Source: an uncultured Propionibacteriaceae bacterium (GTDB lineage Bacteria; Actinomycetota; Actinomycetes; Propionibacteriales; Propionibacteriaceae). Taken from it: DNA of 64,000 nt. The stretch is from assembly GCA_945911015.1 (NCBI GenBank), contig CAMDZW010000007.1, forward strand, positions 62,001 through 126,000. The letters run 5' to 3'. Positions 1-64,000 of this stretch are shown in pieces; within the stretch, counting starts at the first letter, position 1, and each line of letters begins with the position of its first letter. The position numbers and the translations under genes are program-made. Under the pieces are notes generated by a model that was not told the origin of the DNA, ran no database searches, and worked only from the letters and a program-made list of their open reading frames with translations.

Positions 1-2
1 CC

Positions 3-1310
3 ACGGCACTCGAGGTCATCACACCCCCAGCTCCGGTGCGTCTTGCCTGCAGCGGTGACTTCGAAACGCTCAGCACGGCGATTCATGACGACCAGTACGT
101 ACGCGTCATGGCGCTGCGCTCCCCCGACGACCATGTGCTCATCCTGGTCAGCTACGAGCTGTTGTTCTTCGACCGGTCGCTCAACCGGGCACTGGCCGAG
201 CATGCCCAGCAGCGGCACGGTGTGGACCCGGCATGCGTCACGGTCGGCGCAGTCCACAACCACAATGCTGGAGGGGTCGCCGGCTACAACCCGGGCACGA
301 GCCATGCGCCTCAGTGGCCATCAGACGACGATCCGACCGGATATGAGGAACTGCTCCTCAACAAGGGCATTGCGGCCATCGACACCGCCATGGCCCACCT
401 GCGGCCAGGACAGATCGAGCTGAGGCGGAGCCACTCCGAGCTCAACATCAACCGCCGTCAGAAGATCGGAGACCAGATTGTCGCTGGGCCGAACGAGGCC
501 GCCCCACGTGACACCGAGTTGATCGTCCTCTCAGTCACCGATCACCACGGGACCCTTGCCGCCTGCCTCGTGGTCTGGGCCTGCCACCCGGTCTTCTATC
601 CCGAACGCACGGTGTTGACCGGCGAGTTCCCGTCCCGGCTGTGTCAGCTCATTTCCGCTGAGCGCTACGGATGTGCACCGATGTTCCTCCAAGGCGCTGC
701 TGGTGACGTCCGACCTCGAGCGACGGTCGTCGACGGCCAGTTCACACCACAGCCATTCGCGGTGATCGACGAGTTCTCACGAGCCCTGGCAGCAGAAGTC
801 CTCACCCTCCTTGACGAGCCAGGCGAACCGATCGACCTGGCGCCCTGCGGTGTCGAGTTCACCGTGGACCTGCCCCTGCGGGTGCATGATCGCGACCATT
901 TCAGCAACTTGGTCACACAGGGGCCCTCACTCCCCCACCACCCCGAATGGACCAATGCTGTGCTGATTGAGCAGGAGTATCTCAACCGGCCACACCAGGT
1001 CTCGCTGGGGTGCAGCCTGGTGCGCCTGACCCCGCCGGATGCTGCACCCCTGTGGCTGGCCACCGTCGGAGGTGAGCCCTGCAATGACATCAAGAATCTC
1101 GTACGGGCCGCCATCGGCGAGCCGGTGATCTTCGTTGGCTACACCGACAGCACCGCCTACATCGTCAGCGACCGGATGCTCGAAGAAGGCGGCTACGAAC
1201 CGACCTGCGCAGCAGAGTTCGGCCATCTCGGCCCCTTCGCCCCGGGCATCGACAACCGGATCAGTTCTGCCTTCGACGCGAGCGCGCAGCAGCTTCGACA
1301 GCGGCGATGA
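3..1310 (+). CDS. neutral/alkaline ceramidase-like hydrolase, 5' end outside window
   Basis: The N-terminal half matches the alpha domain of neutral/alkaline non-lysosomal ceramidase-like hydrolases. Visible landmarks are the histidine-rich VGAVHNHNAGG segment, the WACHPVFYPE segment and a GAAGDVRPR segment, all typical of this metal-dependent family. The frame stays open to the first base of the window, and the residues before the first internal GTG (position 36) read as coding (ITPPAPVRLACSGDFE). The true start is therefore upstream and the gene is partial. At about 435 visible residues it resembles the shorter bacterial homologues that sit beside sugar ABC transporters rather than the roughly 700-residue secreted ceramidases. 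The solute-binding lipoprotein 237 bases downstream supports a role in uptake or breakdown of a carbohydrate or amide-linked substrate. The substrate is unknown. Confidence 0.75.
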   Translation, partial: TALEVITPPAPVRLACSGDFETLSTAIHDDQYVRVMALRSPDDHVLILVSYELLFFDRSLNRALAEHAQQRHGVDPACVTVGAVHNHNAGGVAGYNPGTSHAPQWPSDDDPTGYEELLLNKGIAAIDTAMAHLRPGQIELRRSHSELNINRRQKIGDQIVAGPNEAAPRDTELIVLSVTDHHGTLAACLVVWACHPVFYPERTVLTGEFPSRLCQLISAERYGCAPMFLQGAAGDVRPRATVVDGQFTPQPFAVIDEFSRALAAEVLTLLDEPGEPIDLAPCGVEFTVDLPLRVHDRDHFSNLVTQGPSLPHHPEWTNAVLIEQEYLNRPHQVSLGCSLVRLTPPDAAPLWLATVGGEPCNDIKNLVRAAIGEPVIFVGYTDSTAYIVSDRMLEEGGYEPTCAAEFGHLGPFAPGIDNRISSAFDASAQQLRQRR

Positions 1311-1353
1311 CTGAGCACACCTGAGCGGTGCCCGGCGTGAGTCCGACATGACG

Positions 1354-1374
1354 ACCCCTTGCATCGCAGGGGGT
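1354..1374 (+). terminator. hairpin after the ceramidase-like gene
   Basis: ACCCCTTGC and GCAGGGGGT form a 9-base stem with one G-T pair and a 3-base loop, about 44 bases after the stop codon. There is no T-run; an A-run follows instead. It may be a weak terminator separating the hydrolase from the lipoprotein gene. Confidence 0.35.
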
Positions 1375-1547
1375 GGCCCTTGGTCAAAAAAAGTACAGGT
1401 GAAGGTCGTACTTGTGCATGGCAGAAACGCAACCCACTGACTTAGCGTTGGCGCGTCGGATGGTTGACAGCGTGCCGGGCCCTTGGCGGGAGACCCGGGT
1501 CAACCACGGATCCGACCACACCCGATGTTGGGAAAGGACACGACGTG

Positions 1548-3173
1548 ATGAATCCAGACCTGAGCCGACGGACCGTGCTGTCGTACGGACTCGCTGGGGC
1601 GACGATCGCTGGAGCCGGGCTGCTGAGCAGTTGCTCCTCCCAGGGCGACAGTCCTGGTGGCGACGAAGGCACATCCGGTGCTGAGGGGAGCGACCTGCCC
1701 AAACATGTGCCGTTTGAGGGGACGACCCCGGACGTCAAGGGCGAGAACGGCGCAGCCGACTTCTACCGCAACTATCCACAGGATCCGGCTGTCACGGTCT
1801 CCGACACACCAGGAGACGGCGAGCCGATCAGCGCGATGCTGTCGATCTACTACCCGGCCTGGGGCGATGCACCCGAGAACACCGCCTTGGACGAGCTGAA
1901 CAACGAGCTGGGCAGTGCATTGAAGTTCCAGCAGGTGCCCGGCGCCGAGTACACGAGCAAGTTCCAGACGATGGTGGCCGGAAATGACCTGCCGACCATG
2001 ATGGAGGTTCGCAACGTTGCACGGCTTCCCGAGCTGCTGAAGTCGAAGTTCATTGACCTGTCCGAGCATCTGTCCGGTGAGGCCGTCACCGCGTACCCGA
2101 ATCTGGCCAATCTGCCTGAAACGGCTTGGCAGGCCGCCCGGTACAACGGCGGCATCTATGGCATCCCTGCGACCAGGGGGATGTGGCAGTCCGCCATCAT
2201 GCACCATCGAGACGATCTGCTGGCCGAGCGCGGGATGGATGTCGAGCAGATCACCAACTTCGACGACTTCCTTGCGTTCTGCATCGAGGTGACCGACGCG
2301 AAGACCTTTGCCCTGACGACGATGCCGACGACCTACATCCGGCAGATGCTGCGTATCCCGAACAACTGGCAGTTGGACAATGGCAACCTGATTCATGCCT
2401 ATGAGGTGCCTGAGCAGGAGGAAGCACTCAATGCGCTGCGCAAGTTGGCCGAGGCCAAGGTGATCCGGCCCGACTGGTCGACGCTGAGCTCGGACCAGGT
2501 CCGAGAACTCTTCACCGACGGTTCGACGCTGATGACCAGCGGCACCTATCAGGGATGGACCCGCTGGCACCGCTCGCACACCGGAAACTGGCCCTTCGAC
2601 TTCGGTGGGATGCCGATCCCAGGCTTCGACGGGGGCGAGGGCGTTGCCCATCTGGCCGCTCCCACATGGGCGATCGGCGCAATCTCGAAGGGCAACGAGG
2701 AGCGTGTCGAGACCCTTCTGCGGGTCTGGAACTACCTGGCGGCGCCCTTCGGCAGCAAGGAACAGTTGACCGTGCTGTACGGCCGGGAGGGGGCAGACTA
2801 CGAGCTGGACGGTTCGGATCCGGTCCAGACCGAGCAGGGCAAGAAGAACGCCATGCTGCTCACCACCATTGTCTGCGCACCTCAAATGGCCTACTACCCC
2901 AACGATCCTGCGGTCGCAGAGAAGCTGCAGGCCCACATGCAGCGGATGGCACCGATCGCCATCGACGATCCTGTTCGATATGTCTACTCCGACACCAAGG
3001 CAGCCAAGGAAGTGACGTTGTCGCGTGAAGCCGACGACGTCTTCACCGACATCGTGCTGGGTCGACGTGAGATCAGTGAGTGGGCAGCAGCGGTGGAGAA
3101 CTGGCGCAAGAAGGGTGGCGACCAGATGCGAGGTGAGCTTGAGGAGGCTGTGGCTGCCGAAGCGGATGGCTGA
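1548..3173 (+). CDS. extracellular solute-binding lipoprotein (ABC importer), Tat-exported
   Basis: A 541-residue substrate-binding protein of the LplA-like, family-1 carbohydrate type. The ATG at 1548 was chosen because GGAAAGGA lies about 9 bases upstream and the protein then begins with a twin-arginine signal (LSRRTVLSYG), a hydrophobic stretch and a lipobox (LLSSC). This predicts Tat export and lipid anchoring at Cys near residue 28. The mature part has the family's early strand (MLSIYYPAW), followed by the aromatic-rich helices usual in sugar binding. No permease or ATPase genes follow; the next gene is convergent. Its ABC partners would therefore lie upstream of the window or elsewhere. 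The substrate cannot be read from the sequence. Confidence 0.88.
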   Translation: MNPDLSRRTVLSYGLAGATIAGAGLLSSCSSQGDSPGGDEGTSGAEGSDLPKHVPFEGTTPDVKGENGAADFYRNYPQDPAVTVSDTPGDGEPISAMLSIYYPAWGDAPENTALDELNNELGSALKFQQVPGAEYTSKFQTMVAGNDLPTMMEVRNVARLPELLKSKFIDLSEHLSGEAVTAYPNLANLPETAWQAARYNGGIYGIPATRGMWQSAIMHHRDDLLAERGMDVEQITNFDDFLAFCIEVTDAKTFALTTMPTTYIRQMLRIPNNWQLDNGNLIHAYEVPEQEEALNALRKLAEAKVIRPDWSTLSSDQVRELFTDGSTLMTSGTYQGWTRWHRSHTGNWPFDFGGMPIPGFDGGEGVAHLAAPTWAIGAISKGNEERVETLLRVWNYLAAPFGSKEQLTVLYGREGADYELDGSDPVQTEQGKKNAMLLTTIVCAPQMAYYPNDPAVAEKLQAHMQRMAPIAIDDPVRYVYSDTKAAKEVTLSREADDVFTDIVLGRREISEWAAAVENWRKKGGDQMRGELEEAVAAEADG

Positions 3174-3180
3174 GTAGTGG

Positions 3181-4491
3181 TCAGTGCTTCGAACGCACCC
3201 GGACCCGCAGACCGTCGCGCGGCTTCATCGTGACCATGCTGCGCGGTCGGATGCGTTGTGGGACGAGGGTGAGCTCGGCCCGGGTCAGGATCCGACTCAG
3301 CATGACCGCGACCTCGGTGACTGCCATCGCTGCGCCCACACAGCGGTGCGCTCCCCCGCCGAACGGGAGGTACTCGTACGGCTTGGGTTTGTGGTGGGAC
3401 GGGTCACCGGCAATCCAACGCTCCGGCCGGAACTCCAGGGGCGCCGGCCACAGTTCCGGCAGTCGGTGAGTGACGTACGGACTGATCACCACCGAGCTGC
3501 CGGGACGAATGTCCTTTCCTGCAAAGGAAATCGGCTCGGCCAACCACCGGGCCAACACCACGACCGGGGCCCACAGGCGCAAAGACTCACTGACCACCCC
3601 GTTGAGGTACGGCATGGAGCGGATCTCCTGCGCGGTCGGCACTCGGTCGCTGGCAACGGCGCGCACTTCTTCGGCCGCGGTTTGCCAGACCTGTGGATCG
3701 GCGAGCATCGCGTGCAGGGCCCACCCCAAAAGTGCGCTGGTGGTCTCGTATCCGGCCACGATCAAGGTGACCGCCTGGTCTCGGATCTCGTGATCGGCCA
3801 AGCCGTCACCAGTCCCGTCACGGCCGTGGACCAAGGTGTCCATGATCGACATCTCGGACCCAGGGTGGAGGCTGCGGACGCGGTCGATCTCGGCATGCAC
3901 GCGAGCATCAACACGATCTCGAGCCGCCATTGCTCTACGCCACTGTGGCGTACGAAGGCGACGTTTCGCCGCCACCGCCTGGGGCATGGCATCACACAAA
4001 TCGATCATGACCTGCAGATCGCCGCCGAGCGTCTCCGCGTCACTGGCCAACGTCGGGCCGAACAGCGTGTCCAGGGTGGTACGACGGATCGCGGAGCGGA
4101 ACTGGGCGAAGGCGTCGTGTTCCTCCCCCGGGCGCCACTGGTCGATGACGCGGTCGGCGTTGGCGGCCATCGTCGGGACATGGTCGGCAATTCGACGATG
4201 GTGCAGACCCGGTTCCACCAGCCGTCGGCGGCGACGATGGTCGGCTCCATCGCTGAGCAGCATTGAGGTCTCGCCGTCGACCGGCCGAAGGAAATCGAGC
4301 GCCCGGCCCCATCGGAACTTGTCGGAGTTGGCGAAGACAAACCGGTTCGCCTCCGGCCCGAGCAGATAGGTGTAGCCACGGCGACCACCCACTGACGCCA
4401 CGGAACCCCGTGTGCGGTGCAGCCACATCAGGCTGTCGGCCAGACGATAGCGGACCCGCTCGCCGAGCGGGCGATGGACGGCATCAGACAC
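3181..4491 (-). CDS. cytochrome P450
   Basis: A haem-thiolate monooxygenase. The cysteine ligand loop FGGGAHRCVG is near the C-terminus, the K-helix ExxR is in SESLRLWAP, and the I-helix oxygen-activation motif is VAGYETTSALL. The C-terminal part is full length for a bacterial soluble P450. The start is uncertain. ATG at 4533 would put the palindrome at 4498-4513 inside the gene and overlap the divergent regulator head to head. GTG at 4491, preceded by GGAACGA, leaves the palindrome as leader or operator and gives about 436 residues, so I prefer it. The gene is divergent from a TetR regulator, a common arrangement for repressor-controlled P450s. No ferredoxin or reductase gene is adjacent, so redox partners must come from elsewhere. 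The substrate is unknown. Confidence 0.9.
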   Translation of the reverse strand: MSDAVHRPLGERVRYRLADSLMWLHRTRGSVASVGGRRGYTYLLGPEANRFVFANSDKFRWGRALDFLRPVDGETSMLLSDGADHRRRRRLVEPGLHHRRIADHVPTMAANADRVIDQWRPGEEHDAFAQFRSAIRRTTLDTLFGPTLASDAETLGGDLQVMIDLCDAMPQAVAAKRRLRTPQWRRAMAARDRVDARVHAEIDRVRSLHPGSEMSIMDTLVHGRDGTGDGLADHEIRDQAVTLIVAGYETTSALLGWALHAMLADPQVWQTAAEEVRAVASDRVPTAQEIRSMPYLNGVVSESLRLWAPVVVLARWLAEPISFAGKDIRPGSSVVISPYVTHRLPELWPAPLEFRPERWIAGDPSHHKPKPYEYLPFGGGAHRCVGAAMAVTEVAVMLSRILTRAELTLVPQRIRPRSMVTMKPRDGLRVRVRSKH

Positions 4492-4497
4492 AATTCG

Positions 4498-4513
4498 TTC
4501 CACAAGTGTGGAA
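4498..4513. promoter_or_regulatory. perfect palindromic operator between P450 and TetR genes
   Basis: TTCCACA-AG-TGTGGAA is a perfect 7+2+7 palindrome in the only non-coding gap between the divergent P450 and TetR genes. Size and position fit a TetR-dimer operator. TACGCT at 4519-4524 could be the -10 box of the regulator, with transcription starting at or next to its ATG at 4532. A repressor bound here would then block the -35 region of tetR and the start region of the P450 transcript. Binding by the adjacent regulator is inferred from position. Confidence 0.65.
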
Positions 4514-4531
4514 ACTACTACGCTACTCCTC

Positions 4532-5191
4532 ATGACGCGAATCGAGATGACGCGGATCGAGGCGACCACCCAGCTACGGCAGAATCTGGTCCTGGCAGCG
4601 GTGGATCTGCTGGCCGAGGACGGACTGCGCGCCGTCACCCACCGTCGGGTCGAACAACGAGCCGGCGTTTCCCAGGGCACGGTGAAGTATCACTTCGGGT
4701 CACTCGACGGGCTCATCGCCGCCGTCGTGGAGCACATGGTCGACGTGGAAGTCACCAGTGTTTTGGCCGTGCCCCGCGAACTGGTCGAGACTGCGCTGGC
4801 GACCGGCCGTGTCCCCGACGCCGTGTGGCAACGCGCCGATGCTGTCCTGCACGAGATGCTCAGCCGCCCCGAGCTGGTCCGCGCCAGGTTCGAGCTCTAC
4901 CTCCATGCTGCAGCACGGCCCGAGCTGCAGACAATGATTGGACGTGGCCGGGATCAGTTCGTCAAGCAGACGGCCGCGTCACTGGCCGAGGTGACAGCGG
5001 GTCAGGCTCCTGACTCGGCCGAGTCAGTCGCTCGGATGATCCTCGCCCTGGTGGACGGCATGCTGCTGCACCACCTCGCAGCGCCCCATCGGAGCTTGGT
5101 CGACGACGGCGCAGCCTGGCTGGTGGCCACGGCCATGTCAGCGCCAATGGTGACCGATCTCGTTAGCCAGCACCAGTCCTTCGCTCAGTGA
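4532..5191 (+). CDS. TetR/AcrR family transcriptional regulator
   Basis: A 219-residue one-component regulator. The N-terminal helix-turn-helix shows the usual TetR pattern (THRRVEQRAGVSQGTVKYHF, then GLIAAVVEHM). The C-terminal half is an all-helical ligand/dimer domain. The first 30 bases are a tandem duplication of a 15-base unit (one mismatch), so the protein begins MTRIEMTRIEAT and has two in-frame ATGs, at 4532 and 4547. Neither has a Shine-Dalgarno sequence, and the -10-like TACGCT ends 7 bases before 4532, suggesting leaderless translation. It probably represses itself and the divergent P450 through the palindrome at 4498-4513. Its 3' end overlaps the convergent aldo/keto reductase by 7 bases. 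Confidence 0.88.
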   Translation: MTRIEMTRIEATTQLRQNLVLAAVDLLAEDGLRAVTHRRVEQRAGVSQGTVKYHFGSLDGLIAAVVEHMVDVEVTSVLAVPRELVETALATGRVPDAVWQRADAVLHEMLSRPELVRARFELYLHAAARPELQTMIGRGRDQFVKQTAASLAEVTAGQAPDSAESVARMILALVDGMLLHHLAAPHRSLVDDGAAWLVATAMSAPMVTDLVSQHQSFAQ

Positions 5192-6009
5192 CCGAAGGAG
5201 TCTGAGTCGGCAGCCGCACCCTCGCCCTTGTCGAGGGCGAACAGCGCAGACATCTGCTCGTCGTCGAGCTCGAAGTCAAAGATCGACGCGTTCTCCACCA
5301 TCCGTTGGGGTGTTGCTGTCTTGGGCAGTGGCACCAGTCCCTGTTGGACGTGCCAACGCAGCACAACCTAGGCAGCGGTCCGTCCTAGATCCTCGGCGAT
5401 CCGCGTCACGACCGGATCGTGCAACAGACCTTCGGCCTTGATGGGGCTCCATGACTCAGTGACAATTCCCTGGCGCCGGTTGTCCTCGACACTGGCCGTG
5501 CGGGGTGTGTACGGGCTGAGCTGGATCTGGTTGACGTCAGGGACCTCACCGGTCTCTGAGACCAGACGAGCCATGTGGCTGGGCTTGAAGTTCGAGGTGC
5601 CGATGGCGCGGACCGATCCATCGGCCAACAGCTCGAGAAGCCCGCGAAATGCGTCGACGTAGGTGCCCTGATCCGGGTTCGGCCAGTGGATCAGCAGGAG
5701 GTCGATGTGGTCCAGGCCAAGACGCTCGACACTGGCCTGCCATGCCTTCCGGGCGCCATCAACGCTGTGCCACTCCCGGTTGAACTTCGTCGTCACGAAC
5801 AGCTCGTCACGCGGGACACCGCAATCACGCACTCCTTGGCCCACACCGCGTTCGTTGCGATAGTTCTCGGCCGTGTCGAAGTGCCGATACCCCCGCTCGA
5901 CTGCGGCTCGTACGGCCGCAGCAGCCTCGTCGTTGTTGAGGGGATAGGTACCCAGCCCGATGACCGGGATCGAGGCGCCGTGCAGCAGTGGGACAGTGGG
6001 GATCGACAT
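5185..6009 (-). pseudogene. aldo/keto reductase interrupted by one in-frame TAG
   Basis: An NADPH-dependent aldo/keto reductase of the 2,5-diketogluconate-reductase type. The catalytic tetrad is visible: Asp and Tyr in FDTAENYRNE, Lys in VTTKFN and His in LLIHWP. Starting at ATG 6009 (MSIPTVPLLHGASIPVIGLG) the frame runs to a TAG at 5365-5367. It then continues in the same frame as VVLRWHVQQGLVPLPKTATP, a typical family C-terminus, to TGA at 5185. The family sequence at the break is normally Ala-Gln-Val, so a single CAG-to-TAG change explains it. The restored length is 274 residues, normal for the family. Without readthrough, the truncated product lacks the helix that carries cofactor-binding residues. 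It is either a recent nonsense mutation or a sequencing error, since everything else looks intact. Confidence 0.85.
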
Positions 6010-6049
6010 GTCGGTCAGACTACCGGTGCAGGGAACCCGATCCCGCGCT

Positions 6050-6283
6050 TCACTGCTGCTCCCCTGCCCAGTTGGCATCGAAGTAGGCCTTCACCTCGTC
6101 GGCGGACATCGACCGGGACGGGTCGTCGTGGAGTTCGTCATAGGCACACACGACATGCGAAGGTCCCGACGGACCCTCGAGCTCGCGTTCGACAGATTTC
6201 AGGAGTCGACGCGCAAGATCGCGGCGCTGCTCCGGCGGCAGCGCCCTGGCCATCTCGTAGAGCTGCGATGCATCCGTCGACAT
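6050..6283 (-). CDS. small RelB/addiction-module-like protein
   Basis: A 77-residue soluble protein from ATG 6283. The segments LPPEQRRDLARRLLKSVE and MSADEVKAYFDANW resemble the short putative addiction-module component family, which is related to RelB-type antitoxins. No toxin-like ORF is adjacent, so it is either an orphan antitoxin or simply a small helical protein. TACTCT lies 6 bases before the ATG and could be a -10 box for a leaderless transcript. The start at 6322 would add residues with no recognisable signal. Function is not known. Confidence 0.5.
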   Translation of the reverse strand: MSTDASQLYEMARALPPEQRRDLARRLLKSVERELEGPSGPSHVVCAYDELHDDPSRSMSADEVKAYFDANWAGEQQ

Positions 6284-6342
6284 GTACCGAGAGTACCCAC
6301 CGAGCCCATCGCTGGGAACCACTCGCGTGCGATGATCAGCCC

Positions 6343-7275
6343 ATGCGCCTGGGACGACGAGAGTTCGGCTGGTTGACCGCCGGCGTCTCGACCGCGCTCG
6401 TCCTGTACGGATGCGGCCCGGCTCGGCCAGATCCCACCCCCGAGGCCCAGGCCATGCTCGACAGCCTGATCTCCGAACTGTCCGGGATCGATCTGCTCAT
6501 TGACATCGACGGCACAGTGACCACCCACGTCTACACCGAGACCGCCATCGTCGTCACCGCCCGCACAGCGACTGAACCCGACCGCGACCAGCTGGTCACG
6601 ATCGGTATCGCGGTCCAGGCCGCCGTCGACGGTCACCAACGTGAAGGCACACGGACCCGCGTCACCCTCCGTACGACCGTGAGGGCTGCAGACCTCAACT
6701 GGCACTGGGGTCCCACCACCAAGGACACACCCGGGGTCGACCAGCAGGTCGACGCCTGTCTCTCCGAGATCGATCTCGGAGCCCGTACGGTCAGCCTCGA
6801 CGACGGGCTCTCCTCTCGTTGGTCGACAATCGACGACAGCACCGTGCTGCAGGCCCCGCCGGCGGGCATGCGTCGAGTGACTCGCTGGGTGAGCTTCGCC
6901 ACGTCCCAGGACCTCACCGTGACCGTCCACGCCAGCCAGCCGAGCCTCGACTGGCCGGTCACCGCCCTGGTCACCGGCATCCGATCTTTCCTGCACTCAT
7001 TGAACCTTGTGGTGATGGATGACTGGGCGCACTGGCAACTGTCCCTGGACGTCGACGAGGAAACCTCCGCTGCCTTCAGCGAGGCCGTGGTCCACATGCT
7101 GCGCCTGCTCCGCACCGTCGATGCCCCCGACCGACACACGCTCGACTGCACGGGCCCGTGGTGGGTCAACTTCGCCATCGGTGTCACCGTGGCGATCGAC
7201 CAATGGCTTCCGGACAAGGCGCGCTCAGTCGATCGGGCCGTGATCCAGCAGGTTGTCGACCGAGCCAACCAGTGA
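6343..7275 (+). CDS. hypothetical Tat-type lipoprotein
   Basis: A 310-residue predicted lipoprotein that I do not recognise. The N-terminus MRLGRREFGWLTAGVSTALV has a twin-arginine motif and a hydrophobic segment, then a lipobox-like VLYGCG, so it is probably Tat-exported and anchored at Cys 24 or so. The mature part has two similar halves rich in Asp/Thr beta-strand-like segments (for example DIDGTVTTHVYTETAIVVTA) and no catalytic motif. GATGAT at 6331-6336 sits 6 bases before the ATG, consistent with a leaderless start, and no Shine-Dalgarno is present. It is convergent with the SWIM gene of the five-gene cluster, 27 bases away, so it is probably not part of that module. Confidence 0.6.
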   Translation: MRLGRREFGWLTAGVSTALVLYGCGPARPDPTPEAQAMLDSLISELSGIDLLIDIDGTVTTHVYTETAIVVTARTATEPDRDQLVTIGIAVQAAVDGHQREGTRTRVTLRTTVRAADLNWHWGPTTKDTPGVDQQVDACLSEIDLGARTVSLDDGLSSRWSTIDDSTVLQAPPAGMRRVTRWVSFATSQDLTVTVHASQPSLDWPVTALVTGIRSFLHSLNLVVMDDWAHWQLSLDVDEETSAAFSEAVVHMLRLLRTVDAPDRHTLDCTGPWWVNFAIGVTVAIDQWLPDKARSVDRAVIQQVVDRANQ

Positions 7276-7302
7276 CCGACCTCGATCAGAACAGGTAGCT
7301 CG

Positions 7303-9231
7303 TCACGGCCCTGTCGCAGTGAGCCGCTGGTCGACTGCGTTGACCAGTAGGACAGCACGGCAGAACAGGTCGGCTGCTCGGACCGGATCCTCGGGAGCCG
7401 TCCGCACAACCGCGCAGAGCAGCTGTCCGGTGGTGATCAGGCCAGCCCGCTCCAGCTGCTCGGCCAGCGCGGCGAGCTGCTCGAGGGCCGCCCTGGCCTG
7501 CTGGCGCAGTCCGCGATTGGTCCACGCGGCGATGGCCCGCCGAACTTCGTCGACGAGCTTGGTCTGAGCTGTGCCTGGCCGGCGGGGTGGCGGCGGGAGG
7601 GCGGTGTGCTCGCGGGGCGGCGCCACAGCCGGCACCGCGGCAAGCTCATCCGATGCTACCGCCAGCGGGGCAATGACGGTCTGTCCCCCGCGGCGGGTGA
7701 CCACCCCGGTGACCATACGCACCGATCCCTCGGACAGGAACGCGGCCAGCGTTTCGACTCCGCCGGGTGCAGCAGAGGTGTGGGCCCATTCGAGGACCAT
7801 CTCACCGTGCGGGGTGGTGAGGATCGCCCGCAGCTGTTGGGCAGCAGGATCCCATCCCCAGTCGACCACCTCAGTGACCTCGATGATGCCCACCCCATCG
7901 GCCAGGGTCCGGTGGTTGATCCAGGTCGGAGTGGAACTCCCCCGATCGATCAGGGTGATGGGCCAGGACTTCGGCCCGAGCGGGTTCAACGAGGTTTTGC
8001 GCCGATCCTTGGCAATCTCCACCACACCCAGCGCATACCGGGTCGCTCCGCCGGTGACCACCTGCGATGCGGCCACCCTGGCCACGGTGGTGCCGAGCAT
8101 TCGACGCTGACCGGGCGGCGCCAGGCCGTCCCATTTTCCTTCCATCACAGAGATCTGTCCCGTGTCTGGGTCCAGCAGATGAATCTGCGCCCCCGTGCCA
8201 TCCTTGCCTGCCCAGACCTGAGCACCCAGAGACACCAGCCGCAGGTGCGCAAGCTGCACCGAGCCCGGCGTTCCGATGCCCAGGATCTCTTCCACGGTCC
8301 GGATCGTCGGCGCCGTGCCGTCGACGACGGCACGGGCCGAGACCAAGCGGGCTGGAGCTTCGGCCAGGAGTCGGGCCAGACGCTGAGGATCGGCCGCGGT
8401 GGAACGATCCTGGCGTGACCGGACCTGGCGCACGATTTCGTCGATGTCGGCCACCACCCAGGACCACCCCAACCTCCGGGCCCGTTCGGCGACCCGATCG
8501 AACCGAGTGAACACCGCAGAATCGGCGTTGCCGGCACCGATCAGGATCACCTCCCGGCAGGCTTCGGTCAGGTCAGTCGTCATCGATTCCAGTTCGCCCA
8601 GGCTGGCGTCGACTGCTCGATCCCCCCACTCGACTGTCACTTGCCCGGTCATCGCCGACCCAGCGCGGTCCTCTGCCCGCCGGAACGCCCACACAGCCTG
8701 CGCCAGATGTATGCAGCCTGCGGGCGCGTTGCAGTCGCAGCGGGCATGGGACAGGGAACCCGAGGAGAAGAACCGGACCACGTTCAACGGCAGCTGCGCC
8801 GTCGGTACCCCGTCGACGGCGCTGAGGCGTACGGTGACCGCCTCCTCCGCGGCGGTGGCCAACACCGTGGCACCGACCACGGCGGCCAGCTCCTGGTCAT
8901 CAAAGCCGGCCGGAGACCAGGCTGGCACCTCGTCCCGCGCGTCGTCGGGACTGTCGGCATGGGTGTCCTGATAGGCGAGCACGAGGATCACTCGGTGACG
9001 ACACCAGCCCGAGGCCGGACAACTGCAGGTGGCATCCTTCACGGCCGCACCGGCAGCCAACTGGGTGACCACGCCGTCGTCGAAGACTGCGGTCACTGTC
9101 TGGTCACTGTCCGTGCTCAATTGTGGTGTTCGACCGGCATCAAGGTCCTTGCGAGCACGCTTCACGAAGCCAGGATTGGCCAGCGCGATCAGGGCACTGG
9201 TGGTGAGTTCGAGGAGATCGGTACGGCTCAT
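7303..9231 (-). CDS. SWIM zinc-finger protein (YehQ-like), last gene of the five-gene module
   Basis: A 642-residue protein with an N-terminal SWIM zinc finger, CSCPASGWCRHR (Cys69, Cys71, Cys77, His79). A second SWIM-like CxCx5CxH site, CDCNAPAGCIHL, is at about residues 165-175. The rest has no motif I recognise until a helical C-terminal region rich in Ala and Leu (last 80 residues). SWIM fingers are known zinc-binding protein/DNA interaction domains in Rad51-associated proteins, transposases and bacterial ATPase clusters. The start ATG overlaps the VWA stop as ATGA, so the two are translationally coupled. Content and order match E. coli yehQ at the end of yehI-L-M-P-Q. Its role is probably substrate recognition or adaptor work for the AAA/VWA machine, which is inference. 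Confidence 0.82.
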   Translation of the reverse strand: MSRTDLLELTTSALIALANPGFVKRARKDLDAGRTPQLSTDSDQTVTAVFDDGVVTQLAAGAAVKDATCSCPASGWCRHRVILVLAYQDTHADSPDDARDEVPAWSPAGFDDQELAAVVGATVLATAAEEAVTVRLSAVDGVPTAQLPLNVVRFFSSGSLSHARCDCNAPAGCIHLAQAVWAFRRAEDRAGSAMTGQVTVEWGDRAVDASLGELESMTTDLTEACREVILIGAGNADSAVFTRFDRVAERARRLGWSWVVADIDEIVRQVRSRQDRSTAADPQRLARLLAEAPARLVSARAVVDGTAPTIRTVEEILGIGTPGSVQLAHLRLVSLGAQVWAGKDGTGAQIHLLDPDTGQISVMEGKWDGLAPPGQRRMLGTTVARVAASQVVTGGATRYALGVVEIAKDRRKTSLNPLGPKSWPITLIDRGSSTPTWINHRTLADGVGIIEVTEVVDWGWDPAAQQLRAILTTPHGEMVLEWAHTSAAPGGVETLAAFLSEGSVRMVTGVVTRRGGQTVIAPLAVASDELAAVPAVAPPREHTALPPPPRRPGTAQTKLVDEVRRAIAAWTNRGLRQQARAALEQLAALAEQLERAGLITTGQLLCAVVRTAPEDPVRAADLFCRAVLLVNAVDQRLTATGP

Positions 9232-10346
9232 CGGCGGACCTGTTCGGCGAGCCAGACGGCGAGCTCGCCCGGCGTCATGGCCGCGACCTGTGCCCCTTCG
9301 TTCACGAGCGCGCGGGCCGTGTCGTGGTCGTACATCGGATCGGCCTCGCGATCGAGGGCAGCAAGACCCAGGACGATCGTGCCGTTGTTGACCAACTCCC
9401 TCACCCGGCGCAGCAGGAGCTGCCGGTCGCCGCCCTCGCAGAAGTCCGAGATCACCACCACGATGGACTTGTCCGCTCGAGTGACCTGCTGCTGCGCCCA
9501 GCCGACCGCGTGGGCGATGTCAGTGCCGCCGCCGAGCTGGACCTTCATCAGCAACTCCACCGGATCACCGATGTCGGAGGTCAGATCGACCACGGCGGTG
9601 TCAAAGGCAGCGATACGGGTCTCCATGCCCGGCAGTGACCACAGGCAGCTCGCCATCACGGCCGAGTGGATCACCGAGTCCGTCATTGATCCGGACTGGT
9701 CAACCAGCAAGCAGATCTGCCAGCGCTCGGTGTGGCGTCGGGTGCGGCTCACGAACAACGGCCGTTCGACGAAAAGCTTTTCCTGATGGGGATCCCAGCG
9801 ATGCAGGTTGGCCGCGACGGTGCCCCTGAAGTCAAAGTTGCGGGCCATCGGGACTGGTGAGCGTCGACGACGGTCGAGTGTGCCGGAGAATGCCTGCCGG
9901 ACCTCGGTCTGCATCTGGTCCAACAGCTGCTCCACGACCTTCGTCACGATGCGACGGGCCGCGGCCAAGACCTCAGGGTTCATCAGGTGCTTGGTCTGCA
10001 GGATAGATCGCAGCAGCGACTCCGACGGCTCGATCCGTTCCAGGACGTCGACGCGGGTCACGATTTCGGTGATGCCGAACCGCTCCACCGCATCGGTCTC
10101 GACCCGTTCGATCACCTCCGTCGGGAAGAGGCGGTGCACCGAATCGATCCACTCGGGCACCGACAGGGTCGACCCGCTGGTCCCGCCGGTCCGTTCGCCG
10201 CGGTCGGCCAGCTCAGGATCCCGGCCGTACAACCAGTCCAGTGCCGCATCGGCAGCGGCCAGCCTGCCCTCGAGGCCACCCAGAGACTCCTCGGCGGCCT
10301 CTCCGAGAAGCATCCGCCACCGCTTGAGCGTGTCGGGGATCTCCAT
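9228..10346 (-). CDS. VWA domain protein (CoxE/YehP-like)
   Basis: A 372-residue protein with a C-terminal von Willebrand A domain. The MIDAS metal site is complete: DQSGSM, the threonine in GGGTDIA, and the aspartate of VISDF. The N-terminal half is helical (LKRWRMLLGEAAEESLGG) as in CoxE-type partners of MoxR ATPases. ATG at 10346 was preferred because it overlaps the DUF5682 stop as TGATG; the upstream GTG codons would enlarge the overlap without adding conserved sequence. MoxR ATPases usually act on client proteins through a VWA partner that binds metal-coordinated ligands, and the MoxR gene is two genes upstream in the same transcript. Confidence 0.87.
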   Translation of the reverse strand: MEIPDTLKRWRMLLGEAAEESLGGLEGRLAAADAALDWLYGRDPELADRGERTGGTSGSTLSVPEWIDSVHRLFPTEVIERVETDAVERFGITEIVTRVDVLERIEPSESLLRSILQTKHLMNPEVLAAARRIVTKVVEQLLDQMQTEVRQAFSGTLDRRRRSPVPMARNFDFRGTVAANLHRWDPHQEKLFVERPLFVSRTRRHTERWQICLLVDQSGSMTDSVIHSAVMASCLWSLPGMETRIAAFDTAVVDLTSDIGDPVELLMKVQLGGGTDIAHAVGWAQQQVTRADKSIVVVISDFCEGGDRQLLLRRVRELVNNGTIVLGLAALDREADPMYDHDTARALVNEGAQVAAMTPGELAVWLAEQVRR

Positions 10347-12697
10347 CACGGCTGCACCTCCGGCCACACACCCCACTGGGACAGCTGGGCGATCGCTTCC
10401 GATTCGGCGTGAGTGGCAGCCGCAACCGTGACTGGGTCGTGCACCAGGCGGCCGGTCAGCACTCTGGTCGAGGCGCCCGAGATGTCATGCAGGGAAAGGA
10501 TCTGTTCGGCCAGTCCGCCGCGTTCCCTGGCCGGAAGCCAGCCAAAGGCACCGCGCAGGGCAGGCAATGCGCCAACGAACTCGCCCTCGCCGAGTTCGGT
10601 CACCACCCGATCCAGTCCGGCGACGAACAGCGAGTCGGTGACCAGTTCCTCCCGGGCCAGCGCCATCAGTCCGGCCAGGGCGTCACCGAGCCGACCGACC
10701 GGGCATCGCGACAGCAGCTCGAGCGGATCCGCATGGGTCGCCAGATGCTCCTCCAGACTGATCAGTGCCCCGAGTGCGCCCCCACGACTGGCCGGATCTG
10801 AGGCCCCGTCCTCGGCCTTGCGCCGCAGCACTGCCACCACGCGCTCAGCTGGCACCAACAGGTCGACATCGCTATCAGCGCGCCGAGTGCGGACCAGGTC
10901 ACGCAAGCCGATCAGAAGACCCAGATGAGCATCGATCTCACCCGGCGCGATTGTCGCCGGCGGCTCGATCAGCCACAGGGCCCGATCAGTGATGGCATCC
11001 ACGGTCACCGTGACCGCTGGCAGCGAGTCCCATCCGAGCAGTTGCGGGCTTCGTAACAGCGGGAGGAGCCGTCGTAGGGCACGACCGAGCGCGCCGAGAT
11101 CGGTCTCGGTTGCCACGGCATCGGCGAGCTGTGCCAGCACACCATCGGTGAAACGGGTGAGGCCGGCCCACACCGCTGAATCCAGCGCAGCGGCCAGCCC
11201 GGCCACGTCACCGTTGACCTGTGACACCGCGTCGACCCAACGGGCTCGTGCCGCGTCGGTCAGCGTCCCGCCCCAGGCGCCGGCCTCGATCAGTGCTGCC
11301 AGTCGGGCGTGTGACTCCTGCAAGGACCACGACTCGCTGTGGGTCGCACCGTCGAGAGCGAAGCTCGGGCCCGAGGTGCGCTTGACCCCGGGCAGGTCCA
11401 GCAACCGCAGACGATGCAACACCTGACTGCGGGAACGTTCGGCCGGCCCGGCGAGCAGATCGAGTTCGACCGTGCCGTGCACCGGCAGATCGTGAGATTC
11501 CAGTTCGGCTGCCACAGCGGCAACCAGTGGCGGTTGCGGGGTTCCGGGTGCGAGTGCCCCCTGTGCTGTCCCGGCCAGCACGTCCATCACCTCGACCAGC
11601 ACCGGATCGGTGCCCGGCCGGATCGGCCCCCGGTAGGACCACGGCAGCGGCACGTCCAGAGCGTCGTTGACCCAACTGGCCGCCATCGCGTCAAGCCAGT
11701 CGACACGCAACACCGCGTCGTGGCCACGCAGCCGCGCCAGACCGTGCGCGTGGGTGTGAACCGCGATCAGGGTGGCTGTGGAGGCCGGAAGATTGCGTTG
11801 GCGAAGTCGTTGCCGTACCTGCTCGACCAGCCGCAGTCCGGCACGCTCGGCGCCCAAGCTCCAAAGCCACTGATAGTAGGCCGGTGACGGCATTCCGGAG
11901 GCGTAACCGGTGAAGGAGTCGAGCCGGCGGAAGCTGTACGGCACCAGGTACGATCCGTACCGGACCTGATCGCTGTGGTGGTCGGGAGGCAGCGGGGTCT
12001 GTGGCAGCTGGCCGTCGAACTCGCGCCATCGTCGGGCCAGGCCGGGCGCATGGTAACCGCCACAGACGACCAGAACGGGACCGTCGGCCTCCGCCATCGC
12101 CCAGGCGATCCAGCGAGCCATCATCTCCTCGCGAGCGGCGTTGCCGATCGAACCGGCCGTGTCTGCGCGCAGGCTGCTGAACCACTGGGTGAGCCTCGCG
12201 TCAAGCTCGTCGAGGTCGGTCACCGATTCGAAGACGTGGTCCCACAGTGCGTCGGTGCCCTCGATCCCCATCTGGGCCGACACCTGGGCCTCGAATCTGC
12301 GGAACCGTTGTTCCTCCTCCATCGACGCCGTGTCGGCATACCGGTTGTCGAGCTCGGCGAAGGCAGCGTGCCAGGCCGGCAAGTCGATGAAGCGCGTCCG
12401 GGCGCCGACCTCCCGTCCGACGGTCAGGGCCTGCCACTCCGGGGAATGCTCGGCAAACGGCGCCCACGACGTGTGGTGCCCGGTCGGCGAGGACAGGTAG
12501 GTGTAAACGGCGATGGGCAGGCGGTGGCCGAGGTGGAGCTCGTCAATCCGGTCGTTGACGTCAGCCGGTCCCTCGATCAGGACGTGAGCCGGTCGTACGG
12601 CGCGGATCCGTTCCACCACCAAACGGGCACAGGCCGGCGAATGGTGACGAACTCCGATGATGACCGGCGCCTGACCGACCGACTGTTGCTCGCTCAC
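10346..12697 (-). CDS. DUF5682 family protein (YehM-like)
   Basis: A 783-residue protein. It opens with VIIGVRHHSPACARLV, then AHVLIEGPADVNDRI, and at about residue 200 has VLVVCGGYHAPGLARRW. This histidine-containing strand, acidic EGP strand and later GGYH strand is the DUF5682 signature. To my eye it also resembles the H...E...GxxH layout of the TraB/TIKI-ChaN-EreA hydrolase fold, which is inference. The C-terminal two-thirds is helical and Leu/Ala-rich, with repeat-like spacing. The start overlaps the MoxR stop as ATGA, and the stop overlaps the VWA start by one base. Length is close to E. coli YehM (about 760). No signal peptide or membrane segment is present, so it is cytosolic. Confidence 0.82.
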   Translation of the reverse strand: MSEQQSVGQAPVIIGVRHHSPACARLVVERIRAVRPAHVLIEGPADVNDRIDELHLGHRLPIAVYTYLSSPTGHHTSWAPFAEHSPEWQALTVGREVGARTRFIDLPAWHAAFAELDNRYADTASMEEEQRFRRFEAQVSAQMGIEGTDALWDHVFESVTDLDELDARLTQWFSSLRADTAGSIGNAAREEMMARWIAWAMAEADGPVLVVCGGYHAPGLARRWREFDGQLPQTPLPPDHHSDQVRYGSYLVPYSFRRLDSFTGYASGMPSPAYYQWLWSLGAERAGLRLVEQVRQRLRQRNLPASTATLIAVHTHAHGLARLRGHDAVLRVDWLDAMAASWVNDALDVPLPWSYRGPIRPGTDPVLVEVMDVLAGTAQGALAPGTPQPPLVAAVAAELESHDLPVHGTVELDLLAGPAERSRSQVLHRLRLLDLPGVKRTSGPSFALDGATHSESWSLQESHARLAALIEAGAWGGTLTDAARARWVDAVSQVNGDVAGLAAALDSAVWAGLTRFTDGVLAQLADAVATETDLGALGRALRRLLPLLRSPQLLGWDSLPAVTVTVDAITDRALWLIEPPATIAPGEIDAHLGLLIGLRDLVRTRRADSDVDLLVPAERVVAVLRRKAEDGASDPASRGGALGALISLEEHLATHADPLELLSRCPVGRLGDALAGLMALAREELVTDSLFVAGLDRVVTELGEGEFVGALPALRGAFGWLPARERGGLAEQILSLHDISGASTRVLTGRLVHDPVTVAAATHAESEAIAQLSQWGVWPEVQP

Positions 12698-13791
12698 GGA
12701 AGTCGGTGCCGGGCCTCGTAGAAGGATCGCCAGTGGTCGCCGCGCCCGACCTGTTTGGCGACCTGCTGCTCGAAATAGCGACGCAGCTTGGCCCGGTCAT
12801 CGGGGTCGTCCTTCACGACAGTGCCGCTGATCGAGTCGACCAGGTCCTGGGCTGTCCCCTCGCGCTGGTCGAGGTACCACGCCCTCACCCCGACGGCATG
12901 AGCCACGTTCACTGCCTCAGCCGTGGACATGACGGCTGAAAGCCGGTCCGAGCCACCGGCCGGGTCCCCGTGGCGCAGATCCCGAAATGTGCTGACCAAC
13001 AGCTCAAGCACCGGCTCAGGAACAGTCACCGGGATGCCACTGTCAGCAAGCAGGCGTGAGGAATTCCTGGCCACCAGTTCCAGTTCGGCCGCGAAGTCGA
13101 GAATGGGGAAGACAGTCTCGAAGTCGAACCGGCGTTTCAGAGCCGCACTCATCTCGTTGACGCCGCGGTCTCGGGTGTTGGCTGTCGCGATCAGGTTGAA
13201 CCCGTCGCGGGCGTAGACCATCGCAGCATCACCGCTCAGCTCCGGCACCGCCATCACTCGATCCGACAGCATGCCCAGGAGGCTGTCCTGGACCTCGACC
13301 GGTGAGCGGGTGATCTCCTCGAAGCGGACCAGCTTGCCCTGGCTCATCCCGGTGTGCAGCGGAGCCGGCACCAATGCCCTGGGGCTGGGACCTTCGTTGA
13401 TCAACAGGGCATAGTTCCACGAGTACTTGATCTGGTCCTCGGTGAGGGAGGCGCCGCCCTGGATGGTCAGGGTCGACAGTCCGCTCACTGCGGTCGCGAG
13501 CAACTCCGACAACAAGGACTTCGCGGTGCCCGGTTCACCGACCAACATCAGACCGCGGCCGGTCGCCAGGGTCACCAACATCCGCTCGATCGACGCCACG
13601 GGAGCAACGATCTTCGGCGTCGTCCCCATCTCGGGATCACCGAGGACAAAGGCTTTCGCAGCCTTCAGGCTCAACGCCCACCCGGGCGGTCGCGGATCGG
13701 CGTCGGCTGCGGCCAGTGCGGCCAGCTCATCGGCGTACAGGATCTCCGCGGGTGGCCGCTGCAGAGTCTGGTCCTGGTCGGGTTCGCTCAC
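12694..13791 (-). CDS. MoxR-type AAA+ ATPase (YehL-like)
   Basis: A 365-residue AAA+ ATPase. Walker A is GEPGTAKS, the Walker B-like strand is KLVRFEEI, and sensor-1 is in NLIATANTRDRGV, followed by the arginine-finger stretch ALKRRFDFE. This is the MoxR/RavA group of the helix-2-insert clade, which remodel or metallate client proteins together with VWA partners. ATG 13791 overlaps the stop of the WGR-DUF4132 gene as ATGA, so it is coupled to that gene. It is the only ATPase in the five-gene transcript and thus its probable motor. Confidence 0.9.
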   Translation of the reverse strand: MSEPDQDQTLQRPPAEILYADELAALAAADADPRPPGWALSLKAAKAFVLGDPEMGTTPKIVAPVASIERMLVTLATGRGLMLVGEPGTAKSLLSELLATAVSGLSTLTIQGGASLTEDQIKYSWNYALLINEGPSPRALVPAPLHTGMSQGKLVRFEEITRSPVEVQDSLLGMLSDRVMAVPELSGDAAMVYARDGFNLIATANTRDRGVNEMSAALKRRFDFETVFPILDFAAELELVARNSSRLLADSGIPVTVPEPVLELLVSTFRDLRHGDPAGGSDRLSAVMSTAEAVNVAHAVGVRAWYLDQREGTAQDLVDSISGTVVKDDPDDRAKLRRYFEQQVAKQVGRGDHWRSFYEARHRLP

Positions 13792-16700
13792 ATCAGTCCG
13801 TCCAGGTCACGCAGCATCTCGCTGATCACGATCGGAGAGATCTGGTCGAACGGGACCGGATCGGAGACATCGCCCCACCAGCTGGCCTTGCCGATCGAGA
13901 CCTCGGTGATCTCCTGCTCCGGCGCCCCTTCGAGATAGCCGGTGAACAGACCAGGGTCCAGCTGCGCCACAATTGCACGGCCGTCACCGATCGGCTTCTC
14001 GACGTAACCGGCGACGCCGCCGTCGGCGGGAGTGCCACGTTGCCAGCCGCGATTGGTCAGTCCCAGCACCTTGCCGGTCGGGATCTCGGTGCCTGCCCAC
14101 CGGGTCAGCTTGGTCGAGGAGAGGTCGGTTGCCGACAAGCTCTGACTCTCACGGGCCAACTGTTCGAAAGGTGGCAGCAGTTCGTAGTCGGTGAAGAGCT
14201 GGCCGAAGTCTGCGGCAGTGTCGGCAGGGATCTCCAGCGAGTGTGGGATCCCGACAATGGCGTCCTCGTCGAGGGTGATCGGCTCGTCCTCGGCATCGGT
14301 GTATTCGCCGTCCTCGGACACTCGGAAGAAGGTCTGCGCGGCGCCGTCGGTGAAGCTGGCCCAGACCAGTCGTTGGACCAGGTTCTTGACCAGTGGATGG
14401 CCGGCCAGGAACTGTTCGAAGACAGCCAGATCCCAGCGTCGCTGGGTGCACATGGCGATCTCGAGTCGCAGCACCTGTTGTGCTGCGATGGCGCGTGCGT
14501 CCTTGCGCAGAACCTTCCAGGCGGCGACGGCTTCCTTGGCCAGTGCTGCATCGTCGCTCTGCCGTGGCTTGGGAAGGTCTTTCAGGCGCTTGCCCTCCTC
14601 GTCCCGTACGTAGGGCTTGAGCGCCTCGTCGAAGCCGACGGTGAATCGGCGCGGCCCGAAGTCGAGCTCCATGGTGCCGTCGGCAGCGAGCCCCAAGTCC
14701 GGTGCGAGCCGGTCGGCGAGTTCCTCGGTGCTGAGACCGCGGTTCTCGGCGATGGCCTGGATCTTCTCCTTGGCAGCTTCCTGCAGCGCCTTGAACTTCA
14801 CCTTGGTGGCGATGCCATTCAGCTGCATCAACGCGAGGTCGGTGCCGATCCCTTCCAGTACGGAAAGCCCGGTCACCGCCCGCTTGTGCTGCGATTCCCC
14901 CGGCCAGGCCCGCAGCAGCGGTGTGATCCGCCGTGCCGTCTCGTCGTCACCGACCAAACCGAGGATGGTCATCGCCCAGGACTCCTTGCTCGCTCCTCCT
15001 GACGCGAGCCAGGCGGAGAACATGTCCCAGGCAAACTCAGCCAAGGAGTCGGCATCAGCCTGCTCGACGACCTGGGTGATGCCCGCATAGGGCTCGTCAT
15101 CGACCGGCGGGAACGCCAACATGGTGCCGAAGTGGTCAACTGCCTCGTCCGGCAGCGCCTTGCCACCGATCGTGATCGGCGTCCAGACAGACGGCGTCCA
15201 CCAGGCCGGCCGCTTGCCGATCTTGGTCGGGAAGCGGTCGGTCGCATCCTGGTCGAGGACCGCCACCACGGCTGCGGTGACTGCAGGGTCCTCGTACCGG
15301 TCGGCGGTCGCGAGGATCATGGTCCGCAACTCCGGGTCCAGCGCGAGCCGCTGCAGTGCCGTACGAGCACAGTCGAGCGCCTCGCCCTTCTTCCCGAGCG
15401 CAGGCGCGATCAGCCCGGCCGCGGCATGTTCGGGATGGGCCAACAACCACTGCAATCCCTGTTCACGGATCGACTTCAACTTCAGGAAGGCACGCGCCAT
15501 GATCGGCGCCAGTTCCACTGATCCGAAATGCATCGCCGTCGAGATCTCGTCGGTGGGGTGGCGCCGTATGGTCTTGTGGAAGCCGGGCAGCGCCGCCGTC
15601 CCCCAGGTGGCCATGACGCGGGCGGTGTCGTTGTCGTCATCACCGATGCCGGCCAACGCGTTCCACACCTCAAGGGCAAACCCGGGACGCACACTGTCGA
15701 TGACCGCCCGCCCGGTCCCGGCCAGAACGTCTCCACGGAGGGTCTCGCGTTGCCAGGTGGCCTTGGCGCGCACCACTTTCGCGTACTCCTGGTACGCGGC
15801 CACGACCTGGTCCACGTCACCAGCCGTCAGCGCCTCCGCCATCTGCACCTGGACTGCGATGAATGGGTCGCTGCTGTTACGGAAGTACGTCTGTGAGCAC
15901 AGTCCTTGGGCAACCTCGGTGATGCTGGTGAAGTCCTCACGGCGACGCCAGGGAACCTGCTCCAGTTGACGTTCACGGGCGCCGTCGGGCCATTCCTCGG
16001 TCGGCTCCAGCGGCAGCGGCTCGAGGTCGAAGACCTTCTCCTTCGTCCGCTTCTTCAACCAGGGCGGAGAAACCAACACCTCGGGCAGATCCTCGGCTGC
16101 AGCCTTCTCCCCTCCCCCGGCGAGTCGCGTCTGGGTCTGGCTCAGTTGGGTCTGGGCTGCCGGCGACAGCCAGGGCTTCACCTCGGCGGCCTCTGGATGG
16201 TTCAACAGCACCGTTGAGAACATCGACTTCGCCAACGACGCCGAACGGCTCGTGCCCGCTGCGGCCTCGGCCAGTGCGGCTGCCGCAGCCATCGGCCACC
16301 GCTCCACGGCGCCCTGCAACCGGCCGAGATACTCCTTGTTGCGGTGGGCCACCGAGAGCAGACCGGTGATTGCTTCTGGCGTACCGATCCGCCGCAGTGC
16401 TTCACCGGCACATTCCTCGTCAGCGCAGGCTGCCAACATCCGGGCCGACGCGCTGCCCCGCTCCACCACGTACGAGTGGACCAGGCCGCGGTTGCAGCCG
16501 AACCGGTTGTACTCCGGCTTCGGACCCTTGACGGCGAGAGCCGCCAGCTCCGGGGTGGTGACCAGTCCCTGCAACAACTCGAGATGGTCGGACCGCTCAC
16601 CGTCGAACCGCACCGCCCGATCGGCGAACTCGGGATGGTCGGGCAACATCAGTGCGACACTGATCTGACGCCGATGGGACAACTCGGCCCAACGCCGGTC

Positions 16701-17567
16701 CGCAATCTCGACGACCGCTGTCCAATCCTGTTCACTCGCCATCGCCAGTGCGGCCCGCATGACCCATTCCTGCTCGACGAAGGGTTTGCCGCGGTCGTCG
16801 TCACCCTCGGCGACGCTCAGTGCGTACTTGCCGTGGGACCAACTGTTCGCGATGTGGATGCGGTAGCTGTCGAGCAGCAGTTCGAAGGCCTTGACGAAGC
16901 CGAACCGTTCGATCACGACGATCATCGTCAGACTGGTCCCGGTGTGGACGGCCCGGGTCAGTGCCAGATACGCGACTGCCTGTTCCTCAGTCAGCTGTTC
17001 CGGGTCGACCTCGGTGAAGCAGATCTCCAACATTGAGTGCAGGTGGGGTGCGGTGTTCGGCTTGTCCTTGTGGTAGCCGTCGCGCAGTCGGGCCGCAATT
17101 GCCCCCCAGTCCGGGCCCGAACGCAGCGCCTCCATCGTCGGGTTGCCACGGGTCGCGAATGCAGCATTGCGGAACTCGTCATCAAGGTCGACCGGGTCGC
17201 CGTCGCGCAGCCACGGTGGGGTCCCGGATGCGTCCGGGTCGGTGGCCGCTTCCGGCTCGGGGGCCGTCCTGGGCTCGGGTGCCTTCGCAGGCTTCTCGAC
17301 GGCGAGTGGCTCGGACGGTGTGGTCTCGTCCGCCGCGGCGACCGGCTCCGGGTCGTTCACCGAACCGACTTCCACATAGCCCTTCTTGGTCTTCTGGTTG
17401 ATCAGCTTGGTCTGCTCCGCCTCGGCCGCCGCCGGGTCGTCGAGGGTCTTGGTCTTCGTCTGGCCGTCGGTGCCAATGCGCCCCCACTGGGTTGTCACAT
17501 CATTGTCCGAGATCGTGACCTGCCAGAACTTCGCCGACGTTCCCTCAACCAACTCGAACCTGCGCAT
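13788..17567 (-). CDS. WGR domain plus DUF4132 protein (YehI/MolR-like), first gene of the five-gene module
   Basis: A 1259-residue protein. Residues 1-70 are a WGR domain (FWQVTISDNDVTTQWGRIGT), a fold otherwise seen in PARP-type enzymes and in MolR proteins. A Pro/Ala/Glu-rich linker follows to about residue 115. A long helical region, apparently repeat-built, fills the centre. The DUF4132 domain lies near the C-terminus, roughly residues 930-1150 (starting near KALQEAAKEKIQAIAENRG). No enzyme motif is evident. ATG 17567 is the only reasonable start and is 67 bases from the divergent MFS gene, where the promoter of the whole five-gene transcript must lie. The historic name molR refers to a proposed role in E. 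coli molybdate regulation that I consider weakly supported. The WGR domain suggests contact with nucleic acid ends or with protein modifications. Confidence 0.87.
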   Translation of the reverse strand: MRRFELVEGTSAKFWQVTISDNDVTTQWGRIGTDGQTKTKTLDDPAAAEAEQTKLINQKTKKGYVEVGSVNDPEPVAAADETTPSEPLAVEKPAKAPEPRTAPEPEAATDPDASGTPPWLRDGDPVDLDDEFRNAAFATRGNPTMEALRSGPDWGAIAARLRDGYHKDKPNTAPHLHSMLEICFTEVDPEQLTEEQAVAYLALTRAVHTGTSLTMIVVIERFGFVKAFELLLDSYRIHIANSWSHGKYALSVAEGDDDRGKPFVEQEWVMRAALAMASEQDWTAVVEIADRRWAELSHRRQISVALMLPDHPEFADRAVRFDGERSDHLELLQGLVTTPELAALAVKGPKPEYNRFGCNRGLVHSYVVERGSASARMLAACADEECAGEALRRIGTPEAITGLLSVAHRNKEYLGRLQGAVERWPMAAAAALAEAAAGTSRSASLAKSMFSTVLLNHPEAAEVKPWLSPAAQTQLSQTQTRLAGGGEKAAAEDLPEVLVSPPWLKKRTKEKVFDLEPLPLEPTEEWPDGARERQLEQVPWRRREDFTSITEVAQGLCSQTYFRNSSDPFIAVQVQMAEALTAGDVDQVVAAYQEYAKVVRAKATWQRETLRGDVLAGTGRAVIDSVRPGFALEVWNALAGIGDDDNDTARVMATWGTAALPGFHKTIRRHPTDEISTAMHFGSVELAPIMARAFLKLKSIREQGLQWLLAHPEHAAAGLIAPALGKKGEALDCARTALQRLALDPELRTMILATADRYEDPAVTAAVVAVLDQDATDRFPTKIGKRPAWWTPSVWTPITIGGKALPDEAVDHFGTMLAFPPVDDEPYAGITQVVEQADADSLAEFAWDMFSAWLASGGASKESWAMTILGLVGDDETARRITPLLRAWPGESQHKRAVTGLSVLEGIGTDLALMQLNGIATKVKFKALQEAAKEKIQAIAENRGLSTEELADRLAPDLGLAADGTMELDFGPRRFTVGFDEALKPYVRDEEGKRLKDLPKPRQSDDAALAKEAVAAWKVLRKDARAIAAQQVLRLEIAMCTQRRWDLAVFEQFLAGHPLVKNLVQRLVWASFTDGAAQTFFRVSEDGEYTDAEDEPITLDEDAIVGIPHSLEIPADTAADFGQLFTDYELLPPFEQLARESQSLSATDLSSTKLTRWAGTEIPTGKVLGLTNRGWQRGTPADGGVAGYVEKPIGDGRAIVAQLDPGLFTGYLEGAPEQEITEVSIGKASWWGDVSDPVPFDQISPIVISEMLRDLDGLM

Positions 17568-17634
17568 CGCGGGCCCTTCCTGTCCGTGTGTGCAACCGGT
17601 CCGATCCTAGGACCCGAAGGGTCTGTCTCGAGCG

Positions 17635-18918
17635 GTGGACCTACAGTCGGTGTCCGTGTCAGTCGTCTCCCCTGTCTCGGCCTCGGCGCTGGCCGAAGTC
17701 CGCCGCCGCACCACAGCCGTCCTGGTGATCAGCCAGGTCATCGGCACGATCGGTGTCGGTGTGGCTCCGTCCATCGGTGTGCTCCTCGCCGAGGAGGTCA
17801 CCCAGAACGAGGCCTGGGCGGGGCTGGCCCGGACTGCGAGCACTCTCGGTGCCGCACTCTTCGGCATCCCGCTGGGCAATCTGGCTGCACGACGAGGACG
17901 ACGGGTGGCCCTGGCCACCGGGTGGTGGACCGCAGCTGTCGGTGGCGCGATCCTGGTGGCCGCTGCCCAATGGTCGCTGGTGGTGCCACTGTTCGTCGGG
18001 CTGTTCCTGATCGGAGCCGGGTCGGCGGTGAGCCTGCAGGCGCGGTTCGCGGCGGCCGATCTGGCTGAGCCCCACCGCAAGGCCAGAGTGCTGGCGATGG
18101 TCGTGTGGGTGGGCACCCTCGGCTCGGTGCTCGGCCCCAACCTCGGTGTTCCCGGTGAGATCGTGGAACGTCTGACCGGGCTGTCCGTCTTCGGCAGTGC
18201 ATTCGGGATCGCCGCGGCCTGCATGGCCATCGCCGGCGTGGTCATCATCGCTGCGCTGCGCCCCGACCCGCTGCTGCTCTCGCGGACCCTGCCCGGAGCC
18301 CAGTCCGCCCCGGCCCGTACCACCGGCAGCCGATTCGCCCAGATGGTGGCCGAGCTGCGCACGAACGCTCGCGCCCGCTATGCCGTGGTGGCGATCATCA
18401 CCGCCCAGATCGTCATGGTGGCCGTGATGACGATGACCCCGGTGCACATCGCCCACCACGGCGGGTCGGTCACCCTGGTCGGCATCACGATCAGCCTCCA
18501 CGTCCTCGGCATGTTTGCGCTGGCGCCGGTGGTCGGACAACTCGTCGACCGCATCGGTGCCCGGATCACCGTGCTGATCGGTCTGGCGATCTTCCTGGCC
18601 TCCTTGCTGATCGGAGCACTGCGCCCCGACGGGACAGGCTGGATCATCACCTCGTTGATCCTGCTCGGTCTGGGCTGGTCCTTCGTGAATGTCGCGGGAT
18701 CGGCGCTGTTCAGCGCAGCCGTCGTCGGAGACCACCGGGCGAGCGCCCAGGGTGGCGTCGATGCCGTGTCGAACCTGTGCGGCGCGACCGCGGCCTTTGC
18801 AGCCGGCCCGCTGCTGGCCGTCAGCAGCTTCTCCTTCCTGGCCGTGGTGTCGATCGTGGTGCTGGTGCCACTGACGGTGTTGTCCCTGCTCCCGGCCGGT
18901 CGCCGGTGGGTCGAGTGA
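17635..18918 (+). CDS. MFS transporter (first of a coupled pair)
   Basis: A 427-residue major facilitator permease with about 12 hydrophobic helices. The loop 2-3 motif reads GNLAARRGRRVAL and its second-half counterpart GQLVDRIGARITV. GTG 17635 is used; GTG codons at 17650 and 17656 are alternatives. The gap to the divergent WGR-DUF4132 gene is 67 bases, so the two promoters share it. The stop overlaps the next MFS gene start as GTGA, so both are probably made together. The general shape is that of drug or metabolite exporters. The substrate is unknown. Confidence 0.82.
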   Translation: MDLQSVSVSVVSPVSASALAEVRRRTTAVLVISQVIGTIGVGVAPSIGVLLAEEVTQNEAWAGLARTASTLGAALFGIPLGNLAARRGRRVALATGWWTAAVGGAILVAAAQWSLVVPLFVGLFLIGAGSAVSLQARFAAADLAEPHRKARVLAMVVWVGTLGSVLGPNLGVPGEIVERLTGLSVFGSAFGIAAACMAIAGVVIIAALRPDPLLLSRTLPGAQSAPARTTGSRFAQMVAELRTNARARYAVVAIITAQIVMVAVMTMTPVHIAHHGGSVTLVGITISLHVLGMFALAPVVGQLVDRIGARITVLIGLAIFLASLLIGALRPDGTGWIITSLILLGLGWSFVNVAGSALFSAAVVGDHRASAQGGVDAVSNLCGATAAFAAGPLLAVSSFSFLAVVSIVVLVPLTVLSLLPAGRRWVE

Positions 18919-20051
18919 CGACCACAGCCGTACGGGGTCAGCTCACCTCGGTCACGATCGCCAGTGCGGTCGGGATCGCGGTCTTCTATGCGGCGTACTC
19001 GCTGATCCCGATCACCCGGGCCGATGAACCGGCGGTGGCGAGCGCCTTCCTCGGCGTGATGATGGGGTTCGTCATCATCGTGCAGCCAGTGACTCCGGCC
19101 CTGGTCCGCCGCTTCTCGGTCCGGCCTGTCCTGCAGGTTTCCCTGCTCACCATCACCGCCGGCGTGCTGCTCATCGGTTGGGCACCCGGTCTGATCGTCC
19201 TGCTGGTGGGAGCCCTGGTCGCCGGCAGCGGCATCGGTGTCCTGGTTGTCTCCGGCGCCCAAGGCATCGGACTGCTCGCTCTGGGCCCGCGGCTGTCCCG
19301 CGAACTCGGCCTCTACGGTCTGGTCACCATCACCTCGTCCGCGGTCGGTGCACCACTGGGTGTGCAGTTGGGAACATCGGCATCACCACAGGTGTTCGGC
19401 GTGGTCGCAGCCGGGCTCTGCGCCCTGAGTGTCGCCGGCACCTTCGGCCTGCGCGGCGATCTCGGCCGGGCCGGCGCTGACGAACAGCCGACGCGCACGT
19501 CCACGTCCTTGGTGGCCGGTCTGGTACGGGCACGGTGGACCTTGCTGCTCATGGTCGTCACCATCCTCGTGCTGTCACACGGACTGACCACATTGCCGAT
19601 CGTCGTCAGCGCAACGGTCAGTCCGGCCATGGTGGTGCTCGGGGTGCAGTTCGGCAATGCGGTCGGTCGGGGTGTCGGCGGCCAGCTGGAGCACCGCATC
19701 GGGCACCGTCGGGTGGTGGTCTCCGCCCTCGCCCTGCTGGTCCTCGGCACGGTGGGGACCGTCGTCGTGCCCGGGTCCGTGCTGGTGTTGGCGCCGGCGG
19801 TGTTGATCGGGATCGGGGTGGGCATGATCCAGACGGCGGCGCTGCACTCAACCATGGTCCAAGCGGGGCCGGGTTCAGGATCAGTGTTGTGGAACATCAC
19901 GATCGACACCGGACTGTGGCTCGGCGGGATCTTCACCGGCATTGCCCTCGCACACGGTGTGACTGCAGTGGCCAGTCTGGTCGTCGCTGGGATCTCGGTG
20001 CTGGCGGGTGTCATCGGGCTCCGACAGCGTGATGCTAGCGTCACTCCATGA
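18915..20051 (+). CDS. MFS transporter (second of a coupled pair)
   Basis: A 378-residue major facilitator permease with around 12 short hydrophobic segments and little loop sequence. The start is the GTG at 18915, which overlaps the upstream MFS stop (GTGA). Reading further upstream would run through the previous gene in another frame. The second half carries a GQLEHRIGHRRVV loop that resembles the MFS loop 8-9 signature. It is shorter than its neighbour and only distantly similar to it. The coupling suggests equimolar synthesis, perhaps as a heteromeric or functionally paired exporter. The substrate is not predictable. Confidence 0.8.
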   Translation: MTTTAVRGQLTSVTIASAVGIAVFYAAYSLIPITRADEPAVASAFLGVMMGFVIIVQPVTPALVRRFSVRPVLQVSLLTITAGVLLIGWAPGLIVLLVGALVAGSGIGVLVVSGAQGIGLLALGPRLSRELGLYGLVTITSSAVGAPLGVQLGTSASPQVFGVVAAGLCALSVAGTFGLRGDLGRAGADEQPTRTSTSLVAGLVRARWTLLLMVVTILVLSHGLTTLPIVVSATVSPAMVVLGVQFGNAVGRGVGGQLEHRIGHRRVVVSALALLVLGTVGTVVVPGSVLVLAPAVLIGIGVGMIQTAALHSTMVQAGPGSGSVLWNITIDTGLWLGGIFTGIALAHGVTAVASLVVAGISVLAGVIGLRQRDASVTP

Positions 20052-20101
20052 AAGATCGTTCCATGTTGTTGAGGGATTCACGGTGAGGAGAGGTTGTGGC
20101 G

Positions 20102-21022
20102 ATGACTGAGATCGCTGGTGTGCTGCCGGTGGTGTCCACCCCGTTCGCGGTGGACTGGAGCATCGATCGGGCGAACCTTCGCCGTGAGGTCGACTGGCTC
20201 CTCGGTCACGGCGCCCATGGAGTGACCGTGGGCATGGTCTCGGAGATGCTGCGGCTCAGCCCGGACGAACGGCGTACGTTGTGCGAAGACTTGGTCGCTG
20301 CGGTCGACGGCCGCGGCCTGGTGATCACCTCGGTTGGGGCGGAGTCCACCGACCAGGCGGTCACGCTGGCACGTCATGCCGCCGCTGCTGGCGCCGACGC
20401 CCTGATGGCCAACCCACCGCTCACGGTCTCCGGCCTTGCTGCAGAGCAGTTGATCACCCATTACTGTGCACTCGCGGACGCCTCCGGCGATGTCCCGCTG
20501 ATCGTGCAGGATGCGTCGGGCTACATCGGATCCGCCGTCGCACTGGAGACACTGGCCGAGTTGGCCGATCGCTATGACCACACAAAGATCCAGTTCAAGC
20601 CCGAGGCCCAACCGCTCGGTGCCCGCCTGACGCGGCTGATGGAGCTGACCGAGGGCCGGGCCCGAGTGTTCGAAGGGATCGGTGGGCTGGCCCTGGTCGA
20701 CAACTACCAGCGGGGTGTCGTCGGCTCGATGCCCGGTGCGGATCTGATCTGGGCCGTCGTCCCCCTGTGGCGCAGCCTGGTCGCCGGCGACTTCGACGCC
20801 GCGTACCAGATCCACGCGGCGCTGGCCGCGGTGATGTCGATGGTCTCCAACCTGGATTCCTTCGTGGCCATGGAAAAACACCTTCTGGTACGGCAGGGGG
20901 TCCTGCCTGATGCGCGGCAGCGCCAGCCGGTCGCCTTCGTGCTGGATCCACAGACCCGCGACGAACTCGACCGGCTGACCGACCGGCTTGCCGCTGTCGT
21001 GGGGCACCGGCTCAAGGACTGA
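20102..21022 (+). CDS. dihydrodipicolinate synthase/N-acetylneuraminate lyase family aldolase
   Basis: A 306-residue class I aldolase. The Schiff-base lysine is in HTKIQFKPEAQP, and the early barrel strand motif is GVLPVVSTPF. The GTVGS-type phosphate/keto-acid loop is replaced by GVTVGMVSEM, so this is probably not the lysine-pathway DapA but a paralogue acting on a 2-keto-3-deoxy sugar acid or similar. GAGGAGAGG at 20085-20093 lies 8 bases before ATG 20102, which decides the start over the GTG at 20096. It is 50 bases downstream of the MFS pair and near a polyol/uronate dehydrogenase gene, which fits a sugar-acid catabolic set. Confidence 0.85.
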   Translation: MTEIAGVLPVVSTPFAVDWSIDRANLRREVDWLLGHGAHGVTVGMVSEMLRLSPDERRTLCEDLVAAVDGRGLVITSVGAESTDQAVTLARHAAAAGADALMANPPLTVSGLAAEQLITHYCALADASGDVPLIVQDASGYIGSAVALETLAELADRYDHTKIQFKPEAQPLGARLTRLMELTEGRARVFEGIGGLALVDNYQRGVVGSMPGADLIWAVVPLWRSLVAGDFDAAYQIHAALAAVMSMVSNLDSFVAMEKHLLVRQGVLPDARQRQPVAFVLDPQTRDELDRLTDRLAAVVGHRLKD

Positions 21023-21040
21023 CCGAGCCGGACCAACCGG

Positions 21041-22027
21041 TCACTGATGGGCGTCGATGAAGGGCAGGATCCCTTCGGCCATCGCACCTGACCACCTGCC
21101 CCGTTGTGGGACCGCCGGGGTGTGTCGACCGTCGCGGGATCGGATGTGCAGGAAGGCACCCAGAGCCGACACCAGAGCAATCAGCAGCTCCGGGTCGGTG
21201 TCGGGGTGGACCCGGCCGAAGGCTGCGATAACGTCGATCGGTCCGCCCGACTCCACCGCCGCGCCGGAGGCAACCACATCGGCCAGCAGAAGCGCAACGT
21301 CCACCCATGGCGCCGCCAGCGACGGATGTGCCCAGTCCAGGAAGGAAACCCGTCCGGTTGTCCGATCGATCAGCAGGTTGTCGGCACGCAGGTCGAGATG
21401 CCCGAGGACGACGTCCGTCCCGTCCGGACCGCCGTCGGCGGCCAGAGCCATCGCACGGTCGCGGTCGAGCCAGTGTGGGACGCGTTCGTGCCACGGATCG
21501 GTCTCATCTGCGGCGATGCTCGGCCAACCGTTGAAGGTCGCCTGCAGCTGCGCGGGGTCTCCGCCCTCGACGGTTGCCACCGTCCGCGCGACCGCCGGCC
21601 ACTGGTCCAGCACCAGGTCGAGGTCCGTTGCCTGCCAAGGATGTGGCGGCGTGACACCCGGGCGGACCTCCAGGAGGTTGATCACCCAGGTCCCGTCGTC
21701 GGTGTCGAGCTCGACGCTCTCGAGCAGGGCCGGGATCGCCGGATGGGACGGCAGCAAGGATGCCTGAGCGGCCTCTCGGCGGTACATCCGTCCTCCGTCC
21801 GGGTTCGCCGTCGCGTTGAGCCCCTTCACAAAGACGGCGCGATGCTCGCCGGGCACGATCGCGGCCACACCGTTGGACATCCCACCGACACAGTCGACGA
21901 CTGCACCGTCGACCGGGCCTGTCATCGACTCGACCCAGGTCCGCACCTGCGGAGGTGTCGCCGCCCAACGGACACGATTGCCGTGGAGGAAGGTGGGTGG
22001 CAGAGCTTGCCTCGGATGGTGTTCCAT
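21041..22027 (-). CDS. aminoglycoside phosphotransferase-like kinase (APH fold)
   Basis: A 328-residue protein-kinase-like phosphotransferase. The catalytic loop is HLDLRADNLL and the metal-binding aspartate is in VSFLDWAHPS, together the APH/choline-kinase signature. The N-terminal lobe has the expected Lys (AVFVKGLNA). These proteins phosphorylate small molecules such as aminoglycosides, homoserine, choline or macrolides. The chromosomal setting gives no clue to which. It is convergent with the aldolase (18 bases) and divergent from the mannitol-dehydrogenase-like gene. Confidence 0.82.
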   Translation of the reverse strand: MEHHPRQALPPTFLHGNRVRWAATPPQVRTWVESMTGPVDGAVVDCVGGMSNGVAAIVPGEHRAVFVKGLNATANPDGGRMYRREAAQASLLPSHPAIPALLESVELDTDDGTWVINLLEVRPGVTPPHPWQATDLDLVLDQWPAVARTVATVEGGDPAQLQATFNGWPSIAADETDPWHERVPHWLDRDRAMALAADGGPDGTDVVLGHLDLRADNLLIDRTTGRVSFLDWAHPSLAAPWVDVALLLADVVASGAAVESGGPIDVIAAFGRVHPDTDPELLIALVSALGAFLHIRSRDGRHTPAVPQRGRWSGAMAEGILPFIDAHQ

Positions 22028-22114
22028 GGACAGTCATCAGACCGGAACCGGCCGCGCGGCGCAACCGGATTCCTCCTGTTGACAGTGGCTCCCGCCACCG
22101 ACGAGACTCAAGGG

Positions 22115-23563
22115 ATGGCGCCACTTCCCTCCCCTCCTCGCGTCCCGTGGGATCGCAGTCGCATCACTCCCGGGATCGTTCACTTCGGGGTCGGTGGTTT
22201 TCACCGCGCCCATCAGGCGGTCTACCTCGATGAGCTGATGGCCGCCGGGCATTGTCTGGACTGGGGCATCGTGGGTGTCGGCTCACTTCCCGGTGATGCC
22301 CGGATGCGCGATGTTCTGGCCGCCCAGGATCATCAGTACACCGTCGTGGTGAAGCACGCCGACGGCAGCCGTGATCGTCGTGTCATCGGCTCGATCATCG
22401 ACTTCCGCCACGCCCCGGATGATCGTGAAGGTGTTCTTGCCCTGTTGGCCGATCCGGCCATCAGGATCGTTGGACTGACGATCACAGAAGGTGGCTATCA
22501 CCTCCATCCGGTGACCGGTGAGTTCGATCCGAGTGACCCGCTGTTGGCCCACGACCTGTCCGGCGAGGGGGTGCCGGTGAGTGTCTTCGGGATGATCGTC
22601 GAAGGTTTGCGGCGCCGCCGTGATGCCGGGGTTGCCCCTTACGCGGTGATGTCGTGCGACAACCTGCCGGGCAACGGGGCCATTGCCCGCTCGATGATCG
22701 GTGCCTTTGCCGAGCGTCTCGATCCCTCTCTGGCCGCATGGATCGCGGCCGAGGTGAGCTTTCCCAACACCATGGTCGATCGAATCACCCCAGCCACCAC
22801 CGACGCCGACATCGCCGAGCTGCAAGCGGCCGGCGTCGAGGATGCCTGGCCGGTGGTGTGCGAGCCCTTCCGCCAGTGGGTGCTCGAGGACCAGTTTCCG
22901 ACCGGGCGACCGGCGTGGGAGGAGGTCGGCGCACAGCTGGTGGGTGACGTGACACCGTACGAGCTGATGAAGTTGCGCCTGTTGAACGCGTCGCACCAGG
23001 CGATCGCCTGTCTGGGACAGCTCGACGGATTCCGTTACGCCCATGAGGTTTCGGTCGATCCGCTCCACCGGGATCTGATGTTGTCCTACATGGCTGACGA
23101 AGCGATCCCCACCTTGGCACCGGTCCCGGGCATCGACCTGGACGACTATCGGCGCACCGTGGTGGATCGATTCGCAAATCCGGCGGTCGCGGATCCGTTG
23201 GCTCGTCTGGCGACCGATGTGAGTGACCGGATCCCGAAGTTCTTGCTGCCGGTGGTCCAGCACAATCTCAACCACGGTGGGCCGGTCGACCGTTCAGCGT
23301 TGATCATCGCTGCCTGGGCACGCTGGTGCGAAGGAACCGACGAGTCCGGCAACCCGGTCGAGATCCAGGATCGGCTCGAGCCCCGACTTCGCGCTGCTGC
23401 CAGCCACCATGACACCGACCTGCTGGGCTTTCTGCGTCAACCTGACCTGTTCGCCGACCTGGTCGACAACCCTCGTTTCACCGCCCCCTACGCCGACTTC
23501 CTCACCCAGCTGCGGACGCTGGGGGCTCGGGCCACCCTCACGGCCCTGTTGTCTGCGGGATGA
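22115..23563 (+). CDS. mannitol dehydrogenase family oxidoreductase
   Basis: A 482-residue polyol-specific long-chain dehydrogenase (mannitol 2-dehydrogenase, arabinitol dehydrogenase or fructuronate/tagaturonate reductase group). The Rossmann start is IVHFGVGGFHRAHQ, and the catalytic lysine region is KFLLPVVQHNL, with the usual MKLRLLNASHQAIACLG segment before it. ATG 22115 gives a normal family length; the frame is open far upstream only because of the GC-rich antisense of the APH gene. TTGACA at 22079-22084 and GAGACT at 22103-22108 (18-base spacing) could form a promoter with a leaderless start. The substrate is probably a hexitol, pentitol or hexuronate. Confidence 0.9.
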   Translation: MAPLPSPPRVPWDRSRITPGIVHFGVGGFHRAHQAVYLDELMAAGHCLDWGIVGVGSLPGDARMRDVLAAQDHQYTVVVKHADGSRDRRVIGSIIDFRHAPDDREGVLALLADPAIRIVGLTITEGGYHLHPVTGEFDPSDPLLAHDLSGEGVPVSVFGMIVEGLRRRRDAGVAPYAVMSCDNLPGNGAIARSMIGAFAERLDPSLAAWIAAEVSFPNTMVDRITPATTDADIAELQAAGVEDAWPVVCEPFRQWVLEDQFPTGRPAWEEVGAQLVGDVTPYELMKLRLLNASHQAIACLGQLDGFRYAHEVSVDPLHRDLMLSYMADEAIPTLAPVPGIDLDDYRRTVVDRFANPAVADPLARLATDVSDRIPKFLLPVVQHNLNHGGPVDRSALIIAAWARWCEGTDESGNPVEIQDRLEPRLRAAASHHDTDLLGFLRQPDLFADLVDNPRFTAPYADFLTQLRTLGARATLTALLSAG

Positions 23564-24239
23564 ATCCGCGCCTCCCCTGCCAGGATCCGTGCTCGGACAG
23601 CGGCCGGAACCGGAGCGTCACGAACTCGTGGTGGAAGTCGCGTCGCTCCCGCTCCGCCATGCCAGCAGCGTGGTGTCCCGACTGAGGGAAGTCTCCTCTG
23701 CCGTGCACCATCGACACCATGGCGCGGACGCTCTGCCACACCGAGAAGGTGCAGACCGTCCGGGGTGGACGGATTGCCGCCACTGCCAGTGTCGTCGCAG
23801 GGTCGTCACGGACCTGACGCTCCACCGGACGTCCCCAGTGCAGGAATCGTGGCAGCTCTGGGATCCGCATGCGGGCCACCGTCACCGCAACCGTTGGTTC
23901 GTCAGGATCGAGCCGTCCGGCTCGCTCCGGAAGGCCGGACAATGCCGCGAGTCGACCCCATCGCCGTACGAACTCCATCCGTACGTGCCAGCCCGCCGCG
24001 AGGCCGCGGCCGAGACGATCCTCCAGCAGGAACCGCTGCAGATCATCGTCATGACGCCAAGCAGCGAAGACGGCGCAACGACGCAACTGCAGTCGAGCCG
24101 GCGAGATGACCGGGGCACCGAGACGCATCAGGGCGAGAGCTTCGATGTGTTCGAGACCGGCAGCCGTCGAGGGCCGCAGCAGGGCGCTGCCAGTGAGTGA
24201 CGGGGCCAGTTCGGCCAGATGAAAGCTGAACAGTGTCAC
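23538..24239 (-). CDS. spheroidene monooxygenase (CrtA)-like protein
   Basis: A 233-residue protein resembling the spheroidene-monooxygenase family. The N-terminus carries an AVFAAWRHDDDLQRFL strand-helix. WHVRMEFVRRWG follows, and TVCTFSVWQSVRAM with the HHAAGMAERERRDFHHE helix is near the C-terminus. These match the two ferredoxin-like halves of the family, whose founding member oxygenates carotenoids. Many homologues, probably including this one, occur without carotenoid genes and have unknown substrates. The GTG start overlaps the upstream NTR gene stop (GTGA), so it is the third gene of a coupled operon. Its 3' end overlaps the convergent dehydrogenase gene by 26 bases. Confidence 0.65.
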   Translation of the reverse strand: MTLFSFHLAELAPSLTGSALLRPSTAAGLEHIEALALMRLGAPVISPARLQLRRCAVFAAWRHDDDLQRFLLEDRLGRGLAAGWHVRMEFVRRWGRLAALSGLPERAGRLDPDEPTVAVTVARMRIPELPRFLHWGRPVERQVRDDPATTLAVAAIRPPRTVCTFSVWQSVRAMVSMVHGRGDFPQSGHHAAGMAERERRDFHHEFVTLRFRPLSEHGSWQGRRGFIPQTTGP

Positions 24240-24823
24240 GGAGTGTCACCCATACGCAGGCGTCGACCCAGCATCACGGCAATCGCGGCCGCGAGGAGGA
24301 GACCACCTCCGACAGCAACTGGCAGCACCCACGTGGGTGGGCCCGGTTTGTACGGTGACGCCCCGTCGGGCTCGCCCAGCAGGCCGGTCAGTTCTTTGAG
24401 GTGTTCCGACTCGGCCTGACCACTGCCGCTGCACAGGGTCGTCGCTGCGTCTCGGTCGCCACGCCGCTCACCGAGCAGGAGTACGTCGTCACCGACTGAC
24501 CATCCCTCGATGCCGCAACTCCCCCCGCTGATCGCGGAGTGGACCCGTACCGGATTGCCCACGGTGCCCCGCCAGACCTGGGTCACCTCGATCACGTAGG
24601 CGCGCTCCTGGGTACTGCTGGTGACGACCCGAGGCTCCTCGATCGAGACGATCATGCCGCGGAGCACGACCTCGCTCCGCTCAACCTGCTCGGAGAGTGA
24701 CATCGCTACGCAGCTGCAGGCGACTGCTGGGGACACCGGGCGGACCGGAACCACCCCTGCTGCTGCAATGACGAGCACCAGCACCGCCAGCACCATGCGT
24801 AGCGGACGAAGCATGTCGATCAT
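24236..24823 (-). CDS. secreted, membrane-anchored NTR/TIMP-like protein (copy 1)
   Basis: A 195-residue protein with an N-terminal signal peptide that ends just before ACSC, an NTR/TIMP-like domain and a C-terminal membrane anchor (WVLPVAVGGGLLLAAAIAVM) followed by RRLRM. The mature N-terminus CSC, the VVLRGMIVSIE strand, the VIEVTQVWRGTVGN strand and the later GGSCGIEGW fit the netrin/TIMP OB-fold, in which the N-terminal CxC pairs with later cysteines. In animal TIMPs this edge chelates metalloprotease zinc; bacterial functions are unknown. The start overlaps the upstream paralogue stop (ATGA). It is probably outward-facing on the cytoplasmic membrane. Confidence 0.72.
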   Translation of the reverse strand: MIDMLRPLRMVLAVLVLVIAAAGVVPVRPVSPAVACSCVAMSLSEQVERSEVVLRGMIVSIEEPRVVTSSTQERAYVIEVTQVWRGTVGNPVRVHSAISGGSCGIEGWSVGDDVLLLGERRGDRDAATTLCSGSGQAESEHLKELTGLLGEPDGASPYKPGPPTWVLPVAVGGGLLLAAAIAVMLGRRLRMGDTP

Positions 24824-25392
24824 TCGGAGCCAGCTGATTGTGCTCGACGCCAGCGCACCACGATCACAACCAACACCCCTGCGATCGCCAACACAGCCAC
24901 GGCAACACCGATCGGCACCGCCGGCACGGGCGATCCGGGTCGGAAGGCGGTCGGAGTGCGGGCTTCACCCAGGACAGCGACTACTTCATCGACCCTTTCC
25001 GGAGTTGCTGGGCCGCTCCCGTCGCACGCCATCACTCGGATCTTGGTGCCGTCCCGGGTCCCGAGCACGAGAACGTCGTCGTCGACTGCCCACTCGAGGC
25101 CACAGCTCGGACCGCTGCTGGCCGTGTAGACCCGGACCGGGTTCTTGTCGTCGCCGTGCCACAGGTGGGTCACTTCGATCTCCATGGCCACGTCCGACGA
25201 GGGCAAACCGGCCCGGTCGACCTCGACCACTCTGCCCCGCACGGCCAGGTCACTGTGGGGAGCTCGCTCGGTCAGATCGGCCGGCTCACAATCACAGGCG
25301 AAGGCAGGTTGAGCCGCTCGGAGCGGCGCCACGCCGACAGCCACACCGATGAGGAGTGCGACGGCGAAGACCATCCGGAGCAGGCGGATCAT
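24820..25392 (-). CDS. secreted, membrane-anchored NTR/TIMP-like protein (copy 2)
   Basis: A 190-residue paralogue of the next gene with the same architecture: a signal peptide ending near AFACDC, NTR-like strands (LAVRGRVVEVDR, MEIEVTHLWHG, SSGPSCGLEW) and a C-terminal membrane helix (VPIGVAVAVLAIAGVLVVIV) with a basic stop. ATG 25392 starts directly at the signal peptide. It is the first gene of the NTR-NTR-CrtA-like operon. The 99-base gap to the divergent exporter contains two copies of a palindromic motif. The pair probably arose by tandem duplication and has diverged strongly outside the cysteines. Confidence 0.7.
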   Translation of the reverse strand: MIRLLRMVFAVALLIGVAVGVAPLRAAQPAFACDCEPADLTERAPHSDLAVRGRVVEVDRAGLPSSDVAMEIEVTHLWHGDDKNPVRVYTASSGPSCGLEWAVDDDVLVLGTRDGTKIRVMACDGSGPATPERVDEVVAVLGEARTPTAFRPGSPVPAVPIGVAVAVLAIAGVLVVIVVRWRRAQSAGSE

Positions 25393-25418
25393 GGGTCCAT
25401 CATCACCCGATGCCGCTG

Positions 25419-25481
25419 TGCTGTCCAGCATTCCGGAGAGTGGCCAGTAGGCTCGGTCCGACCAGGACGTGCTGGACAGCG
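25419..25481. promoter_or_regulatory. two palindromic operator-like boxes in a divergent promoter
   Basis: TGCTG-TC-CAGCA (25419-25430) is a perfect palindrome. TGCTG-GA-CAGC(G) (25470-25481) is a second, nearly perfect copy. Together GCTGTCCAGCA and TGCTGGACAGC also form an exact 11-base inverted repeat 39 bases apart. They lie between the NTR operon and the MFS exporter, and the right copy abuts the exporter's ribosome-binding site GGAGGAA. Likely roles are two operators for one dimeric regulator, or an RNA hairpin masking the ribosome-binding site. No regulator gene is adjacent. Confidence 0.5.
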
Positions 25482-25491
25482 GAGGAATGAC

Positions 25492-26907
25492 GTGAGCGAG
25501 CCGGGTCGGAGTGCCGCTGGTGTGCCCCGGATCCTGATCGCCACCCTTGCCGCCGGCACCGTGCTCAACCCGCTGAACAGCTCGATGATCGCGGTGGCGC
25601 TGGTCCAACTGCAGGATGCCTTCTCGGTCGGGGTCGGTACGGTCACCTGGCTGGTCTCCGGGTTTTATGTGGCAGCGGCGGTCGGCCAACCTCTGATGGG
25701 ACGACTGGTGGATCAGTTCGGTGCTCGGCGGCTGTTCCTGGCCGGGCTGGTGCTGGTGCTGATGACCTCCGCCCTGACCCCGTTCGTCCCCGGCTTCTGG
25801 TGGCTGGTGGGCTTGCGCGCGGTCCAGGCACTCGGCACTTCGACCGCCTATCCGGCGGCGCTGGTCCTGATCCGCGCCGCGACTCCCGGTCGCGATGCAC
25901 CGGCGGGCGCGATGGGGGTGCTTGCCATGGCTGCCTCCACCTCAGCGGCACTCGGGCCAGTCCTGGGCGGAGTACTCATCTGGCTCGCCGGGTGGCAGGC
26001 GGTGTTTCTGGTGAACGTGCCGCTGACAGTCATCGGGCTGATCCTCGCCTGGCGGGTGCTGCCGCACACCTCCGCCTTGTCGGCACCGAAACCGACCGCC
26101 GCGTCAGCAAGCCCGATCGGTGGACTGCTTCGAGAGATCGACTTGCCCGGGATCGGGCTGTTCACGGCGACGATGGTCTCGTTGCTGTTGTTCCTGCTCT
26201 CATTCGGATCCGAGCCGCGGTGGTGGTGCCTTCCGGTGTGTGTGGCCGGGCTGGTCCTGCTCATCCTTCGCGAGCGTGCGGTGACCTCACCGTTTCTTGA
26301 CGTCCGGGGGCTGGCCAGCAATCCTGCGCTGGCCTCGGTGCTGGCCCAGCAGGCGACCATCCAGATCGTGTTCTACTCCGCATTCTTCTCGCTGCCGATG
26401 TGGCTGGAGTCGGTCCGCAATTTTGACACCGCAACGGCTGGACTGTTCATGTTGCCGATCGCGGGTCTGGGCGTCCTGACGATCCCCCTGGCGGCCCGCC
26501 TCATCGATCGCAGGGGTTCCCGAGCTGCACTCCTGGTGGGGTCGGTCGTCCTTCTCACAGCGACCGTGGGGATGCAATTCCTCGACGGCGCGACGCCGAT
26601 TCTGGTGATCGTTGCGGTCGCGGTCCTGTTCGGGATTCCCAATGGCTTCAACAATCTCGGTCTGCAGACCTCGCTCTACTCCGCCACGCCGACCGGGCGG
26701 ACCGGCTCCTCGGGCGGGCTGTTCCAGACCTTCCGTTATCTCGGTGCAATCAGCGCGACCGCGGTCATCGGGATGGTCTTCGGCCAGGAACTGGACAGCC
26801 ACAATCTGCACCAACTCGGATGGGTGATGAGTGGCGGAGCGATCGTCGTGTTGATCCTGGCGGTTCTGGTACGGCGTCCACCCGAGGACGCACCAACGTC
26901 TCCGTGA
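25492..26907 (+). CDS. DHA2-type MFS drug exporter
   Basis: A 471-residue major facilitator of the DHA2 (14-helix) drug:H+ antiporter group. The N-terminal motif [17 protein letters not shown] includes the family's D1-like segment (normally LDxTIVNVALP). [16 protein letters not shown] is motif A, and [20 protein letters not shown] is motif C followed by the W-x-FL signature. GGAGGAA 5 bases before GTG 25492 fixes the start. Expression may be controlled by the paired palindromes at 25419-25481. The substrate is unknown but probably a hydrophobic toxic compound. Confidence 0.87.
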
Positions 26908-26947
26908 CCCCGCAACCTGCGACCTCTTCGACACGCCGGAGCCGAGT

Positions 26948-26974
26948 TTGCCTCGGGCCAGGAATAGGCATAAT
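26948..26974 (+). promoter_or_regulatory. candidate promoter of ahpC-ahpF
   Basis: TTGCCT (26948-26953) and CATAAT (26969-26974) are 15 bases apart, short but the best sigma-70-like pair upstream of ahpC. The downstream AATCTGGAATCAATCAAGATT (26972-26992) is an imperfect inverted repeat that could be an oxidative-stress regulator site. The leader would be about 110 bases. Confidence 0.4.
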
Positions 26975-27088
26975 CTGGAATCAATCAAGATTCGGGGTGG
27001 ATCTGAGGTCCATCCGGGTTCCTTGCACGGGCGCGGTCGGACCAGCACCCCGGACTCTCTTCCGGAACGAGCAAGGAGATCCTCGCGC

Positions 27089-27652
27089 ATGTCCATGATC
27101 AACCAGACCGTCGGTGAGTGGAAGGCGACCGCCTTCGTCAATGGCGAGTTCAAGGACTACTCGTCGGCCGATGTTGCCGGGAAGTGGGCCATCTATTTCT
27201 TCTACCCGGCCGACTTCACCTTCGTCTGCCCCACCGAGTTGGGCGACCTGGCTGACCATCACGACGAGCTCGCCGCTCTCGGGGTCGAGGTGTTCTCGGT
27301 CTCCACCGACACCCACTTCACCCACAAGGCATGGCACGCCTCGTCGGACACGATCAACAAGATCACCTACCCGATGCTCGGTGACCCGACCCACGCCATC
27401 TCGCGCGAGTTCGATGTCCTCCGCGAGGACGAGGGCCTGGCCAACCGCGGCACCTTCCTGGTCGACCCCGACGGCGTCGTACAGTTCTTCGAGATCACTG
27501 CCGAGGGCATCGGCCGCAACGCCGCCGAGCTGGTCCGCAAGGTCAAGGCCGCTCAGTATGTGCGCAACCACCCGGGCGAGGTCTGCCCGGCCAAGTGGGA
27601 AGAGGGCGAGGACACCCTGGCCCCGTCGTTCGACCTCGTGGGCAAGATCTGA
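27089..27652 (+). CDS. ahpC: alkyl hydroperoxide reductase subunit C (2-Cys peroxiredoxin)
   Basis: A 187-residue peroxiredoxin of the AhpC/Prx1 group. The peroxidatic cysteine is in [17 protein letters not shown] and the resolving cysteine in [13 protein letters not shown]. It reduces hydrogen peroxide, organic peroxides and peroxynitrite in the cytosol, and is re-reduced by AhpF. AAGGAG 10 bases before ATG 27089 supports the start. The stop overlaps the ahpF start as TGATG, so the pair is coupled. This resembles the enteric-type AhpC/AhpF couple rather than the mycobacterial AhpC/AhpD pair. Confidence 0.96.
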
Positions 27653-29235
27653 TGCTTGACCCGACCTCGCTCGAGCAGCTCAGCTCTGTCCTGACCAACC
27701 TGCGCGCACCCATCGAGCTTGTCAGCACCCTGAACGAGTCCCCCAAGGCCGTCCAGATGGCTGAGCTGCTCGACGAGGTCGCCACCACCTCACCCAACGT
27801 GACCCACCTGCGCACCGGGAACGACACGCGTTGTCCGTCCTTCCGGATCGTGCGCACCGGCACCGATGTCGAGGTGACCTTCGCCGGGTCTCCACTGGGA
27901 CACGAGTTCCCGTCGTTGATGTTGGCGATGCTCCACGTCAGTGGGCATCCGCCGAAGATCGACGCCGACACCGCCGAGCAGATCGCAGCCCTTGACGTCG
28001 ACCTCCACTTCGAGACGTATCTGTCGTTGAGCTGCCAGAACTGCCCCGATGTCGTCCAGTCGCTCAACATCTTGAGCGTGCTGAACCCTCGGATCACCCA
28101 CACCGCGATCGAGGGAGGCACCTTCGAGGACGAGATCGCCGATCGCAACATCCAGGCGGTCCCGACGGTCTACCTCAACGGGGAACTGTTCGGCAGCGGC
28201 CGGATGTCGCTGACCGACATCCTGTCCAAGGTCGACAGCGGACATGAGGCCCGGGCAGCTGCCCAGCTGTCCGAGCGGGACCCGTACGAGGTCCTGGTCG
28301 TCGGTGGCGGTCCGGCCGGAGCAGCGGCAGCGCTCTACACCGCACGCAAGGGCATCCGCACCGGCATCATCACCGATCGGTTCGGCGGCCAACTGCTCGA
28401 CACCATGGCCATCGAGAACTACCCCTCGATCACCCACACCGAAGGCCCCAAGATGGCCGCTGACCTCCAGCAGCACATCCAGGCCTATGACGTCGACGTG
28501 ATCACCTCGGTCCAGGCTTCGCGTCTGGTCCCGGCGGAGTCGACCGGTGGGCTGCACACCATCGAGCTCACCAACGGCGCCCAGCTGACCAGTCGGTCAG
28601 TGGTGGTGGCCTCGGGGGCGCGCTGGCGCACCATGGACGTCCCTGGCGAGCAGGAGTACCGCAATGCCGGTGTGACCTTCTGCCCGCACTGCGACGGTCC
28701 CCTGTTCAAGGGCAAGCGTGTCGCAGTGATCGGTGGTGGCAACTCCGGCGTCGAGGCGGCGATCGACCTGGCCGGTCTCGTCGGACACGTCACCGTCGTG
28801 GAGTTCCTGGACCAGATGCGCGCCGATCAGGTGCTGCAGGACAAGCTGCGCAGCCTGGCCAATGTGGACGTGCTGCTGGGTCGACGCACCACCGAAGTGC
28901 TCGGCGACGGCACCCGGGTGACCGGCCTGGCCCACGCCCCACGCGATGGTGGAGAAGCCGTCGTCACCGAGCTCGACGGAGTGTTCGTCCAGATCGGTCT
29001 GCTTCCCAACACCGAGTGGGTGGCAGATGTCTTGGATCGCAATGAGCACGGCGAAATCCTGATCGACGGCCGGGGTGCGACCAATGTCCCCGGAGTCTTC
29101 GCCGCTGGTGACTGCACGACGATCTCGTACAAGCAGATCACCACCGCCAGTGGATCCGGAGCGACAGCGGCACTGACCGCTTTCGATCATCTGATCCGCT
29201 CGTCGGTCGACGACGGTGCCCTCGTGGACGCCTGA
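27652..29235 (+). CDS. ahpF: alkyl hydroperoxide reductase subunit F
   Basis: A 527-residue flavoprotein disulfide reductase. Residues 1-195 are the tandem thioredoxin-fold N-terminal domain with one redox CxxC (LSCQNCPDV). Residues 210-527 are the thioredoxin-reductase-like part, with the FAD site VVGGGPAGAAAALYTA, the redox pair CPHCDGP and the NADH site VAVIGGGNSGVEAA. It transfers electrons from NADH through FAD and the two disulfides to AhpC. ATG 27652 overlaps the ahpC stop by one base. A strong hairpin follows the gene, ending the operon. Confidence 0.96.
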   Translation: MLDPTSLEQLSSVLTNLRAPIELVSTLNESPKAVQMAELLDEVATTSPNVTHLRTGNDTRCPSFRIVRTGTDVEVTFAGSPLGHEFPSLMLAMLHVSGHPPKIDADTAEQIAALDVDLHFETYLSLSCQNCPDVVQSLNILSVLNPRITHTAIEGGTFEDEIADRNIQAVPTVYLNGELFGSGRMSLTDILSKVDSGHEARAAAQLSERDPYEVLVVGGGPAGAAAALYTARKGIRTGIITDRFGGQLLDTMAIENYPSITHTEGPKMAADLQQHIQAYDVDVITSVQASRLVPAESTGGLHTIELTNGAQLTSRSVVVASGARWRTMDVPGEQEYRNAGVTFCPHCDGPLFKGKRVAVIGGGNSGVEAAIDLAGLVGHVTVVEFLDQMRADQVLQDKLRSLANVDVLLGRRTTEVLGDGTRVTGLAHAPRDGGEAVVTELDGVFVQIGLLPNTEWVADVLDRNEHGEILIDGRGATNVPGVFAAGDCTTISYKQITTASGSGATAALTAFDHLIRSSVDDGALVDA

Positions 29236-29255
29236 GCCACCGCACCACACCAGTT

Positions 29256-29293
29256 CGAGGGGCGTCCCGCACACCGCGGGGGGCCCCTCGTTT
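29256..29293 (+). terminator. rho-independent terminator after ahpF
   Basis: CGAGGGGCGTCCCGC and GCGGGGGGCCCCTCG pair over 15 positions with one two-base mismatch and a short ACAC-containing loop, followed by TTTG. It starts 21 bases after the ahpF stop. Confidence 0.8.
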
Positions 29294-29423
29294 GTCATCA
29301 TCTCCGCGCTGTACCTGCATGGCTCCTGACCCGACAGCAAGCTCATCGTGGCCGACGAGGGCCAGGGCGGTCCGACAATGGTAGGCCTTTGGAGCCGGGC
29401 CAACAGTCGTCTCGCAGACGGGT

Positions 29424-29978
29424 TCAACCATGAGGTGCCAGCGACAATGTGAACCGACGGCACACGTGAACGCGGTGGTACTTCTGGCGCAGACGTTGCT
29501 GCTCGCTGAGGGTTGCATGGCAGTACGCCAGCAACGGCTTACTCAGCCCGCCAGGTGCCATGAATCCTTCGGCGCTTTCGTCGTAGCTCTTGTGCACGTG
29601 CAGGTAGTGCTCGGACTCGGTGAACCCGTTGTTGCGGTACCAACGCAGCGCCGGCGCGTCGTCACGAGTCCACGCATCCAACATCCTCACCGCCCCAGGG
29701 AGTCGGCGGCGCCCCTCCCTGAGAAGGCGAGCTGCGATTCCTGCGTTGCGGTGGTCGGGGTGTACAACGATCGTGTTGATCGTGGCCAGGTCTCCGGTGA
29801 TCTCGATGTCGCAGATCCCGACGACCACCTCACAGTGCAGGGCCACGAGCTGGATCTGACTCGTGTCCGGTCGCTCGTTCCACACATCGTCGTAGTAGCT
29901 GGTGTCGAGGAACCCGAGGACGCGGCAGCGCAGCCAACTCGTCCGATGAGCAGGGTCGTAGTCGACGATAGTGGTCAT
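29424..29978 (-). CDS. GNAT family N-acetyltransferase
   Basis: A 184-residue protein with a GNAT fold. The acetyl-CoA pyrophosphate loop is HPDHRNAGIAARLL (R/Q-x-x-G-x-A/G type), preceded by the LATINTIVVHP strand and followed by LRWYRNNGFTESEHY, the usual C-terminal substrate strand. A C-terminal tail after about residue 135 is extra. ATG 29978 has GGAG upstream on its strand. The substrate is unknown. It stands alone at the left edge of the accessory region. Confidence 0.82.
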   Translation of the reverse strand: MTTIVDYDPAHRTSWLRCRVLGFLDTSYYDDVWNERPDTSQIQLVALHCEVVVGICDIEITGDLATINTIVVHPDHRNAGIAARLLREGRRRLPGAVRMLDAWTRDDAPALRWYRNNGFTESEHYLHVHKSYDESAEGFMAPGGLSKPLLAYCHATLSEQQRLRQKYHRVHVCRRFTLSLAPHG

Positions 29979-30138
29979 GGTTCGTACTCCTGTTCCGTCT
30001 TTGGGGCGTGCAAGGAACACCCACCCATGTGGTCGGCAGCCGGTCACCCGGCAACTCAGGAGATGAACACAAGCCGAGAGTAGCGGTCAGAGCTGCGCGG
30101 CGGCAACGGCTAATCGCCGGGCAGCAGTCCGTGTTCAC

Positions 30139-30168
30139 CTGAGGGTGCGCTCTTCCCACGACCCTCAG
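30139..30168 (-). terminator. hairpin downstream of the DUF402 gene
   Basis: CTGAGGGT (30139-30146) and ACCCTCAG (30161-30168) are a perfect 8-base inverted repeat, 34 bases past the DUF402 stop on the minus strand. There is no T-run, so it is only a possible terminator. Confidence 0.3.
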
Positions 30169-30201
30169 CAGACGGTTGTTACAGCCTCCCGGTCCAACGC
30201 C

Positions 30202-30807
30202 TCACACCTCGAGGTGCCAGGTCGATCGGGTGAGTCGAGCGACCGAGGGAACGTCACCGACGTCCCAATGCTCAACGGGCAGCGCACGCGGAGCCCTCCC
30301 GACGGTGTCAAGGTCGAAGTCATGGACCAACGACTCGACGCGACCTGACTCGATCCAGCTGATGAGCCGCTCAAGGCCTCTCTCGGCGCGGTGAGCCTCA
30401 CCTGCAGAGATCAGACCCGCGACGATGGCCTGCTCGAACTCTTCCTGATCCGCGACCCAGTAGCTTCCGTCGGTACGGACCAGGACGTCGAGGAAGAGAT
30501 CAACAGCAGAGACGTCCTGGTCGACACGGACCATGGGCGTGGCAATGTCACAGTTGATCGCGAAGGGAGTGCCAGGCGGGCCTGGCTGGATCAGGGTGCC
30601 AGCACGATCGAAAGTCGCGTTGATCTTGAACCACTCGTCGGCGAACGCGAAGTGACGAAGGATCAGATCCTCAGTCATCGTCTCGTACGGTGACGCCTGT
30701 CTGGTCTGTGAGACCCAGGTCGACTCGTCGTTGAACACCGTCCCCAAGTCCGGATATCTGAAGCAGCGGACCGAGTCTTCATCGGGATGGAAGTCAAAGT
30801 CCCTCAA
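30202..30807 (-). CDS. DUF402 domain protein
   Basis: A 201-residue protein of the DUF402 (FomD-like) family. The signature is DLFLDVLVRTDGSYWVADQE followed by the helix EQAIVAGLISAGEAHRAERG. FomD-type members hydrolyse nucleotide-linked phosphonate intermediates, and related proteins act on nucleoside di/triphosphates with divalent metal. Which reaction applies here is unknown. The start is a TTG at 30807, with TAGGGT 7 bases upstream (possible leaderless promoter). It is divergent from the methyltransferase gene. Confidence 0.7.
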   Translation of the reverse strand: MRDFDFHPDEDSVRCFRYPDLGTVFNDESTWVSQTRQASPYETMTEDLILRHFAFADEWFKINATFDRAGTLIQPGPPGTPFAINCDIATPMVRVDQDVSAVDLFLDVLVRTDGSYWVADQEEFEQAIVAGLISAGEAHRAERGLERLISWIESGRVESLVHDFDLDTVGRAPRALPVEHWDVGDVPSVARLTRSTWHLEV

Positions 30808-30861
30808 CCGGTCGACCCTACGTCAGTCAGGCCCCAGTGAGACCCGTGACAGACTCAGAGG

Positions 30862-31629
30862 ATGGCATATGGTCCCGGCTTTGCCGCCTTCTATGACGTG
30901 TACTGGCGTTCCTTCGGCGAGGACAATGGTCGGCGAGTCCTGGACTGGTTCACCAGCGCTCACCCGCAGTCGGGTCGGCGCGTTCTCGATCTCTGCTGCG
31001 GCACGGGATCCTCGTCCGCTGCCTTTGTGGCCCAGGGATGGAGAGTCGTCGGTGTCGACCTCTCCCCCGAGATGGTGTCCATCGCACAAGCACGGACCAA
31101 CCCTGACGTTCACGGAGAGGCGACCTATCTCGTAGGCGATGTTGCAAAACTCGACCTTGGATCTGTCGACGAGTTCGATCTGATCATCAGTCTGTACGAC
31201 TCGCTCAACCACCTCCCCGACCTTGAGGCCCTGGAGGCGGCACTGACAACCGCTCGCACATACGCCCGTCCCGGCGCTGCCCTCGTCTTCGATCTCAACA
31301 CCGAAACAGGCATCCGATCATGGGAGGCGACAACCATGGTGTTCGACGACGACACGGGCACCCTGGTCGCGCAGGGCCACTACGACGAAGACACCGGCGA
31401 GGCACGAATAGATCTCATCGGGTACACGCGTCGCACCGACGGAGCCTTCGATCGGTTCACCGAGTCCGCAAGCGAACGAGCTTTCGACATGCAGGACGTC
31501 GTCAGGGCCATCGAGAGATCCGGCTGGACCCAGGTTCGGCTCACGACCTACGACCGCTTGTCCGAAACATCGGCCGCCGCAACCACCCTGCCGCGAGTAA
31601 CCGTCGTGGCAGTCAACCCCGCGACTTAG
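30862..31629 (+). CDS. class I SAM-dependent methyltransferase
   Basis: A 255-residue Rossmann-fold methyltransferase. Motif I is VLDLCCGTGSSSAAF, followed by the acidic end of strand 2 (VVGVDLSPEMV), motif II around LDLGSVDEFDLIISLYDSLN and motif III in GAALVFDLNT. The C-terminal half is beta-rich, as in the small-molecule methyltransferases of this group. The ATG is preceded by CAGAGG almost directly, so initiation is either by a very close Shine-Dalgarno or leaderless. The substrate is unknown. Confidence 0.85.
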   Translation: MAYGPGFAAFYDVYWRSFGEDNGRRVLDWFTSAHPQSGRRVLDLCCGTGSSSAAFVAQGWRVVGVDLSPEMVSIAQARTNPDVHGEATYLVGDVAKLDLGSVDEFDLIISLYDSLNHLPDLEALEAALTTARTYARPGAALVFDLNTETGIRSWEATTMVFDDDTGTLVAQGHYDEDTGEARIDLIGYTRRTDGAFDRFTESASERAFDMQDVVRAIERSGWTQVRLTTYDRLSETSAAATTLPRVTVVAVNPAT

Positions 31630-32798
31630 CGGATCAGGATCGGCCAATCCGTTGCACCGAGGCCCGTCGAGGCCACAATGGCGCTACGTCCGTACGAGCG
31701 TCAATCACGAGTCTCGGCCAGGAACCGACCTGAGCGCTGCGACCCATGCAAGCACGGCATCTACGAGTTCCGGAACTGCGACATCGGTATCCAGCGGTCA
31801 AGTCCCAGGCAGTGGTGTCACCGTTTCGTGATCCTCTTCGGGCTGGTTGGTCACCGCCGCTCGACGTTGGCCAGTGCGCCTGTGTACCGGTGCCCCAGGA
31901 CGCCACTCGCGGCGACACCAAGCTGCTGGCCGAGTACGACCCGGCCTGCCCAGAGCGCAGCCAGCATCGCTGGGACCCCGTATGCAGGAGTGCATCTCGC
32001 GCCCCGAGGACGACACACAGGAAGAGAAGGCCGCCGACCAGGAGGCAGACCTGTCCCCTAGCCCGGGACTGTATCGAGAGTCGGGACACCCGCTGGTGCG
32101 GTACCTTGGCCGACGCCGACAAGCTGCAGGCCACGATCGAGGCTGTACGGGGCTGGGCCGACGCTGCTTCGTGCAGCGAGTCGGATCACAAGACCTAGCA
32201 GGCCGGTGTCGATGTTCGCGAAATTCTGGAGAGAAAGTATGATCCACCAACCGTCCACCGCGCCCCATGATGAGGGTGTTACCGTCGAGCCGGCCCACAC
32301 CGACGGCTGCCGTGGCGCAGACCCGGATGAACCCTGCTTCTGCCTGAGGCCGGCCCGCAACTGCACCCCTGTGCGACACTCGGCACGTTCATCGAGCAGG
32401 TTCGCGCTCTGGGGAGCCTGAGGTTCCCGCCGAGGGCGCTGCCCAATCCTCAGTAATCATCAACCAGAGACAGCCGGTGTGCCCAAGAGTTGACAGACCC
32501 AAAGACACAGTGGACAACAGCGGCGGGGCGAGTGCGCACGGTTGGCAACGAGGTGGCCTACTTCCACCGCCCGCGGACCAGCAACGGACTCGTCGAGGAC
32601 CGAACGGTCGCCTCAGGCACCTCCACACTGACCTTCCGCAACTTCATGATCCTTATAACATACGCTCGTGTCGACACGGACAGATTAAGACCCGATTGGC
32701 ACTTCAGTTCCCGAAGTGTTCAACTTCAATTACCCCGAGACCAACCTCGTCTCAAATTATGGACACTCTCTGGCTTGCGCCACACATTACGACCTATT
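31630..32798. other. 1.17 kb stretch without a convincing gene
   Basis: No frame has a recognisable complete protein. On the minus strand at about 31850-32080, a hydrophobic segment (VCLLVGGLLFLCVVLGARDA) runs in one frame and a plausible continuation (GVPAMLAALWAGRVVLGQQL) in another. This suggests a decayed small membrane protein. One short ORF with a good ribosome-binding site (32239) is listed separately. GC content falls from about 32640 onward, marking the left side of a foreign segment. Confidence 0.5.
32239..32421 (+). CDS. possible 60-residue cysteine-containing small protein
   Basis: ATG 32239 is preceded by GGAGAGAAAGT, an ideal ribosome-binding site and spacing. The product has four cysteines in DGCRGADPDEPCFCLRPARN and no membrane segment. 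I know no homologue. It lies inside an otherwise decayed stretch, so it may be a chance ORF. Confidence 0.25.
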   Translation: MIHQPSTAPHDEGVTVEPAHTDGCRGADPDEPCFCLRPARNCTPVRHSARSSSRFALWGA

Positions 32799-33512
32799 AT
32801 GAAAGTCATGGACACAAAGACGCGATCCAAACTCGGACTCCGCCGAACAGTCAGCTGCATAGCCGCAGCGATCGCGCTAATGTTTGGCTTGATGCACTCA
32901 AGTGTTGCACAGGCGGACACAACGATCATCAAGCTGAGCGCCGCCGAGATCCAAGAGATTGAGCAGAAATACGCGGATGCGGGTGTCGACCCCAGTGTGA
33001 CACGAGGCATCATCGACCGTTTCCAGAAGGGAATCATTCCACTCTCCGATACCGGCGCAGACCCCGTGGACGAGCACGAAGAATCAAAGCACGGAGTAAC
33101 CAAGACGGTCGCCACCTACGCAGATGACTCCATCTCCATCACGACACGCCCCAACTTTGATGCGCTTGACCCAGGGCTCGTTCAACCGCTAAATTTCGAG
33201 GGGTGTGAGTTCGTCCAAGGGATCCTGGGAAAGCACTTCGGTTGTCTAGTTACAGCGTGGACCCTGAGTATGTATCTGGAGTACAAGTTCGACTACACCT
33301 ACAAGAACGGCGTGAGTAACATCACCTCATAGTGCTGCCCATTTGCTTCTTTCGTCGGCGGAACCTTCAGCAACGGAAAGTTCACGAGAATCAATTCGAA
33401 CACTATTCGCTACCAAGGAGACTGGACCTACGATGGCCTCGCCGGGTCAACCCGCTATCTCCAAGTTAACGTCAGCCACTCCGGCCACGTGTCAACGATC
33501 CGCAGCTGGTAG
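32799..33512 (+). pseudogene. secreted protein of unknown family, interrupted by in-frame TAG
   Basis: The reading frame from ATG 32799 (or 32808) encodes a basic N-terminus and a hydrophobic signal peptide ending near SVAQADTT, followed by a soluble domain with two spaced cysteines (EGCEFVQGILGKHFGCLV). Codon 178 (33330-33332) is TAG. The same frame then continues for 59 codons with protein-like sequence (FVGGTFSNGKFTRINS, IRYQGDWTYDGLAGSTRY) to a second TAG at 33510. The 237-residue ancestor was therefore probably cut by one nonsense change, or the stop is read through. GC is visibly lower than the surroundings, pointing to horizontal transfer. A small membrane protein gene follows after 18 bases, as in some secreted-peptide/immunity arrangements, which is speculation. 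Confidence 0.6.
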
Positions 33513-33530
33513 TATTAGGAACTGGTTCTC

Positions 33531-33794
33531 ATGGAAATCACGCCTGCTGAGTTCATCCTAATCTTTCCTGGACCATTACTCTTGCTGGTCGGCATTATAC
33601 TCTTTATCAGGGCGATGATTCGTCGTGATCGTTCCACAGGTGGCACGGAGCCTACGAACGCCGAAATCGAGAAGCGGCAGGCAATGATCTCGAATCAGCT
33701 TCATCAACCACATGGAACGCCATATTCCAGTTTTCATCCCGAGAGCAGGAATCATGCGCGCGCCGGTGAGCAGCAAGAGGAGCGGAGCGAGTAG
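33531..33794 (+). CDS. small single-pass membrane protein
   Basis: An 87-residue product with one N-terminal transmembrane helix (FILIFPGPLLLLVGIILFIR), a basic cytoplasmic side (RAMIRRDR) and a hydrophilic tail. GGAACTGG 9 bases upstream serves as ribosome-binding site. It shares the low-GC character of the preceding secreted protein gene and ends shortly before a perfect terminator, so the two form one transcription unit. No homologue is recognised. Immunity or anchoring is possible but unproven. Confidence 0.5.
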   Translation: MEITPAEFILIFPGPLLLLVGIILFIRAMIRRDRSTGGTEPTNAEIEKRQAMISNQLHQPHGTPYSSFHPESRNHARAGEQQEERSE

Positions 33795-33817
33795 GGGTGA
33801 GCTGAGAGCTGCGAATG

Positions 33818-33855
33818 AATATCCCCGGAGCGAATCTGCTCCGGGGATATTTCGT
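33818..33855 (+). terminator. strong rho-independent terminator
   Basis: AATATCCCCGGAGC (33818-33831) and GCTCCGGGGATATT (33838-33851) are a perfect 14-base inverted repeat with a 6-base loop, followed by a short T stretch. It closes the low-GC secreted-protein/membrane-protein unit. The symmetric A and T flanks make it work in both directions. Confidence 0.85.
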
Positions 33856-33998
33856 GTCCTGCTTCGGAAACCGGCGTTGTCGCTCAATTCTTGGGGTCGA
33901 GCTTCTGCATCATCGCTCCCTCCGCCACATGCCTGCCCCTGGTGTCACCAGACCCCGGTCCAGATCACCGAACAAGAACGCGACACGTCGTGACCGCA

Positions 33999-34091
33999 TC
34001 ACGCCCGAACCGATGCCATCAGATCCTCTGCCACCAACTCGGCCTTCTCCGCAGCCGTCCACCGCTTCCGCGGACCCATCCTGGACATCAT
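33999..34091 (-). pseudogene. possible transposase OrfA fragment
   Basis: A 30-residue ORF containing RMGPRKRWTAAEKAELVAED, resembling the first helix of IS3/IS66-type transposase OrfA proteins (R-R/K-W/Y-S/T-A-E-E-K). Nothing downstream continues the match. It is probably a scrap of a third insertion sequence in this debris zone. Confidence 0.25.
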
Positions 34092-34186
34092 CGCCACCCT
34101 TCCCTGACTGACTCACAACCAGCTTGGCAGTTAGGGCAGCAGTGAGGCACCCGGTAGATGAAGCGCGTACTTTGTGGTCGGCAGGC

Positions 34187-34364
34187 TTGTCCGTGACTGC
34201 TGATGGTGTCGGCGTGGTGGCCCACGCCGGGCAGCCTCGCCATCCGGCTCCTGGCGGACCGGACTGGGCTGACCGGTCAGTTGTCCAAGGTGATGGCGCG
34301 TCGCAACTTCAACCCCGGGCATGACCGCGGCTGGGTGCTGGCCGATGTCGCGGTGATTCTCACA
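34187..34364 (+). pseudogene. IS1380-family transposase N-terminal fragment, frameshifted
   Basis: LSVTADGVGVVAHAG in one frame, then SLAIRLLADRTGLTGQLSKV and PGHDRGWVLADVAVILT in the next, together give the N-terminus of an IS1380-type DDE transposase. The frame changes at about 34232. The match stops abruptly at 34364, exactly where the minus-strand IS3 OrfB fragment begins, so the IS3 remnant abuts the broken IS1380 copy. Not functional. Confidence 0.65.
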
Positions 34365-34510
34365 CGATACGCCTGCACCACCTTGCTGTCGGTGATGGGG
34401 TTGTTCCGCCAGCGGTAGTACGGCTGGGGGCGGGCCAGCTTGAGCACCCGGCACGTCACCGTCACAGGGATCCCTGCCGCGGCGAGCTCTGTCACGAGCG
34501 GGTACATCAT
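34364..34510 (-). pseudogene. IS3-family transposase OrfB, only the first ~49 codons
   Basis: MMYPLVTELAAAGIPVTVTC and KLARPQPYYRWRNNPITDSK are the typical N-terminus of actinobacterial IS3 OrfB (helix-turn-helix and linker before the integrase core). The DDE catalytic core is missing: after residue 49 the sequence becomes IS1380 antisense. ATG 34510 overlaps the OrfA stop (ATGA), as is usual for coupled OrfA/OrfB. The element is dead. Confidence 0.7.
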
Positions 34511-34809
34511 TTTCCCGGCAGGTTCGCCTGCGACAGATACGCCGCGGCCCTTCGCAGGACCTCGTTCTCCTGCTCCAGCAGCCGGATCCGTTTCCTGGCC
34601 TCGCTCAACTCCGCCGACGAGGCCGAGGCAGTGCCGGGCTGCGCACCGTCAGCGGTGTCGGCCTGCTTCATCCACTTGTACAGCGTCGTGAAATGGACCC
34701 CGAAATCCTTGGCGACCTGGGACAGCTCCACACCGCGCTCACGGTTCCTGGCGACCCTCACGACATCGTCGCGGATCTCCTTGGGATACGGCTTCGTCAC
34801 GGCAGACAT
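34507..34809 (-). CDS. IS3-family transposase OrfA
   Basis: A complete 100-residue OrfA. The N-terminal helix-turn-helix is YPKEIRDDVVRVARNRE then VAKDFGVHFTTLYKWMKQAD. A C-terminal leucine zipper runs through ARKRIRLLEQENEVLRRAAA. GGAAGG precedes the ATG. It normally works as an OrfAB fusion produced by frameshifting or coupling with OrfB. Here OrfB is truncated, so the protein has no transposition partner at this site. The likely left end of the element is near 34846 (TGACAATCGATCTGCC on the minus strand). Confidence 0.85.
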   Translation of the reverse strand: MSAVTKPYPKEIRDDVVRVARNRERGVELSQVAKDFGVHFTTLYKWMKQADTADGAQPGTASASSAELSEARKRIRLLEQENEVLRRAAAYLSQANLPGK

Positions 34810-34907
34810 CCTTCCAGCCCAACCCTCGGTTAGGCAGATCGATTGTCACCCATCCGTGCAACAGTCCCGCACGCGCGTTTTGTTCTGTTCGAAAGAGCCA
34901 ACCTCTT

Positions 34908-35609
34908 TCACGGCAGCCCGTTGGCCCCTCCGAGCTCAGCCCGGAGGTGGTCGCAGAGTCGCACTGTGGCTGCGAAACGATCGCCAGCAGAGCCTGTGAG
35001 GTAGGTGTCGAGGAGCACACGTTCTCGCTGGGTCAGGGGCACCTCGTTGAGATGGGCGAGCCGGCGAGAGCCCGCAGGCAGAGGCACATCGTGGATCGTG
35101 AACAGACCATCCAGGATCGTCTCGACACAGAGTGCGGCCCAGTAGCCCATGCCGATCTGATCATCGGGCGACACCCGAGCGAGCTTTGCCTGCCCGTGCC
35201 ACAGCCGGGTCGCGAGCTCCGACCTGAGTTGCTTTGATGCGCGGTAGGAGTCACGAGCGTCCAGGGCTGCAACCTTGATCTGATCGCCTGTGTCGTCGAC
35301 CTGATGGAGCACCACCGCGTCGAGAAATGCGTACAGCCACGAGGCCTTCGGCCGGTCGAACCGGTCAATCCACTCCTGTCGAGTGTGAGTGATGACCTCC
35401 ACAAGGATGTCGTCTTCGCAGCTTCTGCTCATCGCGTGGCCAGCATCAGCATCGACCACCAAGAGATCAATGTCCGATGTCGCCAAGTGTTCGCCACGTG
35501 CCACGGATCCTGCCAGGAACACAGCCTGCACCGTAGAGCGCTCAACGAGGGCGCGCGTCACTCGATCGGCGATCAAACGGTGCTGGTCGGCAACCTCTTC
35601 GTCAGACAT
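34908..35609 (-). CDS. nucleotidyltransferase domain protein
   Basis: A 233-residue protein with an N-terminal polymerase-beta-like nucleotidyltransferase fold: GSVARGEHLATSDIDLLVV contains the GSxARG and DxD metal-binding aspartates. The C-terminal half is helical (HEPN- or KNTase-like: SKQLRSELATRLWHGQAKLA). Such proteins adenylylate antibiotics or proteins. No partner HEPN toxin gene is adjacent. It lies immediately upstream, in transcription terms, of the IS debris. Confidence 0.72.
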   Translation of the reverse strand: MSDEEVADQHRLIADRVTRALVERSTVQAVFLAGSVARGEHLATSDIDLLVVDADAGHAMSRSCEDDILVEVITHTRQEWIDRFDRPKASWLYAFLDAVVLHQVDDTGDQIKVAALDARDSYRASKQLRSELATRLWHGQAKLARVSPDDQIGMGYWAALCVETILDGLFTIHDVPLPAGSRRLAHLNEVPLTQRERVLLDTYLTGSAGDRFAATVRLCDHLRAELGGANGLP

Positions 35610-35636
35610 GTCACGATCCTGCCAGTCGACAACAGT

Positions 35637-36256
35637 TCAGGCTGACGTGCATGTCCCGTCGGCACGGCCACGGCCCGTGCCAAGCTTGGGGAGCTGACCC
35701 GTCGACGGAACGATCCGGTACACCACAATGTGCGGCTGCTCGGTTGTCAGGACCGCCTCCGGCGACACACTCAGCAGGTTGCGCACCAACATGCCGTCCG
35801 ACCATCTCGTGGGAGACGATCAACGGCCTGAGCGCACCCGAGCGGCCGACCTGACCGAGCGCGGCTGCTGCCCTCTGGTCCGCGCCGGCGTAGCTTTCCC
35901 CACCGGGGAACCGCCAGACGTACTTGTGCTGAGCGCGTTCCGCGCGGGCTCCGGGATAACGAGCCTCAATCTCCGATGGAGTCAGACCAGCGAAGCCACC
36001 ATGGTCGAGTTCAGCGAGCTCATCAATCACTACAACGCTCACCCCGAGTGCCTCGGCAGCCGTGTTCGCCGTGGTCAGTGCCCGGCCAATCGGGCTGGAC
36101 ACGATGACGTCAATGTCGAGCGTGCTGACCAGTCGCGCAAGATCTGCCGCATGCTGGCGCCTGTGTGATGTCAGTGGCGAATCCAGCCGGCCCTGCCCGG
36201 CGTCTCTCACGATTCCACTCGGTCTGCCCATGCCTCGCCAGGTACGCCACGTCCAT
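35637..36256 (-). pseudogene. histidine phosphatase (phosphoglycerate-mutase-like), two frameshifts
   Basis: The gene starts at ATG 36256 with MDVAYLARHGQTEWNRERR, which contains the catalytic RHG motif. A frameshift near 36200 moves the match to another frame: GQGRLDSPLTSHRRQ, then SSPIGRALTTANTAAE, ELDHGGFAGLTPSEIE and RPLIVSHEMVGR with the second catalytic histidine. A second shift near 35800 moves it again to LVRNLLSVSPEAVLTTEQPH and a normal C-terminus ending at TGA 35637. The total of 620 bases is not a multiple of three. All parts of a roughly 206-residue cobC/GpmB-like phosphatase are present, so decay is recent. Confidence 0.8.
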
Positions 36257-36325
36257 CGTCACTCAGCCATCCAATCTGCCATGGCGGCAATCAGAACTCT
36301 CGCCCAGTCGAGCAGGCGAGCCGCT

Positions 36326-36859
36326 TCACGAGGTGCTTCTCCCCCGCATCGCACGAAGAGTGGCGATGTCGTCGAGGTCCTTCTGTCGACGCACCAGACG
36401 AGGGTTCCATGTGGGCGTCATCAACTTGATCTCGATCTGGGCAACGCGTGAGATCACTCGTACCTTCAGTGACCCGATCCGACCAACCGGTCCGTCAAGC
36501 ATGTCGGTCGGCCATGGATCCCCTTCCCACGGCCCGCCCCCAACCAACGGCTCCTCGTGAGCCCCCAGTCGAACGAGGGCGAGGGAATGCTCGACTCGAC
36601 CGCGCTGAAGATCGATCTGTTGTCCTGGTGCAGCAGTCGTGACATCGGCGAACCCGAGCAAGGTCATTTCCTCAGCGATCCTCGGGCCGTCGTCGATCAG
36701 CGCGAACCAATCGACATCAGAATGCGCCCGGGTTACTCGACCAATCAGGAAGTCGACCGCCCACCCTCCGCGCAGCCACACTGGCAGCCCTAGACGATCC
36801 GCGATGGCGGCCATCTCGCCGATCGCTTCCATCTGTTCCTCGACCAGCTGGACATCCAC
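36326..36859 (-). CDS. lincosamide-nucleotidyltransferase-like (LinA/LnuA-type) protein
   Basis: A 177-residue single-domain nucleotidyltransferase. VWLRGGWAVDFLIGRVTRAHSDVDWFALIDD, read in two steps, gives the GGWxxD motif (VWLRGGWAVDFLIGR) and the metal-binding DxD-like pair (HSDVDWFAL). KDLDDIATLRAM near the C-terminus is also typical. LinA/LnuA enzymes adenylylate lincosamides, but chromosomal relatives like this one often have no shown resistance activity. It is a stand-alone gene in the accessory region. Confidence 0.75.
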   Translation of the reverse strand: MDVQLVEEQMEAIGEMAAIADRLGLPVWLRGGWAVDFLIGRVTRAHSDVDWFALIDDGPRIAEEMTLLGFADVTTAAPGQQIDLQRGRVEHSLALVRLGAHEEPLVGGGPWEGDPWPTDMLDGPVGRIGSLKVRVISRVAQIEIKLMTPTWNPRLVRRQKDLDDIATLRAMRGRSTS

Positions 36860-36964
36860 GACGGGGACGCTACGGCATACACCGTCAGCGTGCGGCCCAG
36901 TTCTTCGCTAGGGTCGACGTCTCTCATGCGTGACACACGATCGAGCCGAACAAGGAAGACAGCA

Positions 36965-37342
36965 ATGGCGCGCACCGTCGCAGAGAAGCTCCAGATCAAG
37001 CCGAACACCGAGCTGCTGTTCGGTCCCTCGACCTCCGAACAGAGGTCCATGCTCGACCCGCTCCCAGAAGGAGTCAGTGTCGTCGAGGGCATCGACCGCG
37101 ATACGACGGGGGTCGCGGTCATGTTCGCAAGCAACCGGACCGACCTCGACGCACTTCTGTCCGAGTTGTTCCCGCTGTTCAAGAGCCCGCGGGCGATCTG
37201 GGTTGCCTATCCGAAGGGCAACAAGGCCGACATCAATCGTGACACCATCTGGCGGCGGGCTGAAGAGTTCGGCTGGACTCTGAGCGGCAACATTTCTCTG
37301 TCCGAGATCTGGTCCTCGGTTCGCTTCAAGCCACTGGGATGA
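36965..37342 (+). CDS. DUF3052 family protein
   Basis: A 125-residue soluble protein starting ARTVAEKLQIKPNTELLFGP and containing FPLFKSPRAIWVAYPKGNKA, both typical of DUF3052, a small actinobacterial family of unknown function. The conserved C-terminal WGxxxxxxxxIxxxWSxxRF pattern appears as WTLSGNISLSEIWSSVRFKP. ATG 36965 fits the family length. The 236 bases after it contain no convincing gene. Confidence 0.75.
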   Translation: MARTVAEKLQIKPNTELLFGPSTSEQRSMLDPLPEGVSVVEGIDRDTTGVAVMFASNRTDLDALLSELFPLFKSPRAIWVAYPKGNKADINRDTIWRRAEEFGWTLSGNISLSEIWSSVRFKPLG

Positions 37343-37578
37343 CGTGCCGTGGTCGCTGATCAAGAAGCGGCTGGCGTTAATCGCTGCTGACCCCGCCGCC
37401 TACGGTCAGACCAAGGATCCCGCCACGGATGTGCCGACGGCTGCGGCTGAGCGATGGGCAGTCGACACGAACTGGTCACCTTCAGCAGCGTCCGATTGGG
37501 CCCGTAGGTGAGCCGACCGTCATCGGTGGAGGCAATCACCCGAAGGAGGATCTGTCGCTCCTCCGCGAGACTGCACCT

Positions 37579-38505
37579 GTGATTGATCTGATCCCCATGA
37601 CCGAACCCCTCCTTGATCAGGCCGCCACCCTGCTCGCTGACGCATGGAGCGAACGCCACGAGACCGGCTGTAGGAGCGTCCTGGGACACGTCACCACCGC
37701 TCGGCATCGGGTTGAGGGCACCTTGAGCATCCCAGCGGTCGCTGCAGTCCGTGATGGAAACTTGGTCGGCTTCCTGGGTGCAAGGCCACCACGCCCGCCA
37801 TCCCAGAGCGTCGCGATGAAGGCAGCGATGCACGCAACCACTCGGGAGAACCGACGAGAGATCTACCGTGCTCTGTACGGGCAGCTCACCGCCATCGGTG
37901 GCTTCGCTCACACAGTTGCGGTCAATGCCAAGGATCTGGAGACGGTCTCCGCTTGGTTCGAGCTTGGGTTCGGCCTCGACCAAGTGCGTGGCGTCCAAGC
38001 TGTGCCGCAGGTACCCAGCAATCGAGCACCGCAAGACGTACACGTCAGGCTTGCAGCCGATCCCGATCTCGATCCAATGGTCGAGCTCGCCGTTGAACTG
38101 ACTCAGTTTCATGCTGAGTCGCCCATGCTGCGTCCCGCACCCTCGGATCATGAATTCGTGCGCGACAACTTCGTGCGTCAGATGGTGGACCCCCGATCAT
38201 TGGTCGTCGTGGTTGGCCCGAGCAGTGCACCGGTGGGCTTCCTGTCGTTGAACCCGGACCCGCATTTTGACGACGCCGTCGTGATCGGCATCGCGAGTGT
38301 CAGTGCGGCAAGCTCGCCGAATCTCGTCAGCGACCGATTCGGGCGCACCCGGGATTCACTCCTGTGCAGTACAAGCTCAGCGGCGGGAGCGCGCACGCGC
38401 CAGGACCAACTTCACCAGGTCGGCGACTGGTACGTCCTTGGTCAGTTCCAGGATGCACGAGTCGTCCTCCAGATCGGCAAGAACCCTTTCCTGGTAGAGA
38501 ACTGA
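37579..38505 (+). pseudogene. GNAT acetyltransferase, internally deleted and frameshifted
   Basis: From GTG 37579 (or ATG 37597) the first 170 or so residues look like a two-domain GNAT protein (VIDLIPMTEPLLDQAATLLA, AVRDGNLVGFLGA, VPVGFLSL-like GPSSAPVGFLSL). After VVIGIASVSA the acetyl-CoA loop expected next is missing. The text resumes at NLVSDRF, normally about 50 residues later, and then shifts frame so that HPGFTPVQYKLS, the usual C-terminus, is read in another frame near 38350-38385. The remaining in-frame tail to 38505 is antisense of the kinase gene. The product would lack the cofactor site and is very probably inactive. Confidence 0.65.
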
Positions 38506-38976
38506 CCTGTCCCGGAAGCGTTCGATCCGCTTCCGCGCTGACACGGGTTGTGTCGCGTATCCGCTCTCGTGGCGGATCCGATCCCAGATGAAGCCTGCTG
38601 ATCCGACCAGCAGGGTCAGATGGGCTTCAGCCATCCAAGCCGCACGAGCTGATGGGAGGACGGCCGAGCCCTCGACGACCACACCATCGGGGTGTGCTTC
38701 GAGCGCGCGGGTGACTGCGTCGGTGACCAATGGCTCGATACGGTGGAAATGATCGAGCTGCTGATCGGTCAGCGATGTCGGCAAATTCTGGTCATAGTGG
38801 GCGACGACGTGGGAGGGCAGTTCTGCATCTGCCAATGTCCACGGACGGCCGGGATGTCGGGCGAGTGTGTCAGTGGAGATCTGTGGCCATGAGAGTGTCG
38901 TCGCCACAGCACTGGCCAAGGTCGTCTTGCCCAGATTGGAAGTACCGGAAATCGCGATGACACGCGGCCACGTCAT
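38377..38976 (-). CDS. P-loop kinase/AAA family protein
   Basis: A 199-residue P-loop NTPase. Walker A is GTSNLGKTTLAS, an acidic strand DGVVVEGSAVLPS may be Walker B, and the C-terminal half has basic residues (ARKRIERFRDRS) as in the lid of small-molecule kinases. The size and fold resemble the uridine/adenylate-kinase-like group. The substrate is unknown. Its 3' end overlaps the tail of the decayed GNAT gene. Confidence 0.72.
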   Translation of the reverse strand: MTWPRVIAISGTSNLGKTTLASAVATTLSWPQISTDTLARHPGRPWTLADAELPSHVVAHYDQNLPTSLTDQQLDHFHRIEPLVTDAVTRALEAHPDGVVVEGSAVLPSARAAWMAEAHLTLLVGSAGFIWDRIRHESGYATQPVSARKRIERFRDRSVLYQERVLADLEDDSCILELTKDVPVADLVKLVLARARSRR

Positions 38977-39082
38977 GACGCGAGCTTAGAGGACGTGGCG
39001 GTGCAACCATCAGGCGACGTTCAGCTGCCGACCTCACGAGGGCACGGATAAGGTCCTCACATCAACGACGATGGGAGAACAC

Positions 39083-39445
39083 ATGACCGAGCCGTGGCAG
39101 TGGCCGGACCACCTTGACGCGACTATCGCTGCTCCGGACTCCCACACAGTGATCTTCGAGAACGATCTGGTCCGTGTGTTGGAGATTGTGCTCCCGCCCG
39201 GCGTGAAGGAACCGGAGCACACGCACCGCTGGCCGAGTCTGATGACGGTCATGGACCCTGCTCGGATTCGTTTCTTTGCAGAGGGCGAACTCGCGTACGA
39301 GTCCCTTGGTGCCGAGCCAACTGGGCCGCGCCCACCGCGATGGATGGATCCGGAAGGGCCCCACTCGGTCGAGAACATCGACACTTGTGTCTTCCGTGCA
39401 CACCGCGTCGAACTGAAGCGGCCTCGGGATGGCGCGCCAACATGA
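39083..39445 (+). CDS. cupin-like small protein
   Basis: A 120-residue beta-barrel-like protein. NDLVRVLEIVLPPGVKEPEH is the first cupin-type strand pair with HTHR metal ligands (EPEHTHRW), and a later WMDPEGPHSVENIDTC gives the second histidine motif. GGGAG 5 bases before ATG 39083 decides the start over the ATG at 39071. It is a stand-alone gene whose function cannot be inferred. Confidence 0.68.
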   Translation: MTEPWQWPDHLDATIAAPDSHTVIFENDLVRVLEIVLPPGVKEPEHTHRWPSLMTVMDPARIRFFAEGELAYESLGAEPTGPRPPRWMDPEGPHSVENIDTCVFRAHRVELKRPRDGAPT

Positions 39446-39624
39446 CCGCTCGGTCGGCACTGGTCGAGGTGCCAGGGCTGCGTACCGAGTCGCTGGCGAC
39501 GGTCCGGCCGTTGTGCTCCTGAAGAACAACACGCGCCCGATTGATCTGCGGTTCGAAGGATTGGACCATGCCAGGTCAGGGCTCGGCGATTGCGGTGGAG
39601 GTGTCAACCGGACGACCACCGCGA

Positions 39625-40368
39625 TCATGAGCTGGATCGACGCAAACCCACAGCGGTGAGGATCGGCTCACGCTGGCCACCGACATGGACGACGTCGGTC
39701 CCGTCCACGGTGAGCTGCGTGGCGTGACACCGCAGGGCTTCGGTCACCGTGGGCAGACGCTCAGACAGGTCGAACCATTCCGCACCGGCCGTCTGCTCAT
39801 CGATGACCTCAGCGAACGGCACACCAGCAGCGCTCGCCGCAGCCACGGCGACCTCATGCATCCGTACGTGATCGGGGTGACCGTAGCCACCATCGCTGGC
39901 ATAGCTGACCACCAGATCGACACCCAGATGCTCGATCAACGCCACCAGATCAGCCACCGGTGCGCTCGGGTCGGCCGCAGTGAAACTGTTCTGGTCACTG
40001 GTGTCGGCCGGACCAGCCAGCCCCGGACGGATCCACCGCATGCCGGAGTCCCGGTAGCGCCGCGGCTCAGCACCGTCGACCCGTGCCGGCGGAGTCCCGA
40101 GCCACTGCCGCGATGCCATCCCCAGTGCCGCGACGGCTCCGCCAAGCTCACGGTCACGGACGACCTCCAACTCAGCACTGCCCTGGCGTGCCGACGAGGA
40201 TCCCGGGACCACCTCTCCGGCCTCACCCCGGGTCGCGGTGAGCAGGTGACAGGCAACTCCTCGGTCGGCCAACTCTGCGATCAGCACCCCCGTTGCCAGG
40301 GTCTCGTCATCGGGATGGGCGTGGGCAAACAGCACCGATCGCACGCCGGTCAGGATGCTTGTGGTCAT
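39625..40368 (-). CDS. PIG-L (LmbE/MshB-like) zinc deacetylase
   Basis: A 247-residue N-acetylglucosaminyl deacetylase-like enzyme. The zinc and catalytic motif AHAHPDDETLATG opens the protein, YGHPDHVRMHEV supplies the third zinc histidine, and YRDSGMRW is the stretch conserved in MshB/Mca. These enzymes deacetylate GlcNAc-inositol (mycothiol synthesis) or related amides. The ATG overlaps the stop of the MshA-like glycosyltransferase gene (ATGA), so product of one is likely substrate of the other. Confidence 0.85.
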   Translation of the reverse strand: MTTSILTGVRSVLFAHAHPDDETLATGVLIAELADRGVACHLLTATRGEAGEVVPGSSSARQGSAELEVVRDRELGGAVAALGMASRQWLGTPPARVDGAEPRRYRDSGMRWIRPGLAGPADTSDQNSFTAADPSAPVADLVALIEHLGVDLVVSYASDGGYGHPDHVRMHEVAVAAASAAGVPFAEVIDEQTAGAEWFDLSERLPTVTEALRCHATQLTVDGTDVVHVGGQREPILTAVGLRRSSS

Positions 40369-41591
40369 GGAATCTCCAGCAGTCTGCGGTAGTGCACGGC
40401 CAGTTGTTCGGCAGACCTGCGCCACGACAGGCCAGCAGCGAACTCCCGCGCCTGACGGCCCAACCGCGCACGTTCGGGCTCATCGGTCAGCAGCTCGGTG
40501 AGCACGGCCGCCCAGTCCTGGGGTCGATGGCTGTCGACCAGCCGGCCGGTGACCTGATCACGGACCGATTCCTCCAGCCCGCCGGATCCCCGAGCCGCCA
40601 CCACCGGCACACCACTGGCCGCGGCCTCGAGGGCGATCAGTCCGAAGGTCTCGGAATAGGACGGCACCAGTGCCGCCGCGGCACCACGCAGCAGATGAGC
40701 CAGTTCTTCGCGCGGCAGTGATCCGACGAAGACCACGTTCTGATCCAGACCGTGTTCGGCGACGAGTTCCCGCAAGGTCTGGGCATACTGCGGGAAGTCC
40801 GGCGAACCGTCACCAGCCAGCACCAGGGTGGGCCGCATCTGGGGATCCATCTCCGCCATTGCCTTCACCACCACATCCGGAGCCTTCAGGGGCTGCAGGC
40901 GTGCCGCGAAGACCACATAGGGATCCAGCCCCTCCCGCCAGGGCGGCTCGCCGCTGCGGCGGGGCCGAAACATTTCGGCATCGACGCCGGGCAGGACCAC
41001 GGCCACCCGGCCCGTCGGGGCACCACACCGCTCGATGATGGTGGCCCGCTCCGCATGGCTCACCGCCACCAACAGCTCCGACTCCCGGGCAGCGAGGGCC
41101 TCCCCCTCGACTCGGCCGGGTGACTCCGGTGGCTCCCCCTCGCTGAGTGGCAGCCCCACCTTCTGGGCCGCAATCGAGTGGTACGACTGCACGTGCGGCA
41201 CACCCCACTGGTGCGCCACCGGCAGCGCCGCGACACCGGACATCCAGTGCTGGGAGTGCACCAGATCGTACGGTGGCCTCCCATCCGGACGCGGGGCCAG
41301 GTTCGCCAGTTGCTCCGCGAAGAGAGGGATCAGCGCCTCCTGAGCACTCTTGGCGACGATCTCGGTAGGGCCAGCTGTGATTTGCCGCAACGTCAGTCCC
41401 GGTCCGAGTTCGGTCACCTCATCCAACTCCGGGTCGGAGCGCCGAGTGATCAGCTCCACCGCGAAACCCAGCTCGGTGAGCTCGCGGGCCTGGTGGAGCT
41501 CGACCACGTTCATCCCACCGGCATCGCCGGTGCCAGGGACGGCGGTCGGCGACGTGTGCAGGGACACGAACGCAATTCTGGGATGCTCCAT
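40365..41591 (-). CDS. GT4 glycosyltransferase, MshA-like
   Basis: A 408-residue GT-B glycosyltransferase. The N-terminal acceptor loop SLHTSPTAVPGTGDAGGMNV is nearly the MshA consensus, and the C-terminal donor domain has VVFAARLQPLKAPDVVVKAM and the E-x7-E motif ETFGLIALEAAASG. MshA makes 1L-myo-inositol GlcNAc-phosphate from UDP-GlcNAc, the first mycothiol step. ATG 41591 is preferred to the TTG at 41603. Linkage to an MshB-like deacetylase supports a mycothiol or mycothiol-like pathway, though mshA and mshB are unlinked in Mycobacterium. Confidence 0.85.
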   Translation of the reverse strand: MEHPRIAFVSLHTSPTAVPGTGDAGGMNVVELHQARELTELGFAVELITRRSDPELDEVTELGPGLTLRQITAGPTEIVAKSAQEALIPLFAEQLANLAPRPDGRPPYDLVHSQHWMSGVAALPVAHQWGVPHVQSYHSIAAQKVGLPLSEGEPPESPGRVEGEALAARESELLVAVSHAERATIIERCGAPTGRVAVVLPGVDAEMFRPRRSGEPPWREGLDPYVVFAARLQPLKAPDVVVKAMAEMDPQMRPTLVLAGDGSPDFPQYAQTLRELVAEHGLDQNVVFVGSLPREELAHLLRGAAAALVPSYSETFGLIALEAAASGVPVVAARGSGGLEESVRDQVTGRLVDSHRPQDWAAVLTELLTDEPERARLGRQAREFAAGLSWRRSAEQLAVHYRRLLEIP

Positions 41592-41659
41592 GGCACCATT
41601 CAATCAGTTGAAATTTCTACCGTCGCGTTCGGCCCACCCGCTGGTGCGAGACTGGACCG

Positions 41660-42154
41660 ATGAACGGCAGTCCTTTCGATCCCCGCCCCCATCTCGACCA
41701 CAGCGTCGCACTGGCCGAGGAAGCCCTGATGGACGGCAACGACCCCTTCGGCTCGGTGCTGATCGACGCCACCGGCCGCGTGTTGTTCGCCGACCGCAAC
41801 CGCACCCGTGACGGGGACCAGACCCGGCATCCGGAGTTCGAGATCGCCCGCTGGGCGGCCGAACACCTGAGCCCGGCCGAACGCGGATCTGCGGTGGTGG
41901 TGACCTCCGGCGAACACTGCCCGATGTGCAGTGCAGCGCACGCGTGGGTGGGCCTGGGCACGATCCACTACGCCACCAGTTCGGCCCAGCTGGTCAAGTG
42001 GCTGACCGGTTGGGGCCTGCCGCCGGCACCAGTCGCCCCATTGGCCATCAGGACCGTCGCACCCGGTCTGGAGGCCATCGGCCCTTACCCCGACTTCGCC
42101 GATCGGATCCGGCTCCTGCACGCCCGCCGACACGGCATCACCCCAGACCTCTGA
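41660..42154 (+). CDS. cytidine/deoxycytidylate deaminase family protein
   Basis: A 164-residue zinc-dependent deaminase. Zinc motif one is RHPEFEIARWA (HxE) and motif two is SGEHCPMCSAAHAW (PCxxC variant with His-Cys). The fold and length are those of guanine/cytosine deaminase-like nucleoside deaminases. The ATG is 68 bases from the divergent mshA-like gene. The substrate is not predictable, but nucleobase deamination is likely. Confidence 0.85.
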   Translation: MNGSPFDPRPHLDHSVALAEEALMDGNDPFGSVLIDATGRVLFADRNRTRDGDQTRHPEFEIARWAAEHLSPAERGSAVVVTSGEHCPMCSAAHAWVGLGTIHYATSSAQLVKWLTGWGLPPAPVAPLAIRTVAPGLEAIGPYPDFADRIRLLHARRHGITPDL

Positions 42155-42170
42155 TCAGAGTGAGAGGTCT
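42145..42170. terminator. inverted repeat at the end of the deaminase gene
   Basis: AGACCTCT (42145-42152) and AGAGGTCT (42163-42170) are a perfect 8-base inverted repeat spanning the deaminase stop codon. TCTGATCAG occurs twice, so alternative foldings exist. No T-run follows, so it is a weak terminator or RNA-processing site before pfp. Confidence 0.35.
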
Positions 42171-42259
42171 GATCAGGGCGGGGCGATTCCTGCCATCGAC
42201 GCATCCGCATTAGGCTGTCCGTGGCGCTGCGCCCACCCAAATTGACGTTGAGGAGTTCC

Positions 42260-43477
42260 ATGGTTGCCAAGGTCGCTTTTCTGACCGCCGGAGGTTTCGC
42301 CCCCTGTCTGTCGGCCGCACTGGGACGGCTGATCCAGCGGTACACCGAGCTCGCTCCCGAAGTGGAGCTGATCGCCTACGAACACGGCTACCAGGGTCTG
42401 CTCCAGGGCCGTTCGATCACCATCGACGACACAGTACGGGCCAAGGCCGAGCTCCTCACCCAGTACGGCGGGTCCCCGATCGGCAACTCCCGGGTCAAGC
42501 TCACCAATGCGGCCGACCTGGTCAAGCGTGGCCTGGTCGCCGAAGGCGTCGATCCGCTGAAGGCGGCAGCTGACCGGCTCACCGCCGACGGGGTCGACGT
42601 GCTGCACACCATCGGCGGTGACGACACCAACACCACCGCTGCCGACCTGGCCGCGTTCCTGGCCAAGGAGAACTACGACCTGACTGTGGTCGGGCTGCCC
42701 AAGACCATCGACAACGACGTGGTCCCGATCACCCAGTCCCTGGGCGCATGGACTGCCGCTGAGCAAGGCTCCCGGTTCGCACAGAACATCATCGCCGAGC
42801 ACAACTCCGCCAGCCGGATGCTGATCATCCATGAGGTGATGGGCCGTCACTGTGGCTGGCTGACCGCCGCGACCGCGCAGGCCTACCGGGAGTGGCTCGA
42901 CACCCGCGAATGGCTGCCCGAGATCGGATTGGACCGTCGCGAATGGGACATCCACGGTGTCTACGTCCCCGAGGCCGAGATCGACCTGGATGCCGAGGCA
43001 ACCCGGCTGCGCGGCATCCTCGACGAGGTCGGCAATGTCAACATCTTCCTCTCCGAGGGCGCCGGTGTGGATGCGATTGTCGCCGAGCTCGAGGCTGCCG
43101 GTGAAGAAGTCGGACGTGACGCCTTCGGCCACGTCAAGCTCGACACCATCAACCCGGGTGCCTGGTTCGCCAAGCAGTTCGCCGGCCGGATCAACGCGGA
43201 GAAGGTCATGGTGCAGAAGTCCGGCTACTTCTCCCGGTCCGCCCCGGCCAACGCGGCCGACCTTGCCCTGATCACCGACATGGCACACCGTGCTGTCGAT
43301 GCGGCACTGGCCGGCACCCCCGGCGTGATCGGGCAGGACGAGGAAGCCGACGACGCCCTCGGCGTCATCGCCTTCGACCGGATCGCCGGCGGCAAGGCCT
43401 TCGACATCTCAACGGGCTGGTACCTCGACATGCTCGACCAGATCGGCCAGGCCCGACCGACTCCGGCTGCCCACTGA
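42260..43477 (+). CDS. pfp: pyrophosphate-dependent 6-phosphofructokinase
   Basis: A 405-residue phosphofructokinase, the size of the Propionibacterium enzyme. The phosphoryl-donor motif is GGDDTN, with Asp in the position that selects pyrophosphate over ATP (ATP enzymes have GGDGS). PKTIDND is the catalytic/substrate loop, and MGRHCGWLT binds fructose-6-phosphate. It phosphorylates fructose-6-P with PPi, reversibly, in place of or beside ATP-PFK in glycolysis. GAGGAG before ATG 42260 supports the start. Convergent with the YhjD-like gene. Confidence 0.94.
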   Translation: MVAKVAFLTAGGFAPCLSAALGRLIQRYTELAPEVELIAYEHGYQGLLQGRSITIDDTVRAKAELLTQYGGSPIGNSRVKLTNAADLVKRGLVAEGVDPLKAAADRLTADGVDVLHTIGGDDTNTTAADLAAFLAKENYDLTVVGLPKTIDNDVVPITQSLGAWTAAEQGSRFAQNIIAEHNSASRMLIIHEVMGRHCGWLTAATAQAYREWLDTREWLPEIGLDRREWDIHGVYVPEAEIDLDAEATRLRGILDEVGNVNIFLSEGAGVDAIVAELEAAGEEVGRDAFGHVKLDTINPGAWFAKQFAGRINAEKVMVQKSGYFSRSAPANAADLALITDMAHRAVDAALAGTPGVIGQDEEADDALGVIAFDRIAGGKAFDISTGWYLDMLDQIGQARPTPAAH

Positions 43478-43480
43478 TCG

Positions 43481-43498
43481 GACCGTCGCTGAACGGTC
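43481..43498. terminator. bidirectional hairpin between convergent genes
   Basis: GACCGT (43481-43486) and ACGGTC (43493-43498) pair around a 6-base loop in the 29-base gap between pfp and the YhjD-like gene. No T-run. It may end both transcripts. Confidence 0.4.
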
Positions 43499-43506
43499 AG
43501 CCGCAC

Positions 43507-44712
43507 TCAGTCCTTGGGTCGGCGTCGCCAGCCTCGCAGTCTGCCCATCAGACCTGCCACTGCGGCGCCGACTCCGACACCGGCTGCTGTGCCGGCCACC
43601 CAGCCAGCACCGAGTCCGGCCCGTACTGACTTCTGCGCCACCTCCTGGGTGACCCACGGCTGTCCCTGCCCCGGCTCCCAGTCAAGAGCCTCCGGCACCG
43701 ACCCGACTCGGCGACGCGCGGTGCCCAACGCCCTCGTACGGTGGGCCGGCGGCGGCATCGACGGGCCGAGCACCCGGCTGTGCGGATCGAATGTGTGGTC
43801 ATCACGTTCCGGCACGCCCGGTTCGTCGGTGGTGGCGATCCAGGCCGCCACCAAGAGCGTGAGCGTGCCGAACAGGTTGATCACCAACATCAAGATGATG
43901 ACCGGCCCGAACACGGTGAACGACTTGTTCCCCTCGAACAGGCCGGTCAACAGGCCGGCACCGTACTGCAGCACGCCAAGACCGAGGGCGGCGATGAATG
44001 CGCCGATGGCCCGCTCGCGGTGCGGAACCGGGTACTGCGGGAACACCCAGTAGATGAAGCTGAACAGACCGTAGCCGGCGATCACTGACAACAGTGCCGG
44101 ACCGGCCCGGAACACCCAGCTGGCCCAGCCAGCATCCTGCAATCCCAACAGACCCAGCATCCAGTCGTTGAGGGCGGTGCCGGCCGAGGCCAACGCCAGG
44201 GTGATCGCGATCATCGCCATCAGGATGAACAGGTGCAAGACATTGATCAGCAGCTCGACGACGAAGTTGCGCTGCGGGCCGGCCTGCGCATCGAATTCGG
44301 GGCGCCACTGGGCCCGGATCGCGTCCTTGAGGTTTTTGACCCAGTTGCTGCCGGTGTAGACCGCGACCACCAGCGAGGTGACGGCCACCGCACGATAGTC
44401 AGACAGCACACTCTGGATCAGGTTGATGATGTTCTCGCTGATCCCGTCCCCACCGGAGGCAGTCTCGGCCAGCATCTCCTCGATCTCGCGCTGGATACTG
44501 ACCAGGATCTCGGGATTCCGCTCGAAGACGAACCCGGTCACGGCGAAGGCGAACATGGCGACCGGGACGATGGTCAACACCGAGAAATAGGCCATCGCGG
44601 CGGCGAACTGGCGCCCCAGTCGGGCGTTGTAGCGTTCCTGTGCCCGCACCAGATGGGCAATCTTCGGACGCTGCAGCGTCTTCTGGACCCACTCGACCAC
44701 GATTGGCCTCAC
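43507..44712 (-). CDS. YhjD/YihY/BrkB family inner-membrane protein
   Basis: A 401-residue membrane protein. A cytoplasmic N-terminus leads into the family motif GRQFAAAMAYFSVLTIVPVAMFAF, seen here in pieces (AAAMAYFSVLTIVPVAM). VAVYTGSNWVKNLKDAIRAQW and the later FIYWVFPQYPVPHRER are diagnostic of YhjD. About six transmembrane helices, then a basic/proline-rich C-terminal tail of 80 residues. The family has been linked to lipid transport or envelope maintenance, but the substrate is not settled. GTG 44712 is the start. Divergent from the pterin dehydratase gene. Confidence 0.85.
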   Translation of the reverse strand: MRPIVVEWVQKTLQRPKIAHLVRAQERYNARLGRQFAAAMAYFSVLTIVPVAMFAFAVTGFVFERNPEILVSIQREIEEMLAETASGGDGISENIINLIQSVLSDYRAVAVTSLVVAVYTGSNWVKNLKDAIRAQWRPEFDAQAGPQRNFVVELLINVLHLFILMAMIAITLALASAGTALNDWMLGLLGLQDAGWASWVFRAGPALLSVIAGYGLFSFIYWVFPQYPVPHRERAIGAFIAALGLGVLQYGAGLLTGLFEGNKSFTVFGPVIILMLVINLFGTLTLLVAAWIATTDEPGVPERDDHTFDPHSRVLGPSMPPPAHRTRALGTARRRVGSVPEALDWEPGQGQPWVTQEVAQKSVRAGLGAGWVAGTAAGVGVGAAVAGLMGRLRGWRRRPKD

Positions 44713-44722
44713 TTCCCCTTGA

Positions 44723-44754
44723 CCGACACATGCGCGTTGTCCGACACGTGCGCG
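44723..44754. promoter_or_regulatory. direct repeat in a divergent promoter region
   Basis: CCGACACATGCGCG (44723-44736) and CCGACACGTGCGCG (44741-44754) are 13/14 identical and start 18 bases apart, in the gap between the YhjD-like gene and the pterin dehydratase gene. The spacing of nearly two helical turns fits two regulator monomers bound side by side. Confidence 0.4.
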
Positions 44755-44798
44755 GCCCAGCCTAACGGTTGCGCCTGCGGTGAGGTTGACTGTTGCCC

Positions 44799-45113
44799 AT
44801 GCCTCGACTGCTCACCGCCGAAGAAGTCTCCCGCCAGATGACTGACCTGCCGCAATGGTCGGTCGATGACGCCTTGGTCGGACGATTCGAGTGCGCTGAC
44901 TTCCCCAGCGCGATCCGTCTGGTCAATCAAGTCGCCGATGAGGCCAACGCGGCCGATCACCATCCCGACATCGACATCCGCTACAACACGGTCGTGCTGG
45001 CTCTGAGCACTCACAGCGAGGGCGGTGTCACCCAGCTCGACGTCGAACTCGCCCACCGGGCCGACCAGGCCTACCAACGGCTCATGGCCGAGACGGCGGA
45101 CGACGCCACATAG
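44799..45113 (+). CDS. pterin-4a-carbinolamine dehydratase
   Basis: A 104-residue protein of the PCD/PhhB/DCoH family. The active-site signature is ADHHPDIDIRYNTVVLALST (paired His-His, Tyr, then His in THSEGG). It dehydrates 4a-hydroxytetrahydrobiopterin-type compounds during pterin-dependent hydroxylation. In bacteria without aromatic hydroxylases it is linked to Moco or folate housekeeping. ATG 44799 gives the family length. The next gene starts 10 bases after the stop. Confidence 0.9.
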   Translation: MPRLLTAEEVSRQMTDLPQWSVDDALVGRFECADFPSAIRLVNQVADEANAADHHPDIDIRYNTVVLALSTHSEGGVTQLDVELAHRADQAYQRLMAETADDAT

Positions 45114-45123
45114 GATCAGCTCC

Positions 45124-45807
45124 ATGGACGTCACTGAGCTGAGGATCAGCGATGCGGATCGCCACCACATCGGCGAAGTGCTGCGCAATGCGCGTGCTGA
45201 GGGTCGCCTCACGGAGGCCGAGGTCACCGAACGCACCGCCCAGCTGCCGTCCCTGCGCACCTTCGGCGAGCTCGACCGCCTCGTCGCCGACCTGCCGATC
45301 CCGGCGCCTTCATCGGTGCTGGTGCCCACCCTCGCCGATGGTCAGGTCGACCCGGAACGTCCACTTCGCCTCGACGGCGGCATGTCAAGTGACGGCCGTA
45401 CGGGAGTGTGGACCCTCCCCCGCCGGATCGAACTTGCCGGTGGCATGGGATCGGTGCGGCTCGACTGTCTCGAAGCGCTGTGCCCGCACGACCGCGTCGA
45501 CATTGCGGTGTCGGGCGGTGCCGGCTCGGTGGTCGTGATCGTCCCCGAAGGGTGGGCCGCCGACATCCAGGCCGTCCAGAAGAGCTGGGGCAGCGCGAAG
45601 TCCACGATCGGCACGGTGCCCGATCCCGGCTGTCCGGTGTTGATGTTCGAGGGCAACATGGCGATGGGCAGTCTGCGGGTCCGCAACGCCAACTGGTTCG
45701 ACCGCCGACGTCAGCTCAGGCGACTGCGCAAACAGCGCAAGCTGGAACTCACCACCGGATGGACCCAGTCCAATCCGGAGATCGAGAACCCGAGCACCCT
45801 GCGCTGA
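45124..45807 (+). CDS. DUF1707 domain protein
   Basis: A 227-residue protein. The first 55 residues are the actinobacterial DUF1707 module: LRISDADRHHIGEVLRNARA, then GRLTEAEVTERTAQL and FGELDRLVADLP. The C-terminal half is beta-rich with a repeated strand pattern (GGMGSVRLDC, GGAGSVVVIVPEGWAA), like the cell-wall-active-antibiotic response (LiaF C-terminal) domain. There is no membrane segment. It is usually thought to be an envelope-stress or dimerisation module, but the function here is unknown. Its stop is only 4 bases from the convergent gcvP stop. Confidence 0.78.
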   Translation: MDVTELRISDADRHHIGEVLRNARAEGRLTEAEVTERTAQLPSLRTFGELDRLVADLPIPAPSSVLVPTLADGQVDPERPLRLDGGMSSDGRTGVWTLPRRIELAGGMGSVRLDCLEALCPHDRVDIAVSGGAGSVVVIVPEGWAADIQAVQKSWGSAKSTIGTVPDPGCPVLMFEGNMAMGSLRVRNANWFDRRRQLRRLRKQRKLELTTGWTQSNPEIENPSTLR

Positions 45808-45811
45808 TCAT

Positions 45812-48661
45812 TCAGTTCTGGTAGGCGTCCGGTGGCGGGCAGGAGCAGACCAGATTCCGGTCACCGTAGGCCTGATCGATCCGGGCCACTGCCGGCCAGT
45901 ACTTGTCACGGCCTGTGGCCGCGAGCGGACCGGTCTGGCGTCCGGACGGGAATCCGGCCACGGTCCGACTGTACGGGTGGGACCACTGGTCGGCGGTCAC
46001 CCGCGCCAAGGTGTGCGGCGCATTCACCAGTGGGTTGTCATCGGCCGGCCAGGTCCCCTCCGCCACGGCAGCGATCTCACCTCTGATCGCGATCATGGCA
46101 TCGCAGAACCGATCGAGCTCGGCCAACGACTCCGACTCGGTCGGCTCGACCATCAAGGTGCCGGGCACCGGGAAACTCATCGTCGGCGCATGGAAGCCGT
46201 AGTCGACGAGCCGTTTGGCCACGTCATCAACGCTCACCCCGGTCTGCTTGGTGATGGCCCGCAGATCGAGGATGCATTCGTGCGCGACCCGCCCGTTGCG
46301 GCCGCTGTACAGCACCGGGAAGTGTTCACCCAACCGGGCGGCGACATGGTTGGCCGCCAACAGGGCGCGCTGGGTGGCCTGGGTCAACCCTTCGGGGCCC
46401 ATCATCGCGATGTAGGCCCAGCTGATCGGCAGGATCCCCGCTGACCCGTACGGTGCAGCCGAGATCGTCGGCCGACCCGCCTCCTGCGAACTCATCATCG
46501 GATGGCCGGGCAGGAAGTCGACCAGGTGGGCTCCGACCGCGACCGGGCCCACGCCGGGCCCTCCCCCGCCGTGCGGGATGCAGAATGTCTTGTGCAGGTT
46601 CAGGTGGGAGACGTCGGCGCCGAACCTGCCAGGTCTGGCCAGACCGAGCAGCGCATTCAGGTTCGCACCGTCGACATAGACCTGACCACCGGCATCGTGG
46701 ATCATCGCGCAGAGCTCGGTGATGCCTTCTTCGAAGACGCCGTGGGTCGACGGGTAGGTGACCATGATTGCAGCCAGCTCATCGCGGTGCAGGTCGATCT
46801 TCTCGGCCAGATCGGTCAGGTCGACCGAACCGTCCTCCAGCGCCTTGACCACGACCACCCGCATTCCGGCCATCACCGCCGAGGCAGCGTTGGTGCCGTG
46901 CGCCGACGAGGGGATCAGGCAGACCTCACGCTGTGCCTCGCCCCGGGCCCGGTGGTGGCCGCGGATCGCCAGCAGGCCAGCAAGCTCTCCCTGCGAGCCG
47001 GCATTGGGCTGGACCGACACCTTCGCATAGCCGGTGACCTCGGCCAACCAGTCCTCGAGTTCAGCGACCAACTCGACATATCCGGCGGCATCGTCGAGTG
47101 GCACGAAGGGGTGCAGATCGGCAAAGCCGGGGTACGAGATCGGTTCCATCTCTGCCGTCGCATTGAGCTTCATGGTGCACGAGCCGAGCGGGATCATCCC
47201 ACGGTCCAGGGCGAAGTCACGATCCGACAGGCCTCGTAGGTAGCGCAACATCTCGGTCTCGGAATGGTGGCTGTTGAACACCGGATGATTCAGATGATCG
47301 TGGTCGCGGTGGTGACCGGCCAGGTCGCCATACGGGGTCGTGTCTGCTCCCGGCGTGCCGACCGCGGCGATGACGGCTGCCACGTCGGCATCAGTGGCAT
47401 CTTCTCCGACCGAGACACCGAACAGATCAGCATCGATGTGGCGCAGATGGATGCCTGCCTCGCGGGCCGCTGCCACCACCGGCTCGGCGCGACCTGTCAC
47501 CCGTACGGTCAGGGTGTCGAAGAATGAGCCGTGCACGATCTCGGCGCCGGCCGCGACCAGCCCGCCGGCCAGTCGACGGCTGCGCTCATGGATGTCCTCG
47601 GCGATACGCCGCAGCCCGTCCGGGCCGTGGTACACCGCATACATGCCGGCGACGACGGCCAACAGGACTTGGGCGGTGCAGATGTTGGAGGTCGCACGTT
47701 CTCGACGGATGTGCTGCTCACGGGTCTGCAGCGCGAGCCGATAGGCCACAGTGCCATCAGCATCCTTCGAGGCACCGACCAGCCGACCGGGCAGTTGCCT
47801 CTCCAGGCCGGCCCGGACTGCCATGAACCCGGCATGGGGGCCGCCGTAGAACAACGGCACGCCGAAACGCTGACTCGATCCGACCGCCACATCGGCGCCC
47901 CACGAGGCGGAGGCAGCCGTGATCGTCAGGGCGAGCAGATCAGTGGCGGCAATGACCAGCGCATTGTTCTCGTGGGCCTTCTCGGCAATCGCGCGCAGCT
48001 GCGACTCCCCCGCCAACCGACCGGAGGCGCCGGGTGTCTGCACGACAACTGCGAACGCATCATGTTCCTGCAGCGCTGTGACCAGATCGGTCTGCGGGAC
48101 GATCACCTCGATACCCACCGCCTCGGTGCGGGTGCGCACCACCGCCAGGGTCTGCGGGAGGATGTCGGGGTCGATCAGGACGATCTGTCCCTTGCGCTGG
48201 CTACGGCGGGCCAGGGCGATGGCCTCGGCGACAGCGGTCGCCTCGTCGAGCAGCGAGGCATTGGCGGTCGGCATCCCGGTGAGGTCACTGACCACGGTCT
48301 GGAAGTTGATCAGGGCCTCGAGGCGCCCTTGGGAGATTTCGGGTTGGTACGGAGTGTAGGCGGTGTACCAGGCGGGGTCCTCCAGCACGTTGCGCCGGAT
48401 CACCGCTGGGGTGATGGTGCCGTGATAGCCCAGGCCGATCATGGCCCGACCGGGCCGGTTGCGTGAGGCCAGCTCCCGCAGCCGTGCCAAGGCCTGTGCC
48501 TCGGCCAGCGGTGCCGGCAGATCGAGCGCGTCGGTGCTGCGGATCGAGGCGGGCATCGCCTCGTCGACCAGGGCGTCGAGGGAGCCAAGGCCGAGACCGG
48601 CCAACATGGCATCACGGTCAGCCGGGCGGGGGCCGAGGTGGCGCGACAAGAATTCAGACAT
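45812..48661 (-). CDS. gcvP: glycine dehydrogenase (decarboxylating), P protein
   Basis: A 949-residue PLP enzyme of the glycine cleavage system. Both halves of the dimeric P protein are fused. The PLP lysine is in [17 protein letters not shown]. Other landmarks are the N-terminal [12 protein letters not shown], the Gly/Ser-rich [15 protein letters not shown] and a C-terminal tail. It decarboxylates glycine and transfers the aminomethyl group to lipoyl GcvH (at 51.3-51.6 kb, same strand). ATG 48661 matches the family start better than the ATG at 48688. The gcvT gene is not in the window. Confidence 0.95.
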
Positions 48662-48703
48662 GGACAGCGGGTCGCCTGTCACCATCACACGGTGACGACG
48701 AGA

Positions 48704-49273
48704 TCAGCCAGCTGCACGGGCGCGCCGACGCTTGGTGAACTCGTCGTTGGCCTCGGTGAGCAGGTCGGTCTGCCCCTCCTGGCCGTTGCGCTCCATCGGC
48801 AGGTCGGACAGGGTGCCCTCGATGTCGCGCCAGACACCACCCAGACCGATGGCGAACATGCCCTGGCCACCCTTGAGGAGGTCGACCATCTGGTCATCGG
48901 AGGTGCACTCGTAGACCGACACACCGTCGGACATGAGGGTGACTTGGGTGATGTCCTCGACGCCACGGGCGCGCAGGTGGTCGATCGCAACCCGGATCTG
49001 CTGCAGCGAGATACCGGCATCGATGAGTCGCTTGATGACCTTGAGCATCAGGATGTCGCGGAAGCTGTAGAGCCGCTGGCTGCCCGAACCGTGGGCGCCA
49101 CGAACCTCAGGGGTGACCAGACCGGTGCGGGCCCAGTAGTCCAACTGCCGGTAGGTGATGCCGGCTGCACTGCAGGCGACCGGTCCACGGAAGCCCACAT
49201 CCTTGGGCAGCGGCGAGAAATCGCCGTCGATCAGCGCGTCCTGGACCGCGGCTGCCTCGTTCTCGATGGTCAC
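48704..49273 (-). CDS. MerR-family regulator (Rv1830-like)
   Basis: A 189-residue regulator with an unusual N-terminal extension and a MerR-type winged helix: YRQLDYWARTGLVTPEVRGA then QRLYSFRDILMLKVIKRLID. The C-terminal part carries a YECTSDDQMVDLLKGGQGMF segment found in the Rv1830 group, regulators of cell growth/division genes in mycobacteria. The position between gcvP and the DUF151 gene is the same as in Mycobacterium. A good promoter lies 80-110 bases upstream, with a possible autoregulatory inverted repeat just downstream of its -10. Confidence 0.88.
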   Translation of the reverse strand: MTIENEAAAVQDALIDGDFSPLPKDVGFRGPVACSAAGITYRQLDYWARTGLVTPEVRGAHGSGSQRLYSFRDILMLKVIKRLIDAGISLQQIRVAIDHLRARGVEDITQVTLMSDGVSVYECTSDDQMVDLLKGGQGMFAIGLGGVWRDIEGTLSDLPMERNGQEGQTDLLTEANDEFTKRRRARAAG

Positions 49274-49324
49274 GTCGCCTCACTTGCAGGTCTTGGGAAG
49301 GAGTACTGCAACAACTCCACGTAG

Positions 49325-49382
49325 GTAATTCCACGCGGGGGATTACGGGTCTGACGCTACGCATCCTTTTCGGTTCGGTCAA
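49325..49382 (-). promoter_or_regulatory. promoter and possible operator of the Rv1830-like regulator
   Basis: On the minus strand, TTGACC (49382-49377) and TAGCGT (49359-49354) are separated by exactly 17 bases, the best sigma-70-type promoter in the window. Just downstream, GTAAT-N12-ATTAC (49346-49325) is an inverted repeat within the leader that could be the autoregulatory site of the MerR protein. Confidence 0.6.
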
Positions 49383-49482
49383 CGACACGCGCCAGGGACA
49401 TGCTCACAGTTGGGTCACGACACCGCAGAAGTGGCCACAGAACGATCCGGACCGGACAGAGTCTCCACCCGAAGTTGAGCTC

Positions 49483-49965
49483 TCACTCCTGGTCGGGTTC
49501 CTCACCGGTCACGAAATCGTCGGCCGACACCTGGTCGAGGAACTCGCGGAACCGCTCGACCTCGTCGTCCTCCTCCTCGGCGACCGCGATCCCTGCCTCG
49601 TCAAGGATTTCCTCAGCGCAGAAGATGTCGGTCCCGGTGCGCAGGGCCAGGGCAACCGCATCGGAGGTGCGCGATGAGATCTCGGTCCCGTCGATCACCA
49701 GGTTTGCGTGGAAGTTGCCCTTCTCGAGCTTGACGATGTTCACCGCGGTCAGCCGGTGCCCCAGAGCGGCCAGGACGTCGGCCATCAGGTCGTGGGTGAG
49801 GGGGCGCGGTGGCAGGACACCTTCTTGCGCATTCGCGATCGCCGATGCCTCGGCGGCTCCGATCCAGACCGGCAGATAGCGCTGGCCGATCACCTCGCGC
49901 AGCAGCAGCATCGGTTGGTTGGCCGGCATCTCGACCCTGACACCGACAACATCCATCTCACGCAT
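49483..49965 (-). CDS. DUF151 bifunctional nuclease family protein
   Basis: A 160-residue protein of the DUF151 (bifunctional nuclease) family: VVGVRVEMPANQPMLLLREV, YLPVWIGAAEASAIA, RPLTHDLMADVLAALG and ISSRTSDAVALALRTGTDIF are all characteristic. It ends in a Glu/Asp-rich tail. It is the counterpart of Rv1829; plant homologues are reported as nucleases, but bacterial function is not settled. ATG 49965 begins the conserved part. It lies 21 bases after the FtsR-like gene and probably shares its transcript. Confidence 0.88.
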   Translation of the reverse strand: MREMDVVGVRVEMPANQPMLLLREVIGQRYLPVWIGAAEASAIANAQEGVLPPRPLTHDLMADVLAALGHRLTAVNIVKLEKGNFHANLVIDGTEISSRTSDAVALALRTGTDIFCAEEILDEAGIAVAEEEDDEVERFREFLDQVSADDFVTGEEPDQE

Positions 49966-49985
49966 GTTCCCCAGCCTACTCACGG

Positions 49986-50654
49986 TCACTTCTGGATGGC
50001 GCTACGGACCATGGCGGCGTGGGTTCCGATGATCAGGTTCATCATCTCGGTGGCTGCCTCAGCGCTCCCACCTCGACGATGGGCGTACGGGGCGACAGCC
50101 TGGTCGATGATGGCCACCTCACGTTCGGCAGCGTTCTTCACCACCCGCAGGTGACGCATGTCGATGCCGTACTTGGCCAGTTGCTTGGCCGCGGTCGCGA
50201 TTTCGAGCGCTTCCCGACCGTAGTAGCGGGTCCCGAGATTGGGGCGCACGATCTGGTACCGCTCCAGCTCGACCAGCGCGGCCTCGGTCAGGCCACTTTG
50301 TTCCAGCAGATCGGCCCGGTCCAACCGCAGCGGGTTCGACGGGCGGGCCTTCCGCTCCTCAGGGACCGTCGGTCGGATCGATTCCAATGCCGGTGGCTGC
50401 AGGCCACGGTCCATCAGGTCGAGGTGTTCCCGGATGACCTTGAGCGGCAGATAGTGCTCCCGTTGGACCATCAGGATGTAGCGCAGTCGACGCTCGTCCT
50501 CCTCCGAGAACCGGCGATATCCCGAGGGGGCCCGGTGGGGTGTGATGAGGCCTTCGGTCTCGAGGAACCGGATCTTGGAGATGGTGATGTCGGGAAAGTC
50601 CGGCTTCATCTTGGCCAGGACCTGCCCGATGCTGCGCAGAGCGGGTTCGGCCAT
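49986..50654 (-). CDS. MerR-family regulator FtsR-like (Rv1828-type)
   Basis: A 222-residue regulator. The winged helix reads SIGQVLAKMKPDFPDITISK then FLETEGLITPHRAPSGYRRF, the signature of the Rv1828/FtsR group. The C-terminal half has a second helical dimerisation region. In Corynebacterium the orthologue activates ftsZ. ATG 50654 overlaps the stop of the FHA gene by one base (TGATG), so the two are coupled; GTG 50657 is an alternative. Confidence 0.9.
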   Translation of the reverse strand: MAEPALRSIGQVLAKMKPDFPDITISKIRFLETEGLITPHRAPSGYRRFSEEDERRLRYILMVQREHYLPLKVIREHLDLMDRGLQPPALESIRPTVPEERKARPSNPLRLDRADLLEQSGLTEAALVELERYQIVRPNLGTRYYGREALEIATAAKQLAKYGIDMRHLRVVKNAAEREVAIIDQAVAPYAHRRGGSAEAATEMMNLIIGTHAAMVRSAIQK

Positions 50655-51178
50655 CACTCCGTGCCGGTTTTGCTGGCGAAGAAGGTCAACCGAAACTTGC
50701 CGATCATGACCTCGTCGCCGTCGTGCAGCTCGGTGGGCCCTTCGATCAGGGTGCGGTTGACATAGATGCCGTTGAGGCTCGCCTGGTCCTCAACGGTGAA
50801 GGTGTTGCCCTCTCGGGTGAAGACCGCATGTTTGCGCGAGACCGTGATGTCGTCGAGGAAGATGTCGGTCGCCGGGTGACGGCCGACCGTGACCAGATCG
50901 GCGGCCACCAGGAAGCGTTCGCTGCGTGGCGTGCCCGGGTGGAGCACCAACAGCGCCGATCCCTGTGGCAGCGCGTCGACGGCCGACTCCTCCTCGCCGC
51001 TCAACGAGGTGCGCGGGTCGTCGGGGACCACGCGGATGACCTGGGTGGACTCCAGGCCGGCAGGTTGGGTCTCGGCGGCGGAACCGGCCGGGGTGATCGC
51101 GGTCATCGGTTCACCGCAACGCGCACAGAAGTTGCTCCCTGCGGGGTTCTGATGTCCGCAATGGGTGCAGTAAGGCAT
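50654..51178 (-). CDS. garA: FHA-domain protein GarA-like with N-terminal zinc ribbon
   Basis: A 174-residue protein. Residues 1-26 are a zinc ribbon (CTHCGHQNPAGSNFCARCGE). After a linker comes LESTQVIRV, in the place of the phosphorylated ETTS segment of mycobacterial GarA. The FHA domain is at about residues 80-170, with VGRHPATDIFLDD, SRKHAVF and LNGIYVNRTLI as phosphothreonine-binding loops. GarA is a Ser/Thr-kinase-controlled switch that inhibits 2-oxoglutarate enzymes. The zinc ribbon is absent from mycobacterial GarA but occurs in other actinobacteria. Located between gcvH and ftsR as in Mycobacterium. Confidence 0.87.
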   Translation of the reverse strand: MPYCTHCGHQNPAGSNFCARCGEPMTAITPAGSAAETQPAGLESTQVIRVVPDDPRTSLSGEEESAVDALPQGSALLVLHPGTPRSERFLVAADLVTVGRHPATDIFLDDITVSRKHAVFTREGNTFTVEDQASLNGIYVNRTLIEGPTELHDGDEVMIGKFRLTFFASKTGTE

Positions 51179-51255
51179 CGCACGGCTTCTCTCGGTCGGC
51201 CGACCAGTCGGTCAGCAGGTCACGGTCAACTCTGTCGTCGCATCAGTGTACGGGT

Positions 51256-51645
51256 TCAGGCGGTGAGAGCGGCGTAGGCTGCGGCATCCAGCAGCCGGGC
51301 GAGTGGATCAGGGTCGCTGGCGCGCACCTCGATCAGCCAACCCGCACCGTACGGCTCGGTGTTGACCAGGGCGGAGTTGTCGACCAACGCTTCGTTGACC
51401 GCGGTCACCACACCCGAGACCGGACAGACCAGGTCCGAGACGTTCTTGGTCGACTCGAGCTCACCACAGGCTTCGCCAGCGGTGGTCTCCTGCCCCACCT
51501 CGGGCAGGTCCACGTAGACGATGTCACCCAACTGCTCGGCCGCATAGGCGGTGATGCCGATCCGGATCACTGCGCTGTCGGTGCCGTCGGCGACCGCCCA
51601 CTCGTGGTCCTCGGAGTACCGCAGCTCTTCGGGAAGGTTGGTCAT
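51256..51645 (-). CDS. gcvH: glycine cleavage system H protein
   Basis: A 129-residue lipoyl carrier. The lipoylated lysine is in GELESTKNVSDL, flanked by the usual LGDIVYVDLPEVGQ and VNTEPYGAGWLIEV. It shuttles the aminomethyl group between GcvP and GcvT. ATG 51645 starts with the family's LPEELRYSEDHEWA. A 77-base gap to the FHA gene contains TACACT on the minus strand, a possible -10 for that gene. Confidence 0.95.
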   Translation of the reverse strand: MTNLPEELRYSEDHEWAVADGTDSAVIRIGITAYAAEQLGDIVYVDLPEVGQETTAGEACGELESTKNVSDLVCPVSGVVTAVNEALVDNSALVNTEPYGAGWLIEVRASDPDPLARLLDAAAYAALTA

Positions 51646-51675
51646 GACACTCCTCAGATCGAAGGTTCACCCCGG

Positions 51676-52497
51676 TCAGCCCGGCGGCTCGGGCTGAGCG
51701 TACTGATTGGCCTTCGGGGTGTGCAAGGAGCTGATCTGCAGACGGTCCACCACCGTCAGGTCGACGGTCCCACCCTTCTGTGTGATCTCACTGATCAGCC
51801 CGCCCCGGAACCGTGCCGCCTCGCTCAGCGCGTGCGAGTCGCCGATCACCTCGACCGTGATCGGGGTCTGCACCAGATGTCCGTCGATGACCAGACCGTC
51901 ACGGCCCTGGGCGATCCAGCTACTCGCCACGATCCGGATGACATCATTGACCTCGATCACCTCGCCTCCAGCATCCCTCATCTCCTGCAGCAGATTGAGC
52001 AGGGTCTCCACTGTGATCGCCCCTTCGGGGGCGGTGATGACCATCCGGATCCCGGGCCCCTCGGCCGGGAGCGTTCCGGTCAGGATGCCGAGCACCTCGG
52101 CACGGCGGAGGGCTTCCTCGCGGGCAGCCTCTTCCGCGCCGGCACCGCTGCGAAGTTCTCGCAGGGTCCGTTCCAGCTCGGCCGACTCGGCCTGCAGTCG
52201 CTGGGTCTCGTTGCTGAGCTGGTCCAGCAGCTGGACCAGGTCTTCGCGACGCGCCGAGGAGTAGTCATCGTCACCATCTTGGGCCTTCAGCTGCGCGACC
52301 ACTCCGAAAGCCACCAGGGCCAAGACGACGGCCACCACCAGTTGCGCGCGGGTCGGCACCAGCAACCGCCGCCAGGACCACCTGCGTCCGCCCGGCTCGC
52401 CAGTCCCGCGGCCCGTCTCGTCAGTCTCGGGGTCCGGGGTGAGGGCATGCCGTGGCGTCACGGCTTCCTCAGACGAGTCGTCCTTGGCCTCAGGCAT
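51676..52497 (-). CDS. DUF881 family membrane protein
   Basis: A 273-residue protein. A charged N-terminus precedes one transmembrane helix (AQLVVAVVLALVAFGVVAQL), followed by a coiled coil (DLVQLLDQLSNETQRLQAES) and the extracytoplasmic DUF881 domain (GPGIRMVITAPEGAITVETL, TPITVEVIGDSHALSEAARF). It is one of two DUF881 proteins flanking sbp, as in Rv1823-Rv1825. They are probably division- or envelope-associated. ATG 52497 overlaps the sbp stop by 8 bases; upstream starts would lie within sbp. Confidence 0.85.
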   Translation of the reverse strand: MPEAKDDSSEEAVTPRHALTPDPETDETGRGTGEPGGRRWSWRRLLVPTRAQLVVAVVLALVAFGVVAQLKAQDGDDDYSSARREDLVQLLDQLSNETQRLQAESAELERTLRELRSGAGAEEAAREEALRRAEVLGILTGTLPAEGPGIRMVITAPEGAITVETLLNLLQEMRDAGGEVIEVNDVIRIVASSWIAQGRDGLVIDGHLVQTPITVEVIGDSHALSEAARFRGGLISEITQKGGTVDLTVVDRLQISSLHTPKANQYAQPEPPG

Positions 52498-52822
52498 GGA
52501 GCACCGCCCGTCGGATGGCTGCAGCATTGGTGAAGATCCGGATGCCCAGGACGACGACCACGCCGGTCGACAGCTGCGATCCGACGCCGATCTGGTCACC
52601 GACGAAGACGATCAGCGCAGCGATCAACACATTGGAGAAGAAGGAGACCACGAACACCCGGTCGGTGAACACCCCGTCCAGATGTGCCCGCAGCGCACCG
52701 AACAGGGCGTCGAGGGCCGCGACGATCGCAATCGGCAGGTAGGGCTGCAGGAAGGACGGCAGCTCGGGTTCCAACAGGATGCCCAGGACAACTCCGAGCA
52801 CGAGACCGATGATGGGGATCAT
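52490..52822 (-). CDS. sbp: small basic protein (sbp, DUF1290)
   Basis: A 110-residue membrane protein with three hydrophobic helices: MIPIIGLVLGVVLGILLEP, IVAALDALFGALRAHLDGVF with the following segment, and STGVVVVLGIRIFTNAAAIR. This is the Sbp family found with DUF881 genes next to division clusters of Gram-positive bacteria. ATG 52822 overlaps the upstream DUF881 stop by one base (TGATG). Confidence 0.9.
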   Translation of the reverse strand: MIPIIGLVLGVVLGILLEPELPSFLQPYLPIAIVAALDALFGALRAHLDGVFTDRVFVVSFFSNVLIAALIVFVGDQIGVGSQLSTGVVVVLGIRIFTNAAAIRRAVLHA

Positions 52823-53712
52823 CACTTTCCCTTCCGCGCATGGCGCAGGCTGAGGCCGGGATCGGCCGGCAGGTTCAGGTGGTCGGCGTTGACCACTTCC
52901 ATTCGGATGCCGTAGTTGCGGGTCAGCCCAGACCACCACAGACCACCGGTGGACTCGATCCACTTCGACTGCAGGGTGCCGGGGTCACCGATCGCTTCGA
53001 TCCGGTACGGGTGGGTCAGCGAGCGATAGTTGACCGTGATAGCGGTGCCCGCGCCCCGGATCGCGGTCCGACTGGAGATCCGGTGTCCGTTGATGGCGAT
53101 CGCTTCGGCGCCGGCGACCCACAGGCCGTTGACCAGTTGCTGCAGGTCGAGATCGACGATCTGTCCCTTGGGATCGTCGCGGGGTGCGTCGTCGACGATG
53201 AAGACCAGGCCGGGACCGACGGCCGCGATGGTGCCGGCGGTCAGGTCGAGCCGTTCGAGCCGGTCGCTGAGGTCCTTGTCGACGTCACTGCCGCTGAGGA
53301 TGTCGGCGCGGAGGCGGCGCAGTTCGGCCTGGCGGTTGGACACCAGGTCCCGAGCCTCGTCCTGCCGAGCGGCCATGTCATCGACACGAGAGACGAGTTC
53401 TTCGCGTTCCTGGGACCTGGCCGGCGCCGTCCGCAGGTTCTGCATCGCCGACAGTGCCACCAGCGCACCGACCACCACCAGCACCACCATCAGCCAGATC
53501 CCGCGGCGTGAGGAAGTCACTCCCCTGTCCCGGGCGGCGGCGTAGTCGGGATCGATCGGGTGCTCCATGACCTGCTTCAACAGGTCCATGCTGGCATCGA
53601 CAGGCCGAGGAGGAGTCACCACGGCAGGGGAGCGGTCCCCAGACTCGCCCCCAGAGCGCTCGATCCCAGGGCGCTCGTCCCCAGGACGCTCAGAATCTTC
53701 CTGATCGGCCAC
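52822..53712 (-). CDS. DUF881 family membrane protein (second copy)
   Basis: A 296-residue protein. A disordered acidic N-terminus (about 75 residues) is followed by one transmembrane helix (IWLMVVLVVVGALVALSAMQ), a coiled coil (VSRVDDMAARQDEARDLVSN) and the DUF881 domain (AAVGPGLVFIVDDAPRDDPK, NGHRISSRTAIRG). GTG 53712 is proposed; GTG 53739 is possible. TACCCT lies 9 bases before GTG 53712, so a leaderless start at the head of this operon is conceivable. It is the first gene of DUF881-sbp-DUF881. Confidence 0.82.
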   Translation of the reverse strand: MADQEDSERPGDERPGIERSGGESGDRSPAVVTPPRPVDASMDLLKQVMEHPIDPDYAAARDRGVTSSRRGIWLMVVLVVVGALVALSAMQNLRTAPARSQEREELVSRVDDMAARQDEARDLVSNRQAELRRLRADILSGSDVDKDLSDRLERLDLTAGTIAAVGPGLVFIVDDAPRDDPKGQIVDLDLQQLVNGLWVAGAEAIAINGHRISSRTAIRGAGTAITVNYRSLTHPYRIEAIGDPGTLQSKWIESTGGLWWSGLTRNYGIRMEVVNADHLNLPADPGLSLRHARKGK

Positions 53713-53751
53713 GCCGACAGGGTACAAGCTGGGAACCACGACCCAGACCGT

Positions 53752-54321
53752 TCAGTGATCGGCGATTCGGGCGAACTCGGCCGCGAGCAGGGCGCGGGCA
53801 TCGCCCAGCAGTTGCGGCAGGGCCCGGGTCTGGGCGATCACCGGCAGAAAGTTCGCATCCCCGGACCACCGCGGGACGATGTGCTGGTGCAGGTGGGCCT
53901 GGATGCCGGCGCCGGCCACCGCACCCTGGTTCATCCCCAGATTGAAGCCGTCGGGACCTGACACCGTACGGATCACCCGCATGGCCTGTTGGGTGAGTGT
54001 GGCGACCTCGACCGTCTCGGATTCATTGAGGTCGGTGTAGTCGCTGACGTGCCGGTATGGGCAGACCATCACATGACCCGGTGAGTACGGGTACAGGTTC
54101 ATCACCACATAGGCCTCAGCCCCACGGTGGACGACGAGACCGTCGGCATCGTCACGAGCCGGCGCACGGCAGAAGGGACATTCCTGGACCGACGAGTCGG
54201 CGGGTTTGTCCTGCCCGTCGATGTAGACCATCCGGTGAGGGGTCCACAATCGCTGGAAGGAGTCGGGGACTCCTGCCAGCTGGGAGGCGGACTCGGGCTC
54301 CCCCGCCGTCTCGGCCTCCAT
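53752..54321 (-). CDS. HIT family hydrolase/phosphorylase (Rv2613c-like)
   Basis: A 189-residue histidine-triad protein. The HIT motif is QAHLHQHIVPRW, with upstream zinc-site cysteines in CPFCRAPA and VMNLYPYSPGHVMVCPYRHV, the family's N-terminal sheet. The Mycobacterium homologue next to thrS acts as an Ap4A phosphorylase. The ATG overlaps the thrS stop by one base, so it is coupled to thrS. The pgsA gene that follows it in Mycobacterium is not here. Confidence 0.9.
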   Translation of the reverse strand: MEAETAGEPESASQLAGVPDSFQRLWTPHRMVYIDGQDKPADSSVQECPFCRAPARDDADGLVVHRGAEAYVVMNLYPYSPGHVMVCPYRHVSDYTDLNESETVEVATLTQQAMRVIRTVSGPDGFNLGMNQGAVAGAGIQAHLHQHIVPRWSGDANFLPVIAQTRALPQLLGDARALLAAEFARIADH

Positions 54322-56342
54322 CAGACCTGGACCCGGTCCCGGACCGCGGCGGTGATCTCGGCGATCGCCTCGGCCACCGGGACACCGTTCTTCTGGCTCC
54401 CGTCGCGGTAGCGGAACGACACCGCACCAGCATCCCGGTCCTCACCGCCGGCGATCAGGGTGAACGGCACCTTCGACTTGGAGGCGTTGCGGATCTTCTT
54501 GGGCATCCGGTCGTCGGAGGTGTCGACCTCCACCCGGACTCCTTCGACCCTCAGTCGCGCAGCAATGTCGGCCAGGTAGTCATTGAACTCCTCGGCCACC
54601 GGCACGCCCACCACCTGGACCGGCGCCAGCCATGGCGGGAAAGCTCCGGCGTAGTGCTCGGTGAGCACGCCGAGGAACCGTTCGATCGACCCGAACAGGG
54701 CACGGTGGATCATCACCGGACGTTGACGCGAACCGTCGGCGGCGGTGTACTCCAACTCGAACAGCTCGGGTTCGAAGAAGTCGAGCTGGATGGTCGACAG
54801 CTGCCAGGTCCGCCCGATCGCGTCCTTGGCCTGGACGCTGATCTTGGGCCCGTAGAAGGCGGCACCGCCCGGATCGGGCACCAGGTCCAGCCCGGACGCC
54901 TCGGCGACCTCGGCGAGCACCGCGGTCGCCTCCTCCCAAGTCTGTTCGTCGCCGACCGATTTCTCCGGGTCGCGGGTCGACAGCTCCAGGTAGAAGTCGT
55001 CGAGCCCGTAGTCGGCCAACAGTTCGAGCACAAAGGTCAGCAGGCTCGACAACTCCTCGCGCATCTGCTCCTTGGTGGTGTAGATGTGCGCATCGTCCTG
55101 GGCGAAACCGCGGGCTCGGGTGAGTCCGTGGACCACCCCGGACTTCTCGTAGCGGTAGACGCTGCCGAACTCGAACAGCCGTAGCGGCAGCTCACGGTAG
55201 GACCGCCCACGAGACCGGAACACCAGATTGTGCATCGGGCAGTTCATTGGTTTCAGGTAGTAGTCCTGGCCCTGCTTACGGATGTTTCCCTCGGCGTCGC
55301 GCTCCTCGTCCAAGTGCATCGGGGGGTACATGCCGTCGGCATACCACTCCAGGTGCTTCGAGGTCTCGAACAGGTTCGCCTTGGTGATGTGTGGGGTGGA
55401 GACGAAGTCGTACCCGGCCTCGACGTGACGACGGCGGGAGTAGTTCTCCATCTCCATCTTGATCATGGCGCCCTTGGGGTGGAACACCGGCAGCCCGGAG
55501 CCGATCTCGTCGGGGAACGAGAACAGGTCGAGTTCGTTGCCCAGCTTGCGGTGGTCGCGTTTGGCGGCCTCCTCGAGGCGGTGCAGGTACTGCTTCAGCT
55601 CGTCCTTGCTGGGCCAGGCGGTGCCGTAGATCCGCTGCAGCTGCTTGTTCTTCTCATTGCCGCGCCAGTAGGCCGCGGCCGAACGCATCAACGAGAACGC
55701 CGGGATGTACCCGGTGTGCGGCACATGCGGGCCACGGCACAGGTCGAACCAGGCGGTCTCACCGTTGCGTCGCACATTGTCGTAGATGGTCAACTCGCCG
55801 GCGCCGACCTCGACGCTGCTGCCGTCGTCGTCGCTGCTGCCGCCCTTGAGACCGATCAGCTCGATCTTGTACGGCTCATCGGCCAGTTCGGTGCGGGCCT
55901 GGTCGTCGGAGACGGCACGCCGCACGAAACGCTGACGTTCCTTGACGATGCGTTGCATCGACTTCTCGAGGGCCTTGAGATCGTCGGGAGTGAAGGGTTC
56001 GGCGACGTCGAAGTCGTAGTAGAAGCCATCGGTGATGGGCGGTCCGATGCCGAGCTTGGCGTGGTCGTTGGTGGCCTGTACGGCCTGGGCGAGCACGTGG
56101 GCGGCTGAGTGACGCACAATCGACAGCCCCTCGTCCGAGGTGATCAGGACGGGTTCGATCTCGTCGCTGTCGTTGACCGTACGGTGCAGGTCACGGGTTT
56201 CGCCGTTGACCCGAACCGCCACGACGGTGCGGTCGTCGCCGAAAAGGTCCAGGCCGGTGGTGCCGTGGTCCACCGTCCGGGTCTCGCGGGTGATCTCGGC
56301 TTCCGCATCGGATCGGGCGGCGACGATGGTGATCTGGGGCAC
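54321..56342 (-). CDS. thrS: threonyl-tRNA synthetase
   Basis: A 673-residue class II synthetase. It has an N-terminal TGS-type domain, then the editing domain with [20 protein letters not shown], and the catalytic core with [29 protein letters not shown] and CPMHNLVF. The C-terminal anticodon-binding domain starts near [19 protein letters not shown] 56342 has AGGAGAGG 5-7 bases upstream. A frame open further upstream adds no family sequence. It charges tRNA-Thr. Confidence 0.96.
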
Positions 56343-56428
56343 GGGGCCTCTCCTGTTCTTCTGGCCCGCTGTACGGGTGCAGGCCGGTCGGCGAATGACC
56401 TGCGCCATTCTGCCATCCCGGGCCGGTC

Positions 56429-58012
56429 TCAGGTGGTCAGGGTGTCGAGCAGCTCGGGCCCGGCCCGATCGATCTGCTTGCCGCCGATCCTGATGCCCCA
56501 CCGCATCGCCACCACGCCACTGGCCAACCCGACCGGGAGCGCGATCCAGCCCCACCAGATCGGCCCGAGGTGGGCCAACACCACCAACACCACGGTGGGC
56601 AGGCCGACGGCGGTGGTCAGCAAGATCACCAGCATGGCCTGGACCAGCGACTGGAGGTTGCTCCCGCTGCGGCTGGCAAAGGGGCTGGTCCCCGGGGCCG
56701 CGACCCGACCGGGGAGGTACGCACCGACGGCAAGCCCCACGCCCAGACCGCCGGCCAGCAACGCGGCTGACAGGCCGAGCATGGACGGTGTCTGGTCCCA
56801 GGCTCCGGTGAATGCGGCAGAGACCAGCCAGGCCACCAACACCAGCGGGGTGAGGATCCACAGGTAGGTCATGGCCCTGCCCCAGCGGTCGTCCTTGCCG
56901 GACACCCCGGCGAGCAGATGCAGGCCGAAGGCCGAATTGTCATAGGCGGTGTCGGAGGCAGCAGAGAGGCCGCCGACGGCTGCGATCAGCACCGGCGCCC
57001 AGCTCGCCAGGCCGAGACTCTGGTCGTTGATCAGGGCAACGACGACCAGGAAGATCGGCAACACGACCAGCGACACCAGGCCAATCTGGTACCGGGGGTC
57101 GCGGCGCCAGTAGCGGAAGCCACGGATGGCGATGGCCCCGGCGGGGGTCGCCGGCACGAGTCGATCGACCCAGCTGCTCGCGTGGACCGACCCGGCCTGT
57201 TCTCCGCTGTCGATCGGGCTGGTGAGCTCACGATCGAGGCGGACCCGCCACGCCTGGGTCAAGCCGACGACCAAGGCAGCGGTGAGCACGACTCGGATCC
57301 CGGCTTCGGCCCAGTCACCGGCGGCGACGGCACCGGGCAGCCCCCAGATCCAGCCCGGCGGGGTCCACCCGAGCACGGTGGCGACTGAGGTGGCCAGACT
57401 GAGGATGGCCTCGACCGAGACATCCTCGACCCGCGAGACGCTCTGCAGGGCAAGGCTGCCGCCGAAGATCAGGATCATGAGGGCGACGATCGCGAAGTCG
57501 CGGGCCCGTCGCCCGCGCAGGATCACCGCCAGCCAGGTGAGGACCGTACGTGACCACAGCACACACAGGGCAGCGCCGACGACTGCGGTGACCAGGGCGG
57601 CGATCGCCGGGAGCACCCCGATTGACCAGGTGAGCACCAACGCGAGGCTGATCAGCACGGTCGCGATGCCAGGGACGCCGATCAGACCGGCCAGCCACAG
57701 GCCCGGGAGCAGGTCACGGGCACGTACCCCGTACAGGGCGAACCGGGAGGGGTCGACGGTGTTGTCGACGCCGAAGGCAAAGATCGGGATGACCACCCAA
57801 CCGATCGTCACCACGGTGAACACGATCACGGTGACCAGATCAGCGACCTCCGGGGTCGCGGCAAAGCGCAACCCGATCAGGCCGCTCACACCGAGTCCGA
57901 TGACTGACAGGCCGTAGACCCCGGCGAAGACCAGACCGACGATTTGCCAGACACTGCGCTTGAGACCGTTGCGCAGCAAGGTCAGTTTGAGCGTGACCAG
58001 GATCCGGGTCAT
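56429..58012 (-). CDS. ABC exporter permease
   Basis: A 527-residue polytopic membrane protein with at least 10 hydrophobic segments and few conserved motifs, like the ABC-2-type permeases of actinobacteria. ATG 58012 overlaps the stop of the ATP-binding gene (ATGA), so they form one transporter. The N-terminal cytosolic part [19 protein letters not shown] is typical of ABC-2 permeases. The substrate is unknown. It follows thrS by 86 bases on the same strand. Confidence 0.82.
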
Positions 58013-58785
58013 GCGGGATCTCCCGGCAGGGCGGGACCGGTCAACCACGACAGGTCGGCAGTGGCTGCCTCGCCTCCGACGAGGTGGAGGAACCTCGCCT
58101 GCAGGGTCGATCCGTCTCGGATCTCGTCGATGGTGCCGTGGGCGACGAGCCGTCCTTCACTGATCACCGCGACCCGATCACACAGGCTCTCCACGAGCTC
58201 CATCACGTGCGAGGAGAAGATGACAGTCCCACCGGAGCCGACGAAATTGCGCAAGATCGTGCGGATGCGGTCCCCCGAGACCGGGTCGACCGCCTCGAAC
58301 GGTTCGTCGAGGATGATCAGGCGTGGGGCATGGATCAGGGCACAGGCCAGCGCCACCTTCTTGGTCATGCCGGCCGAATAGTCGATGACGAGTTTGTCGG
58401 CGTCCTCGCTCAGCCCCAGAGCGTCGAGCAGCGCCTCCCGGCGTTGGGTGATGTCGGACTCGGAGACCGCGCGCAGCCGCCCGGAGTAGGTGATCAGCTC
58501 CCGGCCGCTGAGCCGGTCGAACAGCCGCAACCCGTCGGGCAACACTCCCATTGCGGCCTTGGCTGCGGGCGGATCGACCCACACGTCACGGCCGAGCACC
58601 AGCGCCTGACCGCCGTCGGGGCGCAGCAGACCGGTCGCCATCGACAAGGTGGTGGTCTTGCCGGCCCCGTTGGGCCCCACCAGTCCGAACATCGACCCGG
58701 CCGGGACCTGCAGGCTGAGCTGGTCCACCGCGACTTTGGTGCCGAACCGTTTGGACAGAGCGTTCAGGGTGAGGGCTGCTTCCAT
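58009..58785 (-). CDS. ABC transporter ATP-binding protein
   Basis: A 258-residue ABC ATPase. Walker A is GPNGAGKTT, the signature is YSAGMTKKVA, Walker B is LIILDEPFE and the switch histidine is in VIFSSHVMEL. It is paired with the permease in an ATGA overlap. Possible -10 CATAGT (58800-58795 on the minus strand) is about 10 bases before the ATG, so the leader is short or absent. It is divergent from the VanZ-like gene. Confidence 0.92.
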   Translation of the reverse strand: MEAALTLNALSKRFGTKVAVDQLSLQVPAGSMFGLVGPNGAGKTTTLSMATGLLRPDGGQALVLGRDVWVDPPAAKAAMGVLPDGLRLFDRLSGRELITYSGRLRAVSESDITQRREALLDALGLSEDADKLVIDYSAGMTKKVALACALIHAPRLIILDEPFEAVDPVSGDRIRTILRNFVGSGGTVIFSSHVMELVESLCDRVAVISEGRLVAHGTIDEIRDGSTLQARFLHLVGGEAATADLSWLTGPALPGDPA

Positions 58786-58873
58786 GACGACCAGACTATG
58801 GTGCCAAGGTCACTGGATTCGGTGACATCCGTCATCAAAACCCAAACTGTGGGCGCCGCCTATCATCGGGCCC

Positions 58874-59239
58874 GTGCGGAACTGGTGGAGTCGGATCTTC
58901 CTCGTGCTCGGGGCAGTCGCACTCGTGGCTCAGTGCATCGGCCTGTACGGACCACCGGCCCCGAGCATCGGTACGGGCCTGCCGGTGGACAAGATCGGGC
59001 ACGTGGTCGGCTTTGCGGTGCCGGTGGCACTGTTCCTCGCTGCCGGGATCCGGTGGTGGCTCGTGGTGACGTTGGCCTTCGTACAGGCAGTGGTCAGTGA
59101 GGTGGTGCAGGGACTGTTCCTGGCCGATCGGTCCGGAGACGTCCTCGACTTGCTCGCCGATCTGATCGGGATCGGCTGCGGACTCGGGATCGGTCTGCTG
59201 ACCCACCGACTTCGCACTAGAGTGCGGCTCACCGACTGA
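58874..59239 (+). CDS. VanZ-like family membrane protein
   Basis: A 121-residue membrane protein with four helices. GLPVDKIGHVVGFAVPVALF contains the conserved K/H pair, and the SEVVQGLFLADRSGDVLDLLAD segment, seen in pieces, has the family's E-x3-Q...R-x-x-D pattern. VanZ itself confers low teicoplanin resistance, but most relatives are uncharacterised. TATCAT at 58861-58866 lies 7 bases before GTG 58874, which fits a leaderless transcript. The SMP-30 gene follows after 14 bases. Confidence 0.85.
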   Translation: MRNWWSRIFLVLGAVALVAQCIGLYGPPAPSIGTGLPVDKIGHVVGFAVPVALFLAAGIRWWLVVTLAFVQAVVSEVVQGLFLADRSGDVLDLLADLIGIGCGLGIGLLTHRLRTRVRLTD

Positions 59240-59253
59240 GAGGGAGTGCCGGC

Positions 59254-60171
59254 ATGGCTGCATCAGATCTCGACACCACGACCGTGAGGCTCGCGGCCGA
59301 GTTCGAGGTCTTCGATCCGGCCGGGGCTGGTCTGCGCGGCGACCGTGAACTCGTCCGCCGCTGCACCGGGGCCCGCTGGGTCGAGGGTCCGGCTTGGTTT
59401 CCGGCAGCGAGGCAGCTGATCTTCTCCGACATCCCCAACGACCGACTGGTGCGGTTCGACGAGGCGACCGGACGGGTCGACGTCCTTGCCGATCACGTGG
59501 GTCACCACAACGGGCACCGGGTCGACCGCACGGGAAGGCTGTTGAGTGCGGAGCACGGGGCACGGCGCGTCACCCGGACCGAGCCCGACGGATCGGTCAC
59601 CGTCCTTGCCGACTCCTACCGCGGCGCGCGGCTCAACTCCCCCAATGATCTGGCCGAGGCGCCCGACGGCAGCATCTGGTTCACCGATCCGGCGTACGGC
59701 ATCGACTCCGACTACGAGGGTTTCGCCGCCGAGCCCGAACAGGACGGATGCCATGTCTACCGGATCCGGCCCGACGGCCGACTCGAACGGATGATCGACG
59801 ACTTCGATCGCCCCAACGGGATCGCCTTCTCCGCCGATGGTTCGCGGGTCCTGGTCAGTGACTCGGCCCGGCGACACCTACGGTCCTTCGAGCTCACCGA
59901 CTCCGGGGTCAGCGGCGGTGACGTGATCGCCGACTGCCCGCAGGGAACCTTCGACGGGTTCCGGGTGGACACCGCGGACCGGATCTGGGCCGGCTCGGGG
60001 CGCGGGGTCGAGATCCTCGCCGCAGACGGGACGGCCCTGGCGGTGCTCCACGTCCCACAGACCGTGGCCAACCTCACCTTCGGTGGGCCGAGGATGACCG
60101 ATCTGTACCTGACCGCCACCACCTCGCTCTACTCCGTACGGGTCAAAGCAGCCGGTGTGTTCTGGGGCTGA
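59254..60171 (+). CDS. SMP-30/gluconolactonase family protein
   Basis: A 305-residue six-bladed beta-propeller lactonase. Metal and active-site residues sit in RWVEGPAWF (Glu), LNSPNDLAEA (Asn-Asp), DRPNGIAFS (Asn) and VSDSARRHLR (Asp). This family hydrolyses sugar lactones such as gluconolactone or xylonolactone. GAGAGGGAG 7-15 bases before ATG 59254 supports the start. It is cotranscribed with the VanZ-like gene and convergent with the isomerase gene of the tetritol operon, 4 bases away. Confidence 0.9.
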   Translation: MAASDLDTTTVRLAAEFEVFDPAGAGLRGDRELVRRCTGARWVEGPAWFPAARQLIFSDIPNDRLVRFDEATGRVDVLADHVGHHNGHRVDRTGRLLSAEHGARRVTRTEPDGSVTVLADSYRGARLNSPNDLAEAPDGSIWFTDPAYGIDSDYEGFAAEPEQDGCHVYRIRPDGRLERMIDDFDRPNGIAFSADGSRVLVSDSARRHLRSFELTDSGVSGGDVIADCPQGTFDGFRVDTADRIWAGSGRGVEILAADGTALAVLHVPQTVANLTFGGPRMTDLYLTATTSLYSVRVKAAGVFWG

Positions 60172-60175
60172 GTCT

Positions 60176-60673
60176 TCAACGGCACCCCTGCTCGTACTCG
60201 ACGATCTCGGCGACATTGGCTGCCGAGTGGCTGCCCGGATCGAAGTGGTAGCCGACCCATTCCCGGGCCAACCGGCGCGCGAGCTGCAAGCCGATGACCC
60301 GCTGGCCCAGGGTGAGGACCTGACAGTCGTTCGACAACACCGAACGCTCGACGCTGAACGAGTCATGGGCGACGGTGGCGCGGATCCCGGGGACCTTGTT
60401 GGCCGCGATCGCCACCCCGATGCCGGTGCCACAGACCAGAACGGCCCGGTCGGCCTCCCCCGCCATGATCAGCTCGCCGGCCCGCGTGGCCACTGACGGA
60501 TAGGTGGTCGCCGCCGGATCGTCCGGGGTCGCACCGAGATCGACCACCGACGCCACCCGCGGGTCCTCCCGCAGGTCCTCGGCAATGGCGTCCTTGTAGT
60601 CCAGGCCGGCGCCGTCGCTGCCCACCAGGAGTCGAAGCCCCGGGGCCTGTTCGGTTGCGTTCCCACTCATCAC
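60176..60673 (-). CDS. RpiB/LacAB family isomerase, probable D-erythrulose-4-phosphate isomerase
   Basis: A 165-residue RpiB-fold isomerase. The catalytic cysteine is in VLVCGTGIGVAIAANKVPGI, and the N-terminal LLVGSDGAGLDYKDAI replaces the usual GCDHAG, so it is a divergent paralogue. It is the last gene of an operon with a DhaKL-type kinase, so D-erythrulose-4-phosphate to D-erythrose-4-phosphate (DerI activity in Mycobacterium smegmatis) is a better prediction than ribose-5-P isomerisation. The ATG overlaps the kinase stop (ATGA). Confidence 0.82.
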   Translation of the reverse strand: MMSGNATEQAPGLRLLVGSDGAGLDYKDAIAEDLREDPRVASVVDLGATPDDPAATTYPSVATRAGELIMAGEADRAVLVCGTGIGVAIAANKVPGIRATVAHDSFSVERSVLSNDCQVLTLGQRVIGLQLARRLAREWVGYHFDPGSHSAANVAEIVEYEQGCR

Positions 60674-62427
60674 TGTTCCTTCCCATCGGCGTCCAGTTCA
60701 TCGGCGTCCAGTTCATCGGCCAACCCCTCGGCGATCAGGGCCAGCGAAGTGGCTCCCGGGTCCGGGGTACCGGCGCTGCGCTCGGCCAGAGGCCGGGCAC
60801 GGCCGACCTTCGGGACCAGATCGGCGGTGGCCCGCGCAGCCTCCGACGACCGCTGGGCGGCCGCTCGCCAGGCAGCAACCAGCCCGTGGTCGGCCCCGAC
60901 CTGCTCCTCGAGAGTCTCCACAAACGGGAACAGCGCATCCAACAGCGATTTGTCGCCCAGGGCGGTCCCACTGAGTTCCTGTACGGCTCGGGCGCCTGCA
61001 GTCAGGGCACCGGCCACTGCTGCCGCATCCGGGGCCTGCTCATCGCCGAGGGCGCGTCCGGTCGTCGACAGCAGGACACCCCACAGGATGCCGCTGGTGC
61101 CCCCAGCGCCGTCAGCCCAGGACAGACCGGCGGACTGCAGCACCGAACCCGCGCCGCCACCACGGGTCAGAGTCGCTTCGCCAGCGTCCACGGCAGCTCG
61201 GACCCCGGCGCTCATCCCCCGGCCGTGGTCACCGTCACCGGCGATCGCGTCGAGTCGGCCGAGGTCGTCGGCATGTTCATCGATGACGGCACGCATGGTG
61301 CGCAGCAGTGTCACGATCCGGCTGGCTGTCTGCCGCGAGTCCGGCGAGGCATCCAGTGGGGTGTGGGTGTCTGCGGCGACGATGTCGTCACGGGGCGGCA
61401 TCTGGGTGAACGGCGACGGGGCGAGGACGCCACGCCGGAAGGCCGGGGTGTCAGCAGGGGCGATCCACAGCTGCTCCAGGTCGTCGTCCAGCCAGGTGAG
61501 CGACAGCGAGCAACCGGCCATGTCCAGGCTGGTGACCAGCTCCCCGACCTCGGGGCGTACCAGCACCACGCCCTGTCGGGTCAGCCGTTCCTGGATCGCA
61601 CCGAAGAGCAGGTAGAGCTCCTCGTACTTGGTCGCGCCGAGTCCGTTGACCAGCACCGCAGCACGGCCATCGGCCTCGGGCGGACGCTCGGCCAGCACCC
61701 GGTCGACAAGTTCGTCGGCCAGTTCGTCCACCGACGGCAAGGCGGTCGTCCTCACCCCCGGCTCCCCGTGGATGCCCAGACCGACATCCATCGAGCCGTC
61801 CGCCACGTGGAACAGCGGTTCGGACGCGCCCGGCATGGTGCATCCGTCAAAGGCCACACCAATGGTGAAGGTCGCCTCGTTGGCCCGCCGCATCCAGTGC
61901 TCGACCGTGTCGAGGTCGTCACCACGTTCGGCTGAAGCCCCTGCCATCTTGTAGACGGTGAAGGTCCCGGCGATGCCGCGCCGTGACGCCTTGTCCTCCG
62001 CGGGGGCGGAGGCGATGTCGTCGCTCACCCACACCACACGGGTGTCGATCCCTGCGGCGCGGAGTCGTTCGGCGGCGACCCCGAAGTTCATCCGGTCCCC
62101 GGCGTAGTTGCCGAAGGCCAGGATCACCCCACCGCCTCCTTCAGCGGCGCGCGCGATGCGGTGCACCTGCTCGGCAGGAGGAGAGGTGAAGACATTGCCC
62201 AGGACGGCTGCATCGGCAAAGCCGGCACCGATCACGCCGTTGTACGAGGGATAGTGACCCGACCCGCCACCGATCAGCAGGGTGACCTTGCCGTCCAATG
62301 GGCCGTCGCTGCGCCGGAACCCCGACGCCTCCGGGACCCGGGTGACGTACTCGGGATGGGCCAGGGCGAATCCGCGGATCACGTCCTCACGGAAGTTCGC
62401 CGGATCATTGCACAGGTAGGTCATCAA
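60670..62427 (-). CDS. DhaK-DhaL fusion kinase, probable D-erythrulose kinase
   Basis: A 585-residue kinase. The DhaK part (1-330) begins with a short leader and LLIGGGSGHYPSYNGVIGAG, and contains VGLGIHGEPG, the covalent-substrate loop region. The DhaL part (from about 370) has the ATP/Mg motif IAGDGDHGRGMSAGV. It is the ATP-dependent, single-chain (DAK) form, not the PEP-dependent one. Its operon partners (zinc polyol dehydrogenase, DeoR regulator, RpiB-like isomerase) suggest D-erythrulose as the substrate rather than dihydroxyacetone. The C-terminus has a 15-base tandem repeat coding for DELDA repeats. Start and stop overlap both neighbours. Confidence 0.85.
   Translation of the reverse strand: MMTYLCNDPANFREDVIRGFALAHPEYVTRVPEASGFRRSDGPLDGKVTLLIGGGSGHYPSYNGVIGAGFADAAVLGNVFTSPPAEQVHRIARAAEGGGGVILAFGNYAGDRMNFGVAAERLRAAGIDTRVVWVSDDIASAPAEDKASRRGIAGTFTVYKMAGASAERGDDLDTVEHWMRRANEATFTIGVAFDGCTMPGASEPLFHVADGSMDVGLGIHGEPGVRTTALPSVDELADELVDRVLAERPPEADGRAAVLVNGLGATKYEELYLLFGAIQERLTRQGVVLVRPEVGELVTSLDMAGCSLSLTWLDDDLEQLWIAPADTPAFRRGVLAPSPFTQMPPRDDIVAADTHTPLDASPDSRQTASRIVTLLRTMRAVIDEHADDLGRLDAIAGDGDHGRGMSAGVRAAVDAGEATLTRGGGAGSVLQSAGLSWADGAGGTSGILWGVLLSTTGRALGDEQAPDAAAVAGALTAGARAVQELSGTALGDKSLLDALFPFVETLEEQVGADHGLVAAWRAAAQRSSEAARATADLVPKVGRARPLAERSAGTPDPGATSLALIAEGLADELDADELDADGKEQ
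60684..60720. repeat. 15-base tandem repeat in the kinase gene 3' end
   Basis: CATCGGCGTCCAGTT occurs twice in tandem (60684-60698, 60699-60713) with a third partial copy (60714-60720). It encodes the repeated DELDA residues at the extreme C-terminus of the kinase. Length variation between strains by slippage is likely. Confidence 0.9.
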
Positions 62428-63215
62428 TCGTCCTTCGGTGGTGCGAGGTGGCAGGTGACTCCGGCGCGACGCCAGGTCTCCACCCGTACGGGATCGGCTT
62501 CGGTGTCGGTGATGATGGTGGCCATGTCAGTGACTGGGGCGACGCGCAACAATGCCTCACGGCGCAGCTTGGTGTGGTCGATCAACAGGTGGGTCCGGGT
62601 CGCGGAATCAATCATCAACCGCTTGAGTGAGGCGGTCGTGTCCTCCTGGTAGTACAGGCCGGTGTCCGAGACGGCTGCGGTCGAGATGAAGGCGGCGTCC
62701 ACTCTCAGGCCCCGTACCTGGTTCTCGGCCTGGAGGCCCCCGAAGGAGTCGTGGCCCGAGTCGTAGCGGCCCCCGATCCCGACCACAGTGAGGTCGTGGT
62801 CTCTGCTGAGCTCAGCCAGGTGGCGCAGTCCACGTACGAAGTTGGTGACCACGGTCAGTGGCGCCTTGGTCGCCAGCATCCCGATCAACTGCAGCACGGT
62901 CGTGCTGTCGTCGAGCATGATCGACATGCCCGGTTGGACTTCCTCCAGGGCCCGAGCGGCGATGCCGCGTTTGTGGGCGATCTGGGAGGTCAGCCGATGC
63001 CCGACCAACGATTCGAAGGTGCTCGACGGCAACGCGGTGACACCGCCGTGGAACCGACGCACCACCCCACGGCGTTCCAGCTCGGTCAGGTCACGGTGCA
63101 TGGTGACCGGACTGACCCCGAACTGCTTGGCCAAATCGGCCGGTGCGGCGTCACCGCGAGTCTGCAGGAACTCGGTGACCTCGCGGCGGCGGGTCTCGCC
63201 GTCAGTGTCTCTCAT
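62424..63215 (-). CDS. DeoR-family transcriptional regulator
   Basis: A 263-residue regulator. The N-terminal helix-turn-helix reads PADLAKQFGVSPVTMHRDLT, with RRGVVRRFHGG, the DeoR signature. The C-terminal sugar-phosphate isomerase-like domain has PGMSIMLDDSTTVLQLI and ISTAAVSDTGLYYQ. It should respond to a phosphorylated sugar intermediate of the operon and repress it. It is embedded in the operon, with ATGA overlaps on both sides. The operator should lie upstream of the alcohol dehydrogenase gene, beyond the window. Confidence 0.92.
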   Translation of the reverse strand: MRDTDGETRRREVTEFLQTRGDAAPADLAKQFGVSPVTMHRDLTELERRGVVRRFHGGVTALPSSTFESLVGHRLTSQIAHKRGIAARALEEVQPGMSIMLDDSTTVLQLIGMLATKAPLTVVTNFVRGLRHLAELSRDHDLTVVGIGGRYDSGHDSFGGLQAENQVRGLRVDAAFISTAAVSDTGLYYQEDTTASLKRLMIDSATRTHLLIDHTKLRREALLRVAPVTDMATIITDTEADPVRVETWRRAGVTCHLAPPKDD

Positions 63216-64000
63216 GGCAGCAGGCTCACCTTGATCGACTGTCGACCGCTGGCCACCAGATCAAGACCCTGCTGGAACTGGGCCAACGGAAGCTGATGGG
63301 TGACGATCTCGTCCATCGGCAAGGCCCCGGTCTCGAGCAACTTCACCGCAGCAGGCCAGCAGTTCGGCCCCAGATGGGCACCGAGGACGTCCAGTTCCTT
63401 GTCGTCGCTGATGATCGACCAGTCCACGCTGACGTCGCTGCCGAAGACGCTGTACTCGACGTAGCGGCCCTGCTTGCGCAGCAGGTTGAGGCCCTGACCG
63501 ACCGCAGCCGGGTTGCCGGTGCCTTCCAGATAGACATCAGCCCCGTAGCCACCGGTGAGGCCCATGATCACCTCAATCGCGTCGGTGTCGGCAATGTTGA
63601 TCGTGAGGTCAGCCCCGGTCTTCTCGGCGAGGGCGAGCTTGTCGGGAGCGACGTCGAGGGCGATGATCTTGGCCGGGTTCTTCGAGCGGGCACCGGCAAT
63701 CATCCCCAGGCCGATCGGACCGCAACCGGCCACCACGACGACGTCGTGGAACTGCAGGTTGGCGCGCTCCACCGCGTGCAGGGCGCACGACAGCGGCTCC
63801 ACGAAGGCGGCATGCGCCGGCGGGATGTCGGGCGAGATCTTGTGCACTCGGGCATTGCGCTTGTAGACCATGTACTCGGCCATCGCACCGGGAGTCTCGC
63901 GCTTGAACCCGTACATCAGGTGTGGAGCACACATGTTGTAGGCCCCGGTCATGCAGTAGCGGCACTCCCAGCAGGGCACGATCTGCTCACTCGTGACCCG
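63212..64000 (-). CDS. zinc-dependent medium-chain dehydrogenase (tetritol/polyol type), 5' end outside window
   Basis: The C-terminal 262 residues of a medium-chain zinc dehydrogenase. VTSEQIVPCWECRYCMTGAY and NMCAPHLM form the structural-zinc lobe with four cysteines. VVVAGCGPIGLGMIAGA is the NAD(P) fold. LEGTGNPAAVGQGLNLL and TGALPMDEIVTHQLPLAQF fit the sorbitol/threitol dehydrogenase group. The open frame continues past base 64000, so the gene is partial. Its position at the head of the operon suggests it oxidises erythritol or D/L-threitol to erythrulose, which is inference. Confidence 0.85.
   Translation of the reverse strand, partial: RVTSEQIVPCWECRYCMTGAYNMCAPHLMYGFKRETPGAMAEYMVYKRNARVHKISPDIPPAHAAFVEPLSCALHAVERANLQFHDVVVVAGCGPIGLGMIAGARSKNPAKIIALDVAPDKLALAEKTGADLTINIADTDAIEVIMGLTGGYGADVYLEGTGNPAAVGQGLNLLRKQGRYVEYSVFGSDVSVDWSIISDDKELDVLGAHLGPNCWPAAVKLLETGALPMDEIVTHQLPLAQFQQGLDLVASGRQSIKVSLLP

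Follow-up and report, generated by a model that had tools for sequence, protein, structure and literature searches.

What do five tightly packed genes of the WGR-DUF4132, MoxR, DUF5682, VWA and SWIM families do together? The genes occupy positions 7303-17567 of the window (the whole stretch of DNA analyzed, 64,000 nucleotides), where five minus-strand ORFs are found in the ORF listing, each where the first-pass annotation had placed it, and the overlaps it had given for the A-B, B-C, C-D and D-E junctions (4, 4, 1 and 4 bases) match the sequence exactly, as do its coordinates. These overlaps suggest that the five proteins are produced jointly. Neighbouring genes in the window encode a P450, transporters, DHDPS and an APH-family protein. 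The features of the locus are listed below.

13788..17567, minus strand: gene A, WGR - HEAT-like solenoid - DUF4132 protein, 1259 aa, YehI / MolR family (ORF, Pfam, AlphaFold)
17364..17558, minus strand: WGR domain of A, aa 4-68 (Pfam PF05406, E 2.7e-19, 69.5 bits)
14043..14594, minus strand: DUF4132 domain of A, aa 992-1175 (Pfam PF13569, E 5.4e-47, 160.5 bits)
13788..13791, minus strand: GTGA stop/start overlap A-B, 4 bases (sequence)
12694..13791, minus strand: gene B, MoxR AAA+ ATPase, 365 aa, YehL (Pfam AAA_5, E 9.7e-31, 107 bits)
12694..12697, minus strand: GTGA stop/start overlap B-C, 4 bases (sequence)
10346..12697, minus strand: gene C, DUF5682 protein, 783 aa, YehM (Pfam PF18934, E 3.4e-94, 317 bits)
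12008..12667, minus strand: putative hydrolase domain of C, N-terminal, TraB/Tiki/ChaN-like, about aa 11-230 (motif, weak profile and fold matches)
10346..10348, minus strand: TGATG stop/start overlap C-D, shared base 10346 (sequence)
9228..10346, minus strand: gene D, VWA (CoxE-type) protein, 372 aa from ATG, YehP (Pfam VWA_CoxE, E 6e-53, 180 bits)
9249..9914, minus strand: VWA domain of D (Pfam PF05762)
9228..9231, minus strand: ATGA stop/start overlap D-E, 4 bases (sequence)
7303..9231, minus strand: gene E, protein with two SWIM zinc fingers, 642 aa, YehQ (Pfam SWIM, E 5.4e-4; alignment of 21)
8995..9027, minus strand: SWIM finger 1, CSCPASGWCRH (Cys/His conserved in 79-80 of 80)
8707..8739, minus strand: SWIM finger 2, CDCNAPAGCIH (complete in about 63 of 80)

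An alternative GTG start of gene D at 10376 would give a protein of 382 aa.

Conservation of the gene set

The yehI/L/M/P/Q genes of E. coli K-12 belong to the same five families, in the same order and with similar lengths, as the first-pass annotation had stated. Four of them (yehLMPQ) occupy a single chromosomal site in 5162 of 5426 E. coli genomes (95 %). The E. coli locus has an extra paralogue of A (yehF-yehH, broken in K-12) and yehK, unlike the window, and the window proteins are nearer to the Mycolicibacterium and beta/gamma lineages than to the E. coli set. A LexA-like box with one mismatch lies 25 bases upstream of E. coli yehF; the exact CTGTN8ACAG box was absent upstream of every other locus tested, and the actinobacterial GAACN4GTTC occurs in the window only inside gene C and at 61.8 kb, a chance frequency. 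Conserved LexA or damage control of the set was rejected because the box is not kept across loci.

Related loci (84) were collected via the DUF5682 gene, with genes called as stop-to-stop ORFs using profile HMMs. The order A-B-C-D-E was exact in 66 of these, so the arrangement does not arise by chance, and the rest were mostly permutations or contig ends; permuted orders include B-C-D-E-A (Burkholderia) and B-C-A-A-D-E, and since the order changes yet the genes stay together, it is the gene set itself that is kept. Pairwise distance correlations among the five proteins ranged from r 0.87 to 0.98, and in all five trees the Mycolicibacterium set was the nearest relative of that in the window. 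The DUF5682 protein was found in 12 of 319 Pseudomonadota genomes and the SWIM protein in 8, all 8 of which also had DUF5682. The five genes are a conserved, co-evolving and tightly coupled unit. A single multi-protein unit kept across distant phyla had been proposed from the window alone; gene order, co-evolution and co-occurrence in genomes agree with it, and the families do co-occur, rather than meeting rarely.

A sister class of loci, SWIM-DUF5691-MoxR-DUF5682-VWA, fills the same five roles in all 13 of its loci (for example L162, L165 and L124), so that the set appears to be a single five-part machine existing in several versions. The MoxR, DUF5682 and VWA proteins of the sister class are of the same families and it too has a SWIM protein, but DUF5691, which is HEAT-like, stands in place of WGR-DUF4132, and the SWIM protein comes from another family. 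In three of the four locus classes seen, the MoxR-DUF5682-VWA core is joined by a SWIM protein together with a large scaffold, of HEAT type or other. That the locus is a loose neighbourhood of unrelated genes, held by co-transfer only, is very improbable: mobile cassettes do exist, but co-evolution, retention of the gene set through rearrangement, genome co-occurrence and the parallel sister class all speak against it.

Features of the component proteins

Gene B has the features of the MoxR subfamily YehL (named in PMC3893208), namely intact AAA_5 motifs and a YehL counterpart in an equal gene context. The MoxR Walker A lysine, Walker B Glu-Glu, sensor-1 Asn and Arg finger were invariant in 106 of 106 sequences, and the VWA MIDAS DxSxS and distal Asp in 102 of 102, with the Thr found in 100. 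Both the ATPase and the MIDAS site of the VWA protein have the full set of catalytic and metal-binding residues. Such MoxR-VWA pairs capture and remodel clients (PMC7159879; PMC3893208). No variable effector was found on the VWA protein in 79 loci, its matched length being 376 ± 3 aa and its C-terminal extension at most 16 aa.

The AlphaFold model of the DUF5682 protein C has a pLDDT of 90.4. Its signature residues are G15xxH18, E42, D105, E157, R189-E190 and G213xxH216, and H18, E157, R189, E190 and H216 were invariant in 106 of 106 sequences. This GxxH-E-E-R-GxxH signature of the N-terminal domain is common to TraB/Tiki-like putative metallohydrolases, and the ordered motif was found in 29 of 35 DUF5682 proteins and 11 of 11 TraB proteins; none of the 94 proteins from the flanks had it, and shuffled sequences produced it in 0.3-0.6 % of cases. 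Below the Pfam threshold, the ChaN model of the Tiki superfamily was the sole match to recur (PF04187; 6 of 35 DUF5682 members, best E 0.052), and hhalign of DUF5682 against ChaN gave E 0.0017 at a probability of 16 % (controls E 0.15-0.5). The best structural match of the N-domain was 7w5z chain E, from Tetrahymena complex IV (Z 9.6, 191 residues), a complex with a TraB-family subunit somewhere among its chains (PMC10060162). A PDB profile search with TraB, aimed at identifying that chain, returned designed helical bundles only; PDB relatives of C sought by sequence were chance helical matches only, and Foldseek with whole models ranked helical repeats first. From the motif combined with weak profile and fold evidence, each score alone being below significance, the N-domain looks like a TraB/Tiki domain and DUF5682 like an unrecognised putative hydrolase. 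The earlier suggestion that DUF5682 is a possible enzyme fits these invariant, putatively active-site residues.

The model of A residues 196-1259 (pLDDT 87.8) is a helical solenoid followed by a C-terminal alpha/beta domain, and the WGR domain is related to that of PARP3 (2eoc), with 2ra8 as the second solved relative. In gene E the Pfam SWIM score of 19.9 bits is barely above the 19.6 cut-off; a second C-x-C-x5-C-x-H finger, unreported by Pfam, is also present, and in those of 80 sequences where this finger is incomplete it has degenerated as one unit. The WGR-DUF4132 and SWIM proteins are likely to be two nucleic-acid-facing partners.

Proposed mechanism and alternative readings

The reading preferred here, at a probability of roughly 42 %, is that an ATP-driven switch or activase controls a Tiki-like enzyme (DUF5682) and is gated by the HEAT/WGR and SWIM proteins. 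A MoxR hexamer and its VWA partner would form a remodelling engine, as in CoxD-CoxE and RavA-ViaA, with DUF5682 as a dedicated third subunit acting as a metal-dependent hydrolase or as a handler of a metal or cofactor. ATP-driven remodelling would switch the activity of DUF5682 or its access to substrate, and the WGR-HEAT-DUF4132 and SWIM proteins may recognise a trigger or client and bring the client to the engine; our guess is that this is most likely a nucleic acid or a nucleic-acid-bound complex. The likeliest setting would be an accessory stress-response, damage-response or quality-control system, not fixed housekeeping. Doubtful on balance is the wider proposal of an undescribed class of five-component, ATP-driven systems in which a MoxR-VWA engine switches a Tiki-superfamily metallohydrolase (DUF5682) on nucleic-acid cues that the WGR-HEAT and SWIM proteins read. 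Such a class would have at least three parallel versions using exchangeable scaffolds (DUF4132, DUF5691 and an unnamed protein of ~1600 aa) and would serve as a mobile module for stress or immunity.

The set was found in Actinomycetota, Beta-, Gamma- and Alphaproteobacteria and Myxococcota, with apparent transfer between Actinomycetota and Proteobacteria. In Variovorax, 13 of 81 genomes had this version and others had sister versions, a distribution that is patchy between species. Complete sets are carried on mobilizable and conjugative plasmids, one with IS elements and a type I restriction system alongside. The plasmid on which the set lies next to defence genes is an Iodobacter plasmid, an exception among the loci.

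This patchiness, the plasmid-borne cassettes, the apparent transfer and the existence of MoxR-vWA conflict systems (PMC7159879) are in keeping with anti-phage or anti-plasmid defence, in which WGR and SWIM proteins would sense invading nucleic acid, MoxR-VWA would act as a threshold switch and DUF5682 as the effector hydrolase. Against it are the occupation of a single chromosomal site in 95 % of E. coli genomes, the lack of effector turnover on the VWA protein, the near absence of the set from phages (1 of 50,697), and a PADLOC analysis of the five proteins that gave a weak WGR match only. Few defence genes appeared when 94 proteins encoded beside some 20 of the loci were inspected; flanking genes are mostly metabolic or housekeeping, and the neighbours in the window are of the kinds named above. 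Of the conflict role raised in the first-pass annotation, the patchy spread and mobile sets were found, but not habitual defence-gene surroundings or variable effectors; such a role is possible, if weakly supported, and we regard it as unlikely.

A somewhat unlikely reading is metallo-enzyme maturation, in which MoxR-VWA would mature or reactivate a client (metallo)enzyme encoded elsewhere, DUF5682 would be a ChaN-like handler of metal or cofactor, and the WGR and SWIM proteins would be client adaptors. It is consistent with the CoxE-type VWA (180 bits, with MIDAS), the need for CoxD and CoxE in [CuSMoO2] assembly (PMC4240915), the haem binding of ChaN-type domains that the Pfam name indicates, the fixed architecture lacking effectors, and the MolR name, which derives from an E. 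coli molybdate phenotype (Lee 1990, as cited in PMC8533742). It leaves the DNA-binding-type WGR and SWIM parts unexplained, and no client enzyme gene is fixed beside the set: no client metalloenzyme or XdhC-like gene was found among the window neighbours or the 25 most frequent of 142 flank families, although a client may lie elsewhere. Nor would a Mo client be general, as the five genes are all intact in Thorsellia anophelis (G304/L074), where MoaC was not detected (one marker, in a draft genome that may miss moaC).

It follows from the Thorsellia set that 'molybdate regulator' is not a general description, and regulation of molybdate metabolism, as in the historical MolR annotation, was rejected as a general role. 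The molR name and old genetics (reference 88 in PMC7824862; PMC4245954) and the presence of MoaC in 27 of 28 genomes with the set are in its favour, but MoaC is common regardless (11 of 14 control genomes) and no molybdenum genes lie at the loci, so that this reading is highly improbable and the database molybdate annotation is misleading as a general label.

Comparison with known systems

Among 5.39 million open papers, none was found that treats the five genes together, and no biochemical or phenotypic datum for the set was found; the MoxR-DUF5682-VWA-SWIM core is present in about 95 % of E. coli genomes, yet no established function was found for it. The N-terminal signature of DUF5682 and the SWIM-DUF5691 sister system with its equal five roles are newly described here. 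Should DUF5682 be a Tiki-like hydrolase driven by the MoxR-VWA engine, this would provide a concrete active site (H18, E42, H216), a list of partners and laboratory strains for tracing what the set does.

In the DUF5682 N-domain the residues GxxH, E, E, R and GxxH follow one another as they do in the TraB/PrgY, Tiki, ChaN and EreA superfamily, from which DUF5682 differs in about 500 extra helical-repeat residues and in a sequence similarity below significance. CoxD-CoxE, which serves assembly of the CO dehydrogenase cluster, likewise joins a MoxR protein to a CoxE-type VWA, whereas the five-gene set has no CoxF/XdhC-type partner in its operon, showed no client among the neighbouring families covered, and has Tiki-like and SWIM subunits added. 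RavA-ViaA is likewise a MoxR-VWA pair, a chaperone pair of E. coli whose clients are encoded elsewhere, but belongs to another MoxR subfamily and comprises two genes instead of five. The MoxR-vWA ternary conflict systems (PMC7159879) likewise pair a MoxR AAA+ protein and a vWA protein with a dedicated third protein, but there it is VMAP, iSTAND, FtsH or a beta-propeller and here it is DUF5682; C matched DUF5682 only, with bpMoxR at 15.9 bits, below the 27-bit cut-off. The vWA protein of conflict systems bears variable effector domains, whereas here it has none and has SWIM and WGR-HEAT partners instead. If the proposal is true, the set would be a fifth kind of MoxR-VWA core alongside the four described conflict systems.

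The five-gene set and its conservation

The five open reading frames share one strand and overlap by 4, 4, 1 and 4 bases, exactly as the first-pass annotation had described, and Pfam searches assigned the products of the set (window 7303-17567, minus strand) as follows:

A (YehI): WGR and DUF4132
B (YehL, MoxR AAA+ protein): AAA_5
C (YehM): DUF5682
D (YehP): VWA_CoxE
E (YehQ, two-finger protein): SWIM

The likeness to E. coli noted at first pass was borne out, as K-12 yehI, yehL, yehM, yehP and yehQ represent identical families in identical order with similar lengths. The 3.7 Mb source genome contains one DUF5682 and one DUF4132. Cytochrome P450, MFS transporter and DHDPS-family genes lie next to the cassette (window 3181-4680 and 17635-21022), and its surroundings are metabolic. 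Almost every E. coli genome has the yehL-Q block, which occupies a single chromosomal place in 5162 of 5426. The first A paralogue of K-12, yehF-yehH (locus L003:4475-8264), is split into three frames, with the WGR piece being yehF and the DUF4132 pieces yehH, so K-12 deletion collections probe an incomplete system; an intact WGR-DUF4132 copy occurs in other Escherichia (L088; strain 164). K-12 YehQ (L003:17101-19077; 614 aa) is short, its similarity to full-length SWIM proteins running beyond the stop codon, and the equivalent protein in other Escherichia is about 660 aa.

A four-sequence DUF5682 alignment was scanned against 84,980 genomes (one per species), giving 499 confirmed stretches. 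The best 80 were taken with 10 kb flanks. Adding two actinobacterial loci, E. coli and the window brought the sample to 84, 80 of them found via C. The order A-B-C-D-E occurred in 66 of the 84 loci, and median B-C, C-D and D-E gaps were 2-16 bases between profile envelopes. Five Burkholderia loci had the order B-C-D-E-A, two loci had an additional A downstream of E, and the remainder were single exceptions or cut contigs. Two proteobacterial genomes carried B-C-A-A-D-E (one with the set split across two contigs), and a conjugative Allorhizobium plasmid carried B-C-A-D-E. The number of tandem copies of A ranges from one to four. The Glycomyces, Lentzea and Massilia loci have two to four tandem WGR/DUF4132 paralogues upstream of MoxR, some without WGR, a pattern suggesting that the recognition subunit has diversified. 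Among Betaproteobacteria, a gene-sized insertion of about 800-1550 bases separates C from D in L042, L044, L071 and L086, and the MS502 loci L052 and L084 have only MoxR and DUF5682 with a 289-aa ORF in between, A, D and E not being seen within the stretches examined.

Because the loci had been collected through C, an independent co-occurrence test was run on 319 Pseudomonadota genomes, of which 12 matched the C profile and eight the E profile. All eight fell within the 12, as the eight strongest C matches (chance about 2e-13 by our own arithmetic, kinship ignored). Distance matrices of the five proteins correlated at 0.87-0.98, and the nearest relative of each window protein was from Mycolicibacterium frederiksbergense.

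Other DUF5682 loci (sister systems) lack WGR-DUF4132 and the YehQ-type protein and keep MoxR-DUF5682-VWA. In one class (13/13 loci), the MoxR gene has neighbouring genes for a SWIM protein and for DUF5691, which is HEAT-like. Upstream of MoxR, three Streptomyces-type loci (L116, L117, L127) encode a stand-alone DUF4132 protein (about 290 aa) and a second product, roughly 1600 aa long, with zero Pfam matches; a SWIM-like C-x-C-x5-C-x-H ORF lies downstream of the VWA gene. A fourth class consists of VWA-MoxR-DUF5682 alone. The recurrence of five identical roles with exchanged scaffolds is the strongest sign that these parts form one machine, as the sequences indicate.

Predicted activities of the parts

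The MoxR Walker A lysine, Walker B Glu-Glu, sensor-1 Asn and Arg finger were invariant in 106/106 sequences, and the VWA MIDAS Asp-x-Ser-x-Ser and distal Asp were kept in 102/102 (MIDAS Thr in 100/102), so the MoxR-VWA engine should be active, judging from its catalytic and metal residues. SWIM finger 1 of E was essentially invariant over 80 loci and finger 2 complete in about 63; in about 17, the Cys pairs and the His of finger 2 had been lost together, finger 1 almost never being lost.

Across 106 DUF5682 sequences from all classes, H18, P21, E157, R189, E190, M193, G213 and H216 (window protein, 783 aa) were invariant, and E42 and D105 were lost only in one row gapped at those positions. 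The TraB-family invariant residues follow the same order (G-x-x-H, Glu about 25 residues later, Glu, Arg-Asn, G-x-x-H), with 23-24 residues from Arg-Asn to the second G-x-x-H. An ordered-residue pattern, composed after inspecting both families, matched 29/35 DUF5682, 11/11 TraB and 0/94 flanking proteins and 0.3-0.6% of shuffles; it matched 0/10 ChaN proteins, although ChaN also has two GxxH motifs. Below the Pfam threshold, ChaN (Tiki superfamily) was the sole recurring family among 35 DUF5682 members (6/35, best E 0.052), and TraB appeared once. Profile-profile comparison gave ChaN E 0.0017 and TraB E 0.0072 against 0.15-0.5 for controls, with a probability of only 16%. Residues 5-228 of the AlphaFold model (pLDDT 90.4) matched a subunit of Tetrahymena complex IV, 7w5z chain E (Z 9.6, 191 residues), and nearly all remaining structure matches were to the helical remainder. 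A TraB-family accessory subunit is present in Tetrahymena complex IV (PMC10060162) and may be chain E. We conclude that DUF5682 probably joins a putative metallohydrolase of the TraB/Tiki/ChaN type to a helical-repeat domain.

Spread and possible function

In the B+C+D+E tree (midpoint root), the window and Mycolicibacterium group with the proteobacterial side (SH-aLRT 100%), apart from Glycomyces, Lentzea, Pseudonocardia and Acidimicrobiia, a placement that suggests an ancient duplication or whole-cassette transfer. The sampled members of Variovorax, of Burkholderia and of Glycomyces fall into a single clade per genus. Some DUF5682 was found in 43/117 genomes of the window's own family and in 33/81 Variovorax genomes, 13 of the 33 having the A-E version, patchily between species. 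Complete sets are borne by the conjugative Allorhizobium plasmid and by a mobilizable Iodobacter plasmid; in the latter the set lies beside a type I restriction system and IS elements, and E is annotated as two ORFs. Phage records gave a single distant match only. The patchy spread (Variovorax, 13/81) speaks for the conflict role raised at first pass. Against it, flanking genes are mostly housekeeping, and defence models matched none of the five proteins except through WGR; defence is an improbable function.

For trigger, substrate and physiological role, we infer an ATP-driven switch or activase with an accessory stress or quality-control role (probability roughly 0.4), in which nucleic-acid-facing proteins would supply the cue and the MoxR-VWA engine would switch or activate the Tiki-like enzyme. 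In Deinococcus, depletion of the damage regulator DdrO induces a DUF4132 protein (PMC8533742). A LexA-like box with one mismatch lies 25 bases upstream of E. coli yehF, and no exact box was found upstream of any other locus tested.

Molybdate, evoked by the old MolR name, was rejected as a general role because Thorsellia anophelis has five intact genes and no MoaC match, unless its draft genome is incomplete; MoaC is present in 27/28 genomes bearing the set. A role of the engine in enzyme maturation is somewhat less doubtful than defence, and still unlikely.

What sets apart the four published MoxR-vWA ternary conflict systems is their third component, together with turnover of effectors on the vWA protein (PMC7159879). 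Here the third component, DUF5682, is a different one, and in contrast to effector turnover the VWA protein is near-constant (376 ± 3 aa, C-terminal extension ≤16 aa, 79 loci); the set therefore falls outside these systems, and its working principle may be similar. The nearest characterised engines are the CoxD-CoxE and RavA-ViaA pairs.
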